From Snodgrassella alvi (GTDB lineage: Bacteria > Pseudomonadota > Gammaproteobacteria > Burkholderiales > Neisseriaceae): 64,000 nt of DNA. This document shows positions 1-64,000 of the stretch, piece after piece. A program made the position numbers and the translations under genes. Where the stretch lies: positions 186,001 to 250,000 of the forward strand of contig NZ_MEIK01000034.1 in NCBI RefSeq assembly GCF_002777855.1, in the 5' to 3' direction. Positions within the stretch are counted from its first letter, which is position 1. Every line of letters begins with the position of its first letter. Under the pieces are notes generated by a model that did not search any database, was not told where the DNA came from, and worked only from the letters and a program-made list of their open reading frames with translations.

Positions 1-740
1 CTGATGGAAATGTCACTCCCGCTGGCATGGTGCCGCGCCTGAAACAGTTTACTTTGGTAGGGGTAGTAAAAACCAAGATTTATGAAGTAGATAATACGCT
101 GGCTTTAACCCATATTAGTGATGCTCAAAAGCTTTACCGGCTAGGAAATAATGTAAGTGGTCTAAGGTTGAAACTGGCTGACCCACAAAATGCACCAGAT
201 GTGATTCGCAAAATTGTGCCACCTAAATTACAGAATGAAATTTGGATTCGTGACTGGACTTTTCAAAACCGCAGTTATTTTGATGCAGTACAGATGGAAA
301 AACGCATGATGTTTATTATTTTGCTGCTAATAATTGCGGTGGCTGCATTTAATCTGGTGTCTTCATTAGTGATGGCGGTAACTGAAAAGCAGGCAGATAT
401 TGCTATATTACGCACTCTTGGGCTTTCCCCAGCCGGTGTGATGCGTATTTTCATGATTCAGGGCGCAGTAGCCGGTTTTCTGGGTACTTTTTTCGGAACC
501 TTGTTTGGTGTCACTCTTGGTTTGAATATTGGCCGCATTGTTGCCTTTTTTGAGCACCTAACTGGTAAACATTTGATTCCATCGCAAATTTATTTTGTTA
601 GCTACCTGCCGTCGGATGTGGAGTTTACTGATGTTTGTACTATTGCGGTGATTTCCTTGCTACTGGCTTTTGTGGCTACGCTGTATCCGAGCTGGCGTGC
701 TGCCAAAACTCAACCGGCGGAGGCATTACGTTATGAATAA
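1..740 (+). CDS. lolC: Lipoprotein-releasing ABC transporter permease LolC/LolE family (5' truncated by window)
   Basis: This is the C-terminal part of the inner-membrane permease that, with LolD, extracts outer-membrane lipoproteins and hands them to LolA. The frame is open from base 3, so the true start lies before the window. The visible part has the end of the periplasmic (MacB-like) domain followed by three hydrophobic segments at about residues 92-118, 140-170 and 205-225 of the visible part, the FtsX-like permease domain. The end (PAEALRYE) is the usual C-terminus of this family. It overlaps lolD by 8 bases, so the two are translationally coupled. LolC and LolE (or a single LolF) cannot be told apart from this fragment. 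Confidence 0.9.
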
Positions 741-1428
741 GCTGGAATATGTGATTGAATGTGAACATGTCAGTAAAACTTATGATGATGGCCATTTACA
801 GGTATCGGTACTGGATGATTTGAATTTCAAAATCGGGAGTGGCCGAAGTATCAGTGTGGTGGGCGCTTCCGGCAGTGGTAAATCCACTTTACTACATCTT
901 TTGGGTGGTCTGGATACACCCAGCTCAGGCAGCATTCGCCTAATGGGGCGTGATATTACTGAGCTGAGTCAGAAAGCCATTGGTCAGCTGCGGAATCAGT
1001 ATTTGGGTTTTGTATATCAGTTTCATCATTTGCTGCCAGAGTTTACTGCGCTGGAAAACGTGATGATGCCTTTGTTGATTGGCCACATGCCCAAAGCACA
1101 GGCGGAAGAACAAGCAAGAGCTATGCTGGATAAAGTGGGTATGAAACAGCGTTTGGCGCATCGTCCTGGTGAATTATCTGGTGGTGAGCGGCAGCGTGCT
1201 GCCATTGCTCGCGCTTTGGTTACTCATCCAGCCTGTATTCTGGCGGATGAACCTACAGGAAATCTGGATCGTAAAAATGCCAGTAATGTGCTTGATATGA
1301 TGCTCGATTTGCAACATGAGCTAGGCACCAGTCTGGTAGTGGTGACCCATGATGATGAGCTTGCTGTACGTTTTGATGAGGTATTAACGGTATCAGATGG
1401 GAAATTAATACCTTTTGCAGCAAACTGA
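733..1428 (+). CDS. lolD: Lipoprotein-releasing system ATP-binding protein LolD
   Basis: This is the cytoplasmic ATPase of the Lol lipoprotein-release complex, 231 aa, the usual family length. Visible motifs are Walker [10 protein letters not shown] at residues 44-52, the ABC signature [15 protein letters not shown] near 150, Walker B ILADEPTG just after, and the switch histidine in [10 protein letters not shown]. The start ATG at 733 lies inside the end of lolC (8-base overlap). The open frame extends upstream to 670, but there it only reads lolC sequence in another frame, so 733 is the sensible start. Confidence 0.95.
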
Positions 1429-1463
1429 ACTGTAGGGTTAATGGCTGATGATGGTTGCAGTGT

Positions 1464-3248
1464 ATGGCAAATGAAATAACAGTGCAGGCAGGCTCTGAGC
1501 AACCCGACCATCCGGCTCTGGCGGCAATGACTCAGGTGCTGGGTGCGGTTGTTCCGGCTGAATGGGCTGTGATGCAACCTTGGGCTAATGCACTGTTGTG
1601 GGCGTTCAATCGGGGGGACAGTTATATTGTTGTCCCACGCGAATACCGGACATCTGTCCGCAATTGTCGGATGCTTGTAGGTGCAGCTGGTGCGTATACG
1701 CCATTTATTTTGCTGGATAATCATTTGTTTTCAGGCCGTATCTGGCAACTTGAACAGGATATTGCTGAGAATCTGTGGAAACGCGCAACAGTGAAATCTG
1801 TACCTTTAGATATGGAGGCTGTGGCTGTTGATCTGGCTGAGTGGTTTCCTGATGCAGACAGTGCACAACAGAGGTTTGCAGCGGCGCTGGCTCTATTACA
1901 GCATTTTGTGGTTATAAATGGCGGGCCGGGTACCGGAAAAACGACTACTGTTGCCAAAATTTTGGGATTAGTGCTCAAGCACGCATGGAAATTATCACGT
2001 CCGCCGCATATTGCTTTGGTGGCGCCTACCGGTAAGGCGGCAGCACATATGGCCAATGCCTTGCAGCGAGCTTTAAGTAAACTCCCTTTAGATCAAGACA
2101 GTAGACGTTTGCTGGGACGGCTTGGCGGTCAAACAGTACACCGGCTGCTTCAGCTACAACCGCCTCTTTTAACAGGCCCTTATGATGCTGAGCATCCTTT
2201 ACCGGTGGATATTCTGGTAGTGGATGAATCCTCAATGCTGGATTTATCTTTGTTTCGGGCATTGTTGCGTGCTCTGAAAGAGGATGTTCGCCTGATATTG
2301 CTCGGTGATGCTAATCAGCTTCCAGCTGTTGGTGCTGGTAATGTATTAGCAGAGTTGTCGCGGCCGACAGTGTTGTCTCCTGCCCTAAAAGAAAATCTTA
2401 CCACGCTGCTGCCGAATCAGATTCTGCCCGAAACCAGCAGTGAGGCTGGAATGGCAAGTCATGTGGCTACATTGAGTCACAGCTACCGTTTTGATGCTAC
2501 GCAAGGTATCGGTGCTTTGGCGACTGCCTGTATTAAAGGTGATGATGAAAGTGCTATGAATGCCGTCAGCCGTTTTCCGGCACAGTTGCAGGTGCGATCG
2601 GCTGATTGGCAGCGGATGTGTCATGATTTGTATGCTCTGCATCAGCCATGGTGGCAGGCCGTGGCCGATCATGATGTTGATGCCGTTTTTAGCCATCTAA
2701 ATGATATTATGGTTTTAACAGCTTGGCGTGCTGATGCTGAAGCATTTAATCGGCATTACCGGCAGTTTTTGCGTAGTCGGCTGCTTCTGAATACTGATAG
2801 CTGGTTTGCTGGTTTACCTATCATGATTACTCAGAATGATTATGCGGTGGGTTTGTATAATGGCGATATAGGTGTCATTCTTCCTGATGAAAACCATTCT
2901 GGTCACCTGTGTGCCTATTTTAATGATGGTAATTCTTTTCGTTCGATGGTTCTCAGCCGTCTGCCTCCTTACGAAGATGCCTTTGCGATTACGGTACACA
3001 AAAGTCAAGGTTCGGAATACGATAGTGTATGGTTTGTGGCTCCTCAGACTAACGCTGCAGCAGATGACCCACTGTTTAATCGAGCGCTTTTTTATACTGC
3101 GTTGACTCGTGCTCGGGAGCAGTTTATTTTCTGTGGTACTGCCAAACAAATGGTTCAGGGAATTAAAAATAGCCAGCAACGACGCAGTGGGCTGGGTGCT
3201 GCTCTGGCTGGAAAAGCATTACAGCAGTCGCAATTGTCTTTATTTTAA
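1464..3248 (+). CDS. recD: Exodeoxyribonuclease V alpha subunit RecD
   Basis: This is the 5'-3' helicase subunit of RecBCD, which processes double-strand breaks. The protein is about 594 aa. Superfamily 1 helicase motifs are visible: Walker A GGPGTGKTTT near residue 153, the DExx-type box VVDESSMLDL near 253, motif VHKSQGSEYDSVW near 512 and YTALTRAREQ near 546. I chose ATG 1464; a TTG at 1455 in frame is possible, and neither has a strong Shine-Dalgarno. It follows lolD by 35 bases on the same strand, so it is probably co-transcribed, although functionally unrelated. recB and recC are not in the window. Confidence 0.9.
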   Translation: MANEITVQAGSEQPDHPALAAMTQVLGAVVPAEWAVMQPWANALLWAFNRGDSYIVVPREYRTSVRNCRMLVGAAGAYTPFILLDNHLFSGRIWQLEQDIAENLWKRATVKSVPLDMEAVAVDLAEWFPDADSAQQRFAAALALLQHFVVINGGPGTGKTTTVAKILGLVLKHAWKLSRPPHIALVAPTGKAAAHMANALQRALSKLPLDQDSRRLLGRLGGQTVHRLLQLQPPLLTGPYDAEHPLPVDILVVDESSMLDLSLFRALLRALKEDVRLILLGDANQLPAVGAGNVLAELSRPTVLSPALKENLTTLLPNQILPETSSEAGMASHVATLSHSYRFDATQGIGALATACIKGDDESAMNAVSRFPAQLQVRSADWQRMCHDLYALHQPWWQAVADHDVDAVFSHLNDIMVLTAWRADAEAFNRHYRQFLRSRLLLNTDSWFAGLPIMITQNDYAVGLYNGDIGVILPDENHSGHLCAYFNDGNSFRSMVLSRLPPYEDAFAITVHKSQGSEYDSVWFVAPQTNAAADDPLFNRALFYTALTRAREQFIFCGTAKQMVQGIKNSQQRRSGLGAALAGKALQQSQLSLF

Positions 3249-3384
3249 TTCTGCTACTAAATGTGAAATCAAATTATTTGGATAGGTTTAGGTAACAGTG
3301 AAATTGAAAGCATTCATGCCTATCTGGCTGTACAAAGTAAATTCTGCTATCCTGTTTTTATCCAAAAAATATGACAAAGATTGA

Positions 3385-4107
3385 ATGATGCCAACACCTT
3401 TAATTGCCGTTATTGCTGCCATGCAGCCTGAGCTGGATTATTTACTAACTCAATTGGATAAACGTCAGGATGATGTGGCTGGGGCAGTGCATTTTTATCA
3501 AGGTGAAATTAAGGGTGTGCGGGTAGTGCTGGCACTCAGCGGAATAGGTAAAGTTAATGCGGCACTGACAACAGCAATCATTATTGAACGATATGCACCT
3601 GATTATGTGATTAATACGGGAAGTGCAGGCGGTCTTAAAGCTGGTATGCAGATTGGTGATGTGGTGGTAGGACAAGAAGTAGCTCACCATGATGTCGATG
3701 TTACCGCTTTTGGCTATGAATCTGGTCAGGTACCACAGCTGCCACCTAGATTTAAAGCTAGTCAGCTTTTGGTTGAAGCAGCTACTTGCGCGGCGCAAGT
3801 ATTCACTGGTGCACATATCCATACAGGCTTGATAGTCAGTGGAGATCAGTTTATTGGTACTGCCGAGCAGAACAGTGCCATCAAAAATAAATTTGCTGAT
3901 GTGCTGGCGGTGGAAATGGAAGCCGCTGCCATTGCTCAGACCTGCTATCAGTTGCATATCCCGTTTGTCATCATCCGAGCCATTTCCGATAATGGTGACG
4001 CTAATGCTGCCATCAGTTTTGATGAGTTTTTACAGCAAGCAGGCCAAAATTCTGCACGCATGGTAATTGATTTAATTACTTTAGGTCTGCAAAATAGCCC
4101 TGAATGA
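3385..4107 (+). CDS. mtn: 5'-methylthioadenosine/S-adenosylhomocysteine nucleosidase
   Basis: The enzyme (also called Pfs or MtnN) cleaves adenine from methylthioadenosine, S-adenosylhomocysteine and 5'-deoxyadenosine, recycling products of methylation, polyamine and radical-SAM reactions. The protein is 240 aa, the usual length. The nucleoside phosphorylase fold motifs are clear: NTGSAGGLKAGMQIGDVV near residues 76-93, VEMEAAAIAQ near 174 (ribose-binding Met-Glu pair) and the catalytic Asp in IRAISDNGD near 197. There are two adjacent ATG codons (3385 and 3388) and either could be the start. The gene stands alone, with about 135 non-coding bases before it and 500 after. Confidence 0.95.
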   Translation: MMPTPLIAVIAAMQPELDYLLTQLDKRQDDVAGAVHFYQGEIKGVRVVLALSGIGKVNAALTTAIIIERYAPDYVINTGSAGGLKAGMQIGDVVVGQEVAHHDVDVTAFGYESGQVPQLPPRFKASQLLVEAATCAAQVFTGAHIHTGLIVSGDQFIGTAEQNSAIKNKFADVLAVEMEAAAIAQTCYQLHIPFVIIRAISDNGDANAAISFDEFLQQAGQNSARMVIDLITLGLQNSPE

Positions 4108-4606
4108 TATGAAAAATTAAGCACTACAGGAACGTGATGTCGGCTGTACGTTAGTTTGCTTGCACCGTTTAAGTATTTTTGATGCTTAAAAATATAATAA
4201 TAATGGGTTTGTTTCTTTGCTTTTTATAGTGAAATAAGCTAATAAATATTTAATATAGAGGATAATTTTTTTGTGGAAAAAATGGCATATTTTAAAATTT
4301 CTAGCCATTGCTCATTTTCTGCTGGTGGATTTTTTGAAACGTAATTTTCACGAATAAATCCAAACCCATTTTAAAATGGATGCTCTAAGCCAAATTGCTG
4401 TGCTTAACACATACAGACACAACAAACAGATATTTAAACTAAATCCGTGTCTGGCTTAACTATATTGATTGACTTTGCAAGTCACTCGCTTTTTAATAGC
4501 TTCTTTACAATCTCCGCTGATGCATGCATGTGGCTGGTGACGCACGAGCTGACATTGTTGAAACCATCTTTTTTTAACCGGTAGTTTTTTTTGTCAGGAT
4601 GAAATT
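4108..4606. other. Intergenic region before sbmA/bacA homologue
   Basis: This is 499 bases with no credible gene. It contains the short palindrome CCATTTTAAAATGG near 4369-4382 and an AT-rich stretch. The only readable frames are under 25 codons. It probably holds the promoter and leader of the transporter gene downstream. Confidence 0.5.
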
Positions 4607-5809
4607 GTGTTCCAGTCGTTTTTTCCTAAGCCTCGTTGGTTTTTTTTGTCTGCCATTTTGTGGATTGGTTTAAATATTGCTCTCTGGTATACAGGAGGTA
4701 AGTCTGCAGGTGAATGGTTCGGCTTTCCGCAAGGCTATGCTGATAAGCCTCTGGCCATTGGCCTTTCACGTTTTTGGTCGCCTGCTTTTGTGTGGTTTTA
4801 TATCTGGTTTGTGCTGGCTACGTTGATATTCGCGGTTTTCTGGTCGGTGGTGGCACGCCATCCATGGCAGCGTTGGTCTATATGGGGTTCGGCATTAATT
4901 CTGTTTAACATCTGGTTTAATGTGCAGGTAAGTGTGGCGATTAATGCCTGGTATGGACCGTTCTGGGACATGATACAGAAGATGCTTAGCAGTGGTGGAG
5001 GGCCAATCAGTAATATTTATCAGAATATGCTGACGTTTTTGCTGATTGCGATGGTTTCGGTGACTATGATTATGCTGAATGCTTTTTTTGTCAGCCATTA
5101 TGTGTTTCGCTGGCGCACTGCGATGAACCAGTATTATATAGACCACTGGCCAAAATTACATACAGTAGAGGGAGCCTCTCAGCGAGTACAGGAAGATACA
5201 ATGCGTTTTGCCACTATTGTGGAAGAATTGTGTGTCAGTCTGGTACGGGCTGTGATGGTGCTGATTGCTTTTTTACCGATTCTATTTGAATTGTCGAGCC
5301 ATGTACCTGTGCTTGCATTGATTGGTGAAATTAAATACTCGCTGGTTTGGGCGGCGATAGGCTGGTCTTTATTTGGTACGGTACTGCTGATGGTGGTGGG
5401 GATTAAGCTACCGGGATTGCAATTCAATAATCAGAAAGTAGAAGCAGCTTACCGGAAAGAGTTGGTATATGGAGAGGATGATATTACTCGCGCCCAGCCA
5501 GCTACGTTAAAAGAGCTTTTTGAGCGGGTGAGGGTGAATTACTACCGATTGTATTTTCATTACGCCTATTTTAATTTGGTGAGTACATGGTACATGCAGT
5601 TGGATAATTTATTCGGTTTATTCATATTATCTCCGTCGATTGCAGCAGGCACGATGACTTTAGGGCTAATTAATCAGATTCTGAACGTGTTTGGCAATGT
5701 GCGTGATTCGTTCCAATATCTGATTAGTTCGTGGAAAACCATTATTGAGCTATTGTCGATTCATAAACGTTTGAAAGCTTTTGAATCGATATTAAATACT
5801 AAAAATTAA
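4607..5809 (+). CDS. sbmA: SbmA/BacA family peptide antibiotic transporter
   Basis: This inner-membrane proton-driven importer takes up proline-rich antimicrobial peptides and microcins, and in symbionts (BacA) protects against host peptides. The protein is 400 aa, the typical length, with about seven hydrophobic segments, the N-terminal [19 protein letters not shown] typical of the family and the conserved [17 protein letters not shown]-type region near residue 335. It has no ATPase domain, which separates it from ABC relatives. The start is GTG 4607, supported by AGGA at 4596-4599 seven bases upstream. It is transcribed alone and converges on the antiporter gene. In a host-associated bacterium it may matter for host-peptide tolerance, which is inference. 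Confidence 0.85.
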
Positions 5810-6036
5810 TATTTATATTTTTACGATATGGTTTACACATAAAACCATCTTATATTAATTTTATATCAGGCAGAAGATTTATCTGGCAATGCTTACATAT
5901 TTGCTGGCACCGAGTGCGGCAGACGTGTCAGTATTAGCGCTTGTTGGATTGGCCGGAAAATTAGCTAATTGTAATCTGATTCAGACAGCAAATCATTTAA
6001 TGAGCCAATGTTCGCTGAGATTTCCGGAACCGATGC

Positions 6037-7803
6037 TCAGTAATCCAATGCAATTAATCTTTTGCCAATGGCAGATGCTGGCTGAAATTCACTGCTGATG
6101 ATATATAAGGTATTGTTTTTATCCTGTAAGAACAGAGGAATTGCTTGCGGATGGTCTTGACAGTACTGCTGATAGTTGTAGGCTGCAGTAATGTTGGTAA
6201 TTTTTATCCGAGCCTGCTTGTTTAGCATGTTTTCCAGCCGGCCGAATGTCACCTCTTTTTCAAACAGTTGGCGGGAAACAAACTGATGTTGTTTCTGGGC
6301 GCGAGCGGTTAAATGCTGTTCTTCGGCAAAACGGATACGGTAGATATTCTGCTCGCCGAATTCATGCCGAAATTGGAGTTCACATAAGGTATTCAGTTCT
6401 TTATCGCGGCTGACGGCGAATAAATGACCAATGCCAATTAGGTCGAGTTGTGTCTGTGCATTTTCTGATACCGGATTACCGAAATAGGTGCGAAGACCCT
6501 GCATGCGGGCACGGGCAATCTGTATGTAGTGATAATCGGCAACCAAAACATCGATATTCAGTTGTTTTAGGGTATTAGCCAGCATCAGGGCGACATCATT
6601 GCTGCCAACAATCAGTACGCCGTTATTGGCTGGTTCGCGTACTTTCAAGATGATAGCAATTGTTTTTGCGCCCAGCCCCTGAATCAACACGGTACCAATA
6701 ATTATTAGAAATACCAATGGTGCCAGTAATTCTGTACCGGCTAAATGCTGGTGCTCTAAACGCATTGCAAACAATGAGGCAATCGAGGCTGCGACAATAC
6801 CACGCGGTCCGATCCAGCTTATCATTAGTTTTTCCTGCACGGTTAAACCGGAGTGAATAGAAGAAAACCAAACGGCCAACGGACGCGCAACGAACATGGC
6901 AATCATCAGTAGCAACAATCCGTGCCAGCCAAGACCAAGTAGCGCAGCTAGGTCCATACGTGCGGCAAGAATAATGAATAATGTCGGAATAAAGAGTAAG
7001 GTAAGGGATTCGTTAAACGCCAGAATACTTTGGCGTGGAAATTGGGGCCAGTTAGCTAGTGTAAGTCCTAAAATCGTTACCGTGAGCAAGCCGGATTGGC
7101 TTTCCAGATAGTTGGAAATAGAGAACAGAATAAGCACAAATGCGAAGGTGACGACGTTGCGCATGTATTCCGGCAGCCAATAGCGTTTGATGGCATTGGC
7201 GAGAATTACAGCACCCAGCCCGCCACAGATTACAGCAACTAGCACAATTTTGCTAAAAAGCAGCAGTGAATTTTCGTGGCCGTTGGAAACTATGTACTCA
7301 TAGACGAGTACAACGGCAATGGCGCCGATGGGGTCAATAATAATGCCTTCCCAGCGCAGAATATTGGCAATTTTTGTACGTGGCCTGACGCTGCGCAGCA
7401 TGGGCGCGATAACGGTGGGGCCGGTGACACAGACGAGGGCGCCAAACAGTATAGCCACCCGTATATCCAGTTTGAACAACCAGTAAGTAGCTAGTGATAA
7501 TACTGCAATGGTAATGAGGGTGCCAAAGGTCACCAGATTTTGAACTACACGGCCATGCTGGCTGATTTCGTGAAATTGCAGCGTAAGGGCGCCTTCAAAC
7601 AAGATAATGGCTACACCTAAAGAAATACACGGAAAAAGGAGGTCGCCCATGACTTTATCAGGCTGAAACCATCCCAGCACTGGCCCAATGATTATGCCAG
7701 TGAACAACAGAAACAGTACGGATGGTTGTTTCAGATACCACGCCAGCCATTGTGCACCTATGCCCAGTGCCAGTAATGCTGAAAACTGAAAGGCTATATC
7801 CAT
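6037..7803 (-). CDS. CPA1-family cation/proton antiporter with C-terminal TrkA-N-like domain
   Basis: This is an inner-membrane Na+ (or K+)/H+ exchanger, 588 aa. Residues 1 to about 385 form 11-12 hydrophobic segments of a sodium/hydrogen exchanger domain, including the GALVCVTGPTVIAPMLR motif near residues 121-137 (the family usually has an Asp in this segment) and SWIGPRGIVAASIASLFA near 325. The C-terminal part has a Rossmann-like nucleotide-binding fold (NNGVLIVGSNDVALMLANTL near 395), suggesting gating by NAD(H) or another nucleotide. It resembles NhaP/YcgO-type proteins; the ion specificity cannot be read from sequence. No strong Shine-Dalgarno precedes the ATG at 7803. It stands alone, convergent with the peptide transporter gene. 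Confidence 0.8.
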   Translation of the reverse strand: MDIAFQFSALLALGIGAQWLAWYLKQPSVLFLLFTGIIIGPVLGWFQPDKVMGDLLFPCISLGVAIILFEGALTLQFHEISQHGRVVQNLVTFGTLITIAVLSLATYWLFKLDIRVAILFGALVCVTGPTVIAPMLRSVRPRTKIANILRWEGIIIDPIGAIAVVLVYEYIVSNGHENSLLLFSKIVLVAVICGGLGAVILANAIKRYWLPEYMRNVVTFAFVLILFSISNYLESQSGLLTVTILGLTLANWPQFPRQSILAFNESLTLLFIPTLFIILAARMDLAALLGLGWHGLLLLMIAMFVARPLAVWFSSIHSGLTVQEKLMISWIGPRGIVAASIASLFAMRLEHQHLAGTELLAPLVFLIIIGTVLIQGLGAKTIAIILKVREPANNGVLIVGSNDVALMLANTLKQLNIDVLVADYHYIQIARARMQGLRTYFGNPVSENAQTQLDLIGIGHLFAVSRDKELNTLCELQFRHEFGEQNIYRIRFAEEQHLTARAQKQHQFVSRQLFEKEVTFGRLENMLNKQARIKITNITAAYNYQQYCQDHPQAIPLFLQDKNNTLYIISSEFQPASAIGKRLIALDY

Positions 7804-8175
7804 TATTTTATATGTGTTGTTTGGTAGTTTCTATTCTGCCACAAACTGTTCCCTCTATTATTTTTTTTCATAATTAATAGCTGTTAGAGTGGTATGCAGT
7901 TAGGATCTTAGCTTAGGAATTTATATCTAAGTTCAGTTTAGTGTTGATAGGTAAATGATGTTGGAAATTTATAATCAAATCTTATGTTTATATTAATATC
8001 TATTTACAAATGTGATAAATTGGTGGCTAAGATAGCTGAATCGCTGCACAATTAAGCTTCTTTAGAATGGGGATTAAATATATTCCAGAGGGTCTGCGAG
8101 TGTAGTTAATGCCTGACCGCTGCACAAATATTTGTTTTATTTTAAATAAAATGTGTGCGCAATCATGGAGACGTT
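7804..8175. other. Divergent intergenic region between antiporter and fumC
   Basis: This is 372 AT-rich bases between divergent genes and must hold both promoters. I see no gene. The word CGCTGCACAA occurs twice (about 8042 and 8119) 77 bases apart; no function is evident. Confidence 0.4.
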
Positions 8176-9564
8176 ATGAATACACGTATTGAACATGACA
8201 GCATGGGTGAGATCGCTGTATCTGAAAATGTTTATTGGGGAGCGCAAACTCAGCGTAGCCTGCAAAATTTTGATATCGGTGGTGAAACTTTGCCGCCAGC
8301 CATGATTCAGGCCATGGCTTTGGTAAAAAAGGCAGCTGCATTGACCAATCAGCAGCTCGGACGCATCAGTGATGAATGTGCCGGACTGATTGTACAGGCG
8401 GCAGAACGTGTTTTGGCTGGCGAACTGGCAGACCAGTTTCCTCTGGTTGTGTGGCAGACTGGTTCTGGTACGCAGAGCAATATGAACATGAATGAGGTTC
8501 TGGCTAATGTGGCTAACGAAATTGCCGGACAGCCTCGTGGCAGCTACAAACCAGTGCATCCAAATGATCATGTGAATCATGCTCAATCTACCAATGATTC
8601 ATTCCCGACAGCCATTCATGTGGCTACAGCTATCCAAATTAATCAGCATTTGTTGCCAACAGTAAAAGCATTGAGAAACACATTGGCGGCTAAAGCTGAA
8701 GCCTTCAAAGATATAGTTAAGATTGGCCGTACACATTTGCAAGATGCAACACCGCTGACATTAGGACAGGAATTCAGTGGCTATGTTAGCCAGTTGGACC
8801 ATGGTCTGGAACGTTTGCAGCAGGCATTGCATTGGTTGTATGAATTACCATTGGGCGGTACTGCTGTGGGTACTGGCTTGAACAGCCATCCGGAATATGC
8901 GGTAAAAGCGGCAGCAAAACTAGCGGAACTGACCGGTTTACCATTTGTAACTGCACCAAATAAATTTGAAGCACTTGCTGGCCGTGATGCTGTGGTGTTT
9001 GCTTCTGGTAGCCTCAAGACACTGGCAGTAAGTCTGAACAAGATTGCTAACGATATCCGCTGGCTGGCCAGTGGCCCGCGCTGTGGCATTGGTGAAATTA
9101 CTATTCCAGCCAATGAGCCTGGCTCAAGTATTATGCCGGGTAAAGTGAATCCTACTCAGTGTGAGGCTATGACGATGGTCGCAGCACAAGTAATGGGTAA
9201 CGACACGACGATTACAGTAGCCGGTGCGTCCGGTAACTTTGAACTGAATGTGTTTATGCCTGTGCTGGTGTTTAATATTCTGCAATCAGTTCGCTTATTG
9301 GCAGATGCATGTAATAGTTTTAATCTGCGTTGTGCGGAAGGTATTGAGCCAGTACGTGAGAAAATTGATGCCAATTTGCATCATTCACTAATGCTGGTTA
9401 CAGCTTTGAACCGCCATATCGGCTATGAAAAAGCTGCTAAAATCGCCAAAACTGCCTATGCGCAAAATACCAGCCTGAAACAGGCTGCTATTGAGCTGGG
9501 TTTTCTCACTGCCGAAGAGTTTGATGAGTGGGTGATTCCTGAAGATATGATTGCTCCGCATTAA
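8176..9564 (+). CDS. fumC: Class II fumarate hydratase (fumarase C)
   Basis: It interconverts fumarate and L-malate in the TCA cycle and is the oxygen-stable, iron-free type. The protein is 462 aa, normal for the family. Visible motifs are the signature [16 protein letters not shown] near residues 316-331, the [13 protein letters not shown] substrate loop near 97, [17 protein letters not shown] near 128 and the [16 protein letters not shown] region near 184. The ATG at 8176 has GGAG five bases upstream, so the in-frame upstream codon at 8155 is not needed. It is monocistronic, followed by a strong hairpin terminator. Confidence 0.96.
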
Positions 9565-9580
9565 TTCAGAGTAATTAAAT

Positions 9581-9620
9581 AGCCACATTGTCGCGGACGA
9601 CAATGTGGCTATTTTGTTTT
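9581..9620. terminator. Intrinsic terminator after fumC
   Basis: A perfect 13-bp stem (arm AGCCACATTGTCG, loop CGGA) at 9581-9610 is followed by the T-rich ATTTTGTTTT. It lies between convergent genes and may also work on the minus strand for the lipoprotein gene. Confidence 0.85.
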
Positions 9621-9665
9621 GTAAGTGCTTGTAGATTATTTATTGCTAATAATGTAATGGAAAGC

Positions 9666-10109
9666 TTAATGTTGTTCGATGTCAGCGTCTTTTAATAAAC
9701 GAGCTTCGACACGTACATAGTGCTGTTTATCTAGCAGTTGCAGCCGCACTCCGGTGGTATCGTTGATGATACGCCATGAATTAACGAAACCGAGGGTACC
9801 GGTACCGGTGCGTTCATCTTCGATGTTGGCACACATTTTATCGATACCGAACGGTTGGCTTAGATGCAGAGTGTGACGAAAATCTCGGTAGTTACCTTGG
9901 ATATGATTACAGCCAAAAAAAGCATAATATTGGTGTGTATTTGGGTCGAAACGGATTCGAGCGCTGGTATCAGGAGTAGGCTCACCATTTAAAGTACGAA
10001 TTTGCCAGTTACCGGACAGATAACGGGTATTGGGTTTGTCTGCAATGGCGCAGGCACTCACCATCAACAGGGCAGTCAGGGTAGCTAGAATCAGTTTCAG
10101 CTTTTTCAT
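9666..10109 (-). CDS. META-domain outer-membrane lipoprotein
   Basis: This is a small predicted lipoprotein of 147 aa. A signal peptide of about 19 residues ends in the lipobox VSAC (lipidated Cys20). The mature part has the META/HslJ-like pattern: LSGNWQIRTLNGEPTP near residues 31-46, FDPNTHQYYAFFGCNHIQG near 54-72 and a second cysteine in DKMCANIEDERT. Relatives include HslJ, linked to heat and novobiocin tolerance, and neisserial META proteins of unknown function. No strong Shine-Dalgarno is visible. It is transcribed towards fumC and appears monocistronic. The function is unknown. Confidence 0.75.
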   Translation of the reverse strand: MKKLKLILATLTALLMVSACAIADKPNTRYLSGNWQIRTLNGEPTPDTSARIRFDPNTHQYYAFFGCNHIQGNYRDFRHTLHLSQPFGIDKMCANIEDERTGTGTLGFVNSWRIINDTTGVRLQLLDKQHYVRVEARLLKDADIEQH

Positions 10110-10199
10110 TTGTTTAATTTCGTTAATTTATACAGCTAAATTATTTTAATTTAGCCTGTAATTTTAGCATTTTTATTTAATTTTGTCAGGTTAAGCGCA

Positions 10200-11036
10200 T
10201 TATTGTTGGGATTCGTGCTGTTGTTTGTATAAACGCAGCCATTCCTGTGCCTCTGCTTTTTGCTTTTCATTTCCATACTGGAAATCACGCATGGCACGGC
10301 GGTAGCTGGCCTGTTGCTGAGCTTTGGCAATCTGCTGTTGCTGAAATGAGTCGTGATTATCCGGCACACGTCGTTGCTGCTGCTGAGTATGCGCTTTAGC
10401 CATGGCCTTGGCAATCAGAGCCGCTGGATTGATGTTGCTTGCTGAATTTAATTTAGTTGTTGTGGCTGTGGTTTTCTTCTGCCGTGCCTGTAGTTGCTGT
10501 TGTTTTTGTTTTTGTAGACGATGCAAGCGTTCGTTACGGTGTTGGAAACGGGTATGAGCTTGTTTAGCAGCGGCAAAGCGCTCATTTTGAATATCTTCAG
10601 TTAAAAGACGAGAGCGGGGTAACCATTGGTCTGCTACTGGCTGCATATGGATACAGTCTACCGGACAGGGGGGGAGACATAATTCACATCCACTGCATTC
10701 GCTGGTAATAACAGTATGCATTTGCTTGGTTGCACCAAAAATGGCATCTACTGGGCAAGCTTTGATACAGGCGGTACACCCAATACATTCGTCTTCATCA
10801 ATGACGGCTATAGCCTTAGGCTGCTGAGCTTTATTGGTGTCAGCAGGAGGGATAACCGGTACATTGAGTAATTGCGCCAGATCACGGATAACGGCTATAC
10901 CTCCCGGTGTGCACAGATTAATGGCCGCCTCGCCTCGGCTTAATGCCTGTGCATAAGGAGCACAACCCTGATAGCCACATTGCCTGCACTGGGTTTGTGG
11001 TAATAGCCGGTCGATGTGTTCTGAAGCAATAAACAT
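10200..11036 (-). CDS. rnfB: RnfB-like polyferredoxin without membrane anchor
   Basis: This is an electron-transfer iron-sulfur protein of 278 aa. Near residue 17 it has the RnfB-type cluster motif CRQCGYQGC with a later Cys in INLCTPGG. It then has two bacterial ferredoxin [4Fe-4S] motifs, [12 protein letters not shown] near 87 and [12 protein letters not shown] near 117. The C-terminal half (about 140-278) is rich in Gln, Lys, Arg and Ala, basic and probably helical or disordered. The N-terminal membrane anchor of true RnfB is missing, and no rnfACDGE genes are nearby, so it is probably a stand-alone ferredoxin. Stand-alone copies of this kind occur in Neisseriaceae. The partner is unknown. 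Confidence 0.8.
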
Positions 11037-11163
11037 AATAAAACTGATTAAACGAATACTAATTAAAAATCAATTTTAACATACTGGGTGTTGTGCCGAT
11101 TTGCAGCAGGGTGCTGACTGACCGTTAAAAAATTATGCTTGTTTCGAGAAATAAGTCCAAATA

Positions 11164-12570
11164 TCAATGCTGGGTATCAGTGTTTATGGCTGGTGTCCAG
11201 CCGCCACCCAATGCCTGATATAGTGAAACCTGTGCGTTTAGGTAATCCGCTTTACTCTGAATTAGCTGACTTTCTACACTGAGCAAATTGCGCTGACTAT
11301 CCAGTACGTCTAAGTAAGGTGAATATCCGGCATGATAGCGGTTGCTAGCGTGATGCAGAGCACTAGCCAGTGCTTTCTGCTCCATTTCCAATGCTTGTTC
11401 CTGTTCTTGCAAACGGTAGCTAGCGGAGAGCTGATCTTCCACTTCTTTTAACGCTGTGAGCACGGTTTTTCGATAATTCCATGCAGCTTCGTTGCGTCTG
11501 GCTACATTCAAATCAAAGTTGGCCTTGATACTACCGCCTTCAAAGATGGGTGCCAGTATACTGCCGCCTATACTCCAGACGTTTACCGGTTCTTTAATCG
11601 GAGCAGTGGAAAAAATGCGGCCAAAAGTAGCACTGATTTTTACTGACGGTAGAAACTGTGCTCGCGCTAAAGCCAGATTGGCATCACTGGCAGCCAGTAA
11701 TAATGAAGATTGAACTATATCTGGACGATTCTGCATCAGTTCAGATGGCAGCATGTCAGGAATGGCCGGTGCTTGCAGTTGGGATAATGGTAAACCACGC
11801 TCAATGGTGCGGCTGCTGGAACCAACCAGCATACTCAATGCATGTTCTTGCTGGCTGATACTCGATTGGACTACTGGAATCTGCTGCAATGTGGCGGCAT
11901 ACTCTGCTTGTGCCTGATTTAGCTCAAGTTTGGATGTATAACCAACATTGGCTTTGGACTGGGCAATTTTCAGTTCGCGCTGTCGTGCATCTAATGTTTT
12001 TTGTAGCAGATTGAGTTTTTCATCCAGAGCTCGTAGGGTAATATAGGATTTCACTGTGGTGCTGATTACACTCAGGTGTGTTGCTGCTTCGGCCGTTTCA
12101 GTGGCTTGTCGGTTTAAACGGCCAGCCTGATAGGCATGGCGGTTTTTACCAAATACATCCAGTTCATAGGCGGCCTGAAAACTGGGCTGTTCTACTCGTG
12201 TTAAAGTGGCTACTCCAAACGCATTCAGGCTTTTCTGGCGGGTGGTCCCACCGCTGGCCTCCAGTGTGGGTAGCAACGAGGCACGCGAGGCGTGTTCCTG
12301 AGCCAGTGCTTCCTGAACACGGGTCTGAGCCAGAGCTAAATCAATATTGTTTGTTAGAGCTTCATTGATGAGCTGATCCAGCACAGGGTCATTCAGCTGT
12401 TTCCACCATTGAGCATCTGCGTTCTGACTAGTTGTTGTGGATTGTTCGTGCCAGTGAGCGGGGGCTTGTACTCGTGCTGTGGCCGGTACAGCCGGTATAC
12501 GAGGAATACAACCGTTGAGGCTGATAGCCATAGCCGTAAGTAAGGATAACTTAATCAATGGGGCGTTCAT
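11164..12570 (-). CDS. Outer-membrane efflux lipoprotein, NodT/OprM family
   Basis: This is the outer-membrane channel of a tripartite efflux pump, 468 aa. A signal peptide ends in lipobox LNGC (Cys21). The mature protein has the two-repeat outer membrane factor pattern of TolC/OprM, with long heptad-like helical stretches (residues about 75-230 and 280-440) and the NRPDIVQSSLLLAASDANLALARAQFLPSV-type segment near 280-310 (only part quoted would be diagnostic: NRPDI). The end YQALGGGWTP is typical of NodT proteins. It overlaps the emrA-like gene by 4 bases (ATGA) and is last in the emrB-emrA-channel operon, so the three products probably work as one pump. Confidence 0.88.
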   Translation of the reverse strand: MNAPLIKLSLLTAMAISLNGCIPRIPAVPATARVQAPAHWHEQSTTTSQNADAQWWKQLNDPVLDQLINEALTNNIDLALAQTRVQEALAQEHASRASLLPTLEASGGTTRQKSLNAFGVATLTRVEQPSFQAAYELDVFGKNRHAYQAGRLNRQATETAEAATHLSVISTTVKSYITLRALDEKLNLLQKTLDARQRELKIAQSKANVGYTSKLELNQAQAEYAATLQQIPVVQSSISQQEHALSMLVGSSSRTIERGLPLSQLQAPAIPDMLPSELMQNRPDIVQSSLLLAASDANLALARAQFLPSVKISATFGRIFSTAPIKEPVNVWSIGGSILAPIFEGGSIKANFDLNVARRNEAAWNYRKTVLTALKEVEDQLSASYRLQEQEQALEMEQKALASALHHASNRYHAGYSPYLDVLDSQRNLLSVESQLIQSKADYLNAQVSLYQALGGGWTPAINTDTQH

Positions 12571-13808
12571 GCTTTCACCCTAGTGGTATCAATACTGACT
12601 ACTACCGACATGCCGGGGCGCAGGCGTTCAAATAGTTCATTATGGTTATCGATACGGATGCGTACGGCAATGCGTTGCGGTACTTTGACAAAGTTGCCAG
12701 TGGTAGTATCAGGTTTGATGGCGGAAAATTCACTGCCTGCAGCTGGTGAGATTTTTTCCACTGTGCCTCTGATTTTGGCGCCGTTTAATGCGTCTACGGT
12801 AAACCATGCTGGCTGACCAACTCGAATATTGGCTGTCTGAGCTTCTTTGAAATTGGCCACTACCCATTTGCGTGCCGGTACCAGAAACATTAATTGTGTG
12901 CCAGCATTTACTAGTTGGCCATTTTTAACGCTGATTTCACTTAGACGTCCGTTTTCCGGCGCTCTCACTACCGTATTGGACAGGTCAATCTGTGCCAGAC
13001 CTAGCTGGGCATGTGCATTATCCACATTGGCTTTCAGGCCGCCCTTATTGACATGGGTGCTTTTCAGGTCTTCCTGAGCAACGCGGTACTGGGCTTTGGC
13101 TTCTGCAACGCCGGTTTGTGCCTGTTTTAATGCGGCACGTGTCTGGTCACGCTCACGCAAAGACAGAGAGCCATCTGCCACTAGCACATTTACCCTTGCC
13201 ATATCGGCCTGTGCTTTTTCCAGCTGAGCCTGTGCGTTGGCTATATCTGCTTCTCTTGCAACCAGATTGGCTTCTTTGATACGTCGGTTTTGTTCGTAAT
13301 TAGCTAGGGAGCTATCTTGCAGACCAATTCCGGCTTCCGCAGCCGCTACTTTCTGTTTATAGATGCGATCATCTATCTGAATAAGTGGCTGTCCAGCTTT
13401 TACTTCGTCAAAATCCTGTACATATACTTTGGTAACATAGCCGGTGACCTGTGGGCTAATGATAGTGGTCTGGCCTCGTACATAAGCATTATCGGTAGAA
13501 ACCATGGAATTGCGAAATGGTGGCAATTTCCATGCGCGTAAAATCATTAGTACACCCAGCATCAGCACCAGCACCAGCATAGCGGTGACAAACCATTTTC
13601 GTTTAGGCGGCTGCCACTGATTGGGTGACGTGTTATTCTGGCCGGCGGCCGCAGCACCGTTATTTTGATTTGAACTGGTCTGTTTGTCACCTGTCTGTGC
13701 TGATGAAGAGGCGCTGCCTAAATTTTGGGTGGCAGATGCCGAGGTTTCAGGCTTGTTTGTTTCGGTATCCGGTTTTTGTCCGGATGTGTTTTGTGGTGTG
13801 TTTGTCAT
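12567..13808 (-). CDS. emrA: EmrA-type membrane fusion (HlyD family) subunit
   Basis: This periplasmic adaptor links the MFS pump and the outer-membrane channel. It has 413 aa. Residues 1 to about 68 are low-complexity (Thr, Gln, Asn, Ser, Ala) and probably cytosolic and disordered. One membrane helix follows near 70-92 (WFVTAMLVLVLMLGVLMI). The lipoyl/barrel-sandwich halves flank a long coiled coil (about 140-260), and the fragment LSNTVVRAPENGRLSEIS near 278 is characteristic. The long Q/N-rich N-terminus is unusual compared with E. coli EmrA. The gene sits 24 bases after emrB and overlaps the channel gene by 4 bases. Confidence 0.87.
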   Translation of the reverse strand: MTNTPQNTSGQKPDTETNKPETSASATQNLGSASSSAQTGDKQTSSNQNNGAAAAGQNNTSPNQWQPPKRKWFVTAMLVLVLMLGVLMILRAWKLPPFRNSMVSTDNAYVRGQTTIISPQVTGYVTKVYVQDFDEVKAGQPLIQIDDRIYKQKVAAAEAGIGLQDSSLANYEQNRRIKEANLVAREADIANAQAQLEKAQADMARVNVLVADGSLSLRERDQTRAALKQAQTGVAEAKAQYRVAQEDLKSTHVNKGGLKANVDNAHAQLGLAQIDLSNTVVRAPENGRLSEISVKNGQLVNAGTQLMFLVPARKWVVANFKEAQTANIRVGQPAWFTVDALNGAKIRGTVEKISPAAGSEFSAIKPDTTTGNFVKVPQRIAVRIRIDNHNELFERLRPGMSVVVSIDTTRVKA

Positions 13809-13832
13809 TATTATCCTAAATATTATTTTAGC

Positions 13833-15512
13833 TTATTGTTTGGGCGGTTCCTGCATCGCGCGCTGGCGTGCTGCTGCAAAGCCTCTGAGTTCTTTTCCGA
13901 TAGGGTTGGTGCCATGTAGCTGATGCCACCAGCGTTGTGCGCCAACTACTAGAAAACAGATTAATGAACCGATGCCTACGGTAACGAATAAATCATTGTA
14001 AGCGGCTACTTGTGCCAGCATGGTATCTTGCTGAATCAATTTACTCACGCCATATGCGTGATTCCATGTGCTGTCGAAGCTGAATCGCTGGCTGGCTTGC
14101 GCATTTTGCTGGATAAGCTGATTAACCTGAGGGTCAGTTAAATAGGAACCATCGGCGCTATTGATTAAATGCACACGGGTACGGATGGTGATAAAGGCGT
14201 TCAGCAGAGCTGAACCAATTAGACCACCGACCGTTTGTGAAAATCCAAATACAGCGGAGAAGCTCATGATGTAAACAGGATCTTTGGCGAGCGCGCGAAT
14301 CATACCCTCCATCATTACAGGACCGAAAAAGAATAATGATGCAAAAGCAATCATGAATTCTGGTAGGTAAAAATTCACTGGTCGCGACCACTGATTTTGT
14401 CCAACTTCCATAAAGCTGGCAATGGCGATGATGGCGAAGGAAATCACCAGTGGTAATTTAATATCGGTAGGTTTGAATGTTAGTACGCTAGTCATTAGTC
14501 CCAATGCTGCGCCACAAGATGTTACGGCATAGAAATGAATCATCTGATCGTTACTTAGACTTAAGGCTGTCATTAGACCAGCTGCACCCATGTTTTGCTC
14601 GGACAGGGCTACGCGGATAAGTGAGCCGAAAACCAATACCTGCAACATGCCGTTGGTATGCATCATCCATTTGATATCAAACATTGGCCGCTTGCGGTTG
14701 TATTCAATAATTACGGAAAGCATACAGCATACAACGCCGGCAACAAACAGCCAGCCAATCCAGTCTTTGTCCCACCAAACAATGCGTCCTTGCACTGCAC
14801 CAGCGGAAATAAAGGCGATACCTGCAGCCATTAGAGGAAAACTAATTAGGTCGATTTTTTCGAATGATTTTTCCAGATAGCCAGAAGGAATAGGAAGTAG
14901 CCATACGGCTCCGCATACCAGCAACGCCATGCCAAGCTGAAAGCTGAACACTAGCTGAAATTGTTCGTGCTGCAACAGCAAAGGGGAAAGAAATCTGGCC
15001 AGCGGCTGGCTTAGCTGGGTCAAGCCGAGGCCGAGTAGTATGCCTTTACCGCGATGTATAGCGGGCATGGCTTGCATCATGTAGTACATGGCCATGCTAT
15101 TTAAACTGCCACCTACGAGTCCGCTCATGCCGCGAGCAAATAATTCCATATGATAATCATGGAAAAAGAATTGCAGGCAGTTGGTAATGATTAGTCCCGT
15201 AACGATATAGCTTACATAACGTGGCAAGCCGAAATTCTGTCGAATTTTAAACAGTAAGACGCTAATAATGGCACTAAACATGTAATAAGAGACTTGTATC
15301 CAGCCTCCTTGCTCGGGTGTCAGCCCCAAATAGCCTTGAATCTGAGGAATATTGGCCAGCATCATGCCATTGGTAAATCCGGCAGTTAAGCCTACGATCA
15401 CGCCGATGATGGCATAGCAGACGCGGCGTTTCCACGGATGATCCGGAAAAGAAGGGGAACCGGCCATCATTGGGCGTTCATGCGGTTTTAACTGATAGGT
15501 AGTATGAGACAT
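13833..15512 (-). CDS. emrB: EmrB-type MFS multidrug transporter (DHA2, 14 TM)
   Basis: This is the inner-membrane proton/drug antiporter of the tripartite pump, about 559 aa, with around 14 hydrophobic segments as in the DHA2 group. Visible features include TGFTNGMMLANIPQIQGYLG-like TM1 (GFTNGMMLANIPQ), the GGWIQVSYYMFSAIISV TM2 region and RGMSGLVGGSLNSMAMYYM near residue 125. The frame is open to 15554, but ATG 15512 (MSHTTYQL) is the better start; its Shine-Dalgarno is weak. It is first in the operon with emrA and the channel gene. Substrates cannot be predicted. The family includes fatty-acid and hydrophobic drug exporters (FarAB, EmrAB). Confidence 0.85.
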   Translation of the reverse strand: MSHTTYQLKPHERPMMAGSPSFPDHPWKRRVCYAIIGVIVGLTAGFTNGMMLANIPQIQGYLGLTPEQGGWIQVSYYMFSAIISVLLFKIRQNFGLPRYVSYIVTGLIITNCLQFFFHDYHMELFARGMSGLVGGSLNSMAMYYMMQAMPAIHRGKGILLGLGLTQLSQPLARFLSPLLLQHEQFQLVFSFQLGMALLVCGAVWLLPIPSGYLEKSFEKIDLISFPLMAAGIAFISAGAVQGRIVWWDKDWIGWLFVAGVVCCMLSVIIEYNRKRPMFDIKWMMHTNGMLQVLVFGSLIRVALSEQNMGAAGLMTALSLSNDQMIHFYAVTSCGAALGLMTSVLTFKPTDIKLPLVISFAIIAIASFMEVGQNQWSRPVNFYLPEFMIAFASLFFFGPVMMEGMIRALAKDPVYIMSFSAVFGFSQTVGGLIGSALLNAFITIRTRVHLINSADGSYLTDPQVNQLIQQNAQASQRFSFDSTWNHAYGVSKLIQQDTMLAQVAAYNDLFVTVGIGSLICFLVVGAQRWWHQLHGTNPIGKELRGFAAARQRAMQEPPKQ

Positions 15513-16255
15513 GAGTTGATTATTGCAAGTTACATTATGCTGAGTCGGCCACAATTAAAAACGCCATCCAGTAATCCTGAGCAGCTCAGGTGGATGGGCG
15601 ATATTGGTTCAGCTTTTGCATATTCTAAAACAAATTATTGGTTTCTGCTAACAATAATTTAACAGATGTAATAGTTACTTGAGATGAAGATAATTGATTA
15701 ACAATTTATTTTAATTAAATTTTTTGTTATTTGCTGTATTGAATTATTAATTTGTGATGAGGGTGTTCTAATATGAATTGATTAATAAATACTAAAATTT
15801 ATTAATCAATTTTATTTATTGGTTGCATCTAATGCAGTTGGATAGTATTGCCTAACAATATTTTTTTTGGACATGGTCAAGAGTTTAACAACACAACCAT
15901 TATTTTAAAGTAAATATAAATGCCTGAATTAATTGTTTCAGTTATCAATTATGTAAATTGGGATGAGTTATGGCTGTTTTTATGGGTGAAGGTGCAATAT
16001 AGCGTTGGGAATGACTTGAAAAGCAAGATACTCAATGGATTTGAAGGAGTGGGAGGCTTCTTCGACTCTAAATCTTCAGAAAATAAAAAGTCAGTCTATT
16101 ATTTGTACTGGATGATTTGTTTCGGCTGGCTTAGCTGTTTAGCGTTGTAATCCATAGGTTGTATGGCGGATGCGTTATTATTAGATTAGGTGTGTAGAAA
16201 GGAAAACTTAGATTGTGGACTGATATTCGAGAGATGTAATGATTAAATTGCAAAT
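15513..16255. other. Intergenic region upstream of the efflux operon
   Basis: These roughly 740 very AT-rich bases lie between the efflux operon (minus) and the tRNA-Thr terminator. They must contain the operon promoter. A frame at 15920-16150 (+) encodes 76 aa rich in aromatic residues, but I see no family motif and no good ribosome binding site, so I do not call it a gene. The region also holds the 15-bp inverted repeat listed separately. Confidence 0.4.
15776..15811. repeat. 15-bp inverted repeat upstream of efflux operon
   Basis: Arms AATTGATTAATAAAT (15776-15790) and its exact complement (15797-15811) are separated by ACTAAA. The stem has only A/T pairs plus two G/C, so it is a poor terminator. 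A symmetric site of this size upstream of an efflux operon suits a dimeric repressor, but it lies about 265 bases from the emrB start. Confidence 0.5.
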
Positions 16256-16290
16256 AAAAAAGCGTAATCGTTTGATTACGCTTTTTTTTA
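16256..16290. terminator. Bidirectional terminator downstream of tRNA-Thr
   Basis: The stem AAGCGTAATC / GATTACGCTT (16260-16269 and 16274-16283, loop GTTT) is flanked by an A-run on the left and a T-run on the right. Read on the minus strand it lies just after tRNA-Thr and ends in TTTTTT. It can work in both directions. Confidence 0.85.
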
Positions 16291-16292
16291 AC

Positions 16293-16368
16293 TGGTGCCG
16301 GCACCAAGAGTCGAACTCGGGACCTTCTGATTACAAGTCAGCTGCTCTACCAACTGAGCTATGCCGGC
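16293..16368 (-). tRNA. tRNA-Thr (anticodon TGT)
   Basis: This is a 76-nt cloverleaf on the minus strand. The acceptor stem is GCCGGCA/TGCCGGC, the D-arm GCTCAGTTGGTAGAGC, the anticodon loop CTTGTAA (TGT, threonine ACA) and the T-arm CCGAGTTCGACTCTTGG, with an encoded CCA end. The first anticodon-stem pair is a G-A mismatch. A terminator follows at once. Confidence 0.97.
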
Positions 16369-16556
16369 TAAAGAGAGGCGCATTATGCGCAATAATGAAC
16401 AAATACGCAAGAGTTAATGGAAATTATTTTTTAAATTTACAAATAAGGCTATGATTTAAAAATTAATTAAATTATTCAAGCTTTAGCTGATTGGCGACAA
16501 ATTATAACTATTTTTTATTTGGTACTAGACTATAATGAAGAGTTTTTGATTATTTT

Positions 16557-17795
16557 ATGGGGAGTGTCTGGGTGGGACACCAATTTAAACTAGCGCTGGC
16601 CGGCGCACAAATTTTGTTTGTGGCCTTTGGTGCCATGGTTCTGGTGCCGTTGTTAACAGGGCTAAATCCAGCTCTGGCGCTGATGGGTGCGGGTGTTGGC
16701 ACATTATTATTTCAGATTTGTACTAAACGTAAGGTGCCGATATATCTGGGTTCTTCGTTTGCATTTATTGCCCCGATTATATATGCCATGCAGGAATGGG
16801 GTTTGGGTTCGACTATGTTTGGCCTGTTTGCTGCTGGCTTTATGTATTTTGTCTTTGCTGCGCTGATTAAGTGGCGCGGGCTGGCTTCGGTGCACCGTTT
16901 GCTGCCGCCGGTGGTTATTGGTCCGGTGATTATGGTAATTGGGCTTTCTGTGGCAATGGTAGCCTGTAATATGGCTATGGGTAAGTCCGGTGATAAACAA
17001 GTTGTGGATTATGCGCATTCGCTGTTTTTGTCAGGTTTTACTTTTGCGGTAACAGTAATTGTGACGGTATTCGGCAGTAAGATGATGCGTTTGATTCCGA
17101 TTCTGATAGGCGTGGCAGCCGGTTATATAATGGCATTGCTAACCGGAATGGTGGATACCAGTGCTATGGCTGCGGCGCCGTGGTTTGCTGTTCCCCATTT
17201 TGCTACTCCGCAAGTTAATTGGCAGGCTGCGCTGTTTATGCTGCCGGTAGCGATTGCGCCGGCTATTGAGCACATTGGCGGAATTATGGCTATTGGTAAG
17301 GTGACGGGTAATGATTATGTGAAAGACCCCGGTTTACATCGAACTTTAGCTGGAGATGGTTTGGGTGTGTGTATTGCCGGTTTAATCGGCGGCCCTCCGG
17401 TAACAACCTACGGTGAAGTTACCGGTGCGGTGATGATTACCAAGAATAGTAATCCGGTAATTATGACATGGGCAGCTGTGTTTGCGATTTTAATGGCCTT
17501 TTTTGGCAAATTTAATGCTTTTCTGAGCTCAATTCCGTTGCCTGTAATGGGCGGTATCATGTTGCTACTATTTGGCACGATTGCTTCTCTGGGGCTAAAA
17601 ACACTGATTGATGCTAAAGTGGATTTAATGCAACCGCGTAATCTGGTGATTGTGAGTTCTGTTTTGATTGTGGGTGTAGGTGGCATGGTTGTGAAAATCG
17701 GTACCATGGCTTTTGCTGGTGTAGGACTATGTGCTTTACTGGCGATAGTGCTAAATTTACTGCTTCCAGCCGGAACATCCGTTCAAGCAGAATAA
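16557..17795 (+). CDS. uraA: Uracil permease (NCS2 nucleobase/proton symporter)
   Basis: This is an inner-membrane uracil/H+ symporter, about 412 aa, with 13-14 hydrophobic segments. Family marks are FGAMVLVPLLTGLNPALA near residue 23, YLGSSFAFIAPI near 64, the proton/substrate-binding pattern IAPAIEHIGGIMAIG near residues 238-252 and GGPPVTTYGEVTGA near 280. ATG 16557 has no Shine-Dalgarno, while GGGGAG at 16559-16563 lies eight bases before an in-frame GTG at 16572; that GTG may be the real start, giving 407 aa. A -10 box TATAAT is at 16531-16536. A strong terminator follows the gene. Confidence 0.92.
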   Translation: MGSVWVGHQFKLALAGAQILFVAFGAMVLVPLLTGLNPALALMGAGVGTLLFQICTKRKVPIYLGSSFAFIAPIIYAMQEWGLGSTMFGLFAAGFMYFVFAALIKWRGLASVHRLLPPVVIGPVIMVIGLSVAMVACNMAMGKSGDKQVVDYAHSLFLSGFTFAVTVIVTVFGSKMMRLIPILIGVAAGYIMALLTGMVDTSAMAAAPWFAVPHFATPQVNWQAALFMLPVAIAPAIEHIGGIMAIGKVTGNDYVKDPGLHRTLAGDGLGVCIAGLIGGPPVTTYGEVTGAVMITKNSNPVIMTWAAVFAILMAFFGKFNAFLSSIPLPVMGGIMLLLFGTIASLGLKTLIDAKVDLMQPRNLVIVSSVLIVGVGGMVVKIGTMAFAGVGLCALLAIVLNLLLPAGTSVQAE

Positions 17796-17815
17796 CTATC
17801 AGATTTGAGTTGAAG

Positions 17816-17846
17816 ACCGCAGCTTCTAATAGGCTGCGGTTTTTTT
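17816..17846 (+). terminator. Intrinsic terminator of uraA
   Basis: The stem ACCGCAGC/GCTGCGGT has a 9-nt loop (17816-17840) and is followed by seven T residues. Confidence 0.92.
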
Positions 17847-18143
17847 GTGCAGATCGGTAAGAAGTTTAGATAAATAGAACAGCAGGGTGGTTAATATGGT
17901 TGCTTATGAAATTGTATTCTGATGGGGAATGGATAGGATTTTCTGAATCAGGACATTATTCAGGTTTTTTAAATACATAAATTAAAAATCGGACCAGTCA
18001 TTTATTTAGCAAATTCAGTTTCTTATTTGAATTCTATTAAATTTGATGTGTCTAAACTAACTAACTGGCCCTAATTGAGCTGATATGAATAAATGACAGG
18101 CTACTGGTAATTGCAGAATGTAAGTATATTCAGTATCAAACAG
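17847..18143. other. Intergenic region between uraA and cspA
   Basis: These are about 300 bases without a gene. A weak hairpin, CTGAAT/ATTCAG at 17943-17963 followed by GTTTTTT, could be a backup terminator. I see nothing else of note. Confidence 0.4.
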
Positions 18144-18170
18144 AAAATAGCGGCATTGCCGCTATTTTTG
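18144..18170. terminator. Terminator of cspA
   Basis: The hairpin ATAGCGGCA/TTGCCGCTAT-type stem is flanked by AAAA and TTTTT. On the minus strand it lies about 25 bases after the cspA stop. It can work in both directions. Confidence 0.85.
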
Positions 18171-18193
18171 TCTAACCGGACAACCGGCTAAGA

Positions 18194-18397
18194 TTAAGCT
18201 GCCTGAATGTTGGCCGCTTGTTTACCTTTTGGACCGGTGGTCACGTCAAAAGATACGCGTTGACCTTCTTTCAAGGTTTTGAAGCCGTTCATATTGATTG
18301 CAGAGAAATGAGCAAACAAATCTTCACCACCTTCATCAGGTGTAATAAAACCAAAACCTTTAGCGTCGTTAAACCACTTAACAATACCAGTTGCCAT
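18194..18397 (-). CDS. cspA: Cold-shock protein, CspA family
   Basis: This is a 67-aa RNA/ssDNA chaperone consisting of one cold-shock domain. RNP1 (KGFGFITP) is near residue 14 and RNP2-like DLFAHFSAI near 27, with the [21 protein letters not shown]-terminal strands. The start is ATG 18397 ([11 protein letters not shown]), as in the family; the frame runs open upstream to 18445 but that part does not look like protein. A long non-coding leader (18398 to about 18560) lies upstream, as in cold-regulated csp genes. It is divergent from clpS. Confidence 0.96.
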
Positions 18398-18623
18398 GAA
18401 ACTTCCTATACATAAAAAACAAAATAAAGAACAAGTTTGCGACACAGTAGAACCTACAAATTAGTGAACAGGTGTACAACTATTTGTTTGGCAGTCTATG
18501 TCTGACTTGTTAAGTAGTCTTTTTACATAGGTTAAGAACTAACGTCAAGCAAGCTTACCGAAAAATGATAAAATTATTAAAACCGTTACTAAAAACCCAC
18601 AGATACATGTAGATTTATGCACA

Positions 18624-18929
18624 ATGTCAAATACTAGAACACAAACTGTTAGCCAGAATCAGGAAAGCATGTTAAAGCCACCGAAGCGCTATAAAGTGGT
18701 ATTGTTGAATGATGATTACACACCGATGGATTTTGTGGTAACTGTACTCATGGAAGTGTTTCATTTGCCACATACTCAGGCGATTGCCATTATGCTGATG
18801 GTGCATGAGTCTGGACGCGGTGTGTGTGGGGTGTTTCAGAAGGATATTGCCGAAACCAAATGCAATCAGGTGCTTGAACGTGCCGAAGCGGCTGGCTTTC
18901 CTTTGAGGTGTCTGACTGAAGAAGAATGA
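18624..18929 (+). CDS. clpS: ATP-dependent Clp protease adaptor ClpS
   Basis: This adaptor delivers N-degron substrates to ClpAP. It has 101 aa: a flexible N-terminus of about 20 residues, then the conserved core with YKVVLLNDDYTPMDFV near residues 23-38 (the NDD/T/M-D pocket), HESGRGVCGVF near 62 (the conserved His and Gly) and the AEAAGFPLRCLTEEE end. It lies 140 bases upstream of clpA in the same direction, the usual arrangement. Confidence 0.97.
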   Translation: MSNTRTQTVSQNQESMLKPPKRYKVVLLNDDYTPMDFVVTVLMEVFHLPHTQAIAIMLMVHESGRGVCGVFQKDIAETKCNQVLERAEAAGFPLRCLTEEE

Positions 18930-19068
18930 GATGTTGTATTAAAACCTAGATGCCACGGTACACTCGGCGGGTGTTACTTGATTTTTAACGTGAGTGCTTC
19001 ATGTATATGCTGATAATGCTGTATGTTGCATTCTGAATTGAAAATGTTACTTTGTCAGGAGGTCGGGT

Positions 19069-21363
19069 ATGATTTCGGCGCAACTAGAAAAAATTCTGCA
19101 GTATGTTTATGCCGAGGCTCGGAACCATGCGTTTGAGTTTATTGGTGTGGAGCATTTACTGCTCGGCCTGTTGCAGCAAAGTGAAGATGTGAGTGGGGTG
19201 CTACGGGCTGTAGGAGTGGATAATGAATTGCTAGCCAAACAGCTTCAGCAAAGTATCCATGAGAATACACCGGTGTTGCCGGAAAGCGTGGCAGAGCAGT
19301 CTGAGTTGGAGCCTACGCTTGGATTTCAGCGTGTATTGCAGCAGGCAATTGTGCATGTACGTGCTGCGCATACTGAAGGTAAGGTGACACCTGTGGATGT
19401 TCTGGTGGCTATTATGTCTGAAAAGGACAGCCATGCTGTTTATTTTCTTGAATCGCAGTCGGTGAACCGTCTGGATGTGCTGCGCTATCTGACACTTGGT
19501 AATCATAATCCGGTTCAGAATAAAAATACTGAACAAAATAATGAGGCAGATGCGGGCAACGCTGAAGTAAAAGCTTTAGAAAATTATACTGTTAATCTGA
19601 ACAGGGAGGCTCTTGCCGGCCGAATTGACCCGCTTATTGGCCGTAATGAGGAGATGCAGCGCCTGATTCAGACTTTGTGCCGGCGGCGTAAGAATAATCC
19701 TTTACTGGTAGGTGAAGCCGGTGTGGGTAAAACGGCACTGGCAGAGGGGCTGGCTTATATGCTGGTACATGATAAGGTGCCAGAATCTATCAAAGGATCA
19801 GTGGTTTTTTCGCTGGATATGGGCGCTTTGCTTGCCGGTACTAAGTATCGCGGGGATTTTGAAGCACGGATGAAAGCCGTTATTAAAGAATTGGGCGAAC
19901 TAGATAAGGCGGTATTGTTTGTAGATGAAATTCATACCATTATAGGTGCCGGCAGTGTGTCTGGCGGCACGATGGATGCGTCTAATTTGCTTAAGCCGGC
20001 ATTGGCTAAAGGTAGTATGCGCTGTATTGGCGCCACAACTTATCAGGAATACCGTACTATTTTTGATAAGGATCATGCTTTAAGCCGACGATTTCAGAAA
20101 ATAGATATTGTAGAACCATCGGTAACTGAAACGGTGCAGATATTACAAGGGTTGCGACCTGCATTTGAAAATTTCCATCAGGTACGCTATACGCGAGGTG
20201 CGCTTCAGGCAGCTGCTGAGTTGTCTGCTCGCTATATTAATGAGCGCTTTCTGCCAGATAAAGCTATTGATATTATAGACGAGGCCGCGGCAGCACAAAA
20301 AACCCAGCCGAAATCCAGACAACGTAAAGTTATCGGCCGTGCTGAAATTGAGGCGATTGTGGCAAAAGTTGCACGTATTCCAGAAACCACCGTTTCACAT
20401 GATGATAAGCAGGTATTGCGCTTTCTTGCTGATAATTTAAAAGCAAAAGTATTTGGACAAGATCAAGCTATTGATGTACTGGTGGCGTCTATTAAAATGG
20501 CGCGCTCTGGTCTCAAACAGCCTGATAAGCCGATTGGCAGCTTTTTGTTTGCCGGCCCGACCGGCGTTGGCAAAACTGAAGTTGCCAAACAGCTGGCGCA
20601 GCTGCTGGACTTGCCTTTGCTGCGGTTTGATATGTCGGAATATATGGAACCACATGCTGTTTCGCGTCTAATTGGTTCTCCGCCGGGTTATGTGGGCTTT
20701 GAGCAGGGCGGATTACTTACTGATGCAGTCAATAAGCAACCATATTGTGTGCTGCTACTGGATGAAATTGAAAAGGCACATCCGGATGTGTTCAATGTGT
20801 TGTTGCAGGTGATGGATTATGCCAATCTTACGGATAATAATGGACGCAGTGCGGATTTCCGGAATGTTATTCTGATTATGACCACCAATGCCGGTGCTGC
20901 TGAATTGGCTAAGCCTAATTTGGGCTTTACAGGAAAGCGCGGACAAGTCGATAGTCTGGCCGTTATTGAGAAAGCGTTTTCGCCTGAATTCCGCAACCGT
21001 CTGGATGCAATTGTGCCATTTACGGCTCTGGATCAAGCGATAATTGCGAAAGTCGTGGATAAGTTTTTGTTGGCACTGGAGCAGCAGTTGCTGGCTAAAC
21101 AGGTGGTGGCAGAATTTACACCAACTTTACGCAGCTATTTGGCCAAACACGGTTTTGATGCTGCATTGGGTGCTCGTCCCATGCACCGGTTGATTCAGGA
21201 GCGTATTCGTAAGCTGCTGGCTGATGAGTTGCTCTTCGGCCGTCTGAGTGAAGGGGGGGATGTATTGATTGATTATTTGCCGCAGTCTGATGAAGTGGAG
21301 CTGGTTTTTTCTACCGCCAATCAATCCGGTTCTAAGAAAAAGGAATCGGTAACAATTGAATGA
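19069..21363 (+). CDS. clpA: ATP-dependent Clp protease ATP-binding subunit ClpA
   Basis: This is the AAA+ unfoldase that feeds substrates to ClpP, 764 aa. The double Clp N-domain spans about 1-145. AAA-1 has Walker A GEAGVGKTA near residue 216 and Walker B AVLFVDEIHT near 282. AAA-2 has Walker A GPTGVGKTE near 496, Walker B VLLLDEIEKAHPDVF near 562 and the LGARPMHRLIQE sensor-2 region near 703. It has no ClpB-type middle domain, which identifies ClpA. An excellent Shine-Dalgarno (CAGGAGGT) is six to eight bases before the ATG. clpP is not in the window. Confidence 0.97.
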   Translation: MISAQLEKILQYVYAEARNHAFEFIGVEHLLLGLLQQSEDVSGVLRAVGVDNELLAKQLQQSIHENTPVLPESVAEQSELEPTLGFQRVLQQAIVHVRAAHTEGKVTPVDVLVAIMSEKDSHAVYFLESQSVNRLDVLRYLTLGNHNPVQNKNTEQNNEADAGNAEVKALENYTVNLNREALAGRIDPLIGRNEEMQRLIQTLCRRRKNNPLLVGEAGVGKTALAEGLAYMLVHDKVPESIKGSVVFSLDMGALLAGTKYRGDFEARMKAVIKELGELDKAVLFVDEIHTIIGAGSVSGGTMDASNLLKPALAKGSMRCIGATTYQEYRTIFDKDHALSRRFQKIDIVEPSVTETVQILQGLRPAFENFHQVRYTRGALQAAAELSARYINERFLPDKAIDIIDEAAAAQKTQPKSRQRKVIGRAEIEAIVAKVARIPETTVSHDDKQVLRFLADNLKAKVFGQDQAIDVLVASIKMARSGLKQPDKPIGSFLFAGPTGVGKTEVAKQLAQLLDLPLLRFDMSEYMEPHAVSRLIGSPPGYVGFEQGGLLTDAVNKQPYCVLLLDEIEKAHPDVFNVLLQVMDYANLTDNNGRSADFRNVILIMTTNAGAAELAKPNLGFTGKRGQVDSLAVIEKAFSPEFRNRLDAIVPFTALDQAIIAKVVDKFLLALEQQLLAKQVVAEFTPTLRSYLAKHGFDAALGARPMHRLIQERIRKLLADELLFGRLSEGGDVLIDYLPQSDEVELVFSTANQSGSKKKESVTIE

Positions 21364-21390
21364 TTTGATTAAGAAAGCTAAAATTAAAAT

Positions 21391-21420
21391 AAAAAAAAGT
21401 GTGGCGAAACGCCACACTTA
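21391..21420 (-). terminator. Terminator for the minus-strand eptA-like transcript
   Basis: The stem TAAGTGTGGCG/CGCCACACTT, read on the minus strand, is followed by eight T residues (A-run at 21391-21398 on the plus strand). It sits next to the clpA stop but points at the opposite transcript. Confidence 0.8.
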
Positions 21421-21537
21421 AACACACACATCAAGAGGAAACCAATCAAAGTAAATTCATTATAATGTTTTCATTTGAGTGTGTTTTGATACAAATCAAA
21501 TGAAAATGTTTAAGAAAATTAAATCAAAATTAATGTT

Positions 21538-21578
21538 ATATCCCTGCTGAATAAATTGGGCAGGGATATTTATTTTTT
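21538..21578 (+). terminator. Terminator for the plus-strand clpA transcript
   Basis: The stem ATATCCCTGC/GCAGGGATAT (21538-21547 and 21560-21569) is followed by TTATTTTTTATT. It lies about 175 bases after clpA and just beyond the end of the convergent eptA-like gene. Confidence 0.8.
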
Positions 21579-21607
21579 ATTACAGATAGTTAGTATAGTG
21601 AGTTTAT

Positions 21608-23191
21608 TTACTGTAAATCTGCAGGCAAAGGATCATTCCGCAGCTGTTTGACGGATTGTAAATGCTGGTTGAAGTCGAGAACTTGCGGATTGTTACTGTT
21701 TGTCGTGCTGAAAAACTGATTGGCAAATGGTAGTTGTGGTGAGTGGATGCCCAGCCATTGTGCAATTCCGTCTAATAGTTCCAGCCCACTACGCTGAGCC
21801 TGATTGTGTGTCTGCCGAGGCTGACCACTGTTGATAATGACTAACGGGACATGATAATTCTGATAAAAATGGTCGTTGTGGCGCAGGATGCTTGAAGAAC
21901 GTACTAAACTGTTTTTCTCAAAAGTGTTTTTGTCATGACTCAGGCCATGGTCACTAAAATACAACATGCTGAAAGGCTCACCATTTTGCTGCAATGTTGT
22001 ATATATCTGGCTTAATAGAGTGTCTGTCTGACGAATGGTATCGATATAGCAATTACTATTGTTATTTTCCACATAGTGCTGTGGCGGGTTGGGTAGCCGG
22101 TCGCATGGATTGGGATGAGAACCCATAATGTGCAATACAATCAGGCGGGACTGACCAGCAACCAGAGGCTGAGCCAGTACTTTCTGCAATGGCTCAATGA
22201 GCTGATTATCATAACTGCGTTGGCCGAAATCGTAGCCGGTAGTTTTTAGAAATGTGACGTGATTGGCCTGATGAGCAATCGTTGAAATGGATGTATCGTA
22301 TTGTCCAAGTGCCCCCTGATTTGACAACCATGCTGTATCCATACCGGCTTTTTTCGCCAGAGTAATCACATTATTCTGAATTGAGAATGATTTACCATGG
22401 CTAAGGGTAAGACCATGTAAGAGCGAGATGGGCGTATTGGGACCGGCAGACAGCATGTTATCCATGATGATGCTGGCGTGCTTGTCCAGAAATGGGGTGT
22501 CCGGATATTTGAATCCGTATAGATGTAAATAATCTGCGCGGGCACTTTCACCAATAATCAATACATAGTTGCGGTATTGCTGTTGACTACTGCTAATTTG
22601 CCAATTATCTGGTTTAGCTAAGTCGGCTTTCATCTTTGCTAGTTCGGCGAAGTAGGCACGTGGTTGCAGATAAGCATCGGCCAGAAATTCTATTGGCTGT
22701 GCACGTAAGGCAAATCCACCGGTAGTATAGCCTTTGCGCGCTGTCTGTACTGTCATTACCATTAGTACGATTACAAACGGAATAGCCCAGTAGCCGCGCC
22801 AGCGTGGGACAGCCGTATGGCGGCTGAAACGCATAATGAGTAGCGGTATAGCGGCCAGAACAATTGTCATTACATAGGTATGCCATGATATGGCTGCTAT
22901 GTATTCACTTGCTTCACTGGCTGTGGTACTAAGTAATGAAGTGACGATGCCAAAACTCGGTCTTCCGTACAGAGTCGCAGTAGGATGATAGAACAGAACA
23001 ATGATTGCGCTCAGCCACATCATGATGCACCATAGTCGTGAGCAGAAACGTTGCAATAATATGCTGACCAGCCATGTTTCAATTATGCGGTTAGGATTTG
23101 GCGGGTAGGCCAGTGCATAAATCATTACGATGCTGTAAATAAGTAAGAGTAATACATTCAGTGCATAATGTTTACGGGGTGTTAGTTTCAT
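21608..23191 (-). CDS. Phosphoethanolamine transferase (EptA/CptA/OpgE-type, sulfatase fold)
   Basis: This inner-membrane enzyme transfers phosphoethanolamine from phosphatidylethanolamine to an envelope glycan (lipid A, lipooligosaccharide core or glucan). It has 527 aa: about five membrane segments in residues 1-160, then a periplasmic sulfatase-like domain from about 210. Metal-binding motifs are visible: IGESARADYLHLYG near 214, the nucleophile Thr in AGPNTPISLLHGLT near 249 and YFSDHGLSHDKN near 405. The acceptor cannot be told from sequence; the GPNTPIS nucleophile context differs from the GTATA type of classic EptA. It lies 7 bases after the flavin reductase gene, so the two are co-transcribed. 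Confidence 0.82.
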   Translation of the reverse strand: MKLTPRKHYALNVLLLLIYSIVMIYALAYPPNPNRIIETWLVSILLQRFCSRLWCIMMWLSAIIVLFYHPTATLYGRPSFGIVTSLLSTTASEASEYIAAISWHTYVMTIVLAAIPLLIMRFSRHTAVPRWRGYWAIPFVIVLMVMTVQTARKGYTTGGFALRAQPIEFLADAYLQPRAYFAELAKMKADLAKPDNWQISSSQQQYRNYVLIIGESARADYLHLYGFKYPDTPFLDKHASIIMDNMLSAGPNTPISLLHGLTLSHGKSFSIQNNVITLAKKAGMDTAWLSNQGALGQYDTSISTIAHQANHVTFLKTTGYDFGQRSYDNQLIEPLQKVLAQPLVAGQSRLIVLHIMGSHPNPCDRLPNPPQHYVENNNSNCYIDTIRQTDTLLSQIYTTLQQNGEPFSMLYFSDHGLSHDKNTFEKNSLVRSSSILRHNDHFYQNYHVPLVIINSGQPRQTHNQAQRSGLELLDGIAQWLGIHSPQLPFANQFFSTTNSNNPQVLDFNQHLQSVKQLRNDPLPADLQ

Positions 23192-23198
23192 AGATCAC

Positions 23199-24200
23199 TC
23201 AGACAGCTGGGGTGAAGTTATCAGCAAAAAATGCGTCTTCAGGCAATCCAGCCTGATTTGTAAATAAATTTTTGGCCTGATGTATCATTTGCGGATGGCC
23301 GCATGCATACACTTCATATTTATTCATATCTGGATGAGCAGCCAGTGCCGCATGTTGAACATAGCCACGTGCACCTTTCCATAATGCCGAGGGATGCGAC
23401 AATACTGCTGACCACTGTGCCTGTGCTAACTCAGAACAAAGCTTATCCAGCACGGCAGCATCATACAAATTTTCTTCTGCTGCCATACCCCAGTATATTG
23501 ATACCGGTAGTTGAAATTGCTGTTGTTTCAGTGTTTCCAGCATGGCTTCAATCGGTGCAATACCGGTACCGGAGGCCAACATAATAAGTGGTTTTTGCTG
23601 GCTGTTTAACTGAAAATTGCCCAGTGGCCCGTGAAAATGCAGAATGTCTTTCGGGCGCAAGCGGCCATCAAAGAGTTGTTCGGAAAAGACGCCACCATGG
23701 TGACGTCGTACATGGATAATTAACTGCCGGCGGTTTGTGTCAAAACCCGCTATCGAATAACTACGGCGCTGATTATCGGATAGCACAATATCGATATACT
23801 GGCCGGCAGTGAAATGAAATGGTTTTCGCTGTGCCAGCTTCAGCGATAGGATGGCAGTATGGCCACAATAGCGAATATCTTCAATTCGTGCAGTCAGCGT
23901 TTGTACTGGTTGAGCTGAATGGCCATTATAGTTGGGCAAATATAGAGTTAGGTCTGTTTTGGCACTTTGGCAGCACAGTAATATATCCTGCTGATTTGTG
24001 TCATTACTGTTCAGGGCAGACTGTGGGTTGATTTCAGTAGTTTGACCCTTGACTAGCTGAGCTTTGCACGCTCCGCAGCAGCCACTTTTACACGCATGCG
24101 GCAGCATGATTCCCTGATCGATTGCTGCCTGTAGCAGCGATGCTCCCTCTGGTGCCTGAAAAGTTTCACCGGCTGGTAAAACCGTTATTTGATAACTCAT
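23199..24200 (-). CDS. 2Fe-2S ferredoxin-type NAD(P)H flavin oxidoreductase (AscD-like)
   Basis: This is a three-domain electron-transfer protein of 333 aa. An N-terminal plant-type [2Fe-2S] domain has CKSGCCGAC near residues 37-45 and a fourth Cys in ILLCCQ near 76. A FAD-binding domain follows (RRSYSIAG near 148) and then an NAD(P)-binding domain (GTGIAPIEAM near 213, YACGHPQMI near 301). The architecture matches CDP-6-deoxy-glucoseen reductase and phenol-hydroxylase-type reductases. Neisserial genomes carry a homologue with no defined substrate. It is first in a two-gene operon with the phosphoethanolamine transferase. Confidence 0.82.
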   Translation of the reverse strand: MSYQITVLPAGETFQAPEGASLLQAAIDQGIMLPHACKSGCCGACKAQLVKGQTTEINPQSALNSNDTNQQDILLCCQSAKTDLTLYLPNYNGHSAQPVQTLTARIEDIRYCGHTAILSLKLAQRKPFHFTAGQYIDIVLSDNQRRSYSIAGFDTNRRQLIIHVRRHHGGVFSEQLFDGRLRPKDILHFHGPLGNFQLNSQQKPLIMLASGTGIAPIEAMLETLKQQQFQLPVSIYWGMAAEENLYDAAVLDKLCSELAQAQWSAVLSHPSALWKGARGYVQHAALAAHPDMNKYEVYACGHPQMIHQAKNLFTNQAGLPEDAFFADNFTPAV

Positions 24201-24370
24201 TTTAGTTTTAGCTTATTTTAACGAGTTGGCTATTTTAGAACGCTGTGAAATAAAAGCCAAATGTGCAGATGCGTTTTGAAGAAATGGAAACTAAAGTAGA
24301 TATGGCTTTGGCCAGAATGTTGACCCATACAGTTCAGCCCGCTATTCAGGATAACGGGCTGTTTTTTTTC
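24201..24370 (+). ncRNA. Possible small RNA ending at a strong plus-strand terminator
   Basis: A hairpin, CAGCCCG/CGGGCTG (24335-24341 and 24355-24361), with extra inner pairs is followed by eight T residues to 24369. It is a textbook terminator on the plus strand. No plus-strand gene lies upstream: the nearest genes on both sides are on the minus strand. A transcript starting in 24201-24300 would be roughly 70-150 nt. A frame from ATG 24271 could encode about 35 aa ending in the T-run, but it has no ribosome binding site. Confidence 0.4.
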
Positions 24371-24390
24371 TTCTGAATGCAAATTAAAGT

Positions 24391-25182
24391 TTAGTTGGAA
24401 AAGTATTTTGCGTATATTTTGTCATATTCGCCACTAGCGCGGATTTTTTTCAGTGCATCATTCAGTTTCTCCACTGTGGCTGTATCGCCTTTGCGAACCA
24501 CAAAGCCGTAATGGTCAACACCGAATTCGGGTACCTTATTAATGGTGAATTTATCAGCACCGTTGGCTTTAACATAATTACTGATTACGGCACCATCGGA
24601 TACCATGGCTTCTACACCACCATTTTCAAGCTCTTTGATGGCTAGGGGCACGCTGTCAAAACGGGCAATTTTTGTGCTTTGCGCACCCAATACTTTTTGT
24701 ACTGCCAAATCACCAGTTTGGCCTGTGGCTACGGCTACACGATGCATATTATTTAATTCAGCCAGCGAATGGAATGTTTTGGCTTTTGGTGTGAGTACCA
24801 TCATAGAAATATCAAAATACGGGTCACTAAATAGCATACTTTGTTTACGCTCATCAGTGATGGTCACACCGGAAGCCACAATGTCTAGATCGCCGTTGTT
24901 GAGGCTAGCAAATAGTCCATCCCATGGCTGATCTTTAAACTGTACTTTGAAATTGCCAGCTTTGGCCATGGCGTTGAGCAAATCAATATCAAAACCGGTG
25001 AGCGAACCGTCGGCTGTGCGGGATTCAAAAGGTGCAAATTCGGCATTGGTGCCAACTATATAGGTTTTATCTGCACCGGACTGAGCAGGTGCAGAAGCAG
25101 AATTGCTGTTGCTGCCACCACAGGCAGATAGTATCAGTGCAGAACACGCGGCTACAGCGGTCAGCCAGTATTTGATTTTCAT
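24391..25182 (-). CDS. Amino-acid ABC transporter substrate-binding lipoprotein
   Basis: This is a periplasmic solute-binding protein of the bacterial type-3 (SBP_bac_3) group, 263 aa. Its signal peptide ends in lipobox LSAC (Cys21), so it is membrane-anchored. The domain starts with YIVGTNAEFAPFES, then GSLTGFDIDLLNAMA, DIVASGVTITDERK and the AVATGQTGDLAVQ region, all typical for polar amino-acid binders. The start is ATG 25182 with GGGAG six bases upstream; the frame runs open to 25299 but that part is not conserved-looking. No permease or ATPase is adjacent. The ligand is unknown, possibly a basic or polar amino acid. Confidence 0.88.
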   Translation of the reverse strand: MKIKYWLTAVAACSALILSACGGSNSNSASAPAQSGADKTYIVGTNAEFAPFESRTADGSLTGFDIDLLNAMAKAGNFKVQFKDQPWDGLFASLNNGDLDIVASGVTITDERKQSMLFSDPYFDISMMVLTPKAKTFHSLAELNNMHRVAVATGQTGDLAVQKVLGAQSTKIARFDSVPLAIKELENGGVEAMVSDGAVISNYVKANGADKFTINKVPEFGVDHYGFVVRKGDTATVEKLNDALKKIRASGEYDKIYAKYFSN

Positions 25183-25343
25183 ATACACTCCCTGAATTCT
25201 ATTGAAATTATTGGCTGAAGGCTGCTTACCATACAATGGTTTGCATTTCAAAATATGCATCCTTATCGCCATGTATGGCTTGATAGTAACATATTTCACT
25301 GTTGATACAAGCTTTATCCGTACACTGTGATACTGCTTAGCGG

Positions 25344-25352
25344 TGCTATAAT
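25344..25352 (+). promoter_or_regulatory. Extended -10 promoter candidate for panC
   Basis: TGC followed by TATAAT (25347-25352) forms an extended -10 element about 75 bases before the panC start. The -35 region (CTGTGA) is a poor match. Confidence 0.5.
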
Positions 25353-25425
25353 CCCGCTTTCATGGAGACATGACTTTACATAATTTTGTGCTGGTGTAAT
25401 TTGATTAAGTCTAACAGGATAAATA

Positions 25426-26268
25426 ATGCATATATTTCATACCATTACTGAACTGCGTTCATGGCGCAAGCAAGTGAAAAGGGTGGCTCTGGTGCCGACA
25501 ATGGGAAACTTGCATGCCGGTCATCTGGCTTTGGTGCGTACTGCCAAAGCACATGCTGATGCGGTAGTGGTGAGCATATTTGTTAATCGCATTCAGTTTG
25601 GAGTGGGCGAAGATTTTGAGCTATACCCGCGGACATTGGCTGAGGATGTGGAAAAGCTGACTGAGGCTGGTGCTGATGTGGTGTTTGCGCCGTCAGAAAC
25701 AGAATTGTATCCAAATGGAACGCAGCAATATTTTGTTGAACCTCCGGCTATTCAGAATGAGCTCTGCGGCCGTAGTCGTCCTGGCCATTTTCGAGGTGTG
25801 GCCACAATTGTGACAAAGCTCTTTAATATTGTGCAGCCGGATGTGGCGTGTTTTGGTAAAAAGGATTATCAACAACTGGCGGTAATAAAGGGAATGGTGC
25901 AGGATCTGAATATGGATATTGACATTATTCCAGTTGAAATTGAGCGTGCTGATAGTGGTTTGGCTTTGTCTAGCCGTAATGGCTATCTGACAATTGAACA
26001 ACGTGAACAGGCAGCGCAGCTATCGGCGCAGTTGAGGACTATGGCTGAAGCAATGCGAAAAGGAAATCGGCAATTTGCTGCTTTAGAAAATAGTGCAGCA
26101 ACCTATTTGCAACAGCATGGCTGGCAAGTGGATTATATTGAAGTCAGACACGCACAAACGCTGACAAAAGCTCAGATTTCTGATAAAAATCTGGTAATTG
26201 TTGCGGCTGCTATACTGGGGACGACACGTCTAATTGATAATTTAGAAGTGCAGTTGGAGCACGAATAA
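25426..26268 (+). CDS. panC: Pantothenate synthetase (pantoate-beta-alanine ligase)
   Basis: It joins pantoate and beta-alanine with ATP in coenzyme A synthesis. The protein is 280 aa, the normal length. The nucleotidyltransferase motifs are clear: [10 protein letters not shown] near residues 24-33 (HIGH-type), [15 protein letters not shown] near 118, [13 protein letters not shown] near 144 and the KMSKS-like ALSSRNGYL near 183. ATG 25426 has AGGAT about six bases upstream. It is followed 51 bases later by ftsK in the same direction. Confidence 0.97.
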
Positions 26269-26319
26269 AATAAAAGAGTCTGTAAACCGGATTTTAACCA
26301 AAAGGCAGCGTGAATACGT

Positions 26320-29300
26320 ATGTGGTGGATTGTATTATTACTGTTAATTATGGCTATAGGCGCATTACTCTGGTGGCGCAATATTGAAGAGCGTAAATGG
26401 CAGCTGGAAATGACCTATTTAACCCGCTATGAAGAGCATTTAAAGCACAGTAAAGTGTCGTCTCCAGCTCCGGCTCCTGTATCATTGCTGAAAAGTATAG
26501 TGAGAAAATTAGCAGTGCGGCGTAGTCAGCAGCAACAGAAAGTACAATCGTCAGCAGAATCACAACATTCTTTACAGAAAGTACCAGCAGCACCGGCGGA
26601 AATTGCGTCAGCAACATCAGAGCAGAATGTACAAGCTGAGCTTGATGCAATGGATTCTGTAGCGAGCAAGCCTCAGTTGCCCATAAAACATCCTCTAGCC
26701 CGACAGATTACTGTAACTGAGGCAAGCCCGAAACCTTTAAAAACCGAAACGCCTTATCCTGCTACGCTAGATAAAGAATATCTACAGTCGAAGGCAAAAA
26801 CTGCTGAAGAAATGCCGGAAGCAAACAACACACAGTTGCCGATAGCAGATTCTTTCTCAACACAGGAAATGCAATCTTCCGCCGAAAATAAAACTGAGTC
26901 TGAACCAAAAGTGGTTGATGTCTCCTACACTGATAAGGAACTGATAGCAGATACGGAAGAAGAGTCCACTACAGAAAAAATTTTGGTAAGCAGTGAAGAA
27001 GTGGCTGAGCCAGCGGTGGTATTTAATCAGAAGAAAAAACTGGAAGTTATCACATTAGCAGAAGCTACACGTAAGGTAGCTACTCATCCTCTAACGGATG
27101 CGGTAGCTGAATCTGCTCCGGCGCTAGAGGTGATACAGATTAACTGGCAGCATAAGCCAGTAAATAGCCAAAAACAGCAGAATAGGCATGCCAGAGAAAT
27201 TACTCCTGATGATCCGGCGTTAAACAGAGTTCGCTTGCATACTAAGGCTGAACAAGCCGCTTTGCTCAAGGCTCGGGCGCTGAAAAATTTCGATTTAAAT
27301 GATTTACAGCAGGCTACTCAGCGCAAATTGGGAAACTCAGTTGGCGTTCCTTCGCATCTGGCACATGCAGCAAACTCCCTTTCTGCTCACGCTCATCACG
27401 AACCTAGACAGCGTAGTGAACACAATGGGGTTCATGTCATAAATGAAGAAGATATCCGTTTAAATTTGTTGCGCCAGAGATTGGCTCGTCAGCGCCATCA
27501 GGAAACGTTCACTCATGCTAATTCTGGCTATAGTGTACCGGTTATTGCGGAAGATGAAATTTACGCTAATCTGGCTAAAACCGATTCACCTTTAAATAAG
27601 CAGAAATTTCAGCGGCCTGTAGTACGCGAAAGTGTGATTCCGGCGGCTGCTCGAATTGGTAAGCGCCATGCTGTGCGGATGACTACTCCAGTAGCTGATA
27701 TGTCGGCCGTAAGCCCCTATACAGGAGTGGCAGGCAGTGAACATACACCACTATCTACACGTTTTACACCTTTTCAGCCGATGCCGGCAGCCATGGCTGC
27801 TGCGCCAGTAGTTGCGGTACCATCAGCGGATGATTCTTTTACTGTAGATGATGATTACAACTCTTCAGTATTTGATGAGGACGAACATCGTGACAGCATT
27901 ATGCATGATGCTGATCCCTCTGTAGGAAATCAATTTACGTATGCGCCGGATATACCACCACCTGTGTCAGGTATAAGTAGTAATGGCTATGCAAATGCGA
28001 CCTCTTTTAGTGATTTAAACCCTACCCATGATGCAGTTGTTTCCTACACCGATGAGGAAAGCAGCAAAGAAGCGGATGTGGTTGAAAATCCTGTGCTGGC
28101 CACTGAAGACCCGTATTTCAACGATTCTGAAGAACAGAAAGAAGTATCATCTTTTAATTCTGAGCAGGCCGCAGCGGAAGAAGAAAATACTGATGTCGAA
28201 GTTTCTGATAATTGGTTGCCAGATGCTGCTGGCGATAATGAGTTTGAAACAACTCCAGATTTAGTGCCGGAACAGGTGCAAAAAAGTCTATCTGAAGCAA
28301 AGCCAGAAGTTAGAAGCGTGAGTGTAGTTACCCGGTTGAATCAACAACCGCTGCCAACAGAGCAAATAAATTCTCCTGCATCCGATTCACAAACAGCAAT
28401 CGGCATGGCATTACGAAAGGCACTGCATCAGACTGCACCTCAAAAATCAATACCAGCTCCGTCTTTAAAACCTTTGCTTCCGGGTATGGATTTATTATTG
28501 CCGCCGTATTATGACCCTGCTGCACGACAGAGTGAAGAAACCTTACTTGAAAATGGGATTACCATTGAAGAAAAACTGGCTGAATTCAAAGTTAAGGTAC
28601 GAGTATTAGATGCTTTTGCTGGTCCGGTTATCACCCGCTATGAAATTGAACCGGCTCAGGGTGTGCGTGGCAGTCAGGTTGTAAACTTAGAAAAGGATTT
28701 GGCGCGCAGTCTGGGCTTTGCATCTATACGTGTGGTTGAGACTATTCCGGGTAAAACCTGTATGGGGTTGGAACTTCCTAATCCGAAACGGCAGATTATT
28801 CGGTTGAGTGAAATATTCTCGGCTCCGGTATTTCAGCAATCACGTTCTAAACTGACGCTGGCGTTGGGTCAGGGTATTACTGGACAGCCGGTGGTGACCG
28901 ATTTGGCCAAAGCTCCACATTTATTGGTAGCGGGTACCACTGGATCGGGTAAATCAGTGGGTGTTAATGCGATGATTCTGTCGATGCTGTTTAAAGCTAC
29001 TCCGGAAGATGTGCGTCTCATTATGATAGACCCTAAAATGCTGGAATTAAGCATTTATGAAGGTATACCGCATTTATTGGCACCGGTAGTAACGGATATG
29101 AAGTTGGCGGCGAATGCGTTAACGTGGTGTGTAAATGAAATGGAGAAACGCTACCGGTTGATGAGCCATGCTGGTGTGCGTAATTTGGCCGGTTTCAATC
29201 AGAAAATTGCTGAGCTAGCAGCGCAAAATAAAAAGCTGTTTAATCCGTTTTCGTTGAATCGCGACGACCCAGAACCACTAGAAAAGCTGCCTTATATTGT

Positions 29301-29961
29301 GGTTGTGGTAGATGAATTTGCTGATCTGATGATGACGGCAGGCAAGAAAATCGAGGAACTGATTGCCCGTTTGGCGCAGAAAGCTCGGGCGGCCGGTATC
29401 CATTTGATACTAGCGACACAGAGGCCGAGTGTAGATGTGATTACTGGCTTAATTAAAGCCAATATTCCTACACGAATTGCCTTTCAGGTATCTAGCAAGG
29501 TGGATAGCCGAACCATTCTTGACCAGATGGGTGCTGAGAATCTGCTGGGACAGGGTGATATGCTGTTTTTACCTCCCGGTACAGCATATCCTGAACGGGT
29601 GCATGGGGCATTTGTGGCTGATGAAGAAGTGCATCGTGTGGTGCATTATTTGAAACAGTTTGGTGAGCCGAAATATATCGATGATATTTTAACGGCCGGT
29701 GTCAGTGATGATGATATGTTTAGCAATGCGTCACTACGCAATAGTGAAGAAGAGTTGGATCCTCTTTATGATGAAGCAGTGGCACTGGTGGTAAAAACTC
29801 GAAAAGCAAGTATTTCTTCGGTACAACGTCAGCTGCGTATTGGATACAACCGTGCAGCTCGGTTGGTGGAACAAATGGAGTCAGAGGGAATTGTTTCTGC
29901 TGCAGAAGGAAATGGTAATCGTACTGTACTTGCTCCGCAAAATAACCATCTAGATGATTAG
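26320..29961 (+). CDS. ftsK: DNA translocase FtsK with a single N-terminal membrane helix
   Basis: This septal DNA pump clears the terminus and activates XerCD recombination. It has 1213 aa. Only one membrane helix is seen ([18 protein letters not shown], residues 2-19), where classic FtsK has four. A long acidic, low-complexity linker follows (about 30-720, rich in Glu, Ala, Ser, Gln). The motor domain starts near 735 with Walker [10 protein letters not shown] near 872, Walker [13 protein letters not shown] near 990 and [13 protein letters not shown] near 1027. The winged-helix gamma domain at about 1145-1207 ([21 protein letters not shown]) reads KOPS-like sites. The N-terminal layout is like neisserial FtsK. 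Confidence 0.93.
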
Positions 29962-29983
29962 TTATTCTAAATATCGATTATTC

Positions 29984-30013
29984 AAACCGTGTACTTTATG
30001 TATGCGGTTTTTT
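29984..30013 (+). terminator. Probable terminator of ftsK
   Basis: The stem AAACCG/CGGTTT (29984-29989 and 30005-30010) with an imperfect inner extension is followed by T residues. It starts 23 bases after the ftsK stop. Confidence 0.6.
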
Positions 30014-30537
30014 ATTTATAAGTTGATTAGTCAATTAAGTCTATAAGTTATTATATTATTAATATGATATCTATATATTTATTAACTAGTTTGTCTGATT
30101 AATATTATTCTAGAGCTATGGTTAAAACAGCGTATTTATATGTATAGATTTAATTAATCTGTTGTGATTCTGTTGTTTTAATGAACAGTTATTTTGAAAA
30201 AAATCAATAAACAGGCAAATTTTATTAAATCATTTTTGGCTGTTTTACTTGGTATTGCTTTGTCAGCAATGTTTAATAAAATAAATAGCAGATGAAAGTG
30301 CAAAATATTGCTGATAAGTAATTAAATATTGTATCAATTAAAAAGGTAAAAGCTAAAACAATCAATATTTACGTAAGGTTTTATAAGAAAAATAAATTTT
30401 GTAATTAATTGTTTTGATTATTAAACGGTTTGAAGTAAAAAAAAATAAGTTTTAAGATGAATTTGGCTATTTATGAAATAAAAATTTATGTCTTTAAGTG
30501 TGTAAATATATACAGGTTATTATTAGGAGATAGATTT
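30014..30537. other. AT-rich intergenic region before the DUF805 gene
   Basis: This is about 520 very AT-rich bases with no convincing gene. The frame open from 30457 ahead of the DUF805 start does not look like protein. It is presumably promoter and leader. Confidence 0.4.
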
Positions 30538-30915
30538 ATGATTGAGTCTTATAAACGTTTCTGGCACAACATTTTTAATTTTTCTGGAACTTCTAACCGT
30601 GCTGATTATTGGTGGCCGATTGTTATCAACTATGTACTGGGTATGTTGCTGATGTATGTACTTGAAAAAATGCTTGGCCATCCGATTAATGATATTTATA
30701 CATGGGGTGATTGGACAGTTAATTTTGTAGTTTTGGTAATTGGATTTGTAGTATGGATTGCTACTTTATCATTACAGTTTAGGCGCTTGCATGATACTGA
30801 TCGCTCGGGTTGGTGGATTTTGATTACTCTGATACCGATTATTGGTCAAATCTGGTTTATTATTCTTATGTTATTGCCAGGTAAACCGAATCGATTTGAA
30901 CAGAGAATGTTTTAA
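30538..30915 (+). CDS. DUF805 family inner-membrane protein
   Basis: This is a small membrane protein of 125 aa. The N-terminal YKRFWHNIFNFSGTSNRADYWW and the motif FRRLHDTDRSGWW near residue 81 are the signature of the DUF805 (YhaH/YhaI) family. Three to four membrane helices are visible. ATG 30538 has AGGAG eight bases upstream, which decides the start over an earlier in-frame codon at 30457. The function of this family is unknown. The gene stands alone in an AT-rich region. Confidence 0.85.
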   Translation: MIESYKRFWHNIFNFSGTSNRADYWWPIVINYVLGMLLMYVLEKMLGHPINDIYTWGDWTVNFVVLVIGFVVWIATLSLQFRRLHDTDRSGWWILITLIPIIGQIWFIILMLLPGKPNRFEQRMF

Positions 30916-31684
30916 GCAGATTTACGATATACGTTTATTTGGCAAATAAATAGCAATAAATTCTTTATGAGACATTTTATTGTTTACTTCGATATTGTTT
31001 GATTATTTTGATTCGGCAGCTTAGGTTTTATGAAAGGGAGAGCTGCCGAAGTCTGTATTCTTTTGCGGTATTTTTACAGGTATCAAATTTATTAATAATC
31101 TTTTTTTAATGAGTTAGAAGCTGAATTGATAGTCATTAATCCATTTCTTTTTTTTATTATTTTGTAGATATTTATAGAAATATGAATAATCAGTAAAAAA
31201 TATGAAATTGGTAAAAAATATTTTTAGTACACCAACTGCCATTGAAAATGAGCTGTTTTAGTAAAAAACTTATCATATATTCTGTATAGCTTTTTAATCA
31301 CAAACTCACTGCGATAAAATGGATGGATGCAGAATTTGTAGCAAGTTGTGAAATTAAAATAAACCCAAATAGGCCTCAGATTATCTTATACTGTTTAAAC
31401 TTAATTTGTTGAATTATATAAATTCTTATACGGATGATTAGAAGTAGAAGTATGATTTGTAAAACAGGAAACATTTCGCTCCACTGTGAACGGTGTTTAC
31501 CGGATATGATTTAATTCATTCATTCTATGTTTTAGAAAATAATAAAAAGAATGCGAAAAAACTCACTACAAACCAAAATCTGTAGAGTTGTATCTGATTT
31601 AAAATAGTATATTTATACTACGGTTATTTGTAGAAGAAATTTTCCTTATTTAAAATTTTATTTTCAAATATCTTGATTTACTTC
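30916..31684. other. Long AT-rich non-coding region
   Basis: This is 769 bases with no credible gene on either strand. It contains a 10-bp inverted repeat TTCGGCAGCT/AGCTGCCGAA (31012-31021 and 31041-31050, 19-nt loop), possibly the end of the DUF805 transcript. I see nothing else with support. Confidence 0.45.
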
Positions 31685-32995
31685 TTATTGAACATATTGT
31701 TTTAATAGATTATTTATTTGATTACCTCCAATTTCGTTTGCTTTTTGAACGAAAGCAGCTGGAAGTTGACCATTTTGGCAGTCAGAGTTTATTAGTACAG
31801 GTAATAATGAATCGAGCCCATATTTACCTTGTGAAGAAGACAGCAGTGCCTGATCCATGGCATACCAAAATTTTGGTCCTTGGCTATATAAGAGGGAATA
31901 GTTTTTGTAATTGTTTTGTTTAATTTGTTGTTCAATCTCACTAAATTTGAAATAAATATTTTGATCTTGTGACAAGAATTTATTTTTAATAGCTTCAAAT
32001 TCATCTGCAGATAAAGCTTTTTGCATAGATTTTAAAGCGTAATACTGAGCTAAACTTTCTTCTATCCAGACAGATGTATCTACAGGGTGCTTGTAACGTA
32101 CCATATCGGCATACTGGTGAAATTGCTCATGGGCAATAACTAAAAGGCTATGCACATTATCACTTGTACTGATTCGGTGATTTCTTTCATAAACATAATT
32201 GGCGATAAAGCTTCTTCTGCCTGCTGCCCCATTTACTTGTTTGTTTTCAGCTTCTGTTCCTAGCCAAATTAGCAATAATGATTTTTCATTGCTTGGTAGG
32301 TCTGCGGGTAGAGAAAGAATAGTTGTGAAATAACGTAGGGTTTTTTGATGTAAAGCCTGCAATTCAGACCAATTGGTTTGTTGTGGATTGTCTATTACAT
32401 AGGTGACGGGAAGGTCTGCTATGATTTTTTGCTGAGTTTCGGGTTGTCCGATGATGTAAAATTCCGGAGCAGTACCTACCGGAGGGATAGCCCATCCGTA
32501 TAACGTTGAAGTGGCGCCAAGCAGGGGGATATTGTTTGTACTAGTGAGTACGGATGCGCTCTCAGAATGTTTGATCCGCAATAAAGAAGAAGATTCTGAA
32601 AATAATATCCAGCCTGCTTTTTTCAGTTTGAGTGTTAATTGGTTAGCCAAATCTATGGGTTTATTATCTGATAGCTCTGGTTTTACTTGCCAGGTAACTT
32701 TATTACAAGTTGTTGGGAGCAGCCAGTTTCCTGAATTGTCATGTTTCAGTTTGGTTTGTCCGCATCTTACATTTATAACTTGTGATTTTGTAACTGGTAT
32801 ATCGTCGCGTAAGGATAGTTGTGTATTTTTATTGTTGGTAGTATTAACTGGTACAGATAAAGAAACGGTAATCAATCCGTTGGGAGATATTTTTTCGATG
32901 GTATATATATTTTGAGCCCATGTTTGGGAAATGGTGTTGATTGATATTGATACCAGAAAATAAGGTATGAGTTTTAGAAATTTTTTGCTATACAT
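31685..32995 (-). CDS. Secreted gluzincin-type zinc metallopeptidase, family not identified
   Basis: This is a predicted exported protein of 436 aa with an N-terminal signal peptide of about 28 residues (cleavage near TWA-QN). The zinc-binding pattern HEQFH near residues 287-291 is followed by exactly 18 residues and then a Glu in WIEESLAQYY, the HEXXH-x18-E spacing of M1-like gluzincins. The N-terminal half (30-200) is probably a beta-rich domain. It has no lipobox or membrane anchor. The substrate is unknown. It lies 316 bases downstream of a type VI immunity gene on the same strand, but nothing shows that they are functionally linked. Confidence 0.65.
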   Translation of the reverse strand: MYSKKFLKLIPYFLVSISINTISQTWAQNIYTIEKISPNGLITVSLSVPVNTTNNKNTQLSLRDDIPVTKSQVINVRCGQTKLKHDNSGNWLLPTTCNKVTWQVKPELSDNKPIDLANQLTLKLKKAGWILFSESSSLLRIKHSESASVLTSTNNIPLLGATSTLYGWAIPPVGTAPEFYIIGQPETQQKIIADLPVTYVIDNPQQTNWSELQALHQKTLRYFTTILSLPADLPSNEKSLLLIWLGTEAENKQVNGAAGRRSFIANYVYERNHRISTSDNVHSLLVIAHEQFHQYADMVRYKHPVDTSVWIEESLAQYYALKSMQKALSADEFEAIKNKFLSQDQNIYFKFSEIEQQIKQNNYKNYSLLYSQGPKFWYAMDQALLSSSQGKYGLDSLLPVLINSDCQNGQLPAAFVQKANEIGGNQINNLLKQYVQ

Positions 32996-33311
32996 GGTAA
33001 GGATTTTGGCTAGATTAAAGCAAATATATATAAAATATTAATGATTTACTGAAAATATATTACATGTATTTAAATAATTATAATTCGTTTTAGATCACAA
33101 ACTAATACACAAAAAAATTTATTTTATTGTGAAAGTTGGAAACGTTTAGATCTACCACGTGTTGAAAAGGTATATTCGTTTATGCCTAATTAAGATGGGA
33201 TAAACCTGATAATTAAAGTTATATAAATACGAATAAAATTATTGAATTATCTGTAAATAAATAATCTGAAAACAGGAATTTTGTTTCATCTATATAATTT
33301 TCAGTAAAAAA
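32996..33311. other. AT-rich intergenic region
   Basis: This is 316 bases between the immunity gene and the metallopeptidase gene, on the same strand. I see no gene and no clear terminator; it presumably contains the peptidase promoter. Confidence 0.35.
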
Positions 33312-33674
33312 TTATTTTCTCTGAGAAAAACGGTTTTTAATTGATTTTATTTCTTTGCTTTGTGAAGCATCTATGCATTTCATTAATATTAGCTGTACGC
33401 CTTGTTGATAACTTTTATAAGGACGCTTTGAGTACTTGCGTGCAACCAGTGATGCTTCTTCATAAGCTTCAGCAGGATAGCGACCAAGTTCAACATAGGC
33501 GCCTACAGCCGCTTTTGCCTCCCGCTGCATTATGTCTCCGCTTTCACTCTGAGCAAGACAATAACTCAAGGTAAAATTTTCCAAATCATTTTTTAACGGA
33601 GGGCGCGCCTGTGCGAATGCAGAAGAAATCGAAATTACTATTAGACTAAAAATTAGTTTTACTTTAATTTCCAC
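33312..33674 (-). CDS. Tai4-family type VI amidase immunity protein
   Basis: This is a periplasmic antidote to the Tae4 peptidoglycan amidase encoded just upstream, 120 aa. A signal peptide of about 21 residues ends SSAFA-QA, placing the protein where the toxin acts. The mature part matches the Tai4 pattern as I know it: LSYCLAQS near residue 36, AAVGAYVELGRYPAEAYEEA near 54, then YKSYQQGVQLILMKCIDASQSKE near 87-108, with two Cys likely to pair. The start is GTG 33674, preceded by GAGGTG inside the effector gene. It overlaps the effector by 16 bases, so it is translationally coupled. Confidence 0.78.
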   Translation of the reverse strand: MEIKVKLIFSLIVISISSAFAQARPPLKNDLENFTLSYCLAQSESGDIMQREAKAAVGAYVELGRYPAEAYEEASLVARKYSKRPYKSYQQGVQLILMKCIDASQSKEIKSIKNRFSQRK

Positions 33675-34123
33675 ATTTTCACCTCATTTGCATCGTCAAA
33701 ATAGCAGTGGTCAGAACATTTGCTTCCATCCCATAATGTGGCATGACCCGACGCATCCGACCAAATAGAAACATTAAATACTAATAGACCTTTCACTCCA
33801 TTAAATTGACTCATATTCGTAGTAGATTTGGTAATAATGTCTGGTTTACCAAAATTACATTCTAAAAATCGAATTAGATCAGTAACTTTAAATATATACC
33901 ATTTTTTGTCGGCACCGGAAGATGTGCTCCATCTTGAATCTCGATTGATAGGAAAACCTGAATAATTTAATGCATAGCTCATTCGTATTGCACAAGCATT
34001 CTGGAAAATTTCTGAATCAATATTTTGTTGAACTTTACCTCCTATTTTTTTTCCTACTTCTTTAACGGGTACATTAACATACTGAAAATTTGTCCACATA
34101 GTTTTGAAGTCAGGTTTTGCCAT
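33659..34123 (-). CDS. Tae4-family type VI secretion amidase effector
   Basis: This is a cell-wall amidase toxin injected into rival bacteria by a type VI secretion system; the family cuts the gamma-D-glutamyl-mDAP bond of peptidoglycan. It has 154 aa and no signal peptide, as expected. The NlpC/P60-like catalytic set is present: Cys44 in FQNACAIRMSY, His127 in SGHATLWDG and Asp138 in CSDHC, positions nearly identical to Salmonella Tae4 (C44, H126, D137) as I recall them. A Cys136/Cys140 pair could form the lid disulfide. AGAGGA lies five to seven bases before the ATG. No type VI structural gene is in the window, so this is an orphan effector-immunity pair. Confidence 0.82.
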   Translation of the reverse strand: MAKPDFKTMWTNFQYVNVPVKEVGKKIGGKVQQNIDSEIFQNACAIRMSYALNYSGFPINRDSRWSTSSGADKKWYIFKVTDLIRFLECNFGKPDIITKSTTNMSQFNGVKGLLVFNVSIWSDASGHATLWDGSKCSDHCYFDDANEVKMWKLK

Positions 34124-34686
34124 TTCATCCTCTTATTAAGAAAATACAGGTAAAGTAAATAACTGAATTTGTTAATAATGATTATAAAGTGTATATGCTG
34201 GCATTGTCTATCTTAAATATAAAATAAATTAAAATAGGATTTTGTAAAGCTAACTGATTTAAAACAATTTGCTCCAAGTTATTTTTTCTATCTTCTTATA
34301 TTGTTTCTTACAGAAGACGGTAAATTAAATTGTCCATATCGATCAAAAATTTCTGGGCAAAAATAGGGAATATGTCTATATGTGTCAGTAAACTAAAAAT
34401 GTTAATGTTGTTAACACCTTATTTTTTTATTTTGGAAATACTGACGATGTAAATATTTAAACCTTAAATGTGATTAACTTGGTTTCAAGTGTTTTATGCT
34501 TTGTCATGTTTTAATTTTTTTTTCAGTATTTAAAAATAATAGAATAGGGCAACAGTATGATAGTTGGTGTTTTATAATCTGAATAATTTATTTGATGCTC
34601 GCAATAATGTTATGGGATTTTAAATTTAAAATAATAATATAGTTATAGTTTAAGTTACTGTGCCTTCTGTTATTGGCAAGGGTGAT
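34124..34686. other. Divergent intergenic region between tae4 and narX
   Basis: This is 563 AT-rich bases between divergent genes, with no gene seen. A weak FNR-like dyad (TCCAT, four bases, ATCAA; 34333-34346) is present, but its left half matches poorly and it is about 340 bases from narX. Confidence 0.4.
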
Positions 34687-36618
34687 ATGAAAAGTTTGTG
34701 GCAAAAATTTGACCGTTGGTTTTTACGTGGGCAGAAGCTTTCTAAAGTATTGGTGGTGCTTATTGCTGTGTGGCTGTTTTTGGCTACCAGTTTAGTAGGG
34801 TTGTCGCTGAATACGTCTTGGCGGCTTGAAGAGCTGGGTATGGCAATAAATGAAGCTGGGAGTTTGCGTAAACGGGTGTTTTATATGGTGTTGGTAACGA
34901 AAACACCAGGAGCGGAGCAGCAGTTTGAGCAGGAGCAACGTCAGTTTGAAGAAATTCTGACGCATCTGCATGATTTGCATGAAACCGGTTTTGTTAATGG
35001 ACGGCGGCATCAGCAGCTTCTTGATCAAGTAGTAAAGATTGAGGAGCAGTTACAGGATTTTCTTGGTGACCGTAATGCTTATTTAAATGGACATCTGAGC
35101 GATGCGGCATTTTTGGCTGAAGCTCGTGAATTTACTGCGGTGATTGATCGTCTGGTACTGCTGATTGAGCAGGATAATACTCATAATATTCAGTTATTGC
35201 GCTGGTTACAGGTACTTGTGCTGTTGATGGCTATTTTTTCTGCAATTGTTTCTCTTCTGTTACTGCACCATTTGGTTATCGCGCCGTTACTCCGTTTGAA
35301 TCAGGGTATTAGTCAGATTGGTAAAGGCCGTTTTGATACGCGCTTGCAAGTGGGCACAGCTAATGAATTTGGTAAGGTAGCGCAAGGCTTTAACTTGATG
35401 GCTGCTAAGTTAAATGAGGTCTATGACACGCTGGAAAATCGGGTAGCGGAACAAACACAGGCGTTAGTAAAGCGTAATCAAGATTTGGCTGTTTTGTATG
35501 CTATGACATCATTGTTTCAAGAACAGCATGAGTTATCAGTGCTTGTGCAGGTGTTTATGCATAAAATGAAGGTGTTTAGTGGTGCAGATGCCTGTGTGGT
35601 GCAGTTGAAAAATCGGCATTCTCAGAGGCTTGAGCTGGCTGGATCTGATGGGCTGACAGAAGAGCAGGTGGATAGATTCAGAGATTATCGCTGTGATGGT
35701 GGGCGTTGTGCTCAGATGTTGCAATCTGTGCCGGTAGTTGAAACTGAATCATTGGCTATTTTTGATGAGCGTAATCGTTTCTGCCAGATAAGACAGGTTT
35801 TGCCTTTTTGTTTAACCTTTGCGGTGAAGTCTGTGGATGATGAAATTGGTATGCTGCATCTGTTTGCTAAAGTGCCTTTTGCGTTGAGTGAAGAAAATCA
35901 GCGCTTGATTTCTACTGTGTGTAGTCAGTTTGGGATTGCTATTGAAAGTATGCGTCTAAATGAGTTGGACAAACAGATGGCGATTCTGGAAGAACGTAAT
36001 CTAATGGCACAGGGTTTGCATGACAGTATTGCTCAGTCGCTTTCATTTCTGAATATTCAGGTGCAGGTGCTGGAAAAAGCGTTAGGTGAGTATAAAAAAC
36101 AACAGGCTGCACAGACTCTTGAATTTATTAATGAGGGCATTCAGCAATGTTATGATGATGTACGCGAATTGTTATCGAATTTTCGTGTTAGGCTGGTAAC
36201 GGAAGGGCTGATTAGCTCATTGCAAGGAGTAATGAAGCGATTTGAACAACAAACTGATATTGTTGTTGATTGGTCTGTTGAAGGTGATGTATATGAAGTT
36301 GAACCAGAGGTGCAGTTACAGGTAGTGTTTATTGTGCAGGAGGCTTTGTCAAATGTGCGTAAACATGCTCATGCAGATGCTGTTGAAGTACGTTTGGCAT
36401 ATATGGCAGACCGGCTGAATCTGAATATTGAGGATGATGGTGTTGGTTTTGCTGAAGATACACTCTTGCAGAAGGAGCAGCAAGGACATGTGGGTATACA
36501 TATAATGAAAGAGCGCTCCGCTAAAATTAATGGAAAGTTGAAAATTTCTGCACGGGTGGGGGGTGGAGCATGTGTGGAGCTGATGGTACCACGTCAGTAT
36601 ATCCATACTCAGGAGTAA
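34687..36618 (+). CDS. narX: Nitrate/nitrite sensor histidine kinase NarX
   Basis: This membrane sensor phosphorylates NarL in response to nitrate, about 643 aa. TM1 lies near residues 20-40, directly followed by the ligand-binding P-box-like segment MAINEAGSLRKRVF near 52, then a four-helix sensor to TM2 near 175-195. HAMP spans about 197-250, then a coiled coil, a GAF-like module with several Cys (about 270-420) and the HisKA_3 domain with the phospho-acceptor in QGLHDSIAQSLSF near 439. The HATPase is near 540-640 (DDGVGF, GIHIMKERS). GTG 34660 is possible, but ATG 34687 has AAGGG ahead of it. It pairs with narL 18 bases downstream. Confidence 0.93.
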   Translation: MKSLWQKFDRWFLRGQKLSKVLVVLIAVWLFLATSLVGLSLNTSWRLEELGMAINEAGSLRKRVFYMVLVTKTPGAEQQFEQEQRQFEEILTHLHDLHETGFVNGRRHQQLLDQVVKIEEQLQDFLGDRNAYLNGHLSDAAFLAEAREFTAVIDRLVLLIEQDNTHNIQLLRWLQVLVLLMAIFSAIVSLLLLHHLVIAPLLRLNQGISQIGKGRFDTRLQVGTANEFGKVAQGFNLMAAKLNEVYDTLENRVAEQTQALVKRNQDLAVLYAMTSLFQEQHELSVLVQVFMHKMKVFSGADACVVQLKNRHSQRLELAGSDGLTEEQVDRFRDYRCDGGRCAQMLQSVPVVETESLAIFDERNRFCQIRQVLPFCLTFAVKSVDDEIGMLHLFAKVPFALSEENQRLISTVCSQFGIAIESMRLNELDKQMAILEERNLMAQGLHDSIAQSLSFLNIQVQVLEKALGEYKKQQAAQTLEFINEGIQQCYDDVRELLSNFRVRLVTEGLISSLQGVMKRFEQQTDIVVDWSVEGDVYEVEPEVQLQVVFIVQEALSNVRKHAHADAVEVRLAYMADRLNLNIEDDGVGFAEDTLLQKEQQGHVGIHIMKERSAKINGKLKISARVGGGACVELMVPRQYIHTQE

Positions 36619-36636
36619 TTCTTTTGGGAAATAAAG

Positions 36637-37290
36637 ATGGCTAATGAAAAAAAGTACCGGATTCTGATTGTGGATGACCATACGCTTTTTCGGCGTGGCT
36701 TGCGTGCTCTAATTGATAGCTGTGAGCGTTTTGAGGTAGTGGGTGAGGCTACAGATGGGCTGGAAGGGGTAAAAATGCAACAGCAGTTACAACCTGATGC
36801 TGTGTTGCTGGATTTAGATATGCCTGTGATGCGTGGGTTAGAGGCACTGCCGCAAATGATGAGCCATAATCCTCAACAAGTGGTGCTGATGCTCACTGTA
36901 TCTGAAGACGGTGGTGATTTAGTGGAATGTATGCGCCTAGGTGCACGGGGTTATCTACTTAAAAATATTGATACAGAATTTCTGCTTGATAGTATTGAAA
37001 AAGCGATCAATGGTGACAGTGTGCTTTCACCGGAAATGACCAGTAAGTTGGTGACGCAGCTTAGGCGGAAGGAGCCTGTAAATCATGAGTTGAAGGAACC
37101 GCTAACGCCACGCGAACGGGAGATTTTACGCTGGCTGGCACGTGGTAACAGTAATAAGCTCATTGCGCGTAATCTGGAAGTGACTGAAAGTACAGTAAAA
37201 GTTCATATGCAGAACATTTTGCGCAAGCTTAATCTTGGGAGCCGAGTTCAAGCAGCAGTTTATGCTGTTGAACACGGTTTGGATAAATAG
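36637..37290 (+). CDS. narL: Nitrate response regulator NarL
   Basis: This is a two-component transcription regulator that controls nitrate respiration genes, 217 aa. The receiver domain spans about 1-125: VDDH near 11, the phosphorylation Asp in AVLLDLDMPVM near residue 59 and the Lys in YLLKNID near 109. The LuxR-type helix-turn-helix is near 150-205 (LTPREREILRWLARG, ESTVKVHMQNILRKL). It lies 18 bases after narX and upstream of the narK and narG genes it presumably regulates. Confidence 0.95.
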   Translation: MANEKKYRILIVDDHTLFRRGLRALIDSCERFEVVGEATDGLEGVKMQQQLQPDAVLLDLDMPVMRGLEALPQMMSHNPQQVVLMLTVSEDGGDLVECMRLGARGYLLKNIDTEFLLDSIEKAINGDSVLSPEMTSKLVTQLRRKEPVNHELKEPLTPREREILRWLARGNSNKLIARNLEVTESTVKVHMQNILRKLNLGSRVQAAVYAVEHGLDK

Positions 37291-37332
37291 TGATGGGATA
37301 GTAGCTGTGTAATTTTTTAATTTTGTGTTTTG

Positions 37333-37365
37333 AACTGGCCTATTGATTTTGTCAATAGGCCAGTT
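37333..37365. terminator. 14-bp hairpin after narL, possible terminator
   Basis: A perfect 14-bp stem AACTGGCCTATTGA/TCAATAGGCCAGTT with a 5-nt loop is present. There is no long T-run on either side, so it may be a transcript end or an mRNA-stabilising stem between narXL and narK. Confidence 0.55.
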
Positions 37366-37475
37366 TGCTTATATATGGTTGTTCTTTTGAAGTATCGATT
37401 CTGCATCTGATGACTAATGGGATATGAAAGAGGGATTACGTACACTAGGACAAATTTTTTTGGGGGAAGTGCAAG

Positions 37476-38699
37476 ATGAATTCTGAAGTCAGAAAGTCGG
37501 TAACAGTGCTGACGTCCAGTACGATTGCTTTTGTTATTTGCTTCATGATTTGGATGGTATTTGCTGTACTTGGTTTGCCGATTAAACAACAGCTGCATTT
37601 AAATGAAACAGAGTTTGGTTTGCTAACTGCAATGCCGGTATTGTCTGGTTCGCTTATTCGGGTGCCGTTGGGTATTTGGGCAGATCGTTTTGGTGGCCGG
37701 ATTGTATTTTTTCTTTTAATGCTGGTGTGTGTACCTGCTGTATGGCTGCTGGAATATGCGCATACATATAGCCAGTTTTTGTGGATTGCATTGTGGCTGG
37801 GTCTTGTAGGCGGTTCTTTTTCTGTTGGTACACCTTACGTGGCAAAGTGGTTTCGTAAGGAGCGGCAGGGTCTTGCCATGGGAATTTTTGGCGCAGGCAA
37901 TGCGGGCGCAGCGCTGAATAAGTTTCTGGCACCGGTTTTGATTACTGCTTATGGCTGGCAGGCAGTACCGCGGGTATATGCAGTAATTTTATTGGTGATT
38001 ACTTTGCTTTTCTGGTTTTTTAGTTATCCAGAACCGAAATTAGCCAATGCCAAACAGCCTAGTCTGAAAGCACAGCTATTGCTGATGAAAAATCCTCAAG
38101 TATTGAAATATAGTCAACTCTATTCAGTAGTATTTGGCGGTTATGTGGGTATTTCTTTGTGGATGGTGAGTTATTACGTTGGTGAATATCACTTTGCACT
38201 CACACAAGCTGCTTTACTGGCTGCGTGCTTTTCCTTGCCAGGAGGAGTGTTGCGTGCTTTCGGAGGCTGGCTGTCGGATAAATACGGTGCCTATAAAGTA
38301 ACTTGGGCTGTGATGTGGGTTTGTTGGATTGCATTTTTTCTGTTGTCTTATCCGCAGACGCAGATGTCTATCCGTACGGTAAGCGGTCATCTTGATATGC
38401 ATATTGGTTTGAATGCTACGGTATTTACGATTTTGCTATTTGTTGTGGGTGTGGCTTTGGCGATAGGTAAAGCATCTGTATTTAAGTTTATCTCTGATGA
38501 GTTTCCGGAAGATATGGGCACGGTCTCTGGTGTGGTCGGTTTGGCTGGTGGGCTAGGTGGTTTTCTGCTACCGATTATGTTCGGTGTGTTGGTGGACTGG
38601 ACTGGTGTTCGTTCCAGCTCATTTATGCTGATGTTTGGCACCGTGTGTATTAGCTTAATCTGGATGCATTTTTCTCTGAAAAATCAGAAGCATCAATAA
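37476..38699 (+). CDS. narK1: Nitrate/nitrite transporter, NarK1 type (MFS)
   Basis: This inner-membrane transporter supplies nitrate to the cytoplasmic nitrate reductase, 407 aa with 12 membrane segments. The nitrate-signature segment is visible near residues 108-150 (GGSFSVGTPYVAKWF, GIFGAGNAGAALNKF), as is RVPLGIWADRFGGR near 66. The Arg in RVPLG and the nitrate-signature glycines match the nitrate/nitrite porter family. By length and position it is the NarK1-like partner (usually nitrate/proton symport). GGGGGAAG lies seven bases before the ATG. narK2 starts 12 bases later. Confidence 0.88.
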   Translation: MNSEVRKSVTVLTSSTIAFVICFMIWMVFAVLGLPIKQQLHLNETEFGLLTAMPVLSGSLIRVPLGIWADRFGGRIVFFLLMLVCVPAVWLLEYAHTYSQFLWIALWLGLVGGSFSVGTPYVAKWFRKERQGLAMGIFGAGNAGAALNKFLAPVLITAYGWQAVPRVYAVILLVITLLFWFFSYPEPKLANAKQPSLKAQLLLMKNPQVLKYSQLYSVVFGGYVGISLWMVSYYVGEYHFALTQAALLAACFSLPGGVLRAFGGWLSDKYGAYKVTWAVMWVCWIAFFLLSYPQTQMSIRTVSGHLDMHIGLNATVFTILLFVVGVALAIGKASVFKFISDEFPEDMGTVSGVVGLAGGLGGFLLPIMFGVLVDWTGVRSSSFMLMFGTVCISLIWMHFSLKNQKHQ

Positions 38700-38711
38700 T
38701 CTGAGGTTGAT

Positions 38712-40082
38712 ATGGGTAAAATTTTAAAAGAGTGGCGTCCAGAGGACAGTCAGTTTTGGCAAAGCAAAGGCCGTACGGTGGCTCGCAGAAATCTATGGAT
38801 ATCTGTTCCTGCTTTGTTGCTGGCGTTTGCTATCTGGCAGGTTTGGAGTGTGACAGTGGTGAAATTGCCACTAGTGGGGTTTAAGTTCAGCAGTAACGAG
38901 CTGTTTTGGCTAGCTGCGCTGCCTGCTCTTTCGGGTGCCACATTACGAATATTCTATTCTTTTGTGATTCCGATTTTCGGCGGACGCAAGTGGACAACGA
39001 TTTCTACTGCCAGCTTACTGATTCCAGCATTAGGTTTGGGTTTTGCTGTACAGAATCCTAATACTTCATACAGTACGATGTTTGTGCTGGCACTGTTGTG
39101 TGGTTTCGGCGGGGCAAATTTTAGCTCTTCGATGTCCAATATCAGTCTGTTTTTTCCGAAAGCGGAAAAAGGTCAGGCCATGGGTATTAATGCTGGTCTG
39201 GGGAATCTAGGGGTATCTGCTGTGCAGATAGCGGTGCCACTGGCGATTACGACCTGCCTGTTCGGGGCGCTGGGTGGTGATGCACAAACTATTACGACGC
39301 CACAGGGTACAACGCAGGTGTGGTTACAAAATGCCGGCTTTATCTGGGTGCCATTTATCGTGCTCAGCACATTGGCAGCTTGGTTTGGTATGGATGATAT
39401 TGGTAGCCTGCATTCTTCTTTAAAAGAACAGTCAATTATTTTCAAACGTTTGCACAATTGGATTTTGTGCTGGCTGTACGTGGGTACGTTTGGTTCGTTT
39501 ATTGGTTTTTCAGCTGCTTTTCCGTTGTTGATTAGCCGTTCTTTTCCGCATATTGATGCCATCAAGCTAGCTTTTCTGGGTCCGTTTGTTGGCGCGATAC
39601 TGCGCGTGGTTGGTGGCTGGCTGTCTGACCGGATGTCGGCAGCAAAATTAACTGAAATCAGCTATGCCATGATGATTGTCGGGGTAATCGGGGTGCTGGT
39701 GTGCCAGCCGATGGGTAGCAATTCTGGCAATTTTGTTGGTTTCTTTTGTAGTTTTATGCTGTTGTTTGCGTTCAGTGGTATTGGTAATGGTTCGACTTAT
39801 GCGCAGGCACCACGGATTTTTTCGTTGTTTCACCGTCACCTGCATCAGGGTGATGTTAAAAGTGCGGAATTGCATGCTACTAAAGAATCAGCCACGGTGC
39901 TGGGCTTTATGGGTGCCATCGGCGCGTATGGTGGTTTTCTGATTCCAAAAAGTTTCGGTTCTTCGATTGAGGCTACTGGCAGTGTTTCGATGGCATTGTG
40001 GGGCTTTATTGTTTTCTATGTGAGCTGTCTGCTGATTAATTACTGGTTTTATGTGCGTAAGCAATCAGTAACGCGCTGCTAG
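38712..40082 (+). CDS. narK2: Nitrate/nitrite antiporter, NarK2 type (MFS)
   Basis: This is the second MFS nitrate porter, 456 aa and 12 membrane segments, longer than its neighbour through an extended loop near residue 190-235. It has the nitrate-signature motif GFGGANFSSSMSNISLFFPK near 133-152 and its second copy AFSGIGNGSTYAQAPRIFS near 353. By family knowledge NarK2-type proteins exchange nitrate for nitrite, exporting toxic nitrite made by NarGHI. GAGG lies five to seven bases before ATG 38712. It is co-transcribed with narK1 and placed just before narG. Confidence 0.88.
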   Translation: MGKILKEWRPEDSQFWQSKGRTVARRNLWISVPALLLAFAIWQVWSVTVVKLPLVGFKFSSNELFWLAALPALSGATLRIFYSFVIPIFGGRKWTTISTASLLIPALGLGFAVQNPNTSYSTMFVLALLCGFGGANFSSSMSNISLFFPKAEKGQAMGINAGLGNLGVSAVQIAVPLAITTCLFGALGGDAQTITTPQGTTQVWLQNAGFIWVPFIVLSTLAAWFGMDDIGSLHSSLKEQSIIFKRLHNWILCWLYVGTFGSFIGFSAAFPLLISRSFPHIDAIKLAFLGPFVGAILRVVGGWLSDRMSAAKLTEISYAMMIVGVIGVLVCQPMGSNSGNFVGFFCSFMLLFAFSGIGNGSTYAQAPRIFSLFHRHLHQGDVKSAELHATKESATVLGFMGAIGAYGGFLIPKSFGSSIEATGSVSMALWGFIVFYVSCLLINYWFYVRKQSVTRC

Positions 40083-40180
40083 TTTGCTGTTATGGCGCTG
40101 TGGTCGCGGACGATAGCGCTTAAAAATTATAAATCAATAAGAAACTGTTAGGGGCTGAGGCCTCTGTGGAGCACAAATTC

Positions 40181-43100
40181 ATGAGCCATTTTTTAGACAG
40201 ACTAAATTTTTTACGTAAAACCAAGGAAACTTTTTCTGCCGGACATGGTGCGGTGGTAGCTGAAGGACGCGAGTGGGAGGATGCTTACCGCCAGCGTTGG
40301 CAGCATGACAAAGTGGTGCGTTCGACACATGGGGTGAACTGTACAGGTTCCTGCAGCTGGCGCGTGTTTGTTAAAAATGGGCTGATTACGTGGGAAATGC
40401 AGCAGACAGATTATCCGCGTACGCGTGCCGATTTGCCAAATCATGAACCACGTGGCTGCCCGCGAGGTGCCTCTTACAGTTGGTATGTGTATTCAGCTCA
40501 GCGGGTGAAATATCCGATGATTCGAGCGTCTTTGCTGCGCATGTGGCGCGAGAAACGTCAAAGCCTGGGCGCGATTGAAGCGTGGCAGAGTATTACTCAG
40601 AATCCAGAAAGTGCAAAAAAATATAAATCTCAGCGTGGTTTGGGCGGTTTTGTGCGTTTGGACTGGAATGAGGCATATGAAATTATTGCCGCTGCCAATG
40701 CATTTACAATCAAGGAATTTGGCCCTGACCGTGTAATTGGTTTTTCGCCGATTCCGGCAATGTCGATGGTGAGCTACGCTGCTGGTTCACGCTATCTAAG
40801 CTTAATTGGCGGGGTGCCGCTGTCCTTTTATGATTGGTACTGTGACCTGCCGCCATCCAGTCCGCAGACATGGGGCGAACAAACAGATGTAGCTGAATCT
40901 GCGGATTGGTACAACGCCAACTATCTGATGGTGTGGGGCTCAAATGTGCCGATGACACGTACACCTGATGCGCATTTTTACACTGAAGTACGTTATAAGG
41001 GTACGAAAACGGTTGCGGTGTCTTCTGATTATGGCGAAATGGTGAAATTCAGTGATATCTGGATGGCGCCGAAGCAGGGTACAGATGCAGCGCTGGCGAT
41101 GGCGATGGGACATGTGATTCTGAAAGAGTTTCATTTGCAGAATCCATCGGCTTATTTTGTTGATTACTGCCGCCGCTTAACCGATATGCCGAATCTAGTG
41201 GTATTGAATCGGGACAATGGTCGTTTGCTGCCGGGTTATTTCCTGCGAGCCAGCCAGATGGCCGGCGGTCTGGATGAAACTAATCATCCTGAATGGAAAA
41301 CTTTGGTAATAGATGAAAATAGCGGCGATATTGTAGCGCCAAAAGGTTCGATTGGTTTCCGCTGGGGCGAGCAGGGAAAATGGAATCTGCGCGCGGAAAA
41401 ATCCGACAGTGCCGATATTCAGGCTCAGATTTCGTTGGCCGAAAATCATGATGCGATTATGGGGGTGTCTTTTGATTACTTTGGTGGCGAAGATGCTGCC
41501 GAAGTAATTGTGAAAAATATTCCGGTTAAAAAAATTACTGGCGTCGATGGTAAAGAAATTTTGGTCACCACAGTATTTGATTTGATGTGTGCCAATTATG
41601 GTATTGACCGCGGCTTTGGTGGTGATGGTGTGACAGATGATTATCTGGCTGATGTACCGTATACACCTCTATGGCAGCAGAAGCATACGGGTGTTAAACC
41701 GGAGCTGGTGATTCAGGTGGCGCGCGAATTTGCGCAAAATGCACATGAAACTCATGGCCGCAGTATGGTAATTGTGGGGGCTGGTCTGAATCATTGGTAC
41801 CACATGGATATGGCTTATCGCGGCATTATCAACATGCTGATGATGTGTGGTTGTATTGGCCAGAGCGGTGGTGGTTGGTGCCATTACGTAGGACAGGAAA
41901 AGCTGCGTCCGCAAACAGGCTGGGCCCCGCTTGCTTTTGCTGCAGACTGGAACCGTCCGTCGCGGCAAATGAATGGCACATCGTTCTTTTATGCACATAC
42001 CAGCCAGTGGCGACACGAAAAACTGGATATGGCAGAAGTGATTGCACCTACTCATGCAGGCCAGATGGCCAATATGAGTCAGCTTGACTTCAATGTAAAA
42101 GCGGAGCGTATGGGCTGGCTGCCCTCTGCACCGCAATTGGCGCGCAATCCATTAGATGTGACCCGTGATGCGGAAGCGCAGGGCAAAGACCCGATTGCTT
42201 TTGCGGTTGAGCAGATGAAAGCCGGTGTGCTGGATATGGCTTGTAATGATCCAGACAATCCGCAAAACTTCCCGCGCAACCTATTTGTATGGCGTTCAAA
42301 TATTCTTGGTTCTTCGGGCAAGGGGCATGAATATTTTCTGAAATACCTGCTGGGTACACAGAATGCATTAATGAGCGATGAAACCGATGCCATTAAACCC
42401 ATGGATGTGAAGGTACGGCCTGCTGCTGAAGGCAAGCTTGATTTGCTTACAGTGTTAGATTTCCGTATGTCTACTACTTGCTTATATGCTGATATCGTGC
42501 TGCCCACCGCTACTTGGTATGAAAAAGACGATTTGAATACTTCGGACATGCATCCGTTTATTCATCCATTAAGCGAGGCTGTGAAACCATTATGGGAAAG
42601 CCGTACAGACTGGGATATTTACCGCGGTCTTGCCAAGGCATTTTCCGAAATCGCAAAAGATTACCTAGGCGTGCGCAAAGATTTGGTGTTAACACCATTG
42701 ATGCATGACAGTCCAGAAGAATTGGCTCAGCCATTTGACCCTAAAGACTGGAAACTGGGTGAATGCGAACCAGTACCGGGTAAAACCATGCCAAAAATGA
42801 CGGTAGTAGAGCGTGACTACGGCGCCATTTATGAAAAATTTACTTCTGTAGGACCGTTGCTGGAAAAAATTGGCAACGGAGGCAAAGGGATTAGCTGGCA
42901 GACCGCAGTAGAAGTGGATTTACTGCGCAAGCTCAATAATACACATAGCGATGGTGTAGCGAAAGGACAGCCGAAACTACATAGTGCTATTGATGCAGCA
43001 GAAATGATCTTGACTTTAGCGCCGGAAACCAATGGCCATGTAGCTGTTAAGGCTTGGGAGGCTTTGTCTAAAAATACCGGTATCGACCATACCCATTTAG

Positions 43101-43876
43101 CAATTGCACGTGAGGACGATGCCATTCGCTTCCGTGATGTTCAGGCGCAGCCGCGCAAAATTATTTCTTCTCCGACATGGTCTGGTCTGGAAAGTGAAAA
43201 AGTCAGCTACAACGCAGGTTATACCAATGTGCATGAACTGATTCCATGGCGCACGCTGACAGGACGTCAGCAGTTTTATCAAGATCATCAATGGATGCGC
43301 TTGTTTGGTGAAGGGTTGGTTTCTTACCGGCCAACGGTAGACCTGAAGACTACACTCAATGTCAAAGGCCATCAAAGCAACGGAAATCCAGAAATTGTGC
43401 TGAATTTCATCACCCCGCACCAGAAATGGGGGATTCACAGTACCTATTCTGATAACTTGCGCATGCTCACTCTATCTCGTGGTGGTCCACATGTATGGAT
43501 GTCGGAAATCGATGCTAGACGTGCCGGTTTGCAGGATAACGACTGGGTGGAAGTGTTTAATGTCAACGGCACATTAACCGCGCGCGTTGTTGTTAGCCAG
43601 CGTGTGCCAGAAACCATGATTCTGATGTATCACGCACAGGAAAAAATTGTCAACGTGCCCGGTTCGGAGCTCTCTGGCAAACGTGGCGGTATCCACAATT
43701 CTGTGACTAAAGTAGTAATGAAACCGACTCATATGATTGGTGGCTATGCTCAATTGTCCTGGGGATTCAATTATTACGGTACGGTAGGCACCAACCGCGA
43801 TGAGCTGGTGGTAGTACGCAAAATGAACAAGGTGGACTGGCTGGATACACCGGCCACAACCCCGGCGGCTGAATAA
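40181..43876 (+). CDS. narG: Respiratory nitrate reductase alpha subunit NarG
   Basis: This is the catalytic subunit that reduces nitrate to nitrite at a molybdenum bis-MGD centre on the cytoplasmic side of the inner membrane, about 1231 aa. The N-terminal FS0 cluster motif is visible (His then CxxxC in STHGVNCTGSCSW near residue 50). The Mo-ligating Asp is expected in YDWYCDLPPSSPQTWGEQT near 222. The domain runs full length to the molybdopterin dinucleotide-binding C-terminus (VEVFNVNGTLTARVV). The start is ATG 40181 with GGAG nine bases before; an in-frame GTG at 40166 is less likely. It is first of narGHJI. Confidence 0.96.
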   Translation: MSHFLDRLNFLRKTKETFSAGHGAVVAEGREWEDAYRQRWQHDKVVRSTHGVNCTGSCSWRVFVKNGLITWEMQQTDYPRTRADLPNHEPRGCPRGASYSWYVYSAQRVKYPMIRASLLRMWREKRQSLGAIEAWQSITQNPESAKKYKSQRGLGGFVRLDWNEAYEIIAAANAFTIKEFGPDRVIGFSPIPAMSMVSYAAGSRYLSLIGGVPLSFYDWYCDLPPSSPQTWGEQTDVAESADWYNANYLMVWGSNVPMTRTPDAHFYTEVRYKGTKTVAVSSDYGEMVKFSDIWMAPKQGTDAALAMAMGHVILKEFHLQNPSAYFVDYCRRLTDMPNLVVLNRDNGRLLPGYFLRASQMAGGLDETNHPEWKTLVIDENSGDIVAPKGSIGFRWGEQGKWNLRAEKSDSADIQAQISLAENHDAIMGVSFDYFGGEDAAEVIVKNIPVKKITGVDGKEILVTTVFDLMCANYGIDRGFGGDGVTDDYLADVPYTPLWQQKHTGVKPELVIQVAREFAQNAHETHGRSMVIVGAGLNHWYHMDMAYRGIINMLMMCGCIGQSGGGWCHYVGQEKLRPQTGWAPLAFAADWNRPSRQMNGTSFFYAHTSQWRHEKLDMAEVIAPTHAGQMANMSQLDFNVKAERMGWLPSAPQLARNPLDVTRDAEAQGKDPIAFAVEQMKAGVLDMACNDPDNPQNFPRNLFVWRSNILGSSGKGHEYFLKYLLGTQNALMSDETDAIKPMDVKVRPAAEGKLDLLTVLDFRMSTTCLYADIVLPTATWYEKDDLNTSDMHPFIHPLSEAVKPLWESRTDWDIYRGLAKAFSEIAKDYLGVRKDLVLTPLMHDSPEELAQPFDPKDWKLGECEPVPGKTMPKMTVVERDYGAIYEKFTSVGPLLEKIGNGGKGISWQTAVEVDLLRKLNNTHSDGVAKGQPKLHSAIDAAEMILTLAPETNGHVAVKAWEALSKNTGIDHTHLAIAREDDAIRFRDVQAQPRKIISSPTWSGLESEKVSYNAGYTNVHELIPWRTLTGRQQFYQDHQWMRLFGEGLVSYRPTVDLKTTLNVKGHQSNGNPEIVLNFITPHQKWGIHSTYSDNLRMLTLSRGGPHVWMSEIDARRAGLQDNDWVEVFNVNGTLTARVVVSQRVPETMILMYHAQEKIVNVPGSELSGKRGGIHNSVTKVVMKPTHMIGGYAQLSWGFNYYGTVGTNRDELVVVRKMNKVDWLDTPATTPAAE

Positions 43877-43892
43877 GTAAGGAACACAAATT

Positions 43893-45443
43893 ATGAAAAT
43901 ACGTGCACAAATCGGCATGGTGCTGAATCTGGACAAATGCATCGGTTGCCATACCTGTTCCGTGACTTGCAAAAACGTCTGGACCAGCCGTGATGGTGTG
44001 GAATACGCTTGGTTTAACAACGTCGAAACCAAGCCCGGTATTGGTTATCCAAAAAACTGGGAAGATCAGGAGCAATATAAAGGCGGTTGGGTACGCGAAC
44101 GTACTGGTAAACTTAAGCTAAAGCAGGGTAATCGCCTAAAAATACTGGCAAATATATTTGCTAATCCAAATATGCCGGCCATCGACCAGTACTATGAACC
44201 GTTCACCTATGATTACGAGCATTTGCAAGCTGCTCCACTGATGCAAACCCCACCAACGGCACGGCCGGTGTCGGTATTAACTGGCAAGAAGATGGACAAA
44301 ATCGAATGGGGGCCAAACTGGGAAGATGATCTGGGCGGTGAATTTGCCAAACGCTCAAAGGACAAACTGTTTGATGGCATTCAGAAGGACATTTATGCCG
44401 CTTTTGAAAACACCTTTATGATGTATCTGCCACGCCTGTGTGAGCATTGTCTTAATCCAGCCTGCGTGGCCAGCTGTCCTTCCGGCTCCATTTATAAGCG
44501 AGAAGAAGATGGCATCGTACTGATAGATCAGGACAAATGTCGAGGCTGGCGCATGTGCGTTTCCGGCTGTCCATACAAGAAAATTTACTACAATTGGGTG
44601 TCAGGTAAAGCAGAAAAATGCATTTTCTGCTATCCACGTATTGAAGGTGGTCAACCTACTATTTGTTCGGAAACTTGTGTTGGCCGTATCCGTTATTTAG
44701 GGGTAATGCTGTATGATGCCGACCGTATCAGCACTAGCGCTGCTGTAGAAAATCCGCAGGATTTATACGAACAGCAACTAGATGTTTTCCTTGATCCAAA
44801 CGACCCGGAAATTGCCCGCGAAGCGCTTGCTCAAGGCATTCCAGCTGACTGGATACAGGCAGCACAGAATTCTCCGGTATATAAAATGGCCGTTGAATGG
44901 AAAGTAGCGTTCCCATTGCATCCAGAATACCGCACCTTACCGATGGTATGGTACATACCACCATTATCTCCGATTCAGTCAGCATTGGAATCTGGAGTGA
45001 TTGGTGAGCATGGCCTCATACCAGAGCTCAGAGAAATGCGTATTCCGCTCGAGTATCTGGCCAATCTGCTCACAGCCGGCAAAACAGAACCAATTGTCAA
45101 TGCCCTTCAAACCATGATTGATATGCGTAAATACATGCGTACTAAAACAATCCATTCTGGTGAACAGGCTTTGCAGGAGCTGTCAGGCCACCGACTGAGC
45201 GCGCAGCAAATCGAAGAAATGTATCAGATTATGGCCATTGCCAACTATGAAGACCGTTTCGTTATCCCTAGCGCTCATAAAGAACTGGTTAGCAATACCT
45301 TTGAAGAAAAAGCTGGATGTGGCTTCACCTTTGGTGATGGCTGCCACAATGGCCATAGCAAAGAGAGCTTGTTTGGCACTCGTAAAGCTGCACCGATAGT
45401 ATTTCATGGTCTGCGCAAGAAAAACGAACGCCAGTCAGTATAA
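43893..45443 (+). CDS. narH: Respiratory nitrate reductase beta subunit NarH
   Basis: This electron-transfer subunit carries FS1-FS4 between the NarI hemes and NarG, 516 aa. Four Cys groups are seen: CIGCHTCSVTCKN near 16, CEHCLNPACVASCPSG near 184, CRGWRMCVSGCPYKK near 217 (Trp in place of one Cys gives the [3Fe-4S] cluster) and CIFCYPRIEGGQPTICSETC near 244-263. AAGGA precedes the ATG. It follows narG by 16 bases and narJ by 11. Confidence 0.97.
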   Translation: MKIRAQIGMVLNLDKCIGCHTCSVTCKNVWTSRDGVEYAWFNNVETKPGIGYPKNWEDQEQYKGGWVRERTGKLKLKQGNRLKILANIFANPNMPAIDQYYEPFTYDYEHLQAAPLMQTPPTARPVSVLTGKKMDKIEWGPNWEDDLGGEFAKRSKDKLFDGIQKDIYAAFENTFMMYLPRLCEHCLNPACVASCPSGSIYKREEDGIVLIDQDKCRGWRMCVSGCPYKKIYYNWVSGKAEKCIFCYPRIEGGQPTICSETCVGRIRYLGVMLYDADRISTSAAVENPQDLYEQQLDVFLDPNDPEIAREALAQGIPADWIQAAQNSPVYKMAVEWKVAFPLHPEYRTLPMVWYIPPLSPIQSALESGVIGEHGLIPELREMRIPLEYLANLLTAGKTEPIVNALQTMIDMRKYMRTKTIHSGEQALQELSGHRLSAQQIEEMYQIMAIANYEDRFVIPSAHKELVSNTFEEKAGCGFTFGDGCHNGHSKESLFGTRKAAPIVFHGLRKKNERQSV

Positions 45444-45454
45444 GGAGACAGAAA

Positions 45455-46090
45455 ATGTATAAGATATTATCCATTTTACTGAGCTATCCGCGGCAACAAT
45501 GGCTGAGCCATATTGAAGAACTGCATACAGCTGTCAACCAGTATGCTGCACTGGAACAGTCCGCAGCGCTGGAACCATTTTTTAATCATTTGCGTGCATA
45601 CGATGAAATCAGCCTTCAGGAAGTGTATGTCGATACTTTCGACCGCAACCGCAACCATGCTCTGCATCTGTTTGAACATCTGCATGGTGAAGACAAAGCA
45701 CGTGGGCAGGCAATGGTTGACTTGCTAGCAGAATATCAGGCACATGGTCTGGAACCAGAAAATAACGAACTGCCGGATTATCTGCCCTTATTTCTGGAGT
45801 TTCTATCCGGCATCGACAGCCAGCAGGCGCAGCAGTTGCTAGCTGATGCTGTGCATGTCATTGCATACATTGCGGCCAATCTGCATAAAAGCCAGTCCAT
45901 TTATGCACCGGTAATGGATGCAGTAGTGGCCTTGTCGCCAGTGGCACCGCAGCCATTAAAGGCAGCACCGGTACGTAATATGGATGAAGCCCTGGAAAAA
46001 TTTGGTCCCACCGCAGAAGGACTTGAACCTCTGTTAAACCAGCCATCCGTACAGGAAGTGCAATTTTTCCGCCAGAAAAAACTCAGCTAA
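45455..46090 (+). CDS. narJ: Nitrate reductase assembly chaperone NarJ
   Basis: This cytoplasmic chaperone of the TorD/DMSO reductase maturation family is needed to insert the molybdenum cofactor and FS0 into NarG. It has 211 aa. The family motif VDTFDRNRNHALHLFEHLHG is near residues 58-77, with HEHGD-like GEDKARGQAM after it, and LPDYLPLFLEFLS near 107. AAGGAG lies seven bases before the ATG. It is the third gene of narGHJI. Confidence 0.95.
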   Translation: MYKILSILLSYPRQQWLSHIEELHTAVNQYAALEQSAALEPFFNHLRAYDEISLQEVYVDTFDRNRNHALHLFEHLHGEDKARGQAMVDLLAEYQAHGLEPENNELPDYLPLFLEFLSGIDSQQAQQLLADAVHVIAYIAANLHKSQSIYAPVMDAVVALSPVAPQPLKAAPVRNMDEALEKFGPTAEGLEPLLNQPSVQEVQFFRQKKLS

Positions 46091-46103
46091 GCCGGGAGAC
46101 AGC

Positions 46104-46793
46104 ATGTATTATCTTAATCAATTCATATTCGGCATTTTTCCCTACATTGCCGCCAGTATCTTTTTTCTGGGCAGCCTGATTCGATTTGATACCAACCAGT
46201 ATTCGTGGAAATCCGAATCCAGCCAGCTACTGTATCCGCGCCTACTGCGCATGGGTAATATCCTATTTCACATTGGCGTACTGGGCTTGTTTTTTGGCCA
46301 TTTGATCGGATTACTGACACCAGTTGCTGTTTGGGACACACTGGGCATCAGCCATGAAGCTAAGCAGCTCACAGCCATGATTGCCGGTGGCATCATGGGA
46401 ACACTGGCTTTAATCGGTCTGATGATGCTGATTTATCGACGTTTCAGCAGTGCACGTTTACTCGCTAACAGTACATGGCGCGATAAACTGGTATTAATTT
46501 GGCTACTTATTACCCTGTGTCTTGGGCTAGGAACCATTCACGTTTCCGCGCACCATCTGGATGGGGAAGAAATGATTAGCCTGATGCAATGGGCGCAACA
46601 TATCGTCACATTCCGCAGCGGAGCAGCTGACATCATTGCTCATACACATCCGATTTTCAAACTTCACCTATTTATGGGCATGAGCATATTTGTAATCTTT
46701 CCATTCACTCGGCTAGTACATATCTGGAGCGGATTTGGCGCATTAGTGTACTTAAAACGACAAGCCCAGTTGGTCAGAAGCAGACGTTATTAA
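46104..46793 (+). CDS. narI: Respiratory nitrate reductase gamma subunit NarI
   Basis: This membrane cytochrome b subunit oxidises quinol and passes electrons to NarH, 229 aa. Five membrane segments are visible. Heme-ligand histidines are expected in FHIGVLGLFFGHLIG near residues 53-67 and in the C-terminal HPIFKLHLFMG and FTRLVHIWSG stretches near 188-213. GGGAG lies before ATG 46104. It is last in the operon and followed by a strong hairpin. Confidence 0.96.
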   Translation: MYYLNQFIFGIFPYIAASIFFLGSLIRFDTNQYSWKSESSQLLYPRLLRMGNILFHIGVLGLFFGHLIGLLTPVAVWDTLGISHEAKQLTAMIAGGIMGTLALIGLMMLIYRRFSSARLLANSTWRDKLVLIWLLITLCLGLGTIHVSAHHLDGEEMISLMQWAQHIVTFRSGAADIIAHTHPIFKLHLFMGMSIFVIFPFTRLVHIWSGFGALVYLKRQAQLVRSRRY

Positions 46794-46810
46794 ACAATCG
46801 CTTAGAACAA

Positions 46811-46845
46811 TGTAAGGCAATACTGATATTCAGTATTGCCTTACA
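46811..46845 (+). terminator. Hairpin ending the nar operon
   Basis: A 16-bp perfect stem TGTAAGGCAATACTGA and complement has a 3-base nominal loop and is followed by TTTAT. It starts 18 bases after narI. The T-run is short, so termination may be partial. Confidence 0.7.
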
Positions 46846-47034
46846 TTTATGACAGCCAAACCGTAGCAAAAATAAATCCACCAAAAAATTTGATTTACCA
46901 TAGACTTATATAGCATAATAGGCTAGAAATCATCGCATTCTAAATGCGTAATCCACCAAATGGCTATTACATCCAGTCAGAATTGTCACTCTTCAGCTTC
47001 TCTCAACTCACCTGTAAGAATATTGTGTAACATC

Positions 47035-47652
47035 TTAAATATAAATTTTAAATTTCTCAGTCACAATGCCGCAAATATGGAATTGCTCCGACATTTCGAT
47101 AATCGGGTAGCGATTATTCAACGGCTTCAGATAATGGCGATTACCCTCACTCACATATTGTTTAAACATCGCCTCATTACCACTTTCTCGCACCACCACA
47201 AAATTGCCATGTTGTACCGGCAGCTCTGGTTCTACTACAATTTTGTCGCCTGCCGTAAACTCTGGTTCCATACTGTCGCCCTTGATTTCCAATGCAAACG
47301 CCTGCGCACTGGGCTTGCGCAAAGCAGGTACCCAAATATTACTGGCAACCAGTAAGGTTTTTCTATCCAATTGCTTAGATGCATCTATCCATGACAACAG
47401 TGGTACTTTAAAGCCATTAAACAAAACTTCATTATCTTCAAATGCACCGATTCCAAAATGTTCCGGCTTCACAACATCGGCAAAATAGGATACCAACTTA
47501 TCAATATGAGCTTTATCAACTCGCCCAGTCTGTATCCAGCTCGTTACCGAGGGAGGTTTTATCGCAAAAGCGCGCGCCACATCAGCTTTTCGCACACCCT
47601 TAAGCTCAATAGCAGTTTTAATTGCATCACCTAATTGTTTACCAGTGTACAT
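47035..47652 (-). CDS. Phage-type XRE/S24 repressor (first copy)
   Basis: This is a predicted lysogeny-type transcription repressor of 205 aa. The N-terminal helix-turn-helix spans about 1-60 (VRKADVARAFAIKPPSVTSW, residues 20-39). The C-terminal LexA-like S24 domain has the catalytic Ser in GDSMEPEF near residue 127 and the Lys in EAMFKQY near 161. The segment VPLLSWIDASKQ near 83 sits where such repressors usually have Ala-Gly at the cleavage site; here it is Ala-Ser, so self-cleavage may be impaired. It is divergent from the small gene at 48029. The DNA target is unknown. Confidence 0.85.
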   Translation of the reverse strand: MYTGKQLGDAIKTAIELKGVRKADVARAFAIKPPSVTSWIQTGRVDKAHIDKLVSYFADVVKPEHFGIGAFEDNEVLFNGFKVPLLSWIDASKQLDRKTLLVASNIWVPALRKPSAQAFALEIKGDSMEPEFTAGDKIVVEPELPVQHGNFVVVRESGNEAMFKQYVSEGNRHYLKPLNNRYPIIEMSEQFHICGIVTEKFKIYI

Positions 47653-48028
47653 AACTATCCTTAGTGTTTACCTAATCTTATTTAGACTTATTATAATTAG
47701 GCAATGATTTGCATTTTATTAGATATTAGCTTAATATTATATTCGTATTAAAACGAAATAAAGTATTTTGTTAATTATTATCGTTAATTGATAAGGTGTT
47801 AGAAAATAATCTTCACATAGTGATTTAGTATTCAGTCAAAGGATTGATTTCAAATTTTAGAAACTCTGAAATTTTAAAAATATGATTCAAAAGAAAATTT
47901 AAAAATAAACATTTATCTCATAATATGGCGAGCAACTTAAAAAAAGCAAATAACTAGTTTTCCTTAAACAATACATTAATTAAGTATCGCCTAATGGTTT
48001 TGGCACATCACTTACACAAGGTGAATCT
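47653..48028. promoter_or_regulatory. Divergent control region between repressor 1 and the 48029 gene
   Basis: This is 376 very AT-rich bases with no gene. CCTAAT (about 47669) and ATTAGG (about 47696) form a widely spaced inverted pair next to the repressor start, and CCTAAT recurs near 47991 by the 48029 gene. These could be half-sites for the repressor. Confidence 0.4.
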
Positions 48029-48457
48029 ATGACAGACTATAAATCAGAAATTGATCTTGCAGAAAAAGTACTGCGCGCGTATGAGTACTGCATGAAAGAT
48101 AGCATCAAAAAGGGACATTGCCGAAGTATAGAATGGAAATATCAGCCAGACGCACCTAATAAAAGCACTCAGCAAGCTTTTTATCCTACCTATCAGCCCG
48201 AAGTGTATGACATGGTAAAAAACACTATGGGCAATCTGTTTTACAAAGACCGCGAAGCCTTTGCCACTCTGTCTAGTAAATATTGCAAACTCAGCCCTTT
48301 ATATAAACGCCAGAATCAAAACTCCGTTAAACGCAACCAGCGCCGACGCTACTCCAGCAAAGAATGGAATCAAGCAATAGAACAAAGCTTATGGCGCTTT
48401 TGGCAGGAAATGAAACTTCAGCCACAATTTGAAAAATATTTTCGCTATAATACTTGA
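48029..48457 (+). CDS. Small basic phage-like protein, candidate antiterminator
   Basis: This 142-aa protein is not confidently recognised. It is highly basic in the C-terminal half (NSVKRNQRRRYSSKEW near residues 97-112) and ends in a helical segment, EQSLWRFWQEM. Size, charge and position recall Q-type late antiterminators of lambdoid phages: it lies between a repressor and a strong promoter whose -35 box overlaps its stop codon, with an intrinsic terminator about 64 nt past the start of transcription. That arrangement is like lambda Q, PR' and tR'. The antiterminator role is inference; I see no zinc finger. AAGGTG lies before the ATG. Confidence 0.5.
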   Translation: MTDYKSEIDLAEKVLRAYEYCMKDSIKKGHCRSIEWKYQPDAPNKSTQQAFYPTYQPEVYDMVKNTMGNLFYKDREAFATLSSKYCKLSPLYKRQNQNSVKRNQRRRYSSKEWNQAIEQSLWRFWQEMKLQPQFEKYFRYNT

Positions 48458-48481
48458 CATAATCACATCACAGCTTATAAT
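48454..48481 (+). promoter_or_regulatory. Sigma70 promoter of promoter-terminator unit 1
   Basis: A perfect -35 TTGACA (48454-48459), a 16-base spacer and a perfect -10 TATAAT (48476-48481) form one of the strongest-looking promoters in the window. The -35 overlaps the stop codon (48455-48457) of the preceding gene. Confidence 0.8.
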
Positions 48482-48487
48482 AAATTA

Positions 48488-48551
48488 TAAATTACAGGTA
48501 TGCTTCACCTTAAACAGCTGTTTGATAAAGTTCCCGCAAGGGAGCTTTTTT
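48488..48551 (+). ncRNA. Short RNA, unit 1 of a duplicated promoter-terminator pair
   Basis: The predicted transcript of about 64 nt starts near 48488. It carries the core CAGGTATGCTTCACCTTAAA (continuing to CAGCTG at 48520), in which AGGT pairs with ACCT. It ends at the hairpin AGTTCCC/GGGAGCT with loop GCAA and six T residues (48529-48551). The same layout with nearly the same core occurs at 52985-53048. It could be a trans-acting small RNA or the terminated leader of a late transcript. No likely peptide is encoded; a 20-codon frame from the internal ATG is not kept in copy 2. Confidence 0.6.
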
Positions 48552-48579
48552 GCATCTGGTGATTACGAAACCGGTTAAA

Positions 48580-48723
48580 TTATGGCAGCGCATAAGTAAC
48601 AAAAATAAGAGATTTATCATCAGCACGGATTTTGCGTACAGAAATCCGTTTTTTTATACCTTTATAGGCAGTGAAGATGCGGTCAAACAGACCATAACTA
48701 ATAATATTTAACAAAGCAGACAT
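48580..48723 (-). CDS. Possible 47-aa basic small protein
   Basis: A complete small frame on the minus strand starts MSALLNIISYGLFDRIF and continues with a Lys/Arg-rich part (KGIKKRISVRK). No family is recognised and no Shine-Dalgarno is visible. A plus-strand hairpin with a T-run lies inside it (48625-48655), so the reading may be chance. Confidence 0.25.
   Translation of the reverse strand: MSALLNIISYGLFDRIFTAYKGIKKRISVRKIRADDKSLIFVTYALP
48625..48655 (+). terminator. Second terminator downstream of unit 1
   Basis: The stem ACGGATTT/AAATCCGT (48625-48632 and 48642-48649) has a 9-nt loop and is followed by seven T residues. It lies about 75 bases beyond the unit 1 terminator on the same strand, with no plus-strand gene between them. 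Confidence 0.75.
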
Positions 48724-49092
48724 GAGCTTATATTAACAACAGTATCTGAGTTGTTAAGTAAATAAAATCAGACACCATAAATGAACATATTCAGGTAAAA
48801 ACTACCAAAAAATATCTTTAATGGAAACAGGAAGAATAAAAATGGTCAGGAAAATTCGTAATTGGTCAGATTTCAGATAAAATGGCTTGGAATCTGGCTA
48901 TGTTAAACTAATCTCATATGTTAAATAACAAACGTAAAAATTATCTCATTATTCTCTTAAAATGAATGATATCTATATTACAGAACTCAACAACTGTATT
49001 TACTATATCAGCCGAATACTTGAAAGCGTATTCGGCTGTGCACAAACAAAAAACTGAATATTTTGAGTAGCAAAAGTTGAATCTTGGAACAT

Positions 49093-49683
49093 TTATATAA
49101 AACCGGCTTTGTATACAATTTGTCCAATAATTTCTATCTGATTTAATCCAACAGTTTCATCTGGGTATTCATGATTATTATAACTTTTCATTCTTACCCG
49201 CTCATCAGGTAAGTTTTGCAGTATCCTGATTCTGAGAAGACTACCCTGATTAAATGCATAAATCTTACCGTCTACAGGTATTTTTTTGGAAATATCCACA
49301 ACAAGCTTGTCACCATCTTTTAACAAATTATGCATCGAATCACCACTCATGGTAATACTAACCAGATTGTCTATCTGCAAATTACTTAGCTTGATATCCT
49401 CTCGGTACAGTTGAAGCTGAGAAGTTTCTGAATGAGTGTTTTGAGACGGTAGAGGGGGAATCGGAATAAACGCATCATCATTAAACAGGCCATCCGATAT
49501 GCTTTCACTGGGCTGAAAATTAAGGATTTGCATAATCCGGTTAACCGTTTCCAGTCTGGGCGCAACTTTACCCAGTTCGTAACGGGAAATTAGAGAAGGC
49601 GTAATGCCAGTTTTAAAGGCAAGCTCTTTTTGAGAAAGCCCAGCAGCCAATCTGGCAGCTTTAAGTTGAATGGCAAATTTCAT
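49093..49683 (-). CDS. Phage-type XRE/S24 repressor (second copy)
   Basis: This is a predicted repressor of 196 aa. The N-terminal helix-turn-helix is textbook: LKAARLAAGLSQKELAFKTG then TPSLISRYELGKVAPR, residues 7-42. The S24-like domain has the Ser in GDSMHNLL near residue 114. By alignment to LexA (DGKIYAFNQGSLLRIRIL), the catalytic Lys is replaced by Arg, so it probably cannot self-cleave, and no Ala-Gly site is visible. It is divergent from an antirepressor gene, which suggests inactivation by protein contact. Its likely operators are in 49736-49809. Confidence 0.85.
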   Translation of the reverse strand: MKFAIQLKAARLAAGLSQKELAFKTGITPSLISRYELGKVAPRLETVNRIMQILNFQPSESISDGLFNDDAFIPIPPLPSQNTHSETSQLQLYREDIKLSNLQIDNLVSITMSGDSMHNLLKDGDKLVVDISKKIPVDGKIYAFNQGSLLRIRILQNLPDERVRMKSYNNHEYPDETVGLNQIEIIGQIVYKAGFI

Positions 49684-49735
49684 GGTAAAAACATAAGATA
49701 TTAATAAATAAAAATTTAATCAAAAAATGACAAAG

Positions 49736-49809
49736 AATGGTTAAAAATAGCCATTAAATGCTTGTAATTATCTTTTGTAGATTTTAATATAGCCATAAAT
49801 GGCTATATT
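49736..49809. promoter_or_regulatory. Promoter with overlapping palindromic operator(s) between repressor 2 and antirepressor
   Basis: A rightward promoter TTGTAA (49762-49767), 17-base spacer, TAATAT (49785-49790) has its -10 inside a perfect 24-bp palindrome, AATATAGCCAT-AA-ATGGCTATATT (49786-49809). A second, looser site AATGG-N10-CCATT lies at 49736-49755, sharing the TAGCCAT half. This is the expected layout for a phage repressor controlling a divergent early promoter. Confidence 0.7.
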
Positions 49810-49978
49810 TAATAACCGTAAGAGGTATATTACCTGAATTTATATTGAGTCAAAACTGTCATTAAGTTTAACCCAAAGTAGTTTTAAGTTATTTAAAATT
49901 AAATTAACAATAAACTAATACAAGGTGAAAATAAAAAAAATTAAATATATTTAATTAGTATAGCAACTTAAAAGGAAA

Positions 49979-50006
49979 TACCTCAAAGGCTGCCACCTTT
50001 GAGGTA
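49979..50006 (+). promoter_or_regulatory. Leader stem-loop before the antirepressor gene
   Basis: A perfect 11-bp stem TACCTCAAAGG/CCTTTGAGGTA with loop CTGCCA ends 41 bases before the antirepressor ATG. No T-run follows, so it is not a simple terminator. It may stabilise the leader or control translation. Confidence 0.6.
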
Positions 50007-50047
50007 TTAAGTAAACAAAATCCCAAGTTCAAATTAAGGAGTTTTGA

Positions 50048-50947
50048 ATGAATAATAGTATCACATTTGTTTCTTTTAATGGGAGTAGTCTGGCTACAGT
50101 TAAAATCAAGAATACAGTTTACGTGTGCATGAAATCTGTAGTCAGCGGAATCGGTCTAGACTGGTCGACCCAGCATCGAAAACTCAGAGGCTGTTATCAA
50201 AAGTATGGTTGTGGATTTTTATCCATCCCAATTAAAAATGGCACCAAAAAAATATTAGCAGTTCCATTAAAAAAGCTAAGTAACTGGCTGCAGAGCATCA
50301 ATCCCAAAAAAGTGAAAGATAGCCTTAAAGACACCGTAGTAATTTATCAGAACGAGTGTGCAGAAGCTATACAGGCTTACTGGCGTAAACCTCGTACGTT
50401 AAAAAAGCCGTGCTGTCCACAACCAGTAGACAAAAATAAATCCGGCTTACAACCTGACCAGATTGCTGTGATAAAAGCACTGCATCGGCAACTTGTATTA
50501 TCCGTTGCCAAAGAAAAACAGGCAGAACTGGCCATGACATTATGGCAGGCAGTACAAACCCGCTATGGTGTCAGCTACGAGCATGTACCCGCATCCAAAT
50601 TTAGTGAAGTGCTGTGTCTACTCAGCCGCGTAGCTGTAAAAAAGGTTAGTCTTGGTAATGCACAACCAGATAACAATGGTTTTACTGACATAATGGTACC
50701 ACCTGCTCAACTAGATAATCTATATGAATCATTTGTATGCTCACAGAATATGCGCCTTATGTTTGAGCATTTACTGCCAGCATTGCATATTTTTGGCAGC
50801 AAATACGAAAATCAGGTCCATAAATATGCCTATGAAATAGAGCATGTCTTTAATAACTGCTATAAGGCTTTTCTACCCTTATTTGACAAAATGCCCGAAT
50901 CAGAAATTAAAGAATCTGCGCGCAAGCATCTGGCTAAGCTGATGTAA
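50048..50947 (+). CDS. Phage antirepressor-like protein with N-terminal P22_AR_N domain
   Basis: This 299-aa protein probably binds and disables a phage repressor. The N-terminal part (about 1-118) has the P22_AR_N pattern: ITFVSFNGSSLATVKIKNTVYV, then WSTQHRKLRG near 39 and LKKLSNWLQSINPKKV near 75, AEAIQAYWR near 107. The middle and C-terminal parts (about 135-299) are helical and not recognised. AAGGAG lies seven bases before the ATG. It is divergent from repressor 2 and followed by a strong terminator, so it is probably expressed alone from the 49762 promoter. Confidence 0.78.
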   Translation: MNNSITFVSFNGSSLATVKIKNTVYVCMKSVVSGIGLDWSTQHRKLRGCYQKYGCGFLSIPIKNGTKKILAVPLKKLSNWLQSINPKKVKDSLKDTVVIYQNECAEAIQAYWRKPRTLKKPCCPQPVDKNKSGLQPDQIAVIKALHRQLVLSVAKEKQAELAMTLWQAVQTRYGVSYEHVPASKFSEVLCLLSRVAVKKVSLGNAQPDNNGFTDIMVPPAQLDNLYESFVCSQNMRLMFEHLLPALHIFGSKYENQVHKYAYEIEHVFNNCYKAFLPLFDKMPESEIKESARKHLAKLM

Positions 50948-51143
50948 TTTTCCCAAGAGTTTGGTACTAAGCGAAACTTACACACTGCTTTGCACAGAAT
51001 ATGATAATAAACAGTTTTCATTTGATGAAACTGGTAGAAAATCTTGAATTAATGACTAAATCACAGAAGGAGAAATATTGCAAAAACAAAACAAATATTT
51101 ATACGATAAATTAAATATGAAAATTTTATTATTAATGGGTACA
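50948..51143. other. Short region between antirepressor and lysis genes
   Basis: A good AAGGAG (51067-51072) precedes a TTG at 51078 that opens a frame of about 37 codons running through the terminator. It has no family signal and a rare start, so it may be only a leader peptide. Nothing else is seen. Confidence 0.3.
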
Positions 51144-51169
51144 AAAACCGGCATTTGCCGGTTTTTTTG
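51144..51169 (+). terminator. Intrinsic terminator upstream of the first holin candidate
   Basis: The stem AACCGGC/GCCGGTT with loop ATTT (51147-51164) is followed by seven T residues. It ends only 27 bases before the next gene, leaving little space for a promoter there. Confidence 0.9.
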
Positions 51170-51195
51170 TTTTCTGAGGATTTGATGGTTGATTT

Positions 51196-51684
51196 ATGAA
51201 AAATGTGGAAATGGTATTACAGTTACTTTATTCACTGCTGGATTTAAGATTTTTGCCGGATAAATTACAAAAATGGTTGTTTCATACAGGTACACGCGTT
51301 ATTACCGTAACCAGCGCACTGATAATGATCGGTTTTGCCGGCATATTTCTGCTGGGCGGTAGCGAGGTTTTTAATCTCAAACTGTATAAAGGCTTTTTGT
51401 TATTACATCCGTTGACTCTTTCGGTACTGTTGATTGGTATGGCCGTATTGCAATTGCTTGTAACCATATTTAAATCTAATCGTTGCAACGTGCTTTGTGG
51501 TTATTTACTGATTTTATCCGCACTGATATGGGCAGTCATATCGGCTACGTTTTGGGCTTCATATCCACCACTGACCACCGGAATGACAACTTATCCGGTA
51601 TTAGCTGTTGTGTGTGCGCTAGCCGGACGTAATCAGATCAACTACACAAAACGGGTTGAAGATTTGAAACACAAAGGACGATAA
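51196..51684 (+). CDS. Small membrane protein in the lysis cassette
   Basis: This 162-aa protein is not recognised. It has four hydrophobic segments near residues 34-55, 66-92, 98-118 and 128-145, with a basic C-terminal tail (NYTKRVEDLKHKGR). Position before a second small membrane protein and a cell-wall endopeptidase suggests a holin or holin-associated role. It ends 3 bases before the next gene, so they are co-transcribed. A terminator lies immediately upstream. Confidence 0.55.
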   Translation: MKNVEMVLQLLYSLLDLRFLPDKLQKWLFHTGTRVITVTSALIMIGFAGIFLLGGSEVFNLKLYKGFLLLHPLTLSVLLIGMAVLQLLVTIFKSNRCNVLCGYLLILSALIWAVISATFWASYPPLTTGMTTYPVLAVVCALAGRNQINYTKRVEDLKHKGR

Positions 51685-51687
51685 AGT

Positions 51688-52026
51688 ATGGAGTTAATAA
51701 AAAATGCTTTTTCCGTCTGTATTTTATTTGCGCTGATAGGCGGGCTAGCTGGTTCTTTATTGGTCACAGATTATAAACGCTACGGTTGGTTTATGACCAT
51801 ACTGTTTGTATTACTGGGAATGATTTTTTCAGCAGCAGTGACCGATTACTTTTTTCCGCCAAACCGCCCATGGCTTTTTGCTGGTGTAGGAGTATTTGCA
51901 GGTATGTCTACAACATCCTTTCTTGATGCCTTCAAAGCCGCCGCGCCAGGACTGGCAAAGCGCATTATTGATATTGTAACTAGAAAAGCAGAACAATTTG
52001 TTGGTCACGATGATACAACAAAATAA
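51688..52026 (+). CDS. Putative phage holin (three membrane segments)
   Basis: This 112-aa protein has three hydrophobic segments near residues 7-26 (FSVCILFALIGGLAGSLLV), 34-52 and 62-82 and a charged C-terminus. Size and layout resemble three-helix phage holins of the LydA-like type. Such proteins open the inner membrane to release the endolysin. It lies 3 bases after another membrane protein gene and 53 bases before the endopeptidase gene, with a terminator in between. Confidence 0.6.
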   Translation: MELIKNAFSVCILFALIGGLAGSLLVTDYKRYGWFMTILFVLLGMIFSAAVTDYFFPPNRPWLFAGVGVFAGMSTTSFLDAFKAAAPGLAKRIIDIVTRKAEQFVGHDDTTK

Positions 52027-52044
52027 TAATTATAAATGAGTATC

Positions 52045-52068
52045 AGCAGCCGAAAGGCTGCTTTTTTT
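52045..52068 (+). terminator. Intrinsic terminator between holin and endopeptidase genes
   Basis: The stem AGCAGCC/GGCTGCT with loop GAAA (52045-52062) ends in seven T residues (52062-52068). It lies 11 bases before the endopeptidase start codon. Confidence 0.92.
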
Positions 52069-52079
52069 GGAAATTAAAA

Positions 52080-52511
52080 ATGTATAAATTAAGTAATCGC
52101 TCATTGCAGCGACTATATGGAGTAGATAACGGTCTAGTTAGAGTGGTAAAAAGGGCAATAGAACTGACCACTCAAGATTTTATGGTAACAGAAGGCCTAC
52201 GCACACGAGAACAATGTTGCATTAATTACGGTAAAGGCCGCACCGAACAGCAATGTATACTAAAAGGTGTGCCAGCAAAATATGCACAGCCAGCCATAAG
52301 TAAAGTTACCTGGTTAAATAATCCGTTTGCCAGTAAACATGTTACTGGTAAGGCAATTGATCTGGTACCGTATCCAGTAGACTGGAACGATTTGCATAAA
52401 TTTCGCACCATTGCTTTGGCAATGAAGCAAGCAGCAGCAGAACTAAATGTAAAAATTGTCTGGGGTGGGGATTGGAAAACTAGCAAAGACTATCCTCATT
52501 TTGAGGTATAA
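52080..52511 (+). CDS. M15 family peptidoglycan endopeptidase (phage endolysin type)
   Basis: This cell-wall peptidase of 143 aa is the size of phage L-alanyl-D-glutamate endolysins. The zinc-binding M15 motifs are clear: SKHVTGKAIDLVPY near residues 94-107 (SxHxxGxAxD) and YPHFEV at the C-terminus with the third ligand His. VTEGLRTREQCCINYGKG near 38 matches the RTxxxQ substrate region. It has no signal peptide, so it depends on a holin for release. It is part of the lysis cassette with the two membrane proteins upstream. No spanin gene is visible. Confidence 0.87.
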   Translation: MYKLSNRSLQRLYGVDNGLVRVVKRAIELTTQDFMVTEGLRTREQCCINYGKGRTEQQCILKGVPAKYAQPAISKVTWLNNPFASKHVTGKAIDLVPYPVDWNDLHKFRTIALAMKQAAAELNVKIVWGGDWKTSKDYPHFEV

Positions 52512-52950
52512 CTCCACTGAATAGCACTAATGGAATTGTTGTGTTGTTGTCATTATTTATTGGTAATCAATACATTTATTAAATTTGTCATAGAATGGAT
52601 AGTCTATATAATTTCATCATTATGCTGCGATCAGACTAAAATTTGACTCTGAGATAATATAAAATAATATAGCAAACATTCATGGTTGAGAAATATAACC
52701 ATTCTATTAGTCAGATTATTCTAAGAAGCTAAATATCTGCCTCCCAAATTTATTACTCGAGTGATAATCGAAAAAATTTACTCAATTTACATAAGAATGG
52801 CTTGATATTTATCTCATCAACATTTAAAAACGAATGATAAAATCTGTATGGGCAAATTGTTTCAGTATTAAGTCTGGCTGGATGAAAATATAATAATCGA
52901 ATGAAGAAAATTCAAATATATTATTATTTCAATTGGTTAAAAATATTTTA
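52512..52950. other. AT-rich non-coding region after the endopeptidase gene
   Basis: About 440 bases with no gene, no spanin-like frame and no clear terminator. It leads into promoter-terminator unit 2. Confidence 0.4.
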
Positions 52951-52978
52951 TTGACTTATACATAATAAATGCTATAAT
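52951..52978 (+). promoter_or_regulatory. Sigma70 promoter of promoter-terminator unit 2
   Basis: TTGACT (52951-52956), a 16-base spacer and TATAAT (52973-52978): the same spacing as unit 1. Confidence 0.8.
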
Positions 52979-52984
52979 AAATTC

Positions 52985-53048
52985 AAATCACAGGTATGCT
53001 TTACCTTAAACAGCTGAATAGATAAGTTCCCTAAATGGGAGCTTTTTT
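52985..53048 (+). ncRNA. Short RNA, unit 2 of the duplicated promoter-terminator pair
   Basis: The predicted transcript of about 64 nt carries the core CAGGTATGCTTTACCTTAAA followed by CAGCTG, one base different from unit 1, with AGGTA pairing to TACCT. It ends at AGTTCCC/GGGAGCT (loop TAAAT) and six T residues. The linker between core and terminator differs from unit 1, so selection seems to act on core, stem and promoter. It points towards the 3' end of the tmRNA gene about 105 bases away. Confidence 0.6.
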
Positions 53049-53152
53049 GCGTTCTAGGGAAACAAATTTAAAAACAGTTTAATAAAATCAGATTGAAAAT
53101 CAGGTGATATGGAAATGAATTAAATAGTTTTAAAAGAGAAATACTGTAGAGA

Positions 53153-53513
53153 TGGTGGAGGCGGGGGGAATCGAACCCCCGTCCGAAAGTCCTCTACAGA
53201 GCGATCTACATACTTAGTCTTGCCAACTTCGAATCTTATTCACAAACCGCCGACAGACAGGCTGTTTGTAAACCAGTTGCCATAAATCTCGTTTAATGCC
53301 AGACAACACGACATTAAACCAGCCAATGTAAATGTCGTTGCGGTGAGTTGCCTCACACGGCCCATTGGCGAACCGTTGCAACGTTTAGCCTTAAGCGGCT
53401 AAAGCGTAAGTTTCGTCGTTTGCGACTATATAATTTCAGGGTTTAACGGGAATCTGAGACCCCGGTATGCACGCATCTGCTTTGCAACCCCCGTCGAAAC
53501 CAAGGTCGCCCCC
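53153..53513 (-). ncRNA. ssrA: Transfer-messenger RNA (tmRNA)
   Basis: This 361-nt RNA rescues stalled ribosomes and tags the nascent protein. The tRNA-like ends are clear: 5' GGGGGCG pairs with CGCCTCC before an encoded ACCA, and the T-arm is GGGGGTTCGATTCCCCC. The tag frame follows a GTC and reads ANDETYALAA then TAA (about 53391-53422), the tag known from Neisseria. It lies next to phage-derived genes, and ssrA is a common integration site, but I found no repeat of its 3' end in the window. Confidence 0.97.
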
Positions 53514-53727
53514 AGATAGTTTGTCAATTATACGTTTATTTGAGATATATGCAAACTTATTCTGAATTGCTATATACTAACTAAGTTGGCTGCTGGATTA
53601 AAATATTAAATTATCTTTATTAATTTGCATATATACAATTAGAGCAGAATGTAAATCTGTTGATGCAATATCGTTGCCAAACGTATTGATTTATAATCTA
53701 CAGGTTTAATTTGAAATCTTGGTTAAT

Positions 53728-54225
53728 ATGTACGATGTCAATACTGATGATGTACGTCATTTTTTTGCAGATATCTGGCAGAAGCGTCAGCAGCCTCAGT
53801 TGCTTAATGCTCTACAGCAGAAGGCATTGAGAATTATTGCGGCGCATAGTGAATATGCGCCTTATTTAGAAAATGTCGAACAATACCTTAACCGTACATG
53901 GCGGCCAGAAGAAGGGGAGACTAACCCTTTTTTGCATTTGTCATTACATTTGTCAGTACAGGAGCAGGTTGCGATTGATCAGCCATTTGGTATTGCTGCC
54001 ATCCATCAGCAGTTATGTAAAAAATATGCAGGTGACTGGGTCAAAGCCGAGCACGATATGATAGAAGCATTGGCGGAAACCCTCTGGCTGGCACAGCGTT
54101 ATGGGCAGGGGCTGGATGTGAATGCTTATATGACGCGTCTGCGTAGTTTGGTTGGGCTCGGACAGGAAGACAACCCGCGTCTGAATCCGCATGAAATCGA
54201 AACAGCTGCCGTAAAAAAAGATTGA
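53728..54225 (+). CDS. DUF1841 family protein
   Basis: This is a conserved betaproteobacterial protein of unknown function, about 165 aa. It starts MYDVNTDDVRHFFADIW and has the family core NPFLHLSLHLSVQEQVAIDQP near residues 69-89, HDMIEALAETLWLAQR near 108. It has no signal peptide or membrane helix. The start is ATG 53728; a TTG three codons earlier is possible. It is a housekeeping gene between tmRNA and the DUF441 gene. Confidence 0.85.
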   Translation: MYDVNTDDVRHFFADIWQKRQQPQLLNALQQKALRIIAAHSEYAPYLENVEQYLNRTWRPEEGETNPFLHLSLHLSVQEQVAIDQPFGIAAIHQQLCKKYAGDWVKAEHDMIEALAETLWLAQRYGQGLDVNAYMTRLRSLVGLGQEDNPRLNPHEIETAAVKKD

Positions 54226-54341
54226 ATTTGCTCTAGTATAAATTATAGTTTATTGTTTAACCATTTGTACCGATTTACTTTATTAGATTAAATGTGGTAC
54301 ATAATATTTTGGAATCTGTAAGCTTTAATTAAGGGATGGAT

Positions 54342-54791
54342 ATGTCTTTTTGGGCAAGTAATGCAAATGCTTTGTTGCTACTGTTGTTTGTGGCGTTGGG
54401 TATTTTCGGACATAATCCTTCAGTAACGATTTCTGCATTGATTATCCTACTGGTGCAGCAAACGCCGTTATTGAAATATGCACCGCTATTAGAAAAATAT
54501 GGGCTGCAGCTTGGAATTATGCTGCTGATGATCGGTGTATTGGCACCGCTGATTACAGGTAAGGTGCAGCCTGCGCAGATTGCGGCCTTGGCCAGTAGCT
54601 GGAAAACCATTGCTGCTGTAGTAGTAGGCATTGTCGTTGCGTGGCTGGGTGGCCGTGGGGTACAACTAATGCAAATGAATCCCACCATTGTGACAGGTTT
54701 GATGATTGGTACGATTATCGGAGTGGCTTTCTTACGTGGAGTGCCGGTGGGACCTTTGATTGCAGCTGGATTACTGTCGTTAATTCTATAG
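54342..54791 (+). CDS. DUF441 (YeaL-like) inner-membrane protein
   Basis: This membrane protein of unknown function has about 149 aa and four to five hydrophobic segments. Family marks are ALGIFGHNPSVTISALIILL near residues 19-38, VVAWLGGRGVQLM near 103 and the C-terminal FLRGVPVGPLIAAGLLSLIL, as in E. coli YeaL. AAGGG at 54331-54335 fits ATG 54342 (six-base spacing) better than ATG 54336. It stands upstream of tRNA-Ser. Confidence 0.88.
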   Translation: MSFWASNANALLLLLFVALGIFGHNPSVTISALIILLVQQTPLLKYAPLLEKYGLQLGIMLLMIGVLAPLITGKVQPAQIAALASSWKTIAAVVVGIVVAWLGGRGVQLMQMNPTIVTGLMIGTIIGVAFLRGVPVGPLIAAGLLSLIL

Positions 54792-54857
54792 GTATATTGC
54801 CTGAAGTTCTTGCCAGAATGAGGTCCGCTCGTTATAATGCGCCCACTTCCATTTCTT

Positions 54858-54948
54858 GGAGAGGTGGATGAGTGGTTGAAGTCGCACGCCTGGAAAGCGT
54901 GTATACGTGAATAACGTATCGAGGGTTCGAATCCCTTCCTCTCCGCCA
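54858..54948 (+). tRNA. tRNA-Ser (anticodon GGA)
   Basis: This is a 91-nt class II tRNA with acceptor stem GGAGAGG/CCTCTCC, anticodon arm GCACGCCTGGAAAGCGTGT (GGA, serine TCC/TCT), a long variable arm (ATACGTGAATAACGTAT) and an encoded CCA. A terminator follows. Confidence 0.96.
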
Positions 54949-54958
54949 GTTTCTATAT

Positions 54959-54983
54959 AAAAGCTGCTTATGCGGCTTTTTTT
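54959..54983 (+). terminator. Terminator after tRNA-Ser
   Basis: The stem AAAGCTGC/GCGGCTTT (one G-T pair, loop TTAT) is followed by a run of T residues. Confidence 0.85.
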
Positions 54984-55613
54984 ATATATGTTTATATGAT
55001 ATTGTTATATTATTTAAATGTATTTATTTCGTATAGCTTTTTGTACTGAATTTGTTTTTATTTCCAAGTTAAATCAATGAATCTCACTAAATTAAGTGAT
55101 AAATCTATACTAATAAATGCACTAATGGAAAATACAAGATAAAGAAAATAAAAATAGTGTTATAGAAACTGATCAAGATTAGTGCGAGTGAATGACATAG
55201 TTCAAAAAATATTTGAATTTAAATTGCTATATAAAATTACTACTGTAGCCGATATTGACTAAATTATTAATGGGTCACTGTGGTTATTTGTATTAAAAAA
55301 ATTGAATAAACACGCAAAGTTTGTTGAACCAAACGTATATTAAAATTTTATTCATTGAGTAATGCTTCATAAATATGATTAAGCATTTTGTGTTGTTTTA
55401 ATCATATCTTTGACTGACTGCAGGATAATTACGTGAAGTTATATCTCTTTCGAGAAGATATTGATGAATTATGTATAAGAAGTGTGAAATACAAAAATTG
55501 TTTTTTGTACTAAAAGAAACATGATATTTAATATTTAATCCGATAGTTGAGTGAATGTAATACATAATATTTATGATAAATATATATAAAAAGAAAGGAG
55601 AAATGTATTTATT
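54984..55613. other. Long AT-rich leader region before the phage tail genes
   Basis: This is 630 bases with no credible gene. It holds an imperfect hairpin AATGCTT/AAGCATT near 55363-55389 and several AT-rich promoter-like boxes (such as TTGACT near 55411), none convincing. AGGAG at 55596-55600 belongs to the first tail gene. I found no copy of the promoter-terminator unit here. Confidence 0.4.
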
Positions 55614-56207
55614 GTGCTTAATCAAATCCAAAATGCAATTATTGATCGATTACATCAGGGGTTGGGATCATTAGTCACAGATATAGAAGTTTTTTTTGGT
55701 GGGCTTGAAAATAGAGATGCGTTCACCAACAAAGAAAAAAAAACATCTGTGTTATTAACTCTTAATCAAGCACATATAAAAATAAAGAGTTCTGAACGCC
55801 AACGTTTCGAATTAATAGCTAATTTTTATGTAGTTTGTGTAAATAATGAGATTAATGATTCAGAATCTTTGCAGAATACCAATATCAATGACTTAATTTA
55901 TGCCGTATTACGTCTGCTGAGTGGACAGAGATTAAATGAACACTTAAATAGTTTAGGTTTGCAGCCGAAATCGGTTCGTCCAGTTTTTTTTAATCCTCCT
56001 GATGCCAATAATAAAGATTTGAATATTTATGCCATTGAATTTGAGGCAGGTTTTGATATCTATGGGCTGGAAAGTGATCAATATCCCGAATATACCAACG
56101 ATGTAAGTAATCCTGACTATTTATTTAGTAAATGTAATGGTAGTCATTCCGAACCACATGCTCCATTTACTTCACTGACGGTGAATATAGAAGAAATAGA
56201 AAATTAA
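55614..56207 (+). CDS. Mu gp37-like tail protein (DUF1834)
   Basis: This 197-aa protein matches the Mu-like gp37 group, which sits just ahead of the sheath gene in Mu-type tails; its role is probably tail completion. Recognisable parts are IDRLHQGLGSLVTDIEVFFG near residues 10-29 and RQRFELIANFYVVCVN near 63. It is the first gene of the tail operon; the capsid genes that precede it in phage Mu are absent. The start is GTG 55614; AGGAG is 13 bases upstream, which is long, so an ATT at 55611 or weak initiation is possible. Confidence 0.7.
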   Translation: MLNQIQNAIIDRLHQGLGSLVTDIEVFFGGLENRDAFTNKEKKTSVLLTLNQAHIKIKSSERQRFELIANFYVVCVNNEINDSESLQNTNINDLIYAVLRLLSGQRLNEHLNSLGLQPKSVRPVFFNPPDANNKDLNIYAIEFEAGFDIYGLESDQYPEYTNDVSNPDYLFSKCNGSHSEPHAPFTSLTVNIEEIEN

Positions 56208-56247
56208 GTTTGGCAGGATTAAGTTCTAACTATTCATGAGAAAGAAG

Positions 56248-56427
56248 ATGAAGGTTAAAGCAGCAGATGGTTTGCGCGTACCAAAAGAAAAACGCGTTAA
56301 TTCTTATATAACAACTCAATTGGTTAACGTACCGGACACTCTCTACTACCGTCGTTTGGTGGCTGATGGCGATCTGATAATGATAACTGAAAATTTCGAA
56401 GAAAATAAAACAGGAGTGAATGAATGA
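56248..56427 (+). CDS. DUF2635 small tail protein (Mu gp38-like)
   Basis: This is a small protein of about 59 aa: MKVKAADGLRVPKEKR followed by PDTLYYRRLVADGDL. This is the DUF2635 pattern found between gp37 and the sheath gene in Mu-like phages; the function is unknown. An in-frame ATG at 56236 would add four residues (MRKK). It overlaps the sheath gene by 4 bases. Confidence 0.75.
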   Translation: MKVKAADGLRVPKEKRVNSYITTQLVNVPDTLYYRRLVADGDLIMITENFEENKTGVNE

Positions 56428-57857
56428 TAGAAAATATCCAGTTTGATACTGTGCGAAATGATATTCGTGTACCAGGACGGTATATTGAATTCAATACCCG
56501 GACAGCAGTAAGAGGATTGCCCGCTAATCCGCAGAAAATGCTGCTGATTGCACCTATGCTACCAACAGGCAGACAGCCGGCATTAGCACCCGTACAATTA
56601 TTTAGTGACGCCGATGCTGCTAATCTCTTTGGTGAGGGGTCATGGGCTCATTATTGTGTCAAACAGGCATTTACTAATAATCCATATTTGGATTTAACTA
56701 TTATTGGTGTAAATGATGCTGAACAAAGTATTGCTGCTAAAGCCAGCATAGCCATTACGATTGTAGATCCAGGTGCTAACTCAGGTATCCTTACGATTAA
56801 TATCGGCGGCACGGAATGTCAGCTGACAGTCAATAATGGTGATACTAACGCAGAAGTTTATAACCGGCTGGCAAATATAATTAACCATGTAAACACATTA
56901 GCTACAGCAGAGGTTGTAAGCGATAAAATTCAGTTAACCGCTAAAAATAAAGGTTCGATTGGTAATGAAATTACTTTGTCGGCATCATTTAATACAGACA
57001 CATCCAGCGCCAGCAGTGTAGTGCTGGATATCAAACCATTTGAAGGTGGACAGCTTAATCCCGATATCAGTGCTGCTCTGCAGAGAGTAGCCGGTAAGCA
57101 TTATCAGATTATTTGTAATGCATTTACTGATAGTCTGAATGCTAAAAAATTATCGGATCATATAGATCTGGTATCAAATGCAATTGAAAAGCGCGGCTGT
57201 ATAGGTGTAATGGGCTGGCGAGGTACCCTAAGTACAGGAACAACTTTTGCTAATAACATCAACAGTGGACGTATTACTGTAGCATGGTATAAAAATGCTG
57301 TAGAAGGTAATGCCATTATTGCTGCTGGCTATGCGGCTGTAATTGCCAGTGAAACTGATCCCGCCCGCCCATTAAATACTCTTGAAATAAAAGGTCTAAG
57401 TATTACGTCTGATGCCAGCTGGCCTTTATTTGCTGAGTTTAATAGTGCTTTATACAATGGTCTTTCACCGTTGCATATTGTATCTAACCGCGTACAGATT
57501 ATGCGAGCAGTCTCAACATATGTAAAAAATGCAACTGGTACTGATGATCCGGCATTGTTGGATATTACTACTATCCGTACTCTTGATTATGTTCGAGATG
57601 CGATTAATCAACGCATAGCTTTACGTTTTCCACGAGAAAAACTGTCTGAACGTACACCTTTAAAAGTCCGTTCCGAAATTCTGGATGTTTTAAATCAATG
57701 TGAAAGCGCAGAAATTCTGGAACAGGTAATGGAAAATAAAGAAAAATTGATTGTACAGCGTAATCCCAGCGATCCAAATCGTTTGGATGCAGTGATACCG
57801 GCTGATGTAGTTAATGGATTGCATGTATTGGCTGCACGTGTGGATCTGTATTTATAA
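56424..57857 (+). CDS. Contractile tail sheath protein (Mu gpL-like)
   Basis: This is the contracting outer tube of a myovirus-type tail, 477 aa. The N-terminus (IRVPGRYIEFNTRTAVRGLP near residues 14-33) and the C-terminal block (VNGLHVLAARVDLYL) are typical of Mu gpL. In between are an inserted immunoglobulin-like domain (about 105-215) and the AGYAAVIASETDPARPLNTL region near 307, the conserved sheath core. It is coupled to DUF2635 by a 4-base overlap. A hairpin lies between it and the tube gene. Confidence 0.9.
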   Translation: MIENIQFDTVRNDIRVPGRYIEFNTRTAVRGLPANPQKMLLIAPMLPTGRQPALAPVQLFSDADAANLFGEGSWAHYCVKQAFTNNPYLDLTIIGVNDAEQSIAAKASIAITIVDPGANSGILTINIGGTECQLTVNNGDTNAEVYNRLANIINHVNTLATAEVVSDKIQLTAKNKGSIGNEITLSASFNTDTSSASSVVLDIKPFEGGQLNPDISAALQRVAGKHYQIICNAFTDSLNAKKLSDHIDLVSNAIEKRGCIGVMGWRGTLSTGTTFANNINSGRITVAWYKNAVEGNAIIAAGYAAVIASETDPARPLNTLEIKGLSITSDASWPLFAEFNSALYNGLSPLHIVSNRVQIMRAVSTYVKNATGTDDPALLDITTIRTLDYVRDAINQRIALRFPREKLSERTPLKVRSEILDVLNQCESAEILEQVMENKEKLIVQRNPSDPNRLDAVIPADVVNGLHVLAARVDLYL

Positions 57858-57868
57858 ATTAATTATTA

Positions 57869-57895
57869 AAGGTGTTAATTTTTCATTAACACCTT
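57869..57895 (+). promoter_or_regulatory. Intercistronic stem-loop between sheath and tube genes
   Basis: A perfect 11-bp stem AAGGTGTTAAT/ATTAACACCTT with a 5-nt loop lies in the 59-base gap. No T-run follows, so it may stabilise mRNA or tune the sheath to tube ratio. Confidence 0.6.
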
Positions 57896-57916
57896 ATTAA
57901 ATATAAAGGAAATTAT

Positions 57917-58303
57917 ATGGCAAATAAAACAGGTGCTAAATATGCAGGTGCGGTAATTATGGAAGTAAACGGCCGTGAAGTGGAAATTATTAGCTTTAAG
58001 CCGGAAGTAACTACCGGACGCAAGGTGGTAAAAACGATGAATAAATCCGGTAAGGTTCGTGGTTATGCGGATGGTGTGACTGAATATACCATGAGTGTTA
58101 GTGCGGCTATTCCTTTGGATGAAAGTGGCATTGATTGGGACAATATTACTAACGCCAAAATTACTATTTATCCGCGTAATGCTGATGAAGCTCGCATTAG
58201 TTATATTGGCTGTACCAGTACAAAATGCTCGGAAGAATACAGTGTAGAAAATGAAGCACGTCGTGATATTGAAATGTTTGCATTGGATAAAGTGATTGAA
58301 TAA
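57917..58303 (+). CDS. Contractile tail tube protein (Mu gpM-like)
   Basis: This is the inner rigid tail tube protein, 128 aa, about the Mu gpM size. Marks are YAGAVIMEVNGREVEIISFKP near the start, KSGKVRGYADGVTEYTMSVS near 43-62 and a beta-rich fold expected for tube subunits. AAGGA lies seven bases before the ATG. Its stop overlaps the start of the chaperone gene by one base (TAATG). Confidence 0.88.
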   Translation: MANKTGAKYAGAVIMEVNGREVEIISFKPEVTTGRKVVKTMNKSGKVRGYADGVTEYTMSVSAAIPLDESGIDWDNITNAKITIYPRNADEARISYIGCTSTKCSEEYSVENEARRDIEMFALDKVIE

Positions 58304-58680
58304 TGTTAAAAGAGACTGGAAAACTGGTTTATGGTCTGGAATACAATCAGCAGATGTATTTTGATTATACTGTTAAGCCATTGACTTTGGCCGATGAACT
58401 TAAGGCACTGGAATTATTGGAGGATACTGGTTTAATCACTGATGTTCCAGATGCAGAAAAAGCGATTATTACTACTCTGGCTTATTGGGCGCAACAGTTG
58501 CAAGTGCCAGGTATAGAACCAGAAAATCTAAGTGTTGAATTTCTTTTTAATAATCTGGCATCTGAAGATTATCAGTCAATTTTAACAAGTATGGAATCAC
58601 TTCGGTCAAAATCGATTGCCGCTGGCCGGTCAGACCCAGCGGCATCCGAAAAAGCCGAGAGCAACGAAGCTTTGAAGTAG
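58303..58680 (+). CDS. Tail assembly chaperone (Mu gp41-like), short form
   Basis: This 125-aa protein is in the position of the tail assembly chaperone: between tube and tape measure. Such proteins coat the tape measure during assembly, like lambda gpG. The N-terminus VKPLTLADELKALELLED near residues 23-40 resembles Mu gp41. A downstream frame at -1 continues the protein (see the next entry), like gpG/gpGT. The start overlaps the tube stop. Confidence 0.75.
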   Translation: MLKETGKLVYGLEYNQQMYFDYTVKPLTLADELKALELLEDTGLITDVPDAEKAIITTLAYWAQQLQVPGIEPENLSVEFLFNNLASEDYQSILTSMESLRSKSIAAGRSDPAASEKAESNEALK

Positions 58681-58898
58681 CGCATAAAAATTATAGACAG
58701 GCATGTATATTACTGGCCAAATCATTGATTACTCCTGAAATGGTAAGCAGGATGTGTCATTCAGAAGTATCAGTGTGGATTGAGACGGTGCTGGAAAGTA
58801 TGGGCATCAAAAATGATGATGATAATGTAATTATTTCTTTACGTCAGAGAAAACCAAAACCTTTTCAGCCGGTTAAAGAAAGTTTGGCCGCTAATTAG
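58644..58898 (+). CDS. -1 frame extension of the tail chaperone (candidate programmed frameshift)
   Basis: In the -1 frame relative to the chaperone, the sequence is open through the end of the short form and on to TAG 58896-58898. The downstream part reads HKNYRQACILLAKSLITPE, then WIETVLESMG and KPFQPVKESLAAN, protein-like and with no own start near the junction (first ATG 58740). The run CGAAAAAG (58647-58654) is a possible slip site, though not a perfect XXXYYYZ heptamer. The product would be a gpGT-like fusion of about 198 residues, as in lambda and Mu. Confidence 0.6.
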   Translation: MRKSREQRSFEVAHKNYRQACILLAKSLITPEMVSRMCHSEVSVWIETVLESMGIKNDDDNVIISLRQRKPKPFQPVKESLAAN

Positions 58899-58908
58899 CC
58901 TGATTAAA

Positions 58909-58942
58909 TGCATAATCCCTGTCTTGTGGCAGGGATTATGCA
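58909..58942 (+). promoter_or_regulatory. Intercistronic stem-loop before the tape measure gene
   Basis: A perfect 13-bp stem TGCATAATCCCTG/CAGGGATTATGCA with an 8-nt loop lies 10 bases after the chaperone extension. No T-run follows. Confidence 0.65.
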
Positions 58943-59027
58943 TTGATACTGCTGAAGTCTATTCATTTCTTTCAATTCATTTAATCATTTGGAATTAATA
59001 TAACTATAATTAAGAGAGAGTATTGAT

Positions 59028-61559
59028 ATGTCTTCCAATCAGGATTCGTTGGCAAAACAGCAGGCTTCTATCGTGAAAATGACAGAAGAAGTAAAAAAGC
59101 TTGAACAGCAGATAAAACGAACGGCAGCAGTTGCTATTCGGGAAAGTGAAAAGGCGGGTAAATCACAAATTCGCATTATTCAGCAAATTCAGAGAGAACA
59201 GCAACGAACAGCTGAAGTACGTTTACGCAAGGAGTTGCGTGCTGAGCAGCAGATTCAGCGTGAAATCATCAAAAGTGGGAATGCTTATAAAAATTTTGCG
59301 GCCACAGCCAGTGCTGCGCAAAAACAGATTCAGAATGCTAGTAAGGCATCACGCAATAGTATTCGCGAATTAAATAAAGAGTTAGAAAAAAGCTCTAAAA
59401 TTCAGAAAAATTCGGGGGTTTCAAAAAATTCCGGATGGAATACAGCTAAGTCGGCAGGTAGTGCTATTATTAAAGGTGGCAAAGCTGTATATGATGCTGT
59501 TAGTCCATCAATTGATGATGAAAAAAAATTACGTTCGGGTGTGTTACAAACTGCTGCTAAAGCTTATGTATCCGATAAAAGTAAATCAACTGAATGGATT
59601 AAAACTGAGGGTGTAAAAGAAATTCAGTCTTTGGTGAAAGGACTGGTTGCCTCAAATGGTGGGACTTCACAAGCTGCTCTAGATTTGATCAATGATATGT
59701 TGCAACAAAACATGACTCTTGATCAAGTTAAAGCCACTATTCCTTATGCCCATCGTAGTATGATAAATTCATCCACTGAAGTGGGTAAATATGATCATGA
59801 AAATACGGCTAAACTGTTTAAATCTTTTGCAGATTATGGTTTAAAAAATCAAGATTATCATCAGGTTTCTGATCATATTATTGATTCAACTAAGCAGGGT
59901 AAGTTTTCGATAGCTGAGCTTAGTGGTGAGCTACCAGAATTACTATCATCTGGAAAAAAAGCTGGGTTAACAGATATTCGTGGTATTGATTATTTGATTT
60001 CTAGTTTACAAGCTACTTCTACCCATTCTGATTCGAATGAGGATGCTGGTAAGAGTGTTAAGGCTTTGCTTGGGGCTCTGGCTGATCCTAGTCTTACAGA
60101 GAAACTGAGTCGTGTTAAAGATCCTAATTCACCAAACAGACATTTAGACTGGAATAAAATAAGAGAAGAGGGTGGCAAGCAAGGCCTAAATGATGTTCAA
60201 TCTTTGCTTAAGGTTTGTACTGAAATCTTAGCTAAAGATAAAAATTATCAGAATTTAAAGCAAAAAGCCGACTCTGGAGATTTGTATTCCAGTCAGCTGA
60301 TGCAGGCTAGACAAGATAAGCTTCTATCATTTATACCAGAAGAGGCGAAAGATGCTGTTCATGCTAATTTAAGTAACCAGAATCTGTTACAACCGCAAAC
60401 AAAATTATTTACGCAATCTGGTGAAAGTTCATCAGATAGACATGCAGCTGTTTTAGCTGCTAATCCAGAATTTCAGCAAGAAAAAAATCATGCGCTGACA
60501 ATATTGGGTAGAAGTGAGGCTGTAGAACCACTTGTTGGTTTTCAAACTAAATTAACTGAATTGTCAGCGGAGTTTCCGGTACTGACTTTAGCGGTAACTG
60601 CTTTAGCTGCAGCAGCAGGCAGTGCTGCTACTGCATTGCAAACGTTGGGTTCACTATCCGGATCTGGACAGAAAAATGATATCGAGATTGATGGTGGTGA
60701 CGATTTTGATAAAAAAAGAAATAAAAACAGTAAAAACAAAGGTAGTAAAACGCCATCATCTTCTAAGACAACTTTGAAATCCAGAAAATTTCCGGCAAAA
60801 ATGGCTGGTAAAGTGATGGGTCGGGGTAATTTAGCTTTATCTGCTATTGGTGGTGTAGCTAATGGAATTGCAATTGCAAATGATGACAGTTTAACTGCTG
60901 AACAGAAAAAGACCGCTCAAATAAAAAATGCATCCTCAACAACGGGAAGTATGGCTGGTGCATGGGCAGGTGGAGAGATTGGTGCGGCAATCGGCACATT
61001 TATATTTCCCGGTGTAGGTACTGTTCTAGGTGGGCTAGTTGGTGGTTTGATTGGTGGCATCGGCGGCAGTATGTTGGGCGATAAAATAGGCGATAAGGTT
61101 ACCCAAACCAACGAAAATGAAAATATACATACAGCAGCAAATACATTCAGTGGACAGAGGATGTCTTCGGATTGGCATGATGCTTATGGCGTCAATCCTG
61201 CTTTGTCTAGCCAATTCAAATTGACTAGTGATAGGGAGCAGATGCTGAATGGCAATTATATGATGACATCCACAGCGATGATGATGTCGTATAAAAATAT
61301 TCCTGCCAATATGCATGCTGATGAAAATCAGTTGCCTGCTGGGCAATCTGTGTTGGTACAGCAGAATGAGCAATTTCAAAATGCTTTCCAATCTATTGTA
61401 CTGGAACTGGGTATACGTTTAGACAAAATAGCTACCATACTTTCGAGTCAGCAACAGGTTATACAGAATAATGTAACTTTGACGCTGGATGGGAGAGTAA
61501 TCAGTAATATAGTTTCACGTAATCAAGTGGAAATGTATAACCGAGGGGGAGCACAATAA
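59028..61559 (+). CDS. Tail tape measure protein (Mu gp42-like)
   Basis: This long helical protein sets tail length, 843 aa. The N-terminal 130 residues are a basic coiled coil rich in Gln, Glu, Lys (VKKLEQQIKRTAAVAIRESE). Hydrophobic stretches near 515-540 and a Gly-rich glycine-zipper near residues 642-690 (GEIGAAIGTFIFPGVGTVLG) suit membrane contact on injection. At about 0.15 nm per residue it would measure a tail of roughly 125 nm as an upper estimate. Its stop overlaps the next ATG by one base. Confidence 0.88.
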   Translation: MSSNQDSLAKQQASIVKMTEEVKKLEQQIKRTAAVAIRESEKAGKSQIRIIQQIQREQQRTAEVRLRKELRAEQQIQREIIKSGNAYKNFAATASAAQKQIQNASKASRNSIRELNKELEKSSKIQKNSGVSKNSGWNTAKSAGSAIIKGGKAVYDAVSPSIDDEKKLRSGVLQTAAKAYVSDKSKSTEWIKTEGVKEIQSLVKGLVASNGGTSQAALDLINDMLQQNMTLDQVKATIPYAHRSMINSSTEVGKYDHENTAKLFKSFADYGLKNQDYHQVSDHIIDSTKQGKFSIAELSGELPELLSSGKKAGLTDIRGIDYLISSLQATSTHSDSNEDAGKSVKALLGALADPSLTEKLSRVKDPNSPNRHLDWNKIREEGGKQGLNDVQSLLKVCTEILAKDKNYQNLKQKADSGDLYSSQLMQARQDKLLSFIPEEAKDAVHANLSNQNLLQPQTKLFTQSGESSSDRHAAVLAANPEFQQEKNHALTILGRSEAVEPLVGFQTKLTELSAEFPVLTLAVTALAAAAGSAATALQTLGSLSGSGQKNDIEIDGGDDFDKKRNKNSKNKGSKTPSSSKTTLKSRKFPAKMAGKVMGRGNLALSAIGGVANGIAIANDDSLTAEQKKTAQIKNASSTTGSMAGAWAGGEIGAAIGTFIFPGVGTVLGGLVGGLIGGIGGSMLGDKIGDKVTQTNENENIHTAANTFSGQRMSSDWHDAYGVNPALSSQFKLTSDREQMLNGNYMMTSTAMMMSYKNIPANMHADENQLPAGQSVLVQQNEQFQNAFQSIVLELGIRLDKIATILSSQQQVIQNNVTLTLDGRVISNIVSRNQVEMYNRGGAQ

Positions 61560-62887
61560 TGACTATGTGGAAAAATAATCTGCAAAAAGCCAGTTATAAA
61601 AATATTGCTTTTGATGTCATTTCTATTAATGATAAAAATGAAAAATCGCTGGTAAGACATGGCCGACCTTTCGCCAATGGCTCTGATATTGAAGACTTGG
61701 GTGCACAAGGGCGGCAATGTCAGATTGCGGCTGTTTACTTTGGTTCAAGTTTTGATTCGCAGTTGATCAAGCTTCTTACCGTGCTTGAAGAACCTAGTGC
61801 TGGTACGCTGGTTCATCCGGTTTTGGGTTTGTTGCCCAATATGATTGCTGCCAGCTGGTCTTTTCGTACTGAGGCTGAAGCAGTTAATTATGTTGCACTG
61901 GATATAACGTTTTTTGAAGCCAAAGAATCAGCACCATTATTTTTATTTGAAAATCAATGGCTGGTCAAATTAGAACAGATTCAGAATTCTCTTGATCAGT
62001 TTACGCAGCAGTTATTGGCATATAGCAACGTATTGTTAACGGTACGTGAGGGGGGGGCCTCTATTTGGGGGAGTAGTAATGGTGTGTTTGCTGCTTTATG
62101 TGGGGTAGCTGGGAGTGTGAGACGTTTTTTTGATCTTGATCCTTTGCTCTATCAGACTTCTAAAAATTATTCTTCAATTACTTTTAGTCAGGATGTCAGG
62201 GGACTAATTGATACTATGTCCAGTATGGTGTGTTCTGGTTTGAATAACGAAAGTAATTTCGGTACAGGTAGTTTAAGCAGCAGACAAGCTTTTGATTTGA
62301 TAGGTAATCGTGTAGATATTTTGAACCAATTGCCAGAAAATATTCTTCATAATCAGAATGCGCAGGAATCTCAGGAGGCAGCTATTAATCATGTACAAAG
62401 AATTGCGGAAATTCAGATGAAACCGGTTGCTCAGATTCTACAATTTCTGAGTACTGTGTATTTGGTTCAGATTACAGTTAATATCATTGAAATAAATAGT
62501 GATCATGTTACAGCTAATGAGCTGCAACTTATTAATAATAATTTACGGCTACGTATACAAGGTTTAATTAATAGTTTACGTGGAACTTATGATTATGCTG
62601 AAAATATAAAAAGTATTAATGCTGCTGCTTTTTATACGCAGACGACAATTTTAATACAGATGCTGGCCAATATAGCTGCTCAGTTTAATGATTATATTTT
62701 GTCTGTCATTAATCAAAAGCCACCTATGCGTACACGTAAAGCCGAAATAAGTGGAACGATTCATCAATTGGCTTATTTACTTTACCAAGATTTAAACCGG
62801 GCTAGTGAGTTGATGCGTCTCAATCCTCATTTGTGCCACCCTTCTTTCATTAAGCGTAATGACTGGATTAATTATTATGTTAAATGA
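61559..62887 (+). CDS. Mu gpN-like DNA circularisation/tail protein
   Basis: This 442-aa protein is in the Mu gene N (gp43) position. The N-terminus has the DNA_circ_N pattern: WKNNLQKASYKNIAFDVIS near residues 4-22, VRHGRPFANGSDIEDLGAQG near 32 and FEAKESAPLFLFE near 118. In Mu-like phages the product is a baseplate hub-associated tail protein, despite the family name. It overlaps the next gene by 11 bases. Confidence 0.82.
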   Translation: MTMWKNNLQKASYKNIAFDVISINDKNEKSLVRHGRPFANGSDIEDLGAQGRQCQIAAVYFGSSFDSQLIKLLTVLEEPSAGTLVHPVLGLLPNMIAASWSFRTEAEAVNYVALDITFFEAKESAPLFLFENQWLVKLEQIQNSLDQFTQQLLAYSNVLLTVREGGASIWGSSNGVFAALCGVAGSVRRFFDLDPLLYQTSKNYSSITFSQDVRGLIDTMSSMVCSGLNNESNFGTGSLSSRQAFDLIGNRVDILNQLPENILHNQNAQESQEAAINHVQRIAEIQMKPVAQILQFLSTVYLVQITVNIIEINSDHVTANELQLINNNLRLRIQGLINSLRGTYDYAENIKSINAAAFYTQTTILIQMLANIAAQFNDYILSVINQKPPMRTRKAEISGTIHQLAYLLYQDLNRASELMRLNPHLCHPSFIKRNDWINYYVK

Positions 62888-64000
62888 AAGTGATTTGGTA
62901 CCTTATCCTTATGGTAATGAAGTGGTGGTGCGGGTTGGCGGTAAAGAACATAAAGATTGGCTTAGTTATGATATTGACAGTGACTTTTTGATACCGGCAG
63001 ATGCGTTCAGTTTTGTTACTAATGTGTCACAAAATCAGGCTTTATTAGCGGATTATAGTTCTTTGCAATGTGAGGTGTTGATTAATCAGCAGCTGGTGAT
63101 GACAGGTATTATTGGCCATCAGAATGAAGTGATAGATAAAAATAATCACAGTATCGCTTTTAATGGCCGCGACCTTGCCGGATTACTGGTTGATTGCAGT
63201 GTGGCACAAATTAATGTCAAAGGAATGAATGTCTTAAGTGCTGCACAAAAAATTGTCAAACCATGGCCGCAGATTAAAAATGTGGTTTTAAAAGCAGAAA
63301 AGAATCCGGTATTGGACAAGATTGACATAGAGCCGGGGGAAACGGCTTGGCAGGCGCTGAGCAAAATTGCCTATAAAGTTGGGTTGCATGTCTGGCTTGA
63401 ACCCGATGGTACGCTGGTAGTTGGAGGGGCCGATTATGCTAGCCAGCCTGTAGCTTCATTGTGTCATAGTAAAAATGACAATCGGCGTAATATTCAAAGT
63501 ATTGAAATTGAGTACAGTACGGAAAATCGCTATTCGGAAGTAACTTTTCTTGGACAAAGCCATACACGCTATGCCAACTCATCTAAGCATGATCTGAAAT
63601 GGGTATATAAAGATGAAACCATGACGTTATATAAACCTAAAACGGTTGTCATTGGTGATGCTGAAAATCTGGAACAGCTCAAAGTTCAGGCTAAGAAAAT
63701 GCTTTCTGACTGGCGCCTTGAAGGTTTTACCTTAACTGTTACTGTTGCTGATCATAAAACCCAAAATGGTGTTTTATGGAAACCCGGGCAAAGGGTGCAT
63801 GTTATCGATGAAGATCAACAGATAGATGCTATTTTTTTTATCATGGGACGTCGGTTTTCTCTTAGCCGCAGCGGAGGAACGATGACAGAACTTCGCTTAA
63901 AAGAAGATGGAATTTGGACTCCGGATGCTTATGTGAAAAAGTCTGCTGCTGCACGTTCGCGCAAAGGTAAACGTAAAGGGGTGACTAACCGGCAAGTTAA
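62877..64000 (+). CDS. Baseplate hub protein (Mu gpP-like), 3' truncated by window
   Basis: This is the start of a Mu gpP (gp44)/late-control D-like hub protein; 374 complete codons are visible and the frame is open to the window end. The start is ATG 62877 (MLNESDLVPYPYGNEVVVRV), inside the end of the gpN-like gene. Visible features are a hub-type repeat with FNGRDLAGLLVDCSV near residue 92, a LysM-like KPGQRVHVIDEDQQIDAIFF near 302 and a lysine/arginine-rich stretch at the end (ARSRKGKRKG). Confidence 0.85.
   Translation, partial: MLNESDLVPYPYGNEVVVRVGGKEHKDWLSYDIDSDFLIPADAFSFVTNVSQNQALLADYSSLQCEVLINQQLVMTGIIGHQNEVIDKNNHSIAFNGRDLAGLLVDCSVAQINVKGMNVLSAAQKIVKPWPQIKNVVLKAEKNPVLDKIDIEPGETAWQALSKIAYKVGLHVWLEPDGTLVVGGADYASQPVASLCHSKNDNRRNIQSIEIEYSTENRYSEVTFLGQSHTRYANSSKHDLKWVYKDETMTLYKPKTVVIGDAENLEQLKVQAKKMLSDWRLEGFTLTVTVADHKTQNGVLWKPGQRVHVIDEDQQIDAIFFIMGRRFSLSRSGGTMTELRLKEDGIWTPDAYVKKSAAARSRKGKRKGVTNRQV

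What the first reader, a model, noticed from the sequence alone, without database searches (positions are those of the whole stretch)
55614..64000. Headless Mu-like contractile tail module: possible tailocin
The sequence shows gp37-like, DUF2635, sheath, tube, chaperone, tape measure, gpN-like and gpP-like genes in exact Mu tail order. In Mu, terminase, portal, protease and capsid genes precede gp37. Here a tRNA-Ser, a DUF441 gene and a DUF1841 gene precede it, with 630 non-coding bases. No integrase, transposase or head gene appears anywhere in 64 kb. A regulatory and lysis region with repressors, antirepressor, holin candidates and endopeptidase lies within 10 kb upstream. Together this suggests a domesticated contractile particle used against rivals. 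That the pieces form one system is inference.
Basis: partly seen in the sequence, partly recalled or inferred. Interest (0 to 1): 0.8.

Follow-up and report, generated by a model that had tools for sequence, protein, structure and literature searches.

The report
Bee-gut symbiont's headless phage-tail weapon
A Snodgrassella bacterium, a gut symbiont of bees, carries a complete phage tail without a phage head at a fixed chromosomal spot together with its own lysis genes and a pair of matching genetic switches, so it is very probably a particle used to puncture rival bacteria rather than a dying virus.

Summary
Confirmed and extended. The window ends inside a complete Mu-type contractile tail module (gp37 to fibre chaperone, 55614 to 68558 in extended coordinates), followed by cellular genes, not head genes. 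The genus is Snodgrassella. The slot after tRNA-Ser(GGA) holds tail modules in 8 of 14 genus genomes: Mu-type only (2), P2-type only (1), both in tandem (5). Headed relatives exist elsewhere as prophages. A regulator/lysis cassette 3 kb upstream, beyond tmRNA, DUF1841, DUF441 and tRNA-Ser, has close orthologues in exactly those 8 genomes. Tail genes are intact, under purifying selection and about as diverged as flanking genes; fibre tips vary and match across the two tail types. New: a 100-base element (promoter, box GGTATGCTTNACCTTAAACAGCTG, terminator) occurs exactly twice per island genome, on the lysis side and the tail side. Copy A begins on the stop codon of orf142. An orf142 paralogue in a headed prophage lies between primase/helicase and terminase, and two predicted models both rank phage-21 antiterminator Q first in the PDB, with weak scores. 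Best reading: a tailocin whose lysis and tails are switched on together by a Q-like antiterminator. Particle formation, killing and antitermination are untested.

The parts
47035..47652 (-). S24a, HTH plus S24 peptidase regulator; also present at tail-less sites, so perhaps a host regulator
   Evidence: PF00717 1.6e-22; 60-62% relatives at the tail-less sites of G006, G010, G012
48029..48457 (+). orf142, proposed Q-like late antiterminator
   Evidence: orthologues at 79-100% in the 8 island genomes only; paralogue between primase/helicase and terminase in a headed prophage; both models rank Q21 first in the PDB, weak scores; no Pfam, NCBIfam or PHROG assignment
48454..48553 (+). Twin element, copy A: promoter TTGACA-16-TATAAT 48454-48481 overlapping the orf142 stop, box 48497-48520, intrinsic terminator 48528-48553
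49093..49683 (-). S24b, CI-like repressor
   Evidence: PF01381, PF00717; phrog_4 3.6e-30
49783..49812 (.). Palindrome with TATAGCCAT / ATGGCTATA arms between S24b and antirepressor, proposed operator
   Evidence: inverted repeat I4; full in G000, G005, G002, half-sites in others
50048..50947 (+). P22-type antirepressor
   Evidence: PF10547 1.5e-29, phrog_524
51143..51166 (+). Intrinsic terminator just before hol1
   Evidence: stem kept in 8 of 8 aligned loci
51196..51684 (+). hol1, holin candidate
   Evidence: phrog_16843, unknown function; orthologues 86-100% in the 8 island genomes only
51688..52026 (+). hol2, second lysis-region membrane protein candidate
   Evidence: phrog_17925, unknown function; same order in a headed prophage
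52080..52511 (+). Endolysin, M15-type endopeptidase
   Evidence: PF13539 3.6e-12; phrog_465 2.6e-49
52951..53044 (+). Twin element, copy B: promoter TTGACT-16-TATAAT 52951-52978, box 52993-53016, terminator 53024-53044, pointing to the tail genes
53153..54948 (.). Host genes between cassette and tail: tmRNA (-), DUF1841 (+), DUF441 (+), tRNA-Ser(GGA) (+)
   Evidence: also present at tail-less sites
55614..56207 (+). gp37-like tail gene
   Evidence: PF08873
56236..56427 (+). DUF2635 / gp38-like
   Evidence: PF10948 just under cut-off, phrog_208
56424..57857 (+). Tail sheath
   Evidence: PF04984, PF17482
57917..58303 (+). Tail tube
   Evidence: phrog_185
58303..58898 (+). Tail assembly chaperone (58303-58680) with overlapping -1-frame ORF to 58898, possible frameshift product
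   Evidence: phrog_508; overlapping open frame in 7 of 7 island copies
59028..61559 (+). Tape measure protein
   Evidence: phrog_794
61559..62887 (+). gpN-like
   Evidence: PF07157, phrog_184
62859..64000 (+). gpP-like baseplate hub (runs to 64016). Beyond the window, in extended coordinates: gp45 64059-64739, gp46 64817-65167, gpJ 65193-66245, gp48 66242-66808, fibre 66811-67905, fibre assembly 67890-68558, then host TetR from 68734

Best explanation
A domesticated, chromosomally fixed R-type tailocin island of Snodgrassella. Shown by sequence: a complete headless Mu-type contractile tail with fibre and fibre chaperone, kept together with a regulator/lysis cassette and two near-identical promoter-box-terminator elements. 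Inferred: in the resting cell S24b (perhaps with S24a) holds the regulator genes down, and RNA polymerase that starts at elements A and B stops at the terminator a few tens of bases on. When repression is lifted, by an unknown stress signal and probably through the antirepressor, Orf142 is made, joins RNA polymerase at A and B as phage Q proteins do, and makes it run through terminators. From A it reaches antirepressor, hol1, hol2 and endolysin; from B it crosses tmRNA, DUF1841, DUF441 and tRNA-Ser into the tail genes. Tails assemble, the cell lyses, and the released particles bind rivals by the variable fibre tip and pierce their envelope. In relatives a P2-type tail module lies before the Mu-type one, or alone, behind the same element B, and fibre tips have moved between the two tail types.
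For: Complete tail, no head. One slot in 8 of 14 genomes, in three states. Cassette orthologues in the same 8 genomes only. Purifying selection, divergence near that of flanks, one clade apart from headed relatives. Variable and cross-module fibre tips. Twin element: 16 exact matches, two in each of the 8 island genomes, none elsewhere at that stringency, reversed control none. No promoter of 10/12 or better between tRNA-Ser and the first tail gene in 7 of 7 loci. orf142: phage late-regulator position and box in the G005 prophage, promoter of 11/12 or better behind the gene in 12 of 29 loci against 0.9% of random windows, Q21 ranked first in two fold searches.
Against: No expression, particle or killing data. 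Foldseek E-values for Q21 are 0.26 and higher with TM below 0.5; no sequence-level match to Q. A second orf142 subgroup lacks the box: 14 of 29 viral loci and 4 of 11 genome loci counted. The short box alone is no more frequent in the window than chance. S24a also occurs at tail-less sites. G011 has one near copy of the box (1 mismatch) without the island. No LexA over the cut-off, so the usual SOS induction is doubtful. Position of B on the same contig as the tails is seen in 6 of 8 genomes; G002 and G003 break in between. Several fibre chaperones in relatives look shortened, split or missing.
Confidence: 0.72

Rival explanations
1. A tailocin as above but with ordinary control: orf142 is a DNA-binding activator or has another role, and the twin elements are promoter-terminator units that make small RNAs or act as attenuators without Orf142.
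For: Elements fold into a simple terminator leader; Q similarity is weak; pyocins use an activator, PrtN (PMC8609362, passages).
Against: The promoter-box unit follows orf142-type genes in other loci too; tails have no good promoter of their own; terminators stand before hol1 and inside the lysis genes.
Confidence: 0.2
2. A decaying Mu-like prophage that has lost its head and is neutral debris.
For: The tail is Mu-type and headed relatives live in the genus; some fibre chaperones in relatives are shortened or split; tail genes are somewhat less constrained than flanking genes.
Against: All structural genes open, omega 0.003-0.27 for the 12 genes before the fibre between G000 and G003, tube 99% identical at dS 1.26; loss of the same head part in all island copies while the tail stays whole.
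Confidence: 0.04
3. A complete Mu-like prophage or a helper-dependent phage that borrows heads from another prophage.
For: Headed prophages occur in other genus genomes, and one in G005 shares fibre, chaperone and lysis genes.
Against: No Mu portal or head family in the own genome; no packaging gene near; one fixed site without a duplicated tRNA end.
Confidence: 0.02
4. A contractile injector that delivers effectors into insect or bacterial cells.
For: Host-associated lifestyle; some headless contractile systems are injectors (recalled).
Against: Gene order is that of phage Mu with a fibre-chaperone pair; the Pfam scans show no AAA ATPase or effector-like gene between gp37 and the fibre chaperone; linked lysis cassette.
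Confidence: 0.02

Closest known systems
Mu-derived R-type tailocins of the Pseudomonas syringae/fluorescens group (recalled, no call)
   Same: Headless Mu-type contractile tail at a fixed chromosomal site with lysis genes
   Different: Other genus and site; here the lysis cassette is separated from the tail by tmRNA, DUF1841, DUF441 and tRNA-Ser, and twin promoter-box-terminator elements are present
Pseudomonas tailocin clusters between mutS and cinA with 1-4 particles of R- and F-type (PMC8319346, passages); R/F pyocin pair (recalled)
   Same: Several different tails in one island with shared lysis genes
   Different: Here the pair is P2-type plus Mu-type, both contractile, present singly or in tandem; tips match across types
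BceTMilo of Burkholderia cenocepacia (PMC5411513, passages)
   Same: Beta-proteobacterial headless contractile tail with lysis genes and CI-like repressor
   Different: Genes compared there with phage KL3; RecA-dependent induction shown there, not tested here
Enterocoliticin (PMC13030884, passages)
   Same: Tailocin locus with genes annotated as antitermination proteins Q
   Different: There annotation only in what I read; here one Q-like gene with two matched elements, by comparison of genomes
Phage Q antiterminators, phage lambda pR'-tR' and phage 21 Q
   Same: Gene followed at once by a strong promoter and a terminator; position before late genes in a prophage relative; fold rank. The lambda layout is recalled
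   Different: No sequence similarity found; two target elements instead of one
Haemophilus phage SuMu and Mannheimia phage 3927AP2
   Same: Closest named phage relatives of gpP, 55-56% identity
   Different: Phage records; the island has no head

Membership tests
R-type tailocin | Complete contractile tail module including baseplate, fibre and fibre chaperone | tested here: met
R-type tailocin | No head, packaging, replication or transposition genes in the locus | tested here: met
R-type tailocin | Dedicated lysis genes | tested here: met
   Endolysin by family; holins by position only; co-occurrence
R-type tailocin | Fixed site, inherited with the chromosome | tested here: met
   8 of 14 genomes; continuity across contigs not seen in all
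R-type tailocin | Variable receptor-binding tips | tested here: met
R-type tailocin | Inducible release of headless particles that kill related strains | not testable with these tools
   Needs a bench experiment
Mu-like phage | Transposase and head genes | tested here: not met
   present in the headed relative in G007 C3 (portal by family; the 628-aa first gene only labelled transposase by me from position)
Q-type antiterminator (orf142) | Sequence match to a known Q family | tested here: not met
Q-type antiterminator (orf142) | Q fold | tested here: inconclusive
   Q21 ranks first in both models but E 0.26 and 0.65, TM below 0.5
Q-type antiterminator (orf142) | Gene lies before late genes, with promoter and terminator behind it | tested here: met
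Q-type antiterminator (orf142) | Suppresses termination | not testable with these tools
   Needs in vitro or reporter transcription

The most novel reading that the evidence does not exclude
A core gut symbiont of bees runs a two-tail weapon (P2-type and Mu-type particles that share fibre tips) by processive antitermination: one Q-like protein of a so far unnamed family acts at two near-identical late promoters, one for lysis and one for tails, and the second drives transcription through host genes, antisense across tmRNA and through tRNA-Ser, which ties the weapon to this site.
Probability: 0.55. Interest if true: 0.72.

Novelty: new variant of a known kind. Interest (0 to 1): 0.62.

Why it matters
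In the papers listed by my searches, antagonism among Snodgrassella strains is treated through type VI secretion (listings and abstracts). A conserved tailocin with variable tips would be a second, contact-independent weapon that could shape strain composition in bees. It may at present be counted as prophage: 10 of 11 sheath loci found in IMG/VR are this island and one is a headed prophage; a survey reports S. alvi among the highest prophage counts of the bee gut core (PMC10259446, passages), but whether the island is among those was not checked. The twin element is a clean, testable case of a captured phage late switch used for two purposes, and tips that match across two tail architectures record receptor arms races. 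Knock-outs in S. alvi wkB2 are established (PMC11389375, passages).

Tried and rejected
Without gain: megablast of the tail module against phage records (no match); orf142 by tblastn against phage records (no match); Rfam scan of 46800-56000 (only tmRNA and tRNA reach their gathering scores; no family for the element); LexA-type boxes, pattern CTGT-8-ACAG, in eight cassette stretches (none); a duplicated tRNA-Ser end as attachment scar (none in the island loci); G000 contig C2 as source prophage (7 of 54 prophage ORFs match, hol1, hol2 and endolysin at about 99%). Considered and rejected: remnant, complete prophage, injector (see rivals). A figure of nine Q21 hits in my notebook was a miscount; it is ten of the first thirteen.

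Rows set aside: fibre and chaperone rows are told apart because copies may not correspond (the chaperone used for G002 is that of its P2-type module, since no such ORF was called in its Mu-type module); G002_C6 was read on the wrong strand and is not counted.
Full report
WHAT IS THERE. The window is G000:C34:186001-250000 of a 2.34-Mb genome in 42 contigs. Six relatives of its sheath found among named genome contigs all belong to Snodgrassella. From 55614 the order is gp37, DUF2635, sheath, tube, chaperone, tape measure, gpN, gpP. Past the window edge follow gp45, gp46, gpJ, gp48, a collar-domain fibre and a fibre assembly protein to extended coordinate 68558, then TetR, HlyD and ABC exporter genes. 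Portal_Mu and Mu gpT have no match in the own genome, and 229 proteins from five prophage stretches of the genus gave no hit before 46900 in the window.

ONE SLOT, THREE STATES. The sheath has a relative in 9 of 14 genus genomes; a second, different sheath found next to it has one in 8 of 14. Mapped loci give this order: nar genes, S24a, orf142, S24b, antirepressor, hol1, hol2, endolysin, tmRNA, DUF1841, DUF441, tRNA-Ser, tail module(s), and a 439-aa gene on the other strand. G000 and G005 (same species) hold the Mu-type module only. G001 holds a P2-type module only (typed on the G007 copy: sheath, FII tube, GpU, X, GPD hub, spike, gp25, J, I). G002, G003, G004, G007 and G008 hold both, P2-type first. 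Assemblies break between cassette parts and tails in G002, G003, G004 and G008, so full continuity is seen in G000, G005, G001 and G007; in G002 even tRNA-Ser and tails lie on different contigs. G006 and G010 show the slot without tails, G012's contig ends 349 bases after tRNA-Ser, G009 and G011 show no tail after DUF441, and in G013 neither sheath nor DUF441 was found. Headed relatives lie elsewhere: in G007 C3 a Mu-type portal gene about 6 kb before a related sheath, a broken one in G009 C8, and Portal_Mu matches near P2-type tails in G012 C27 and G009 C15.

CASSETTE AND TAIL GO TOGETHER. At the tail-less sites of G006, G010 and G012 orf142, S24b, antirepressor, hol1, hol2 and endolysin are missing too, although tmRNA, DUF1841, DUF441 and tRNA-Ser are there. 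Whole-genome searches find hol1 at 86-100% and orf142 at 79-100% identity in exactly the 8 island genomes; every other match is at most 59% and 45%. S24a is the exception: it is present at those sites at 60-62%.

AGE AND SELECTION. Between G000 and G003 the 12 genes before the fibre have dS 0.5-2.6 and omega 0.003-0.27; six flanking genes have dS 1.2-1.9 and omega 0.03-0.10. Synonymous change is near saturation, so this shows similar, not equal, age; constraint on the tail is somewhat weaker than on the flanks. A tree of seven concatenated tail proteins puts the seven Mu-type island copies in one clade (100/100) apart from the G007 prophage and from G009 and G011. The host-flank tree shares the pair G003+G004 and the group of G002, G003, G004, G008, but pairs G002 with G008 where the tail tree places G008 outside, and much of it is unresolved. 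The chaperone keeps an overlapping ORF in the -1 frame in 7 of 7 island copies, and in the G007 prophage; the P2-type counterpart shows no such overlap for the ORF pairs compared (4 of 4).

FIBRES. The fibre N-terminus follows module type; the tip varies. Over the last 200 alignment columns G002's P2-module tip is 90% identical to the second Mu-module tip of G008 but 54% to G008's P2-module tip, and G001's P2-module tip is 70% identical to G007's Mu-module tip. G008 has two Mu-module fibres, the first followed by a shortened chaperone; G003 has a chaperone fragment; no chaperone ORF was called behind G002's Mu-module fibre. Between G002 and G008 the fibre (G008's second copy) is 61% identical, the twelve genes before it 93-100%.

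THE TWIN ELEMENT. Straight behind orf142 lies TTGACA-16-TATAAT, its first hexamer overlapping the stop codon, then a conserved box and an intrinsic terminator. The unit recurs between endolysin and tmRNA. GGTATGCTTNACCTTAAACAGCTG with up to 3 mismatches has 16 exact matches in 14 whole genomes, two in each island genome; the only other match (1 mismatch) is in G011 C2; the reversed control has none. In IMG/VR ten stretches from nine contigs hold it exactly: nine stretches carry island genes, and the tenth, L112, belongs to a contig seen with both modules as L096. Copy A follows orf142 in 8 of 8; copy B is on the contig of the tails in 6 of 8. No copy lies between the two modules. No promoter of 10/12 or better is predicted between tRNA-Ser and the first tail gene (7 of 7 loci) or at the module junction (5 of 5); tRNA-Ser has its own promoter-like site and terminator. 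Terminators stand before hol1 and between hol2 and endolysin in 8 of 8 aligned loci and before the P2-type module in 5 of 5. The copy-A terminator pattern has one match in the window with none expected, but the short box alone is not significant there.

WHAT ORF142 IS. In a headed prophage of G005 a paralogue (42%) lies between a primase/helicase and terminase small and large, portal and major head genes; that phage has fibre, fibre chaperone, hol1, hol2 and endolysin relatives in this order at its end. Of 11 paralogues counted in genomes, 7 have AGGTATGCTT 42-54 bases after the stop, with a promoter-like stretch before it by eye, and 4 have another leader; only the G005 one was checked for head genes. 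Of 29 viral-contig loci, 15 have GGTATGCTT 42-58 bases after the stop and 12 a promoter of 11/12 or better, against 0.9% of 5800 random windows; many loci are near-identical and not independent, and 7 of the 29 are the island itself. AlphaFold2 models of the island protein (pLDDT 72) and of a paralogue (pLDDT 75), made from the same 25 sequences, both rank phage-21 Q first among 350,542 PDB chains: places 1-6 and ten of the first thirteen in one, places 1, 2, 4 and 11 in the other, E from 0.26 up, TM 0.37-0.48. The viral structure library gave only weak matches, the best of them E 0.22 to phage proteins named RNA polymerase alpha. There is no sequence match to Q. I take this as support, not proof.

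MECHANISM. Shown: parts, conservation, co-occurrence, twin elements. Inferred: repression by S24b at a palindrome beside the antirepressor (full in G000, G005, G002; half-sites in the others looked at), relief by the antirepressor, action of Orf142 at A and B, one long transcript from B through the host genes, assembly, lysis, killing. The own genome has no LexA over the family cut-off (best 53.5 against 110.95 bits), so the usual SOS route is doubtful. S24a keeps the Ser and Lys of the S24 dyad in 8 of 8; in S24b the position that I align by eye with the Lys reads Arg in 7 of 7.

LITERATURE. Searches for Snodgrassella with tailocin; prophage and bacteriocin; phage tail; RNA-seq and phage; contractile and tailocin with honey bee listed no paper whose title or shown abstract reports this locus; of the papers listed there I read passages only of PMC10259446, PMC9239279 and PMC11389375. 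Passages were also read of PMC13030884, PMC5411513, PMC8319346, PMC8609362 and PMC13411936. Q genes in a tailocin locus are known by annotation in enterocoliticin. Searches on tailocins or phage tail-like bacteriocins with antitermination, and with tandem lysis cassettes, showed no report of twin late elements in what I saw, in a library that lacks most subscription papers.

VERDICT. Tailocin: very likely. Q-like control: likely. A new variant of a known kind.

Noticed in passing
L019, L039-L040 (G011:C24:184832-186247 and flanks): A Mu-type tail 65-66% identical in the sheath lies at another site of a genome without any Portal_Mu match; perhaps a second, independent headless system.
   Followed up: partly
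L036:16723-19404 (G003), L073:10790-12531 (G006), also G004 and G010: Small runs of related genes of about 117-174 aa, several with a signal-like start and the motif SCPxxFSD, between tmRNA and DUF1841; up to five copies in G003. Function unknown.
   Followed up: no
L002:6734-13793 (window coordinates 68734-75793): TetR, HlyD and ABC exporter genes stand between tail and the 439-aa flank gene in G000 and G005 only.
   Followed up: no
L043-L044 (G007:C3:38001-78000), L041-L042 (G009:C8): Headed Mu-type prophages that are natural comparators of the island; the G009 one has a broken portal gene.
   Followed up: partly
L085-L086 (G005:C1:268001-308000): Headed prophage with relatives of orf142, fibre (59%), fibre chaperone (75%), hol1, hol2 and endolysin (79%) of the island: likely kin of the source of the switch and lysis genes.
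   Followed up: partly
G011:C2:259152-259175 (L118): A lone near copy of the twin-element box (1 mismatch); no island reference gene matches within the 14 kb fetched.
   Followed up: partly
L087-L089 (G000:C2): A 40.6-kb contig of the own genome has lysis genes about 99% identical to those of the G005 prophage but little else of it; not characterised.
   Followed up: partly
window 46809-46847: Perfect 18-base inverted repeat just after the narI gene.
   Followed up: no
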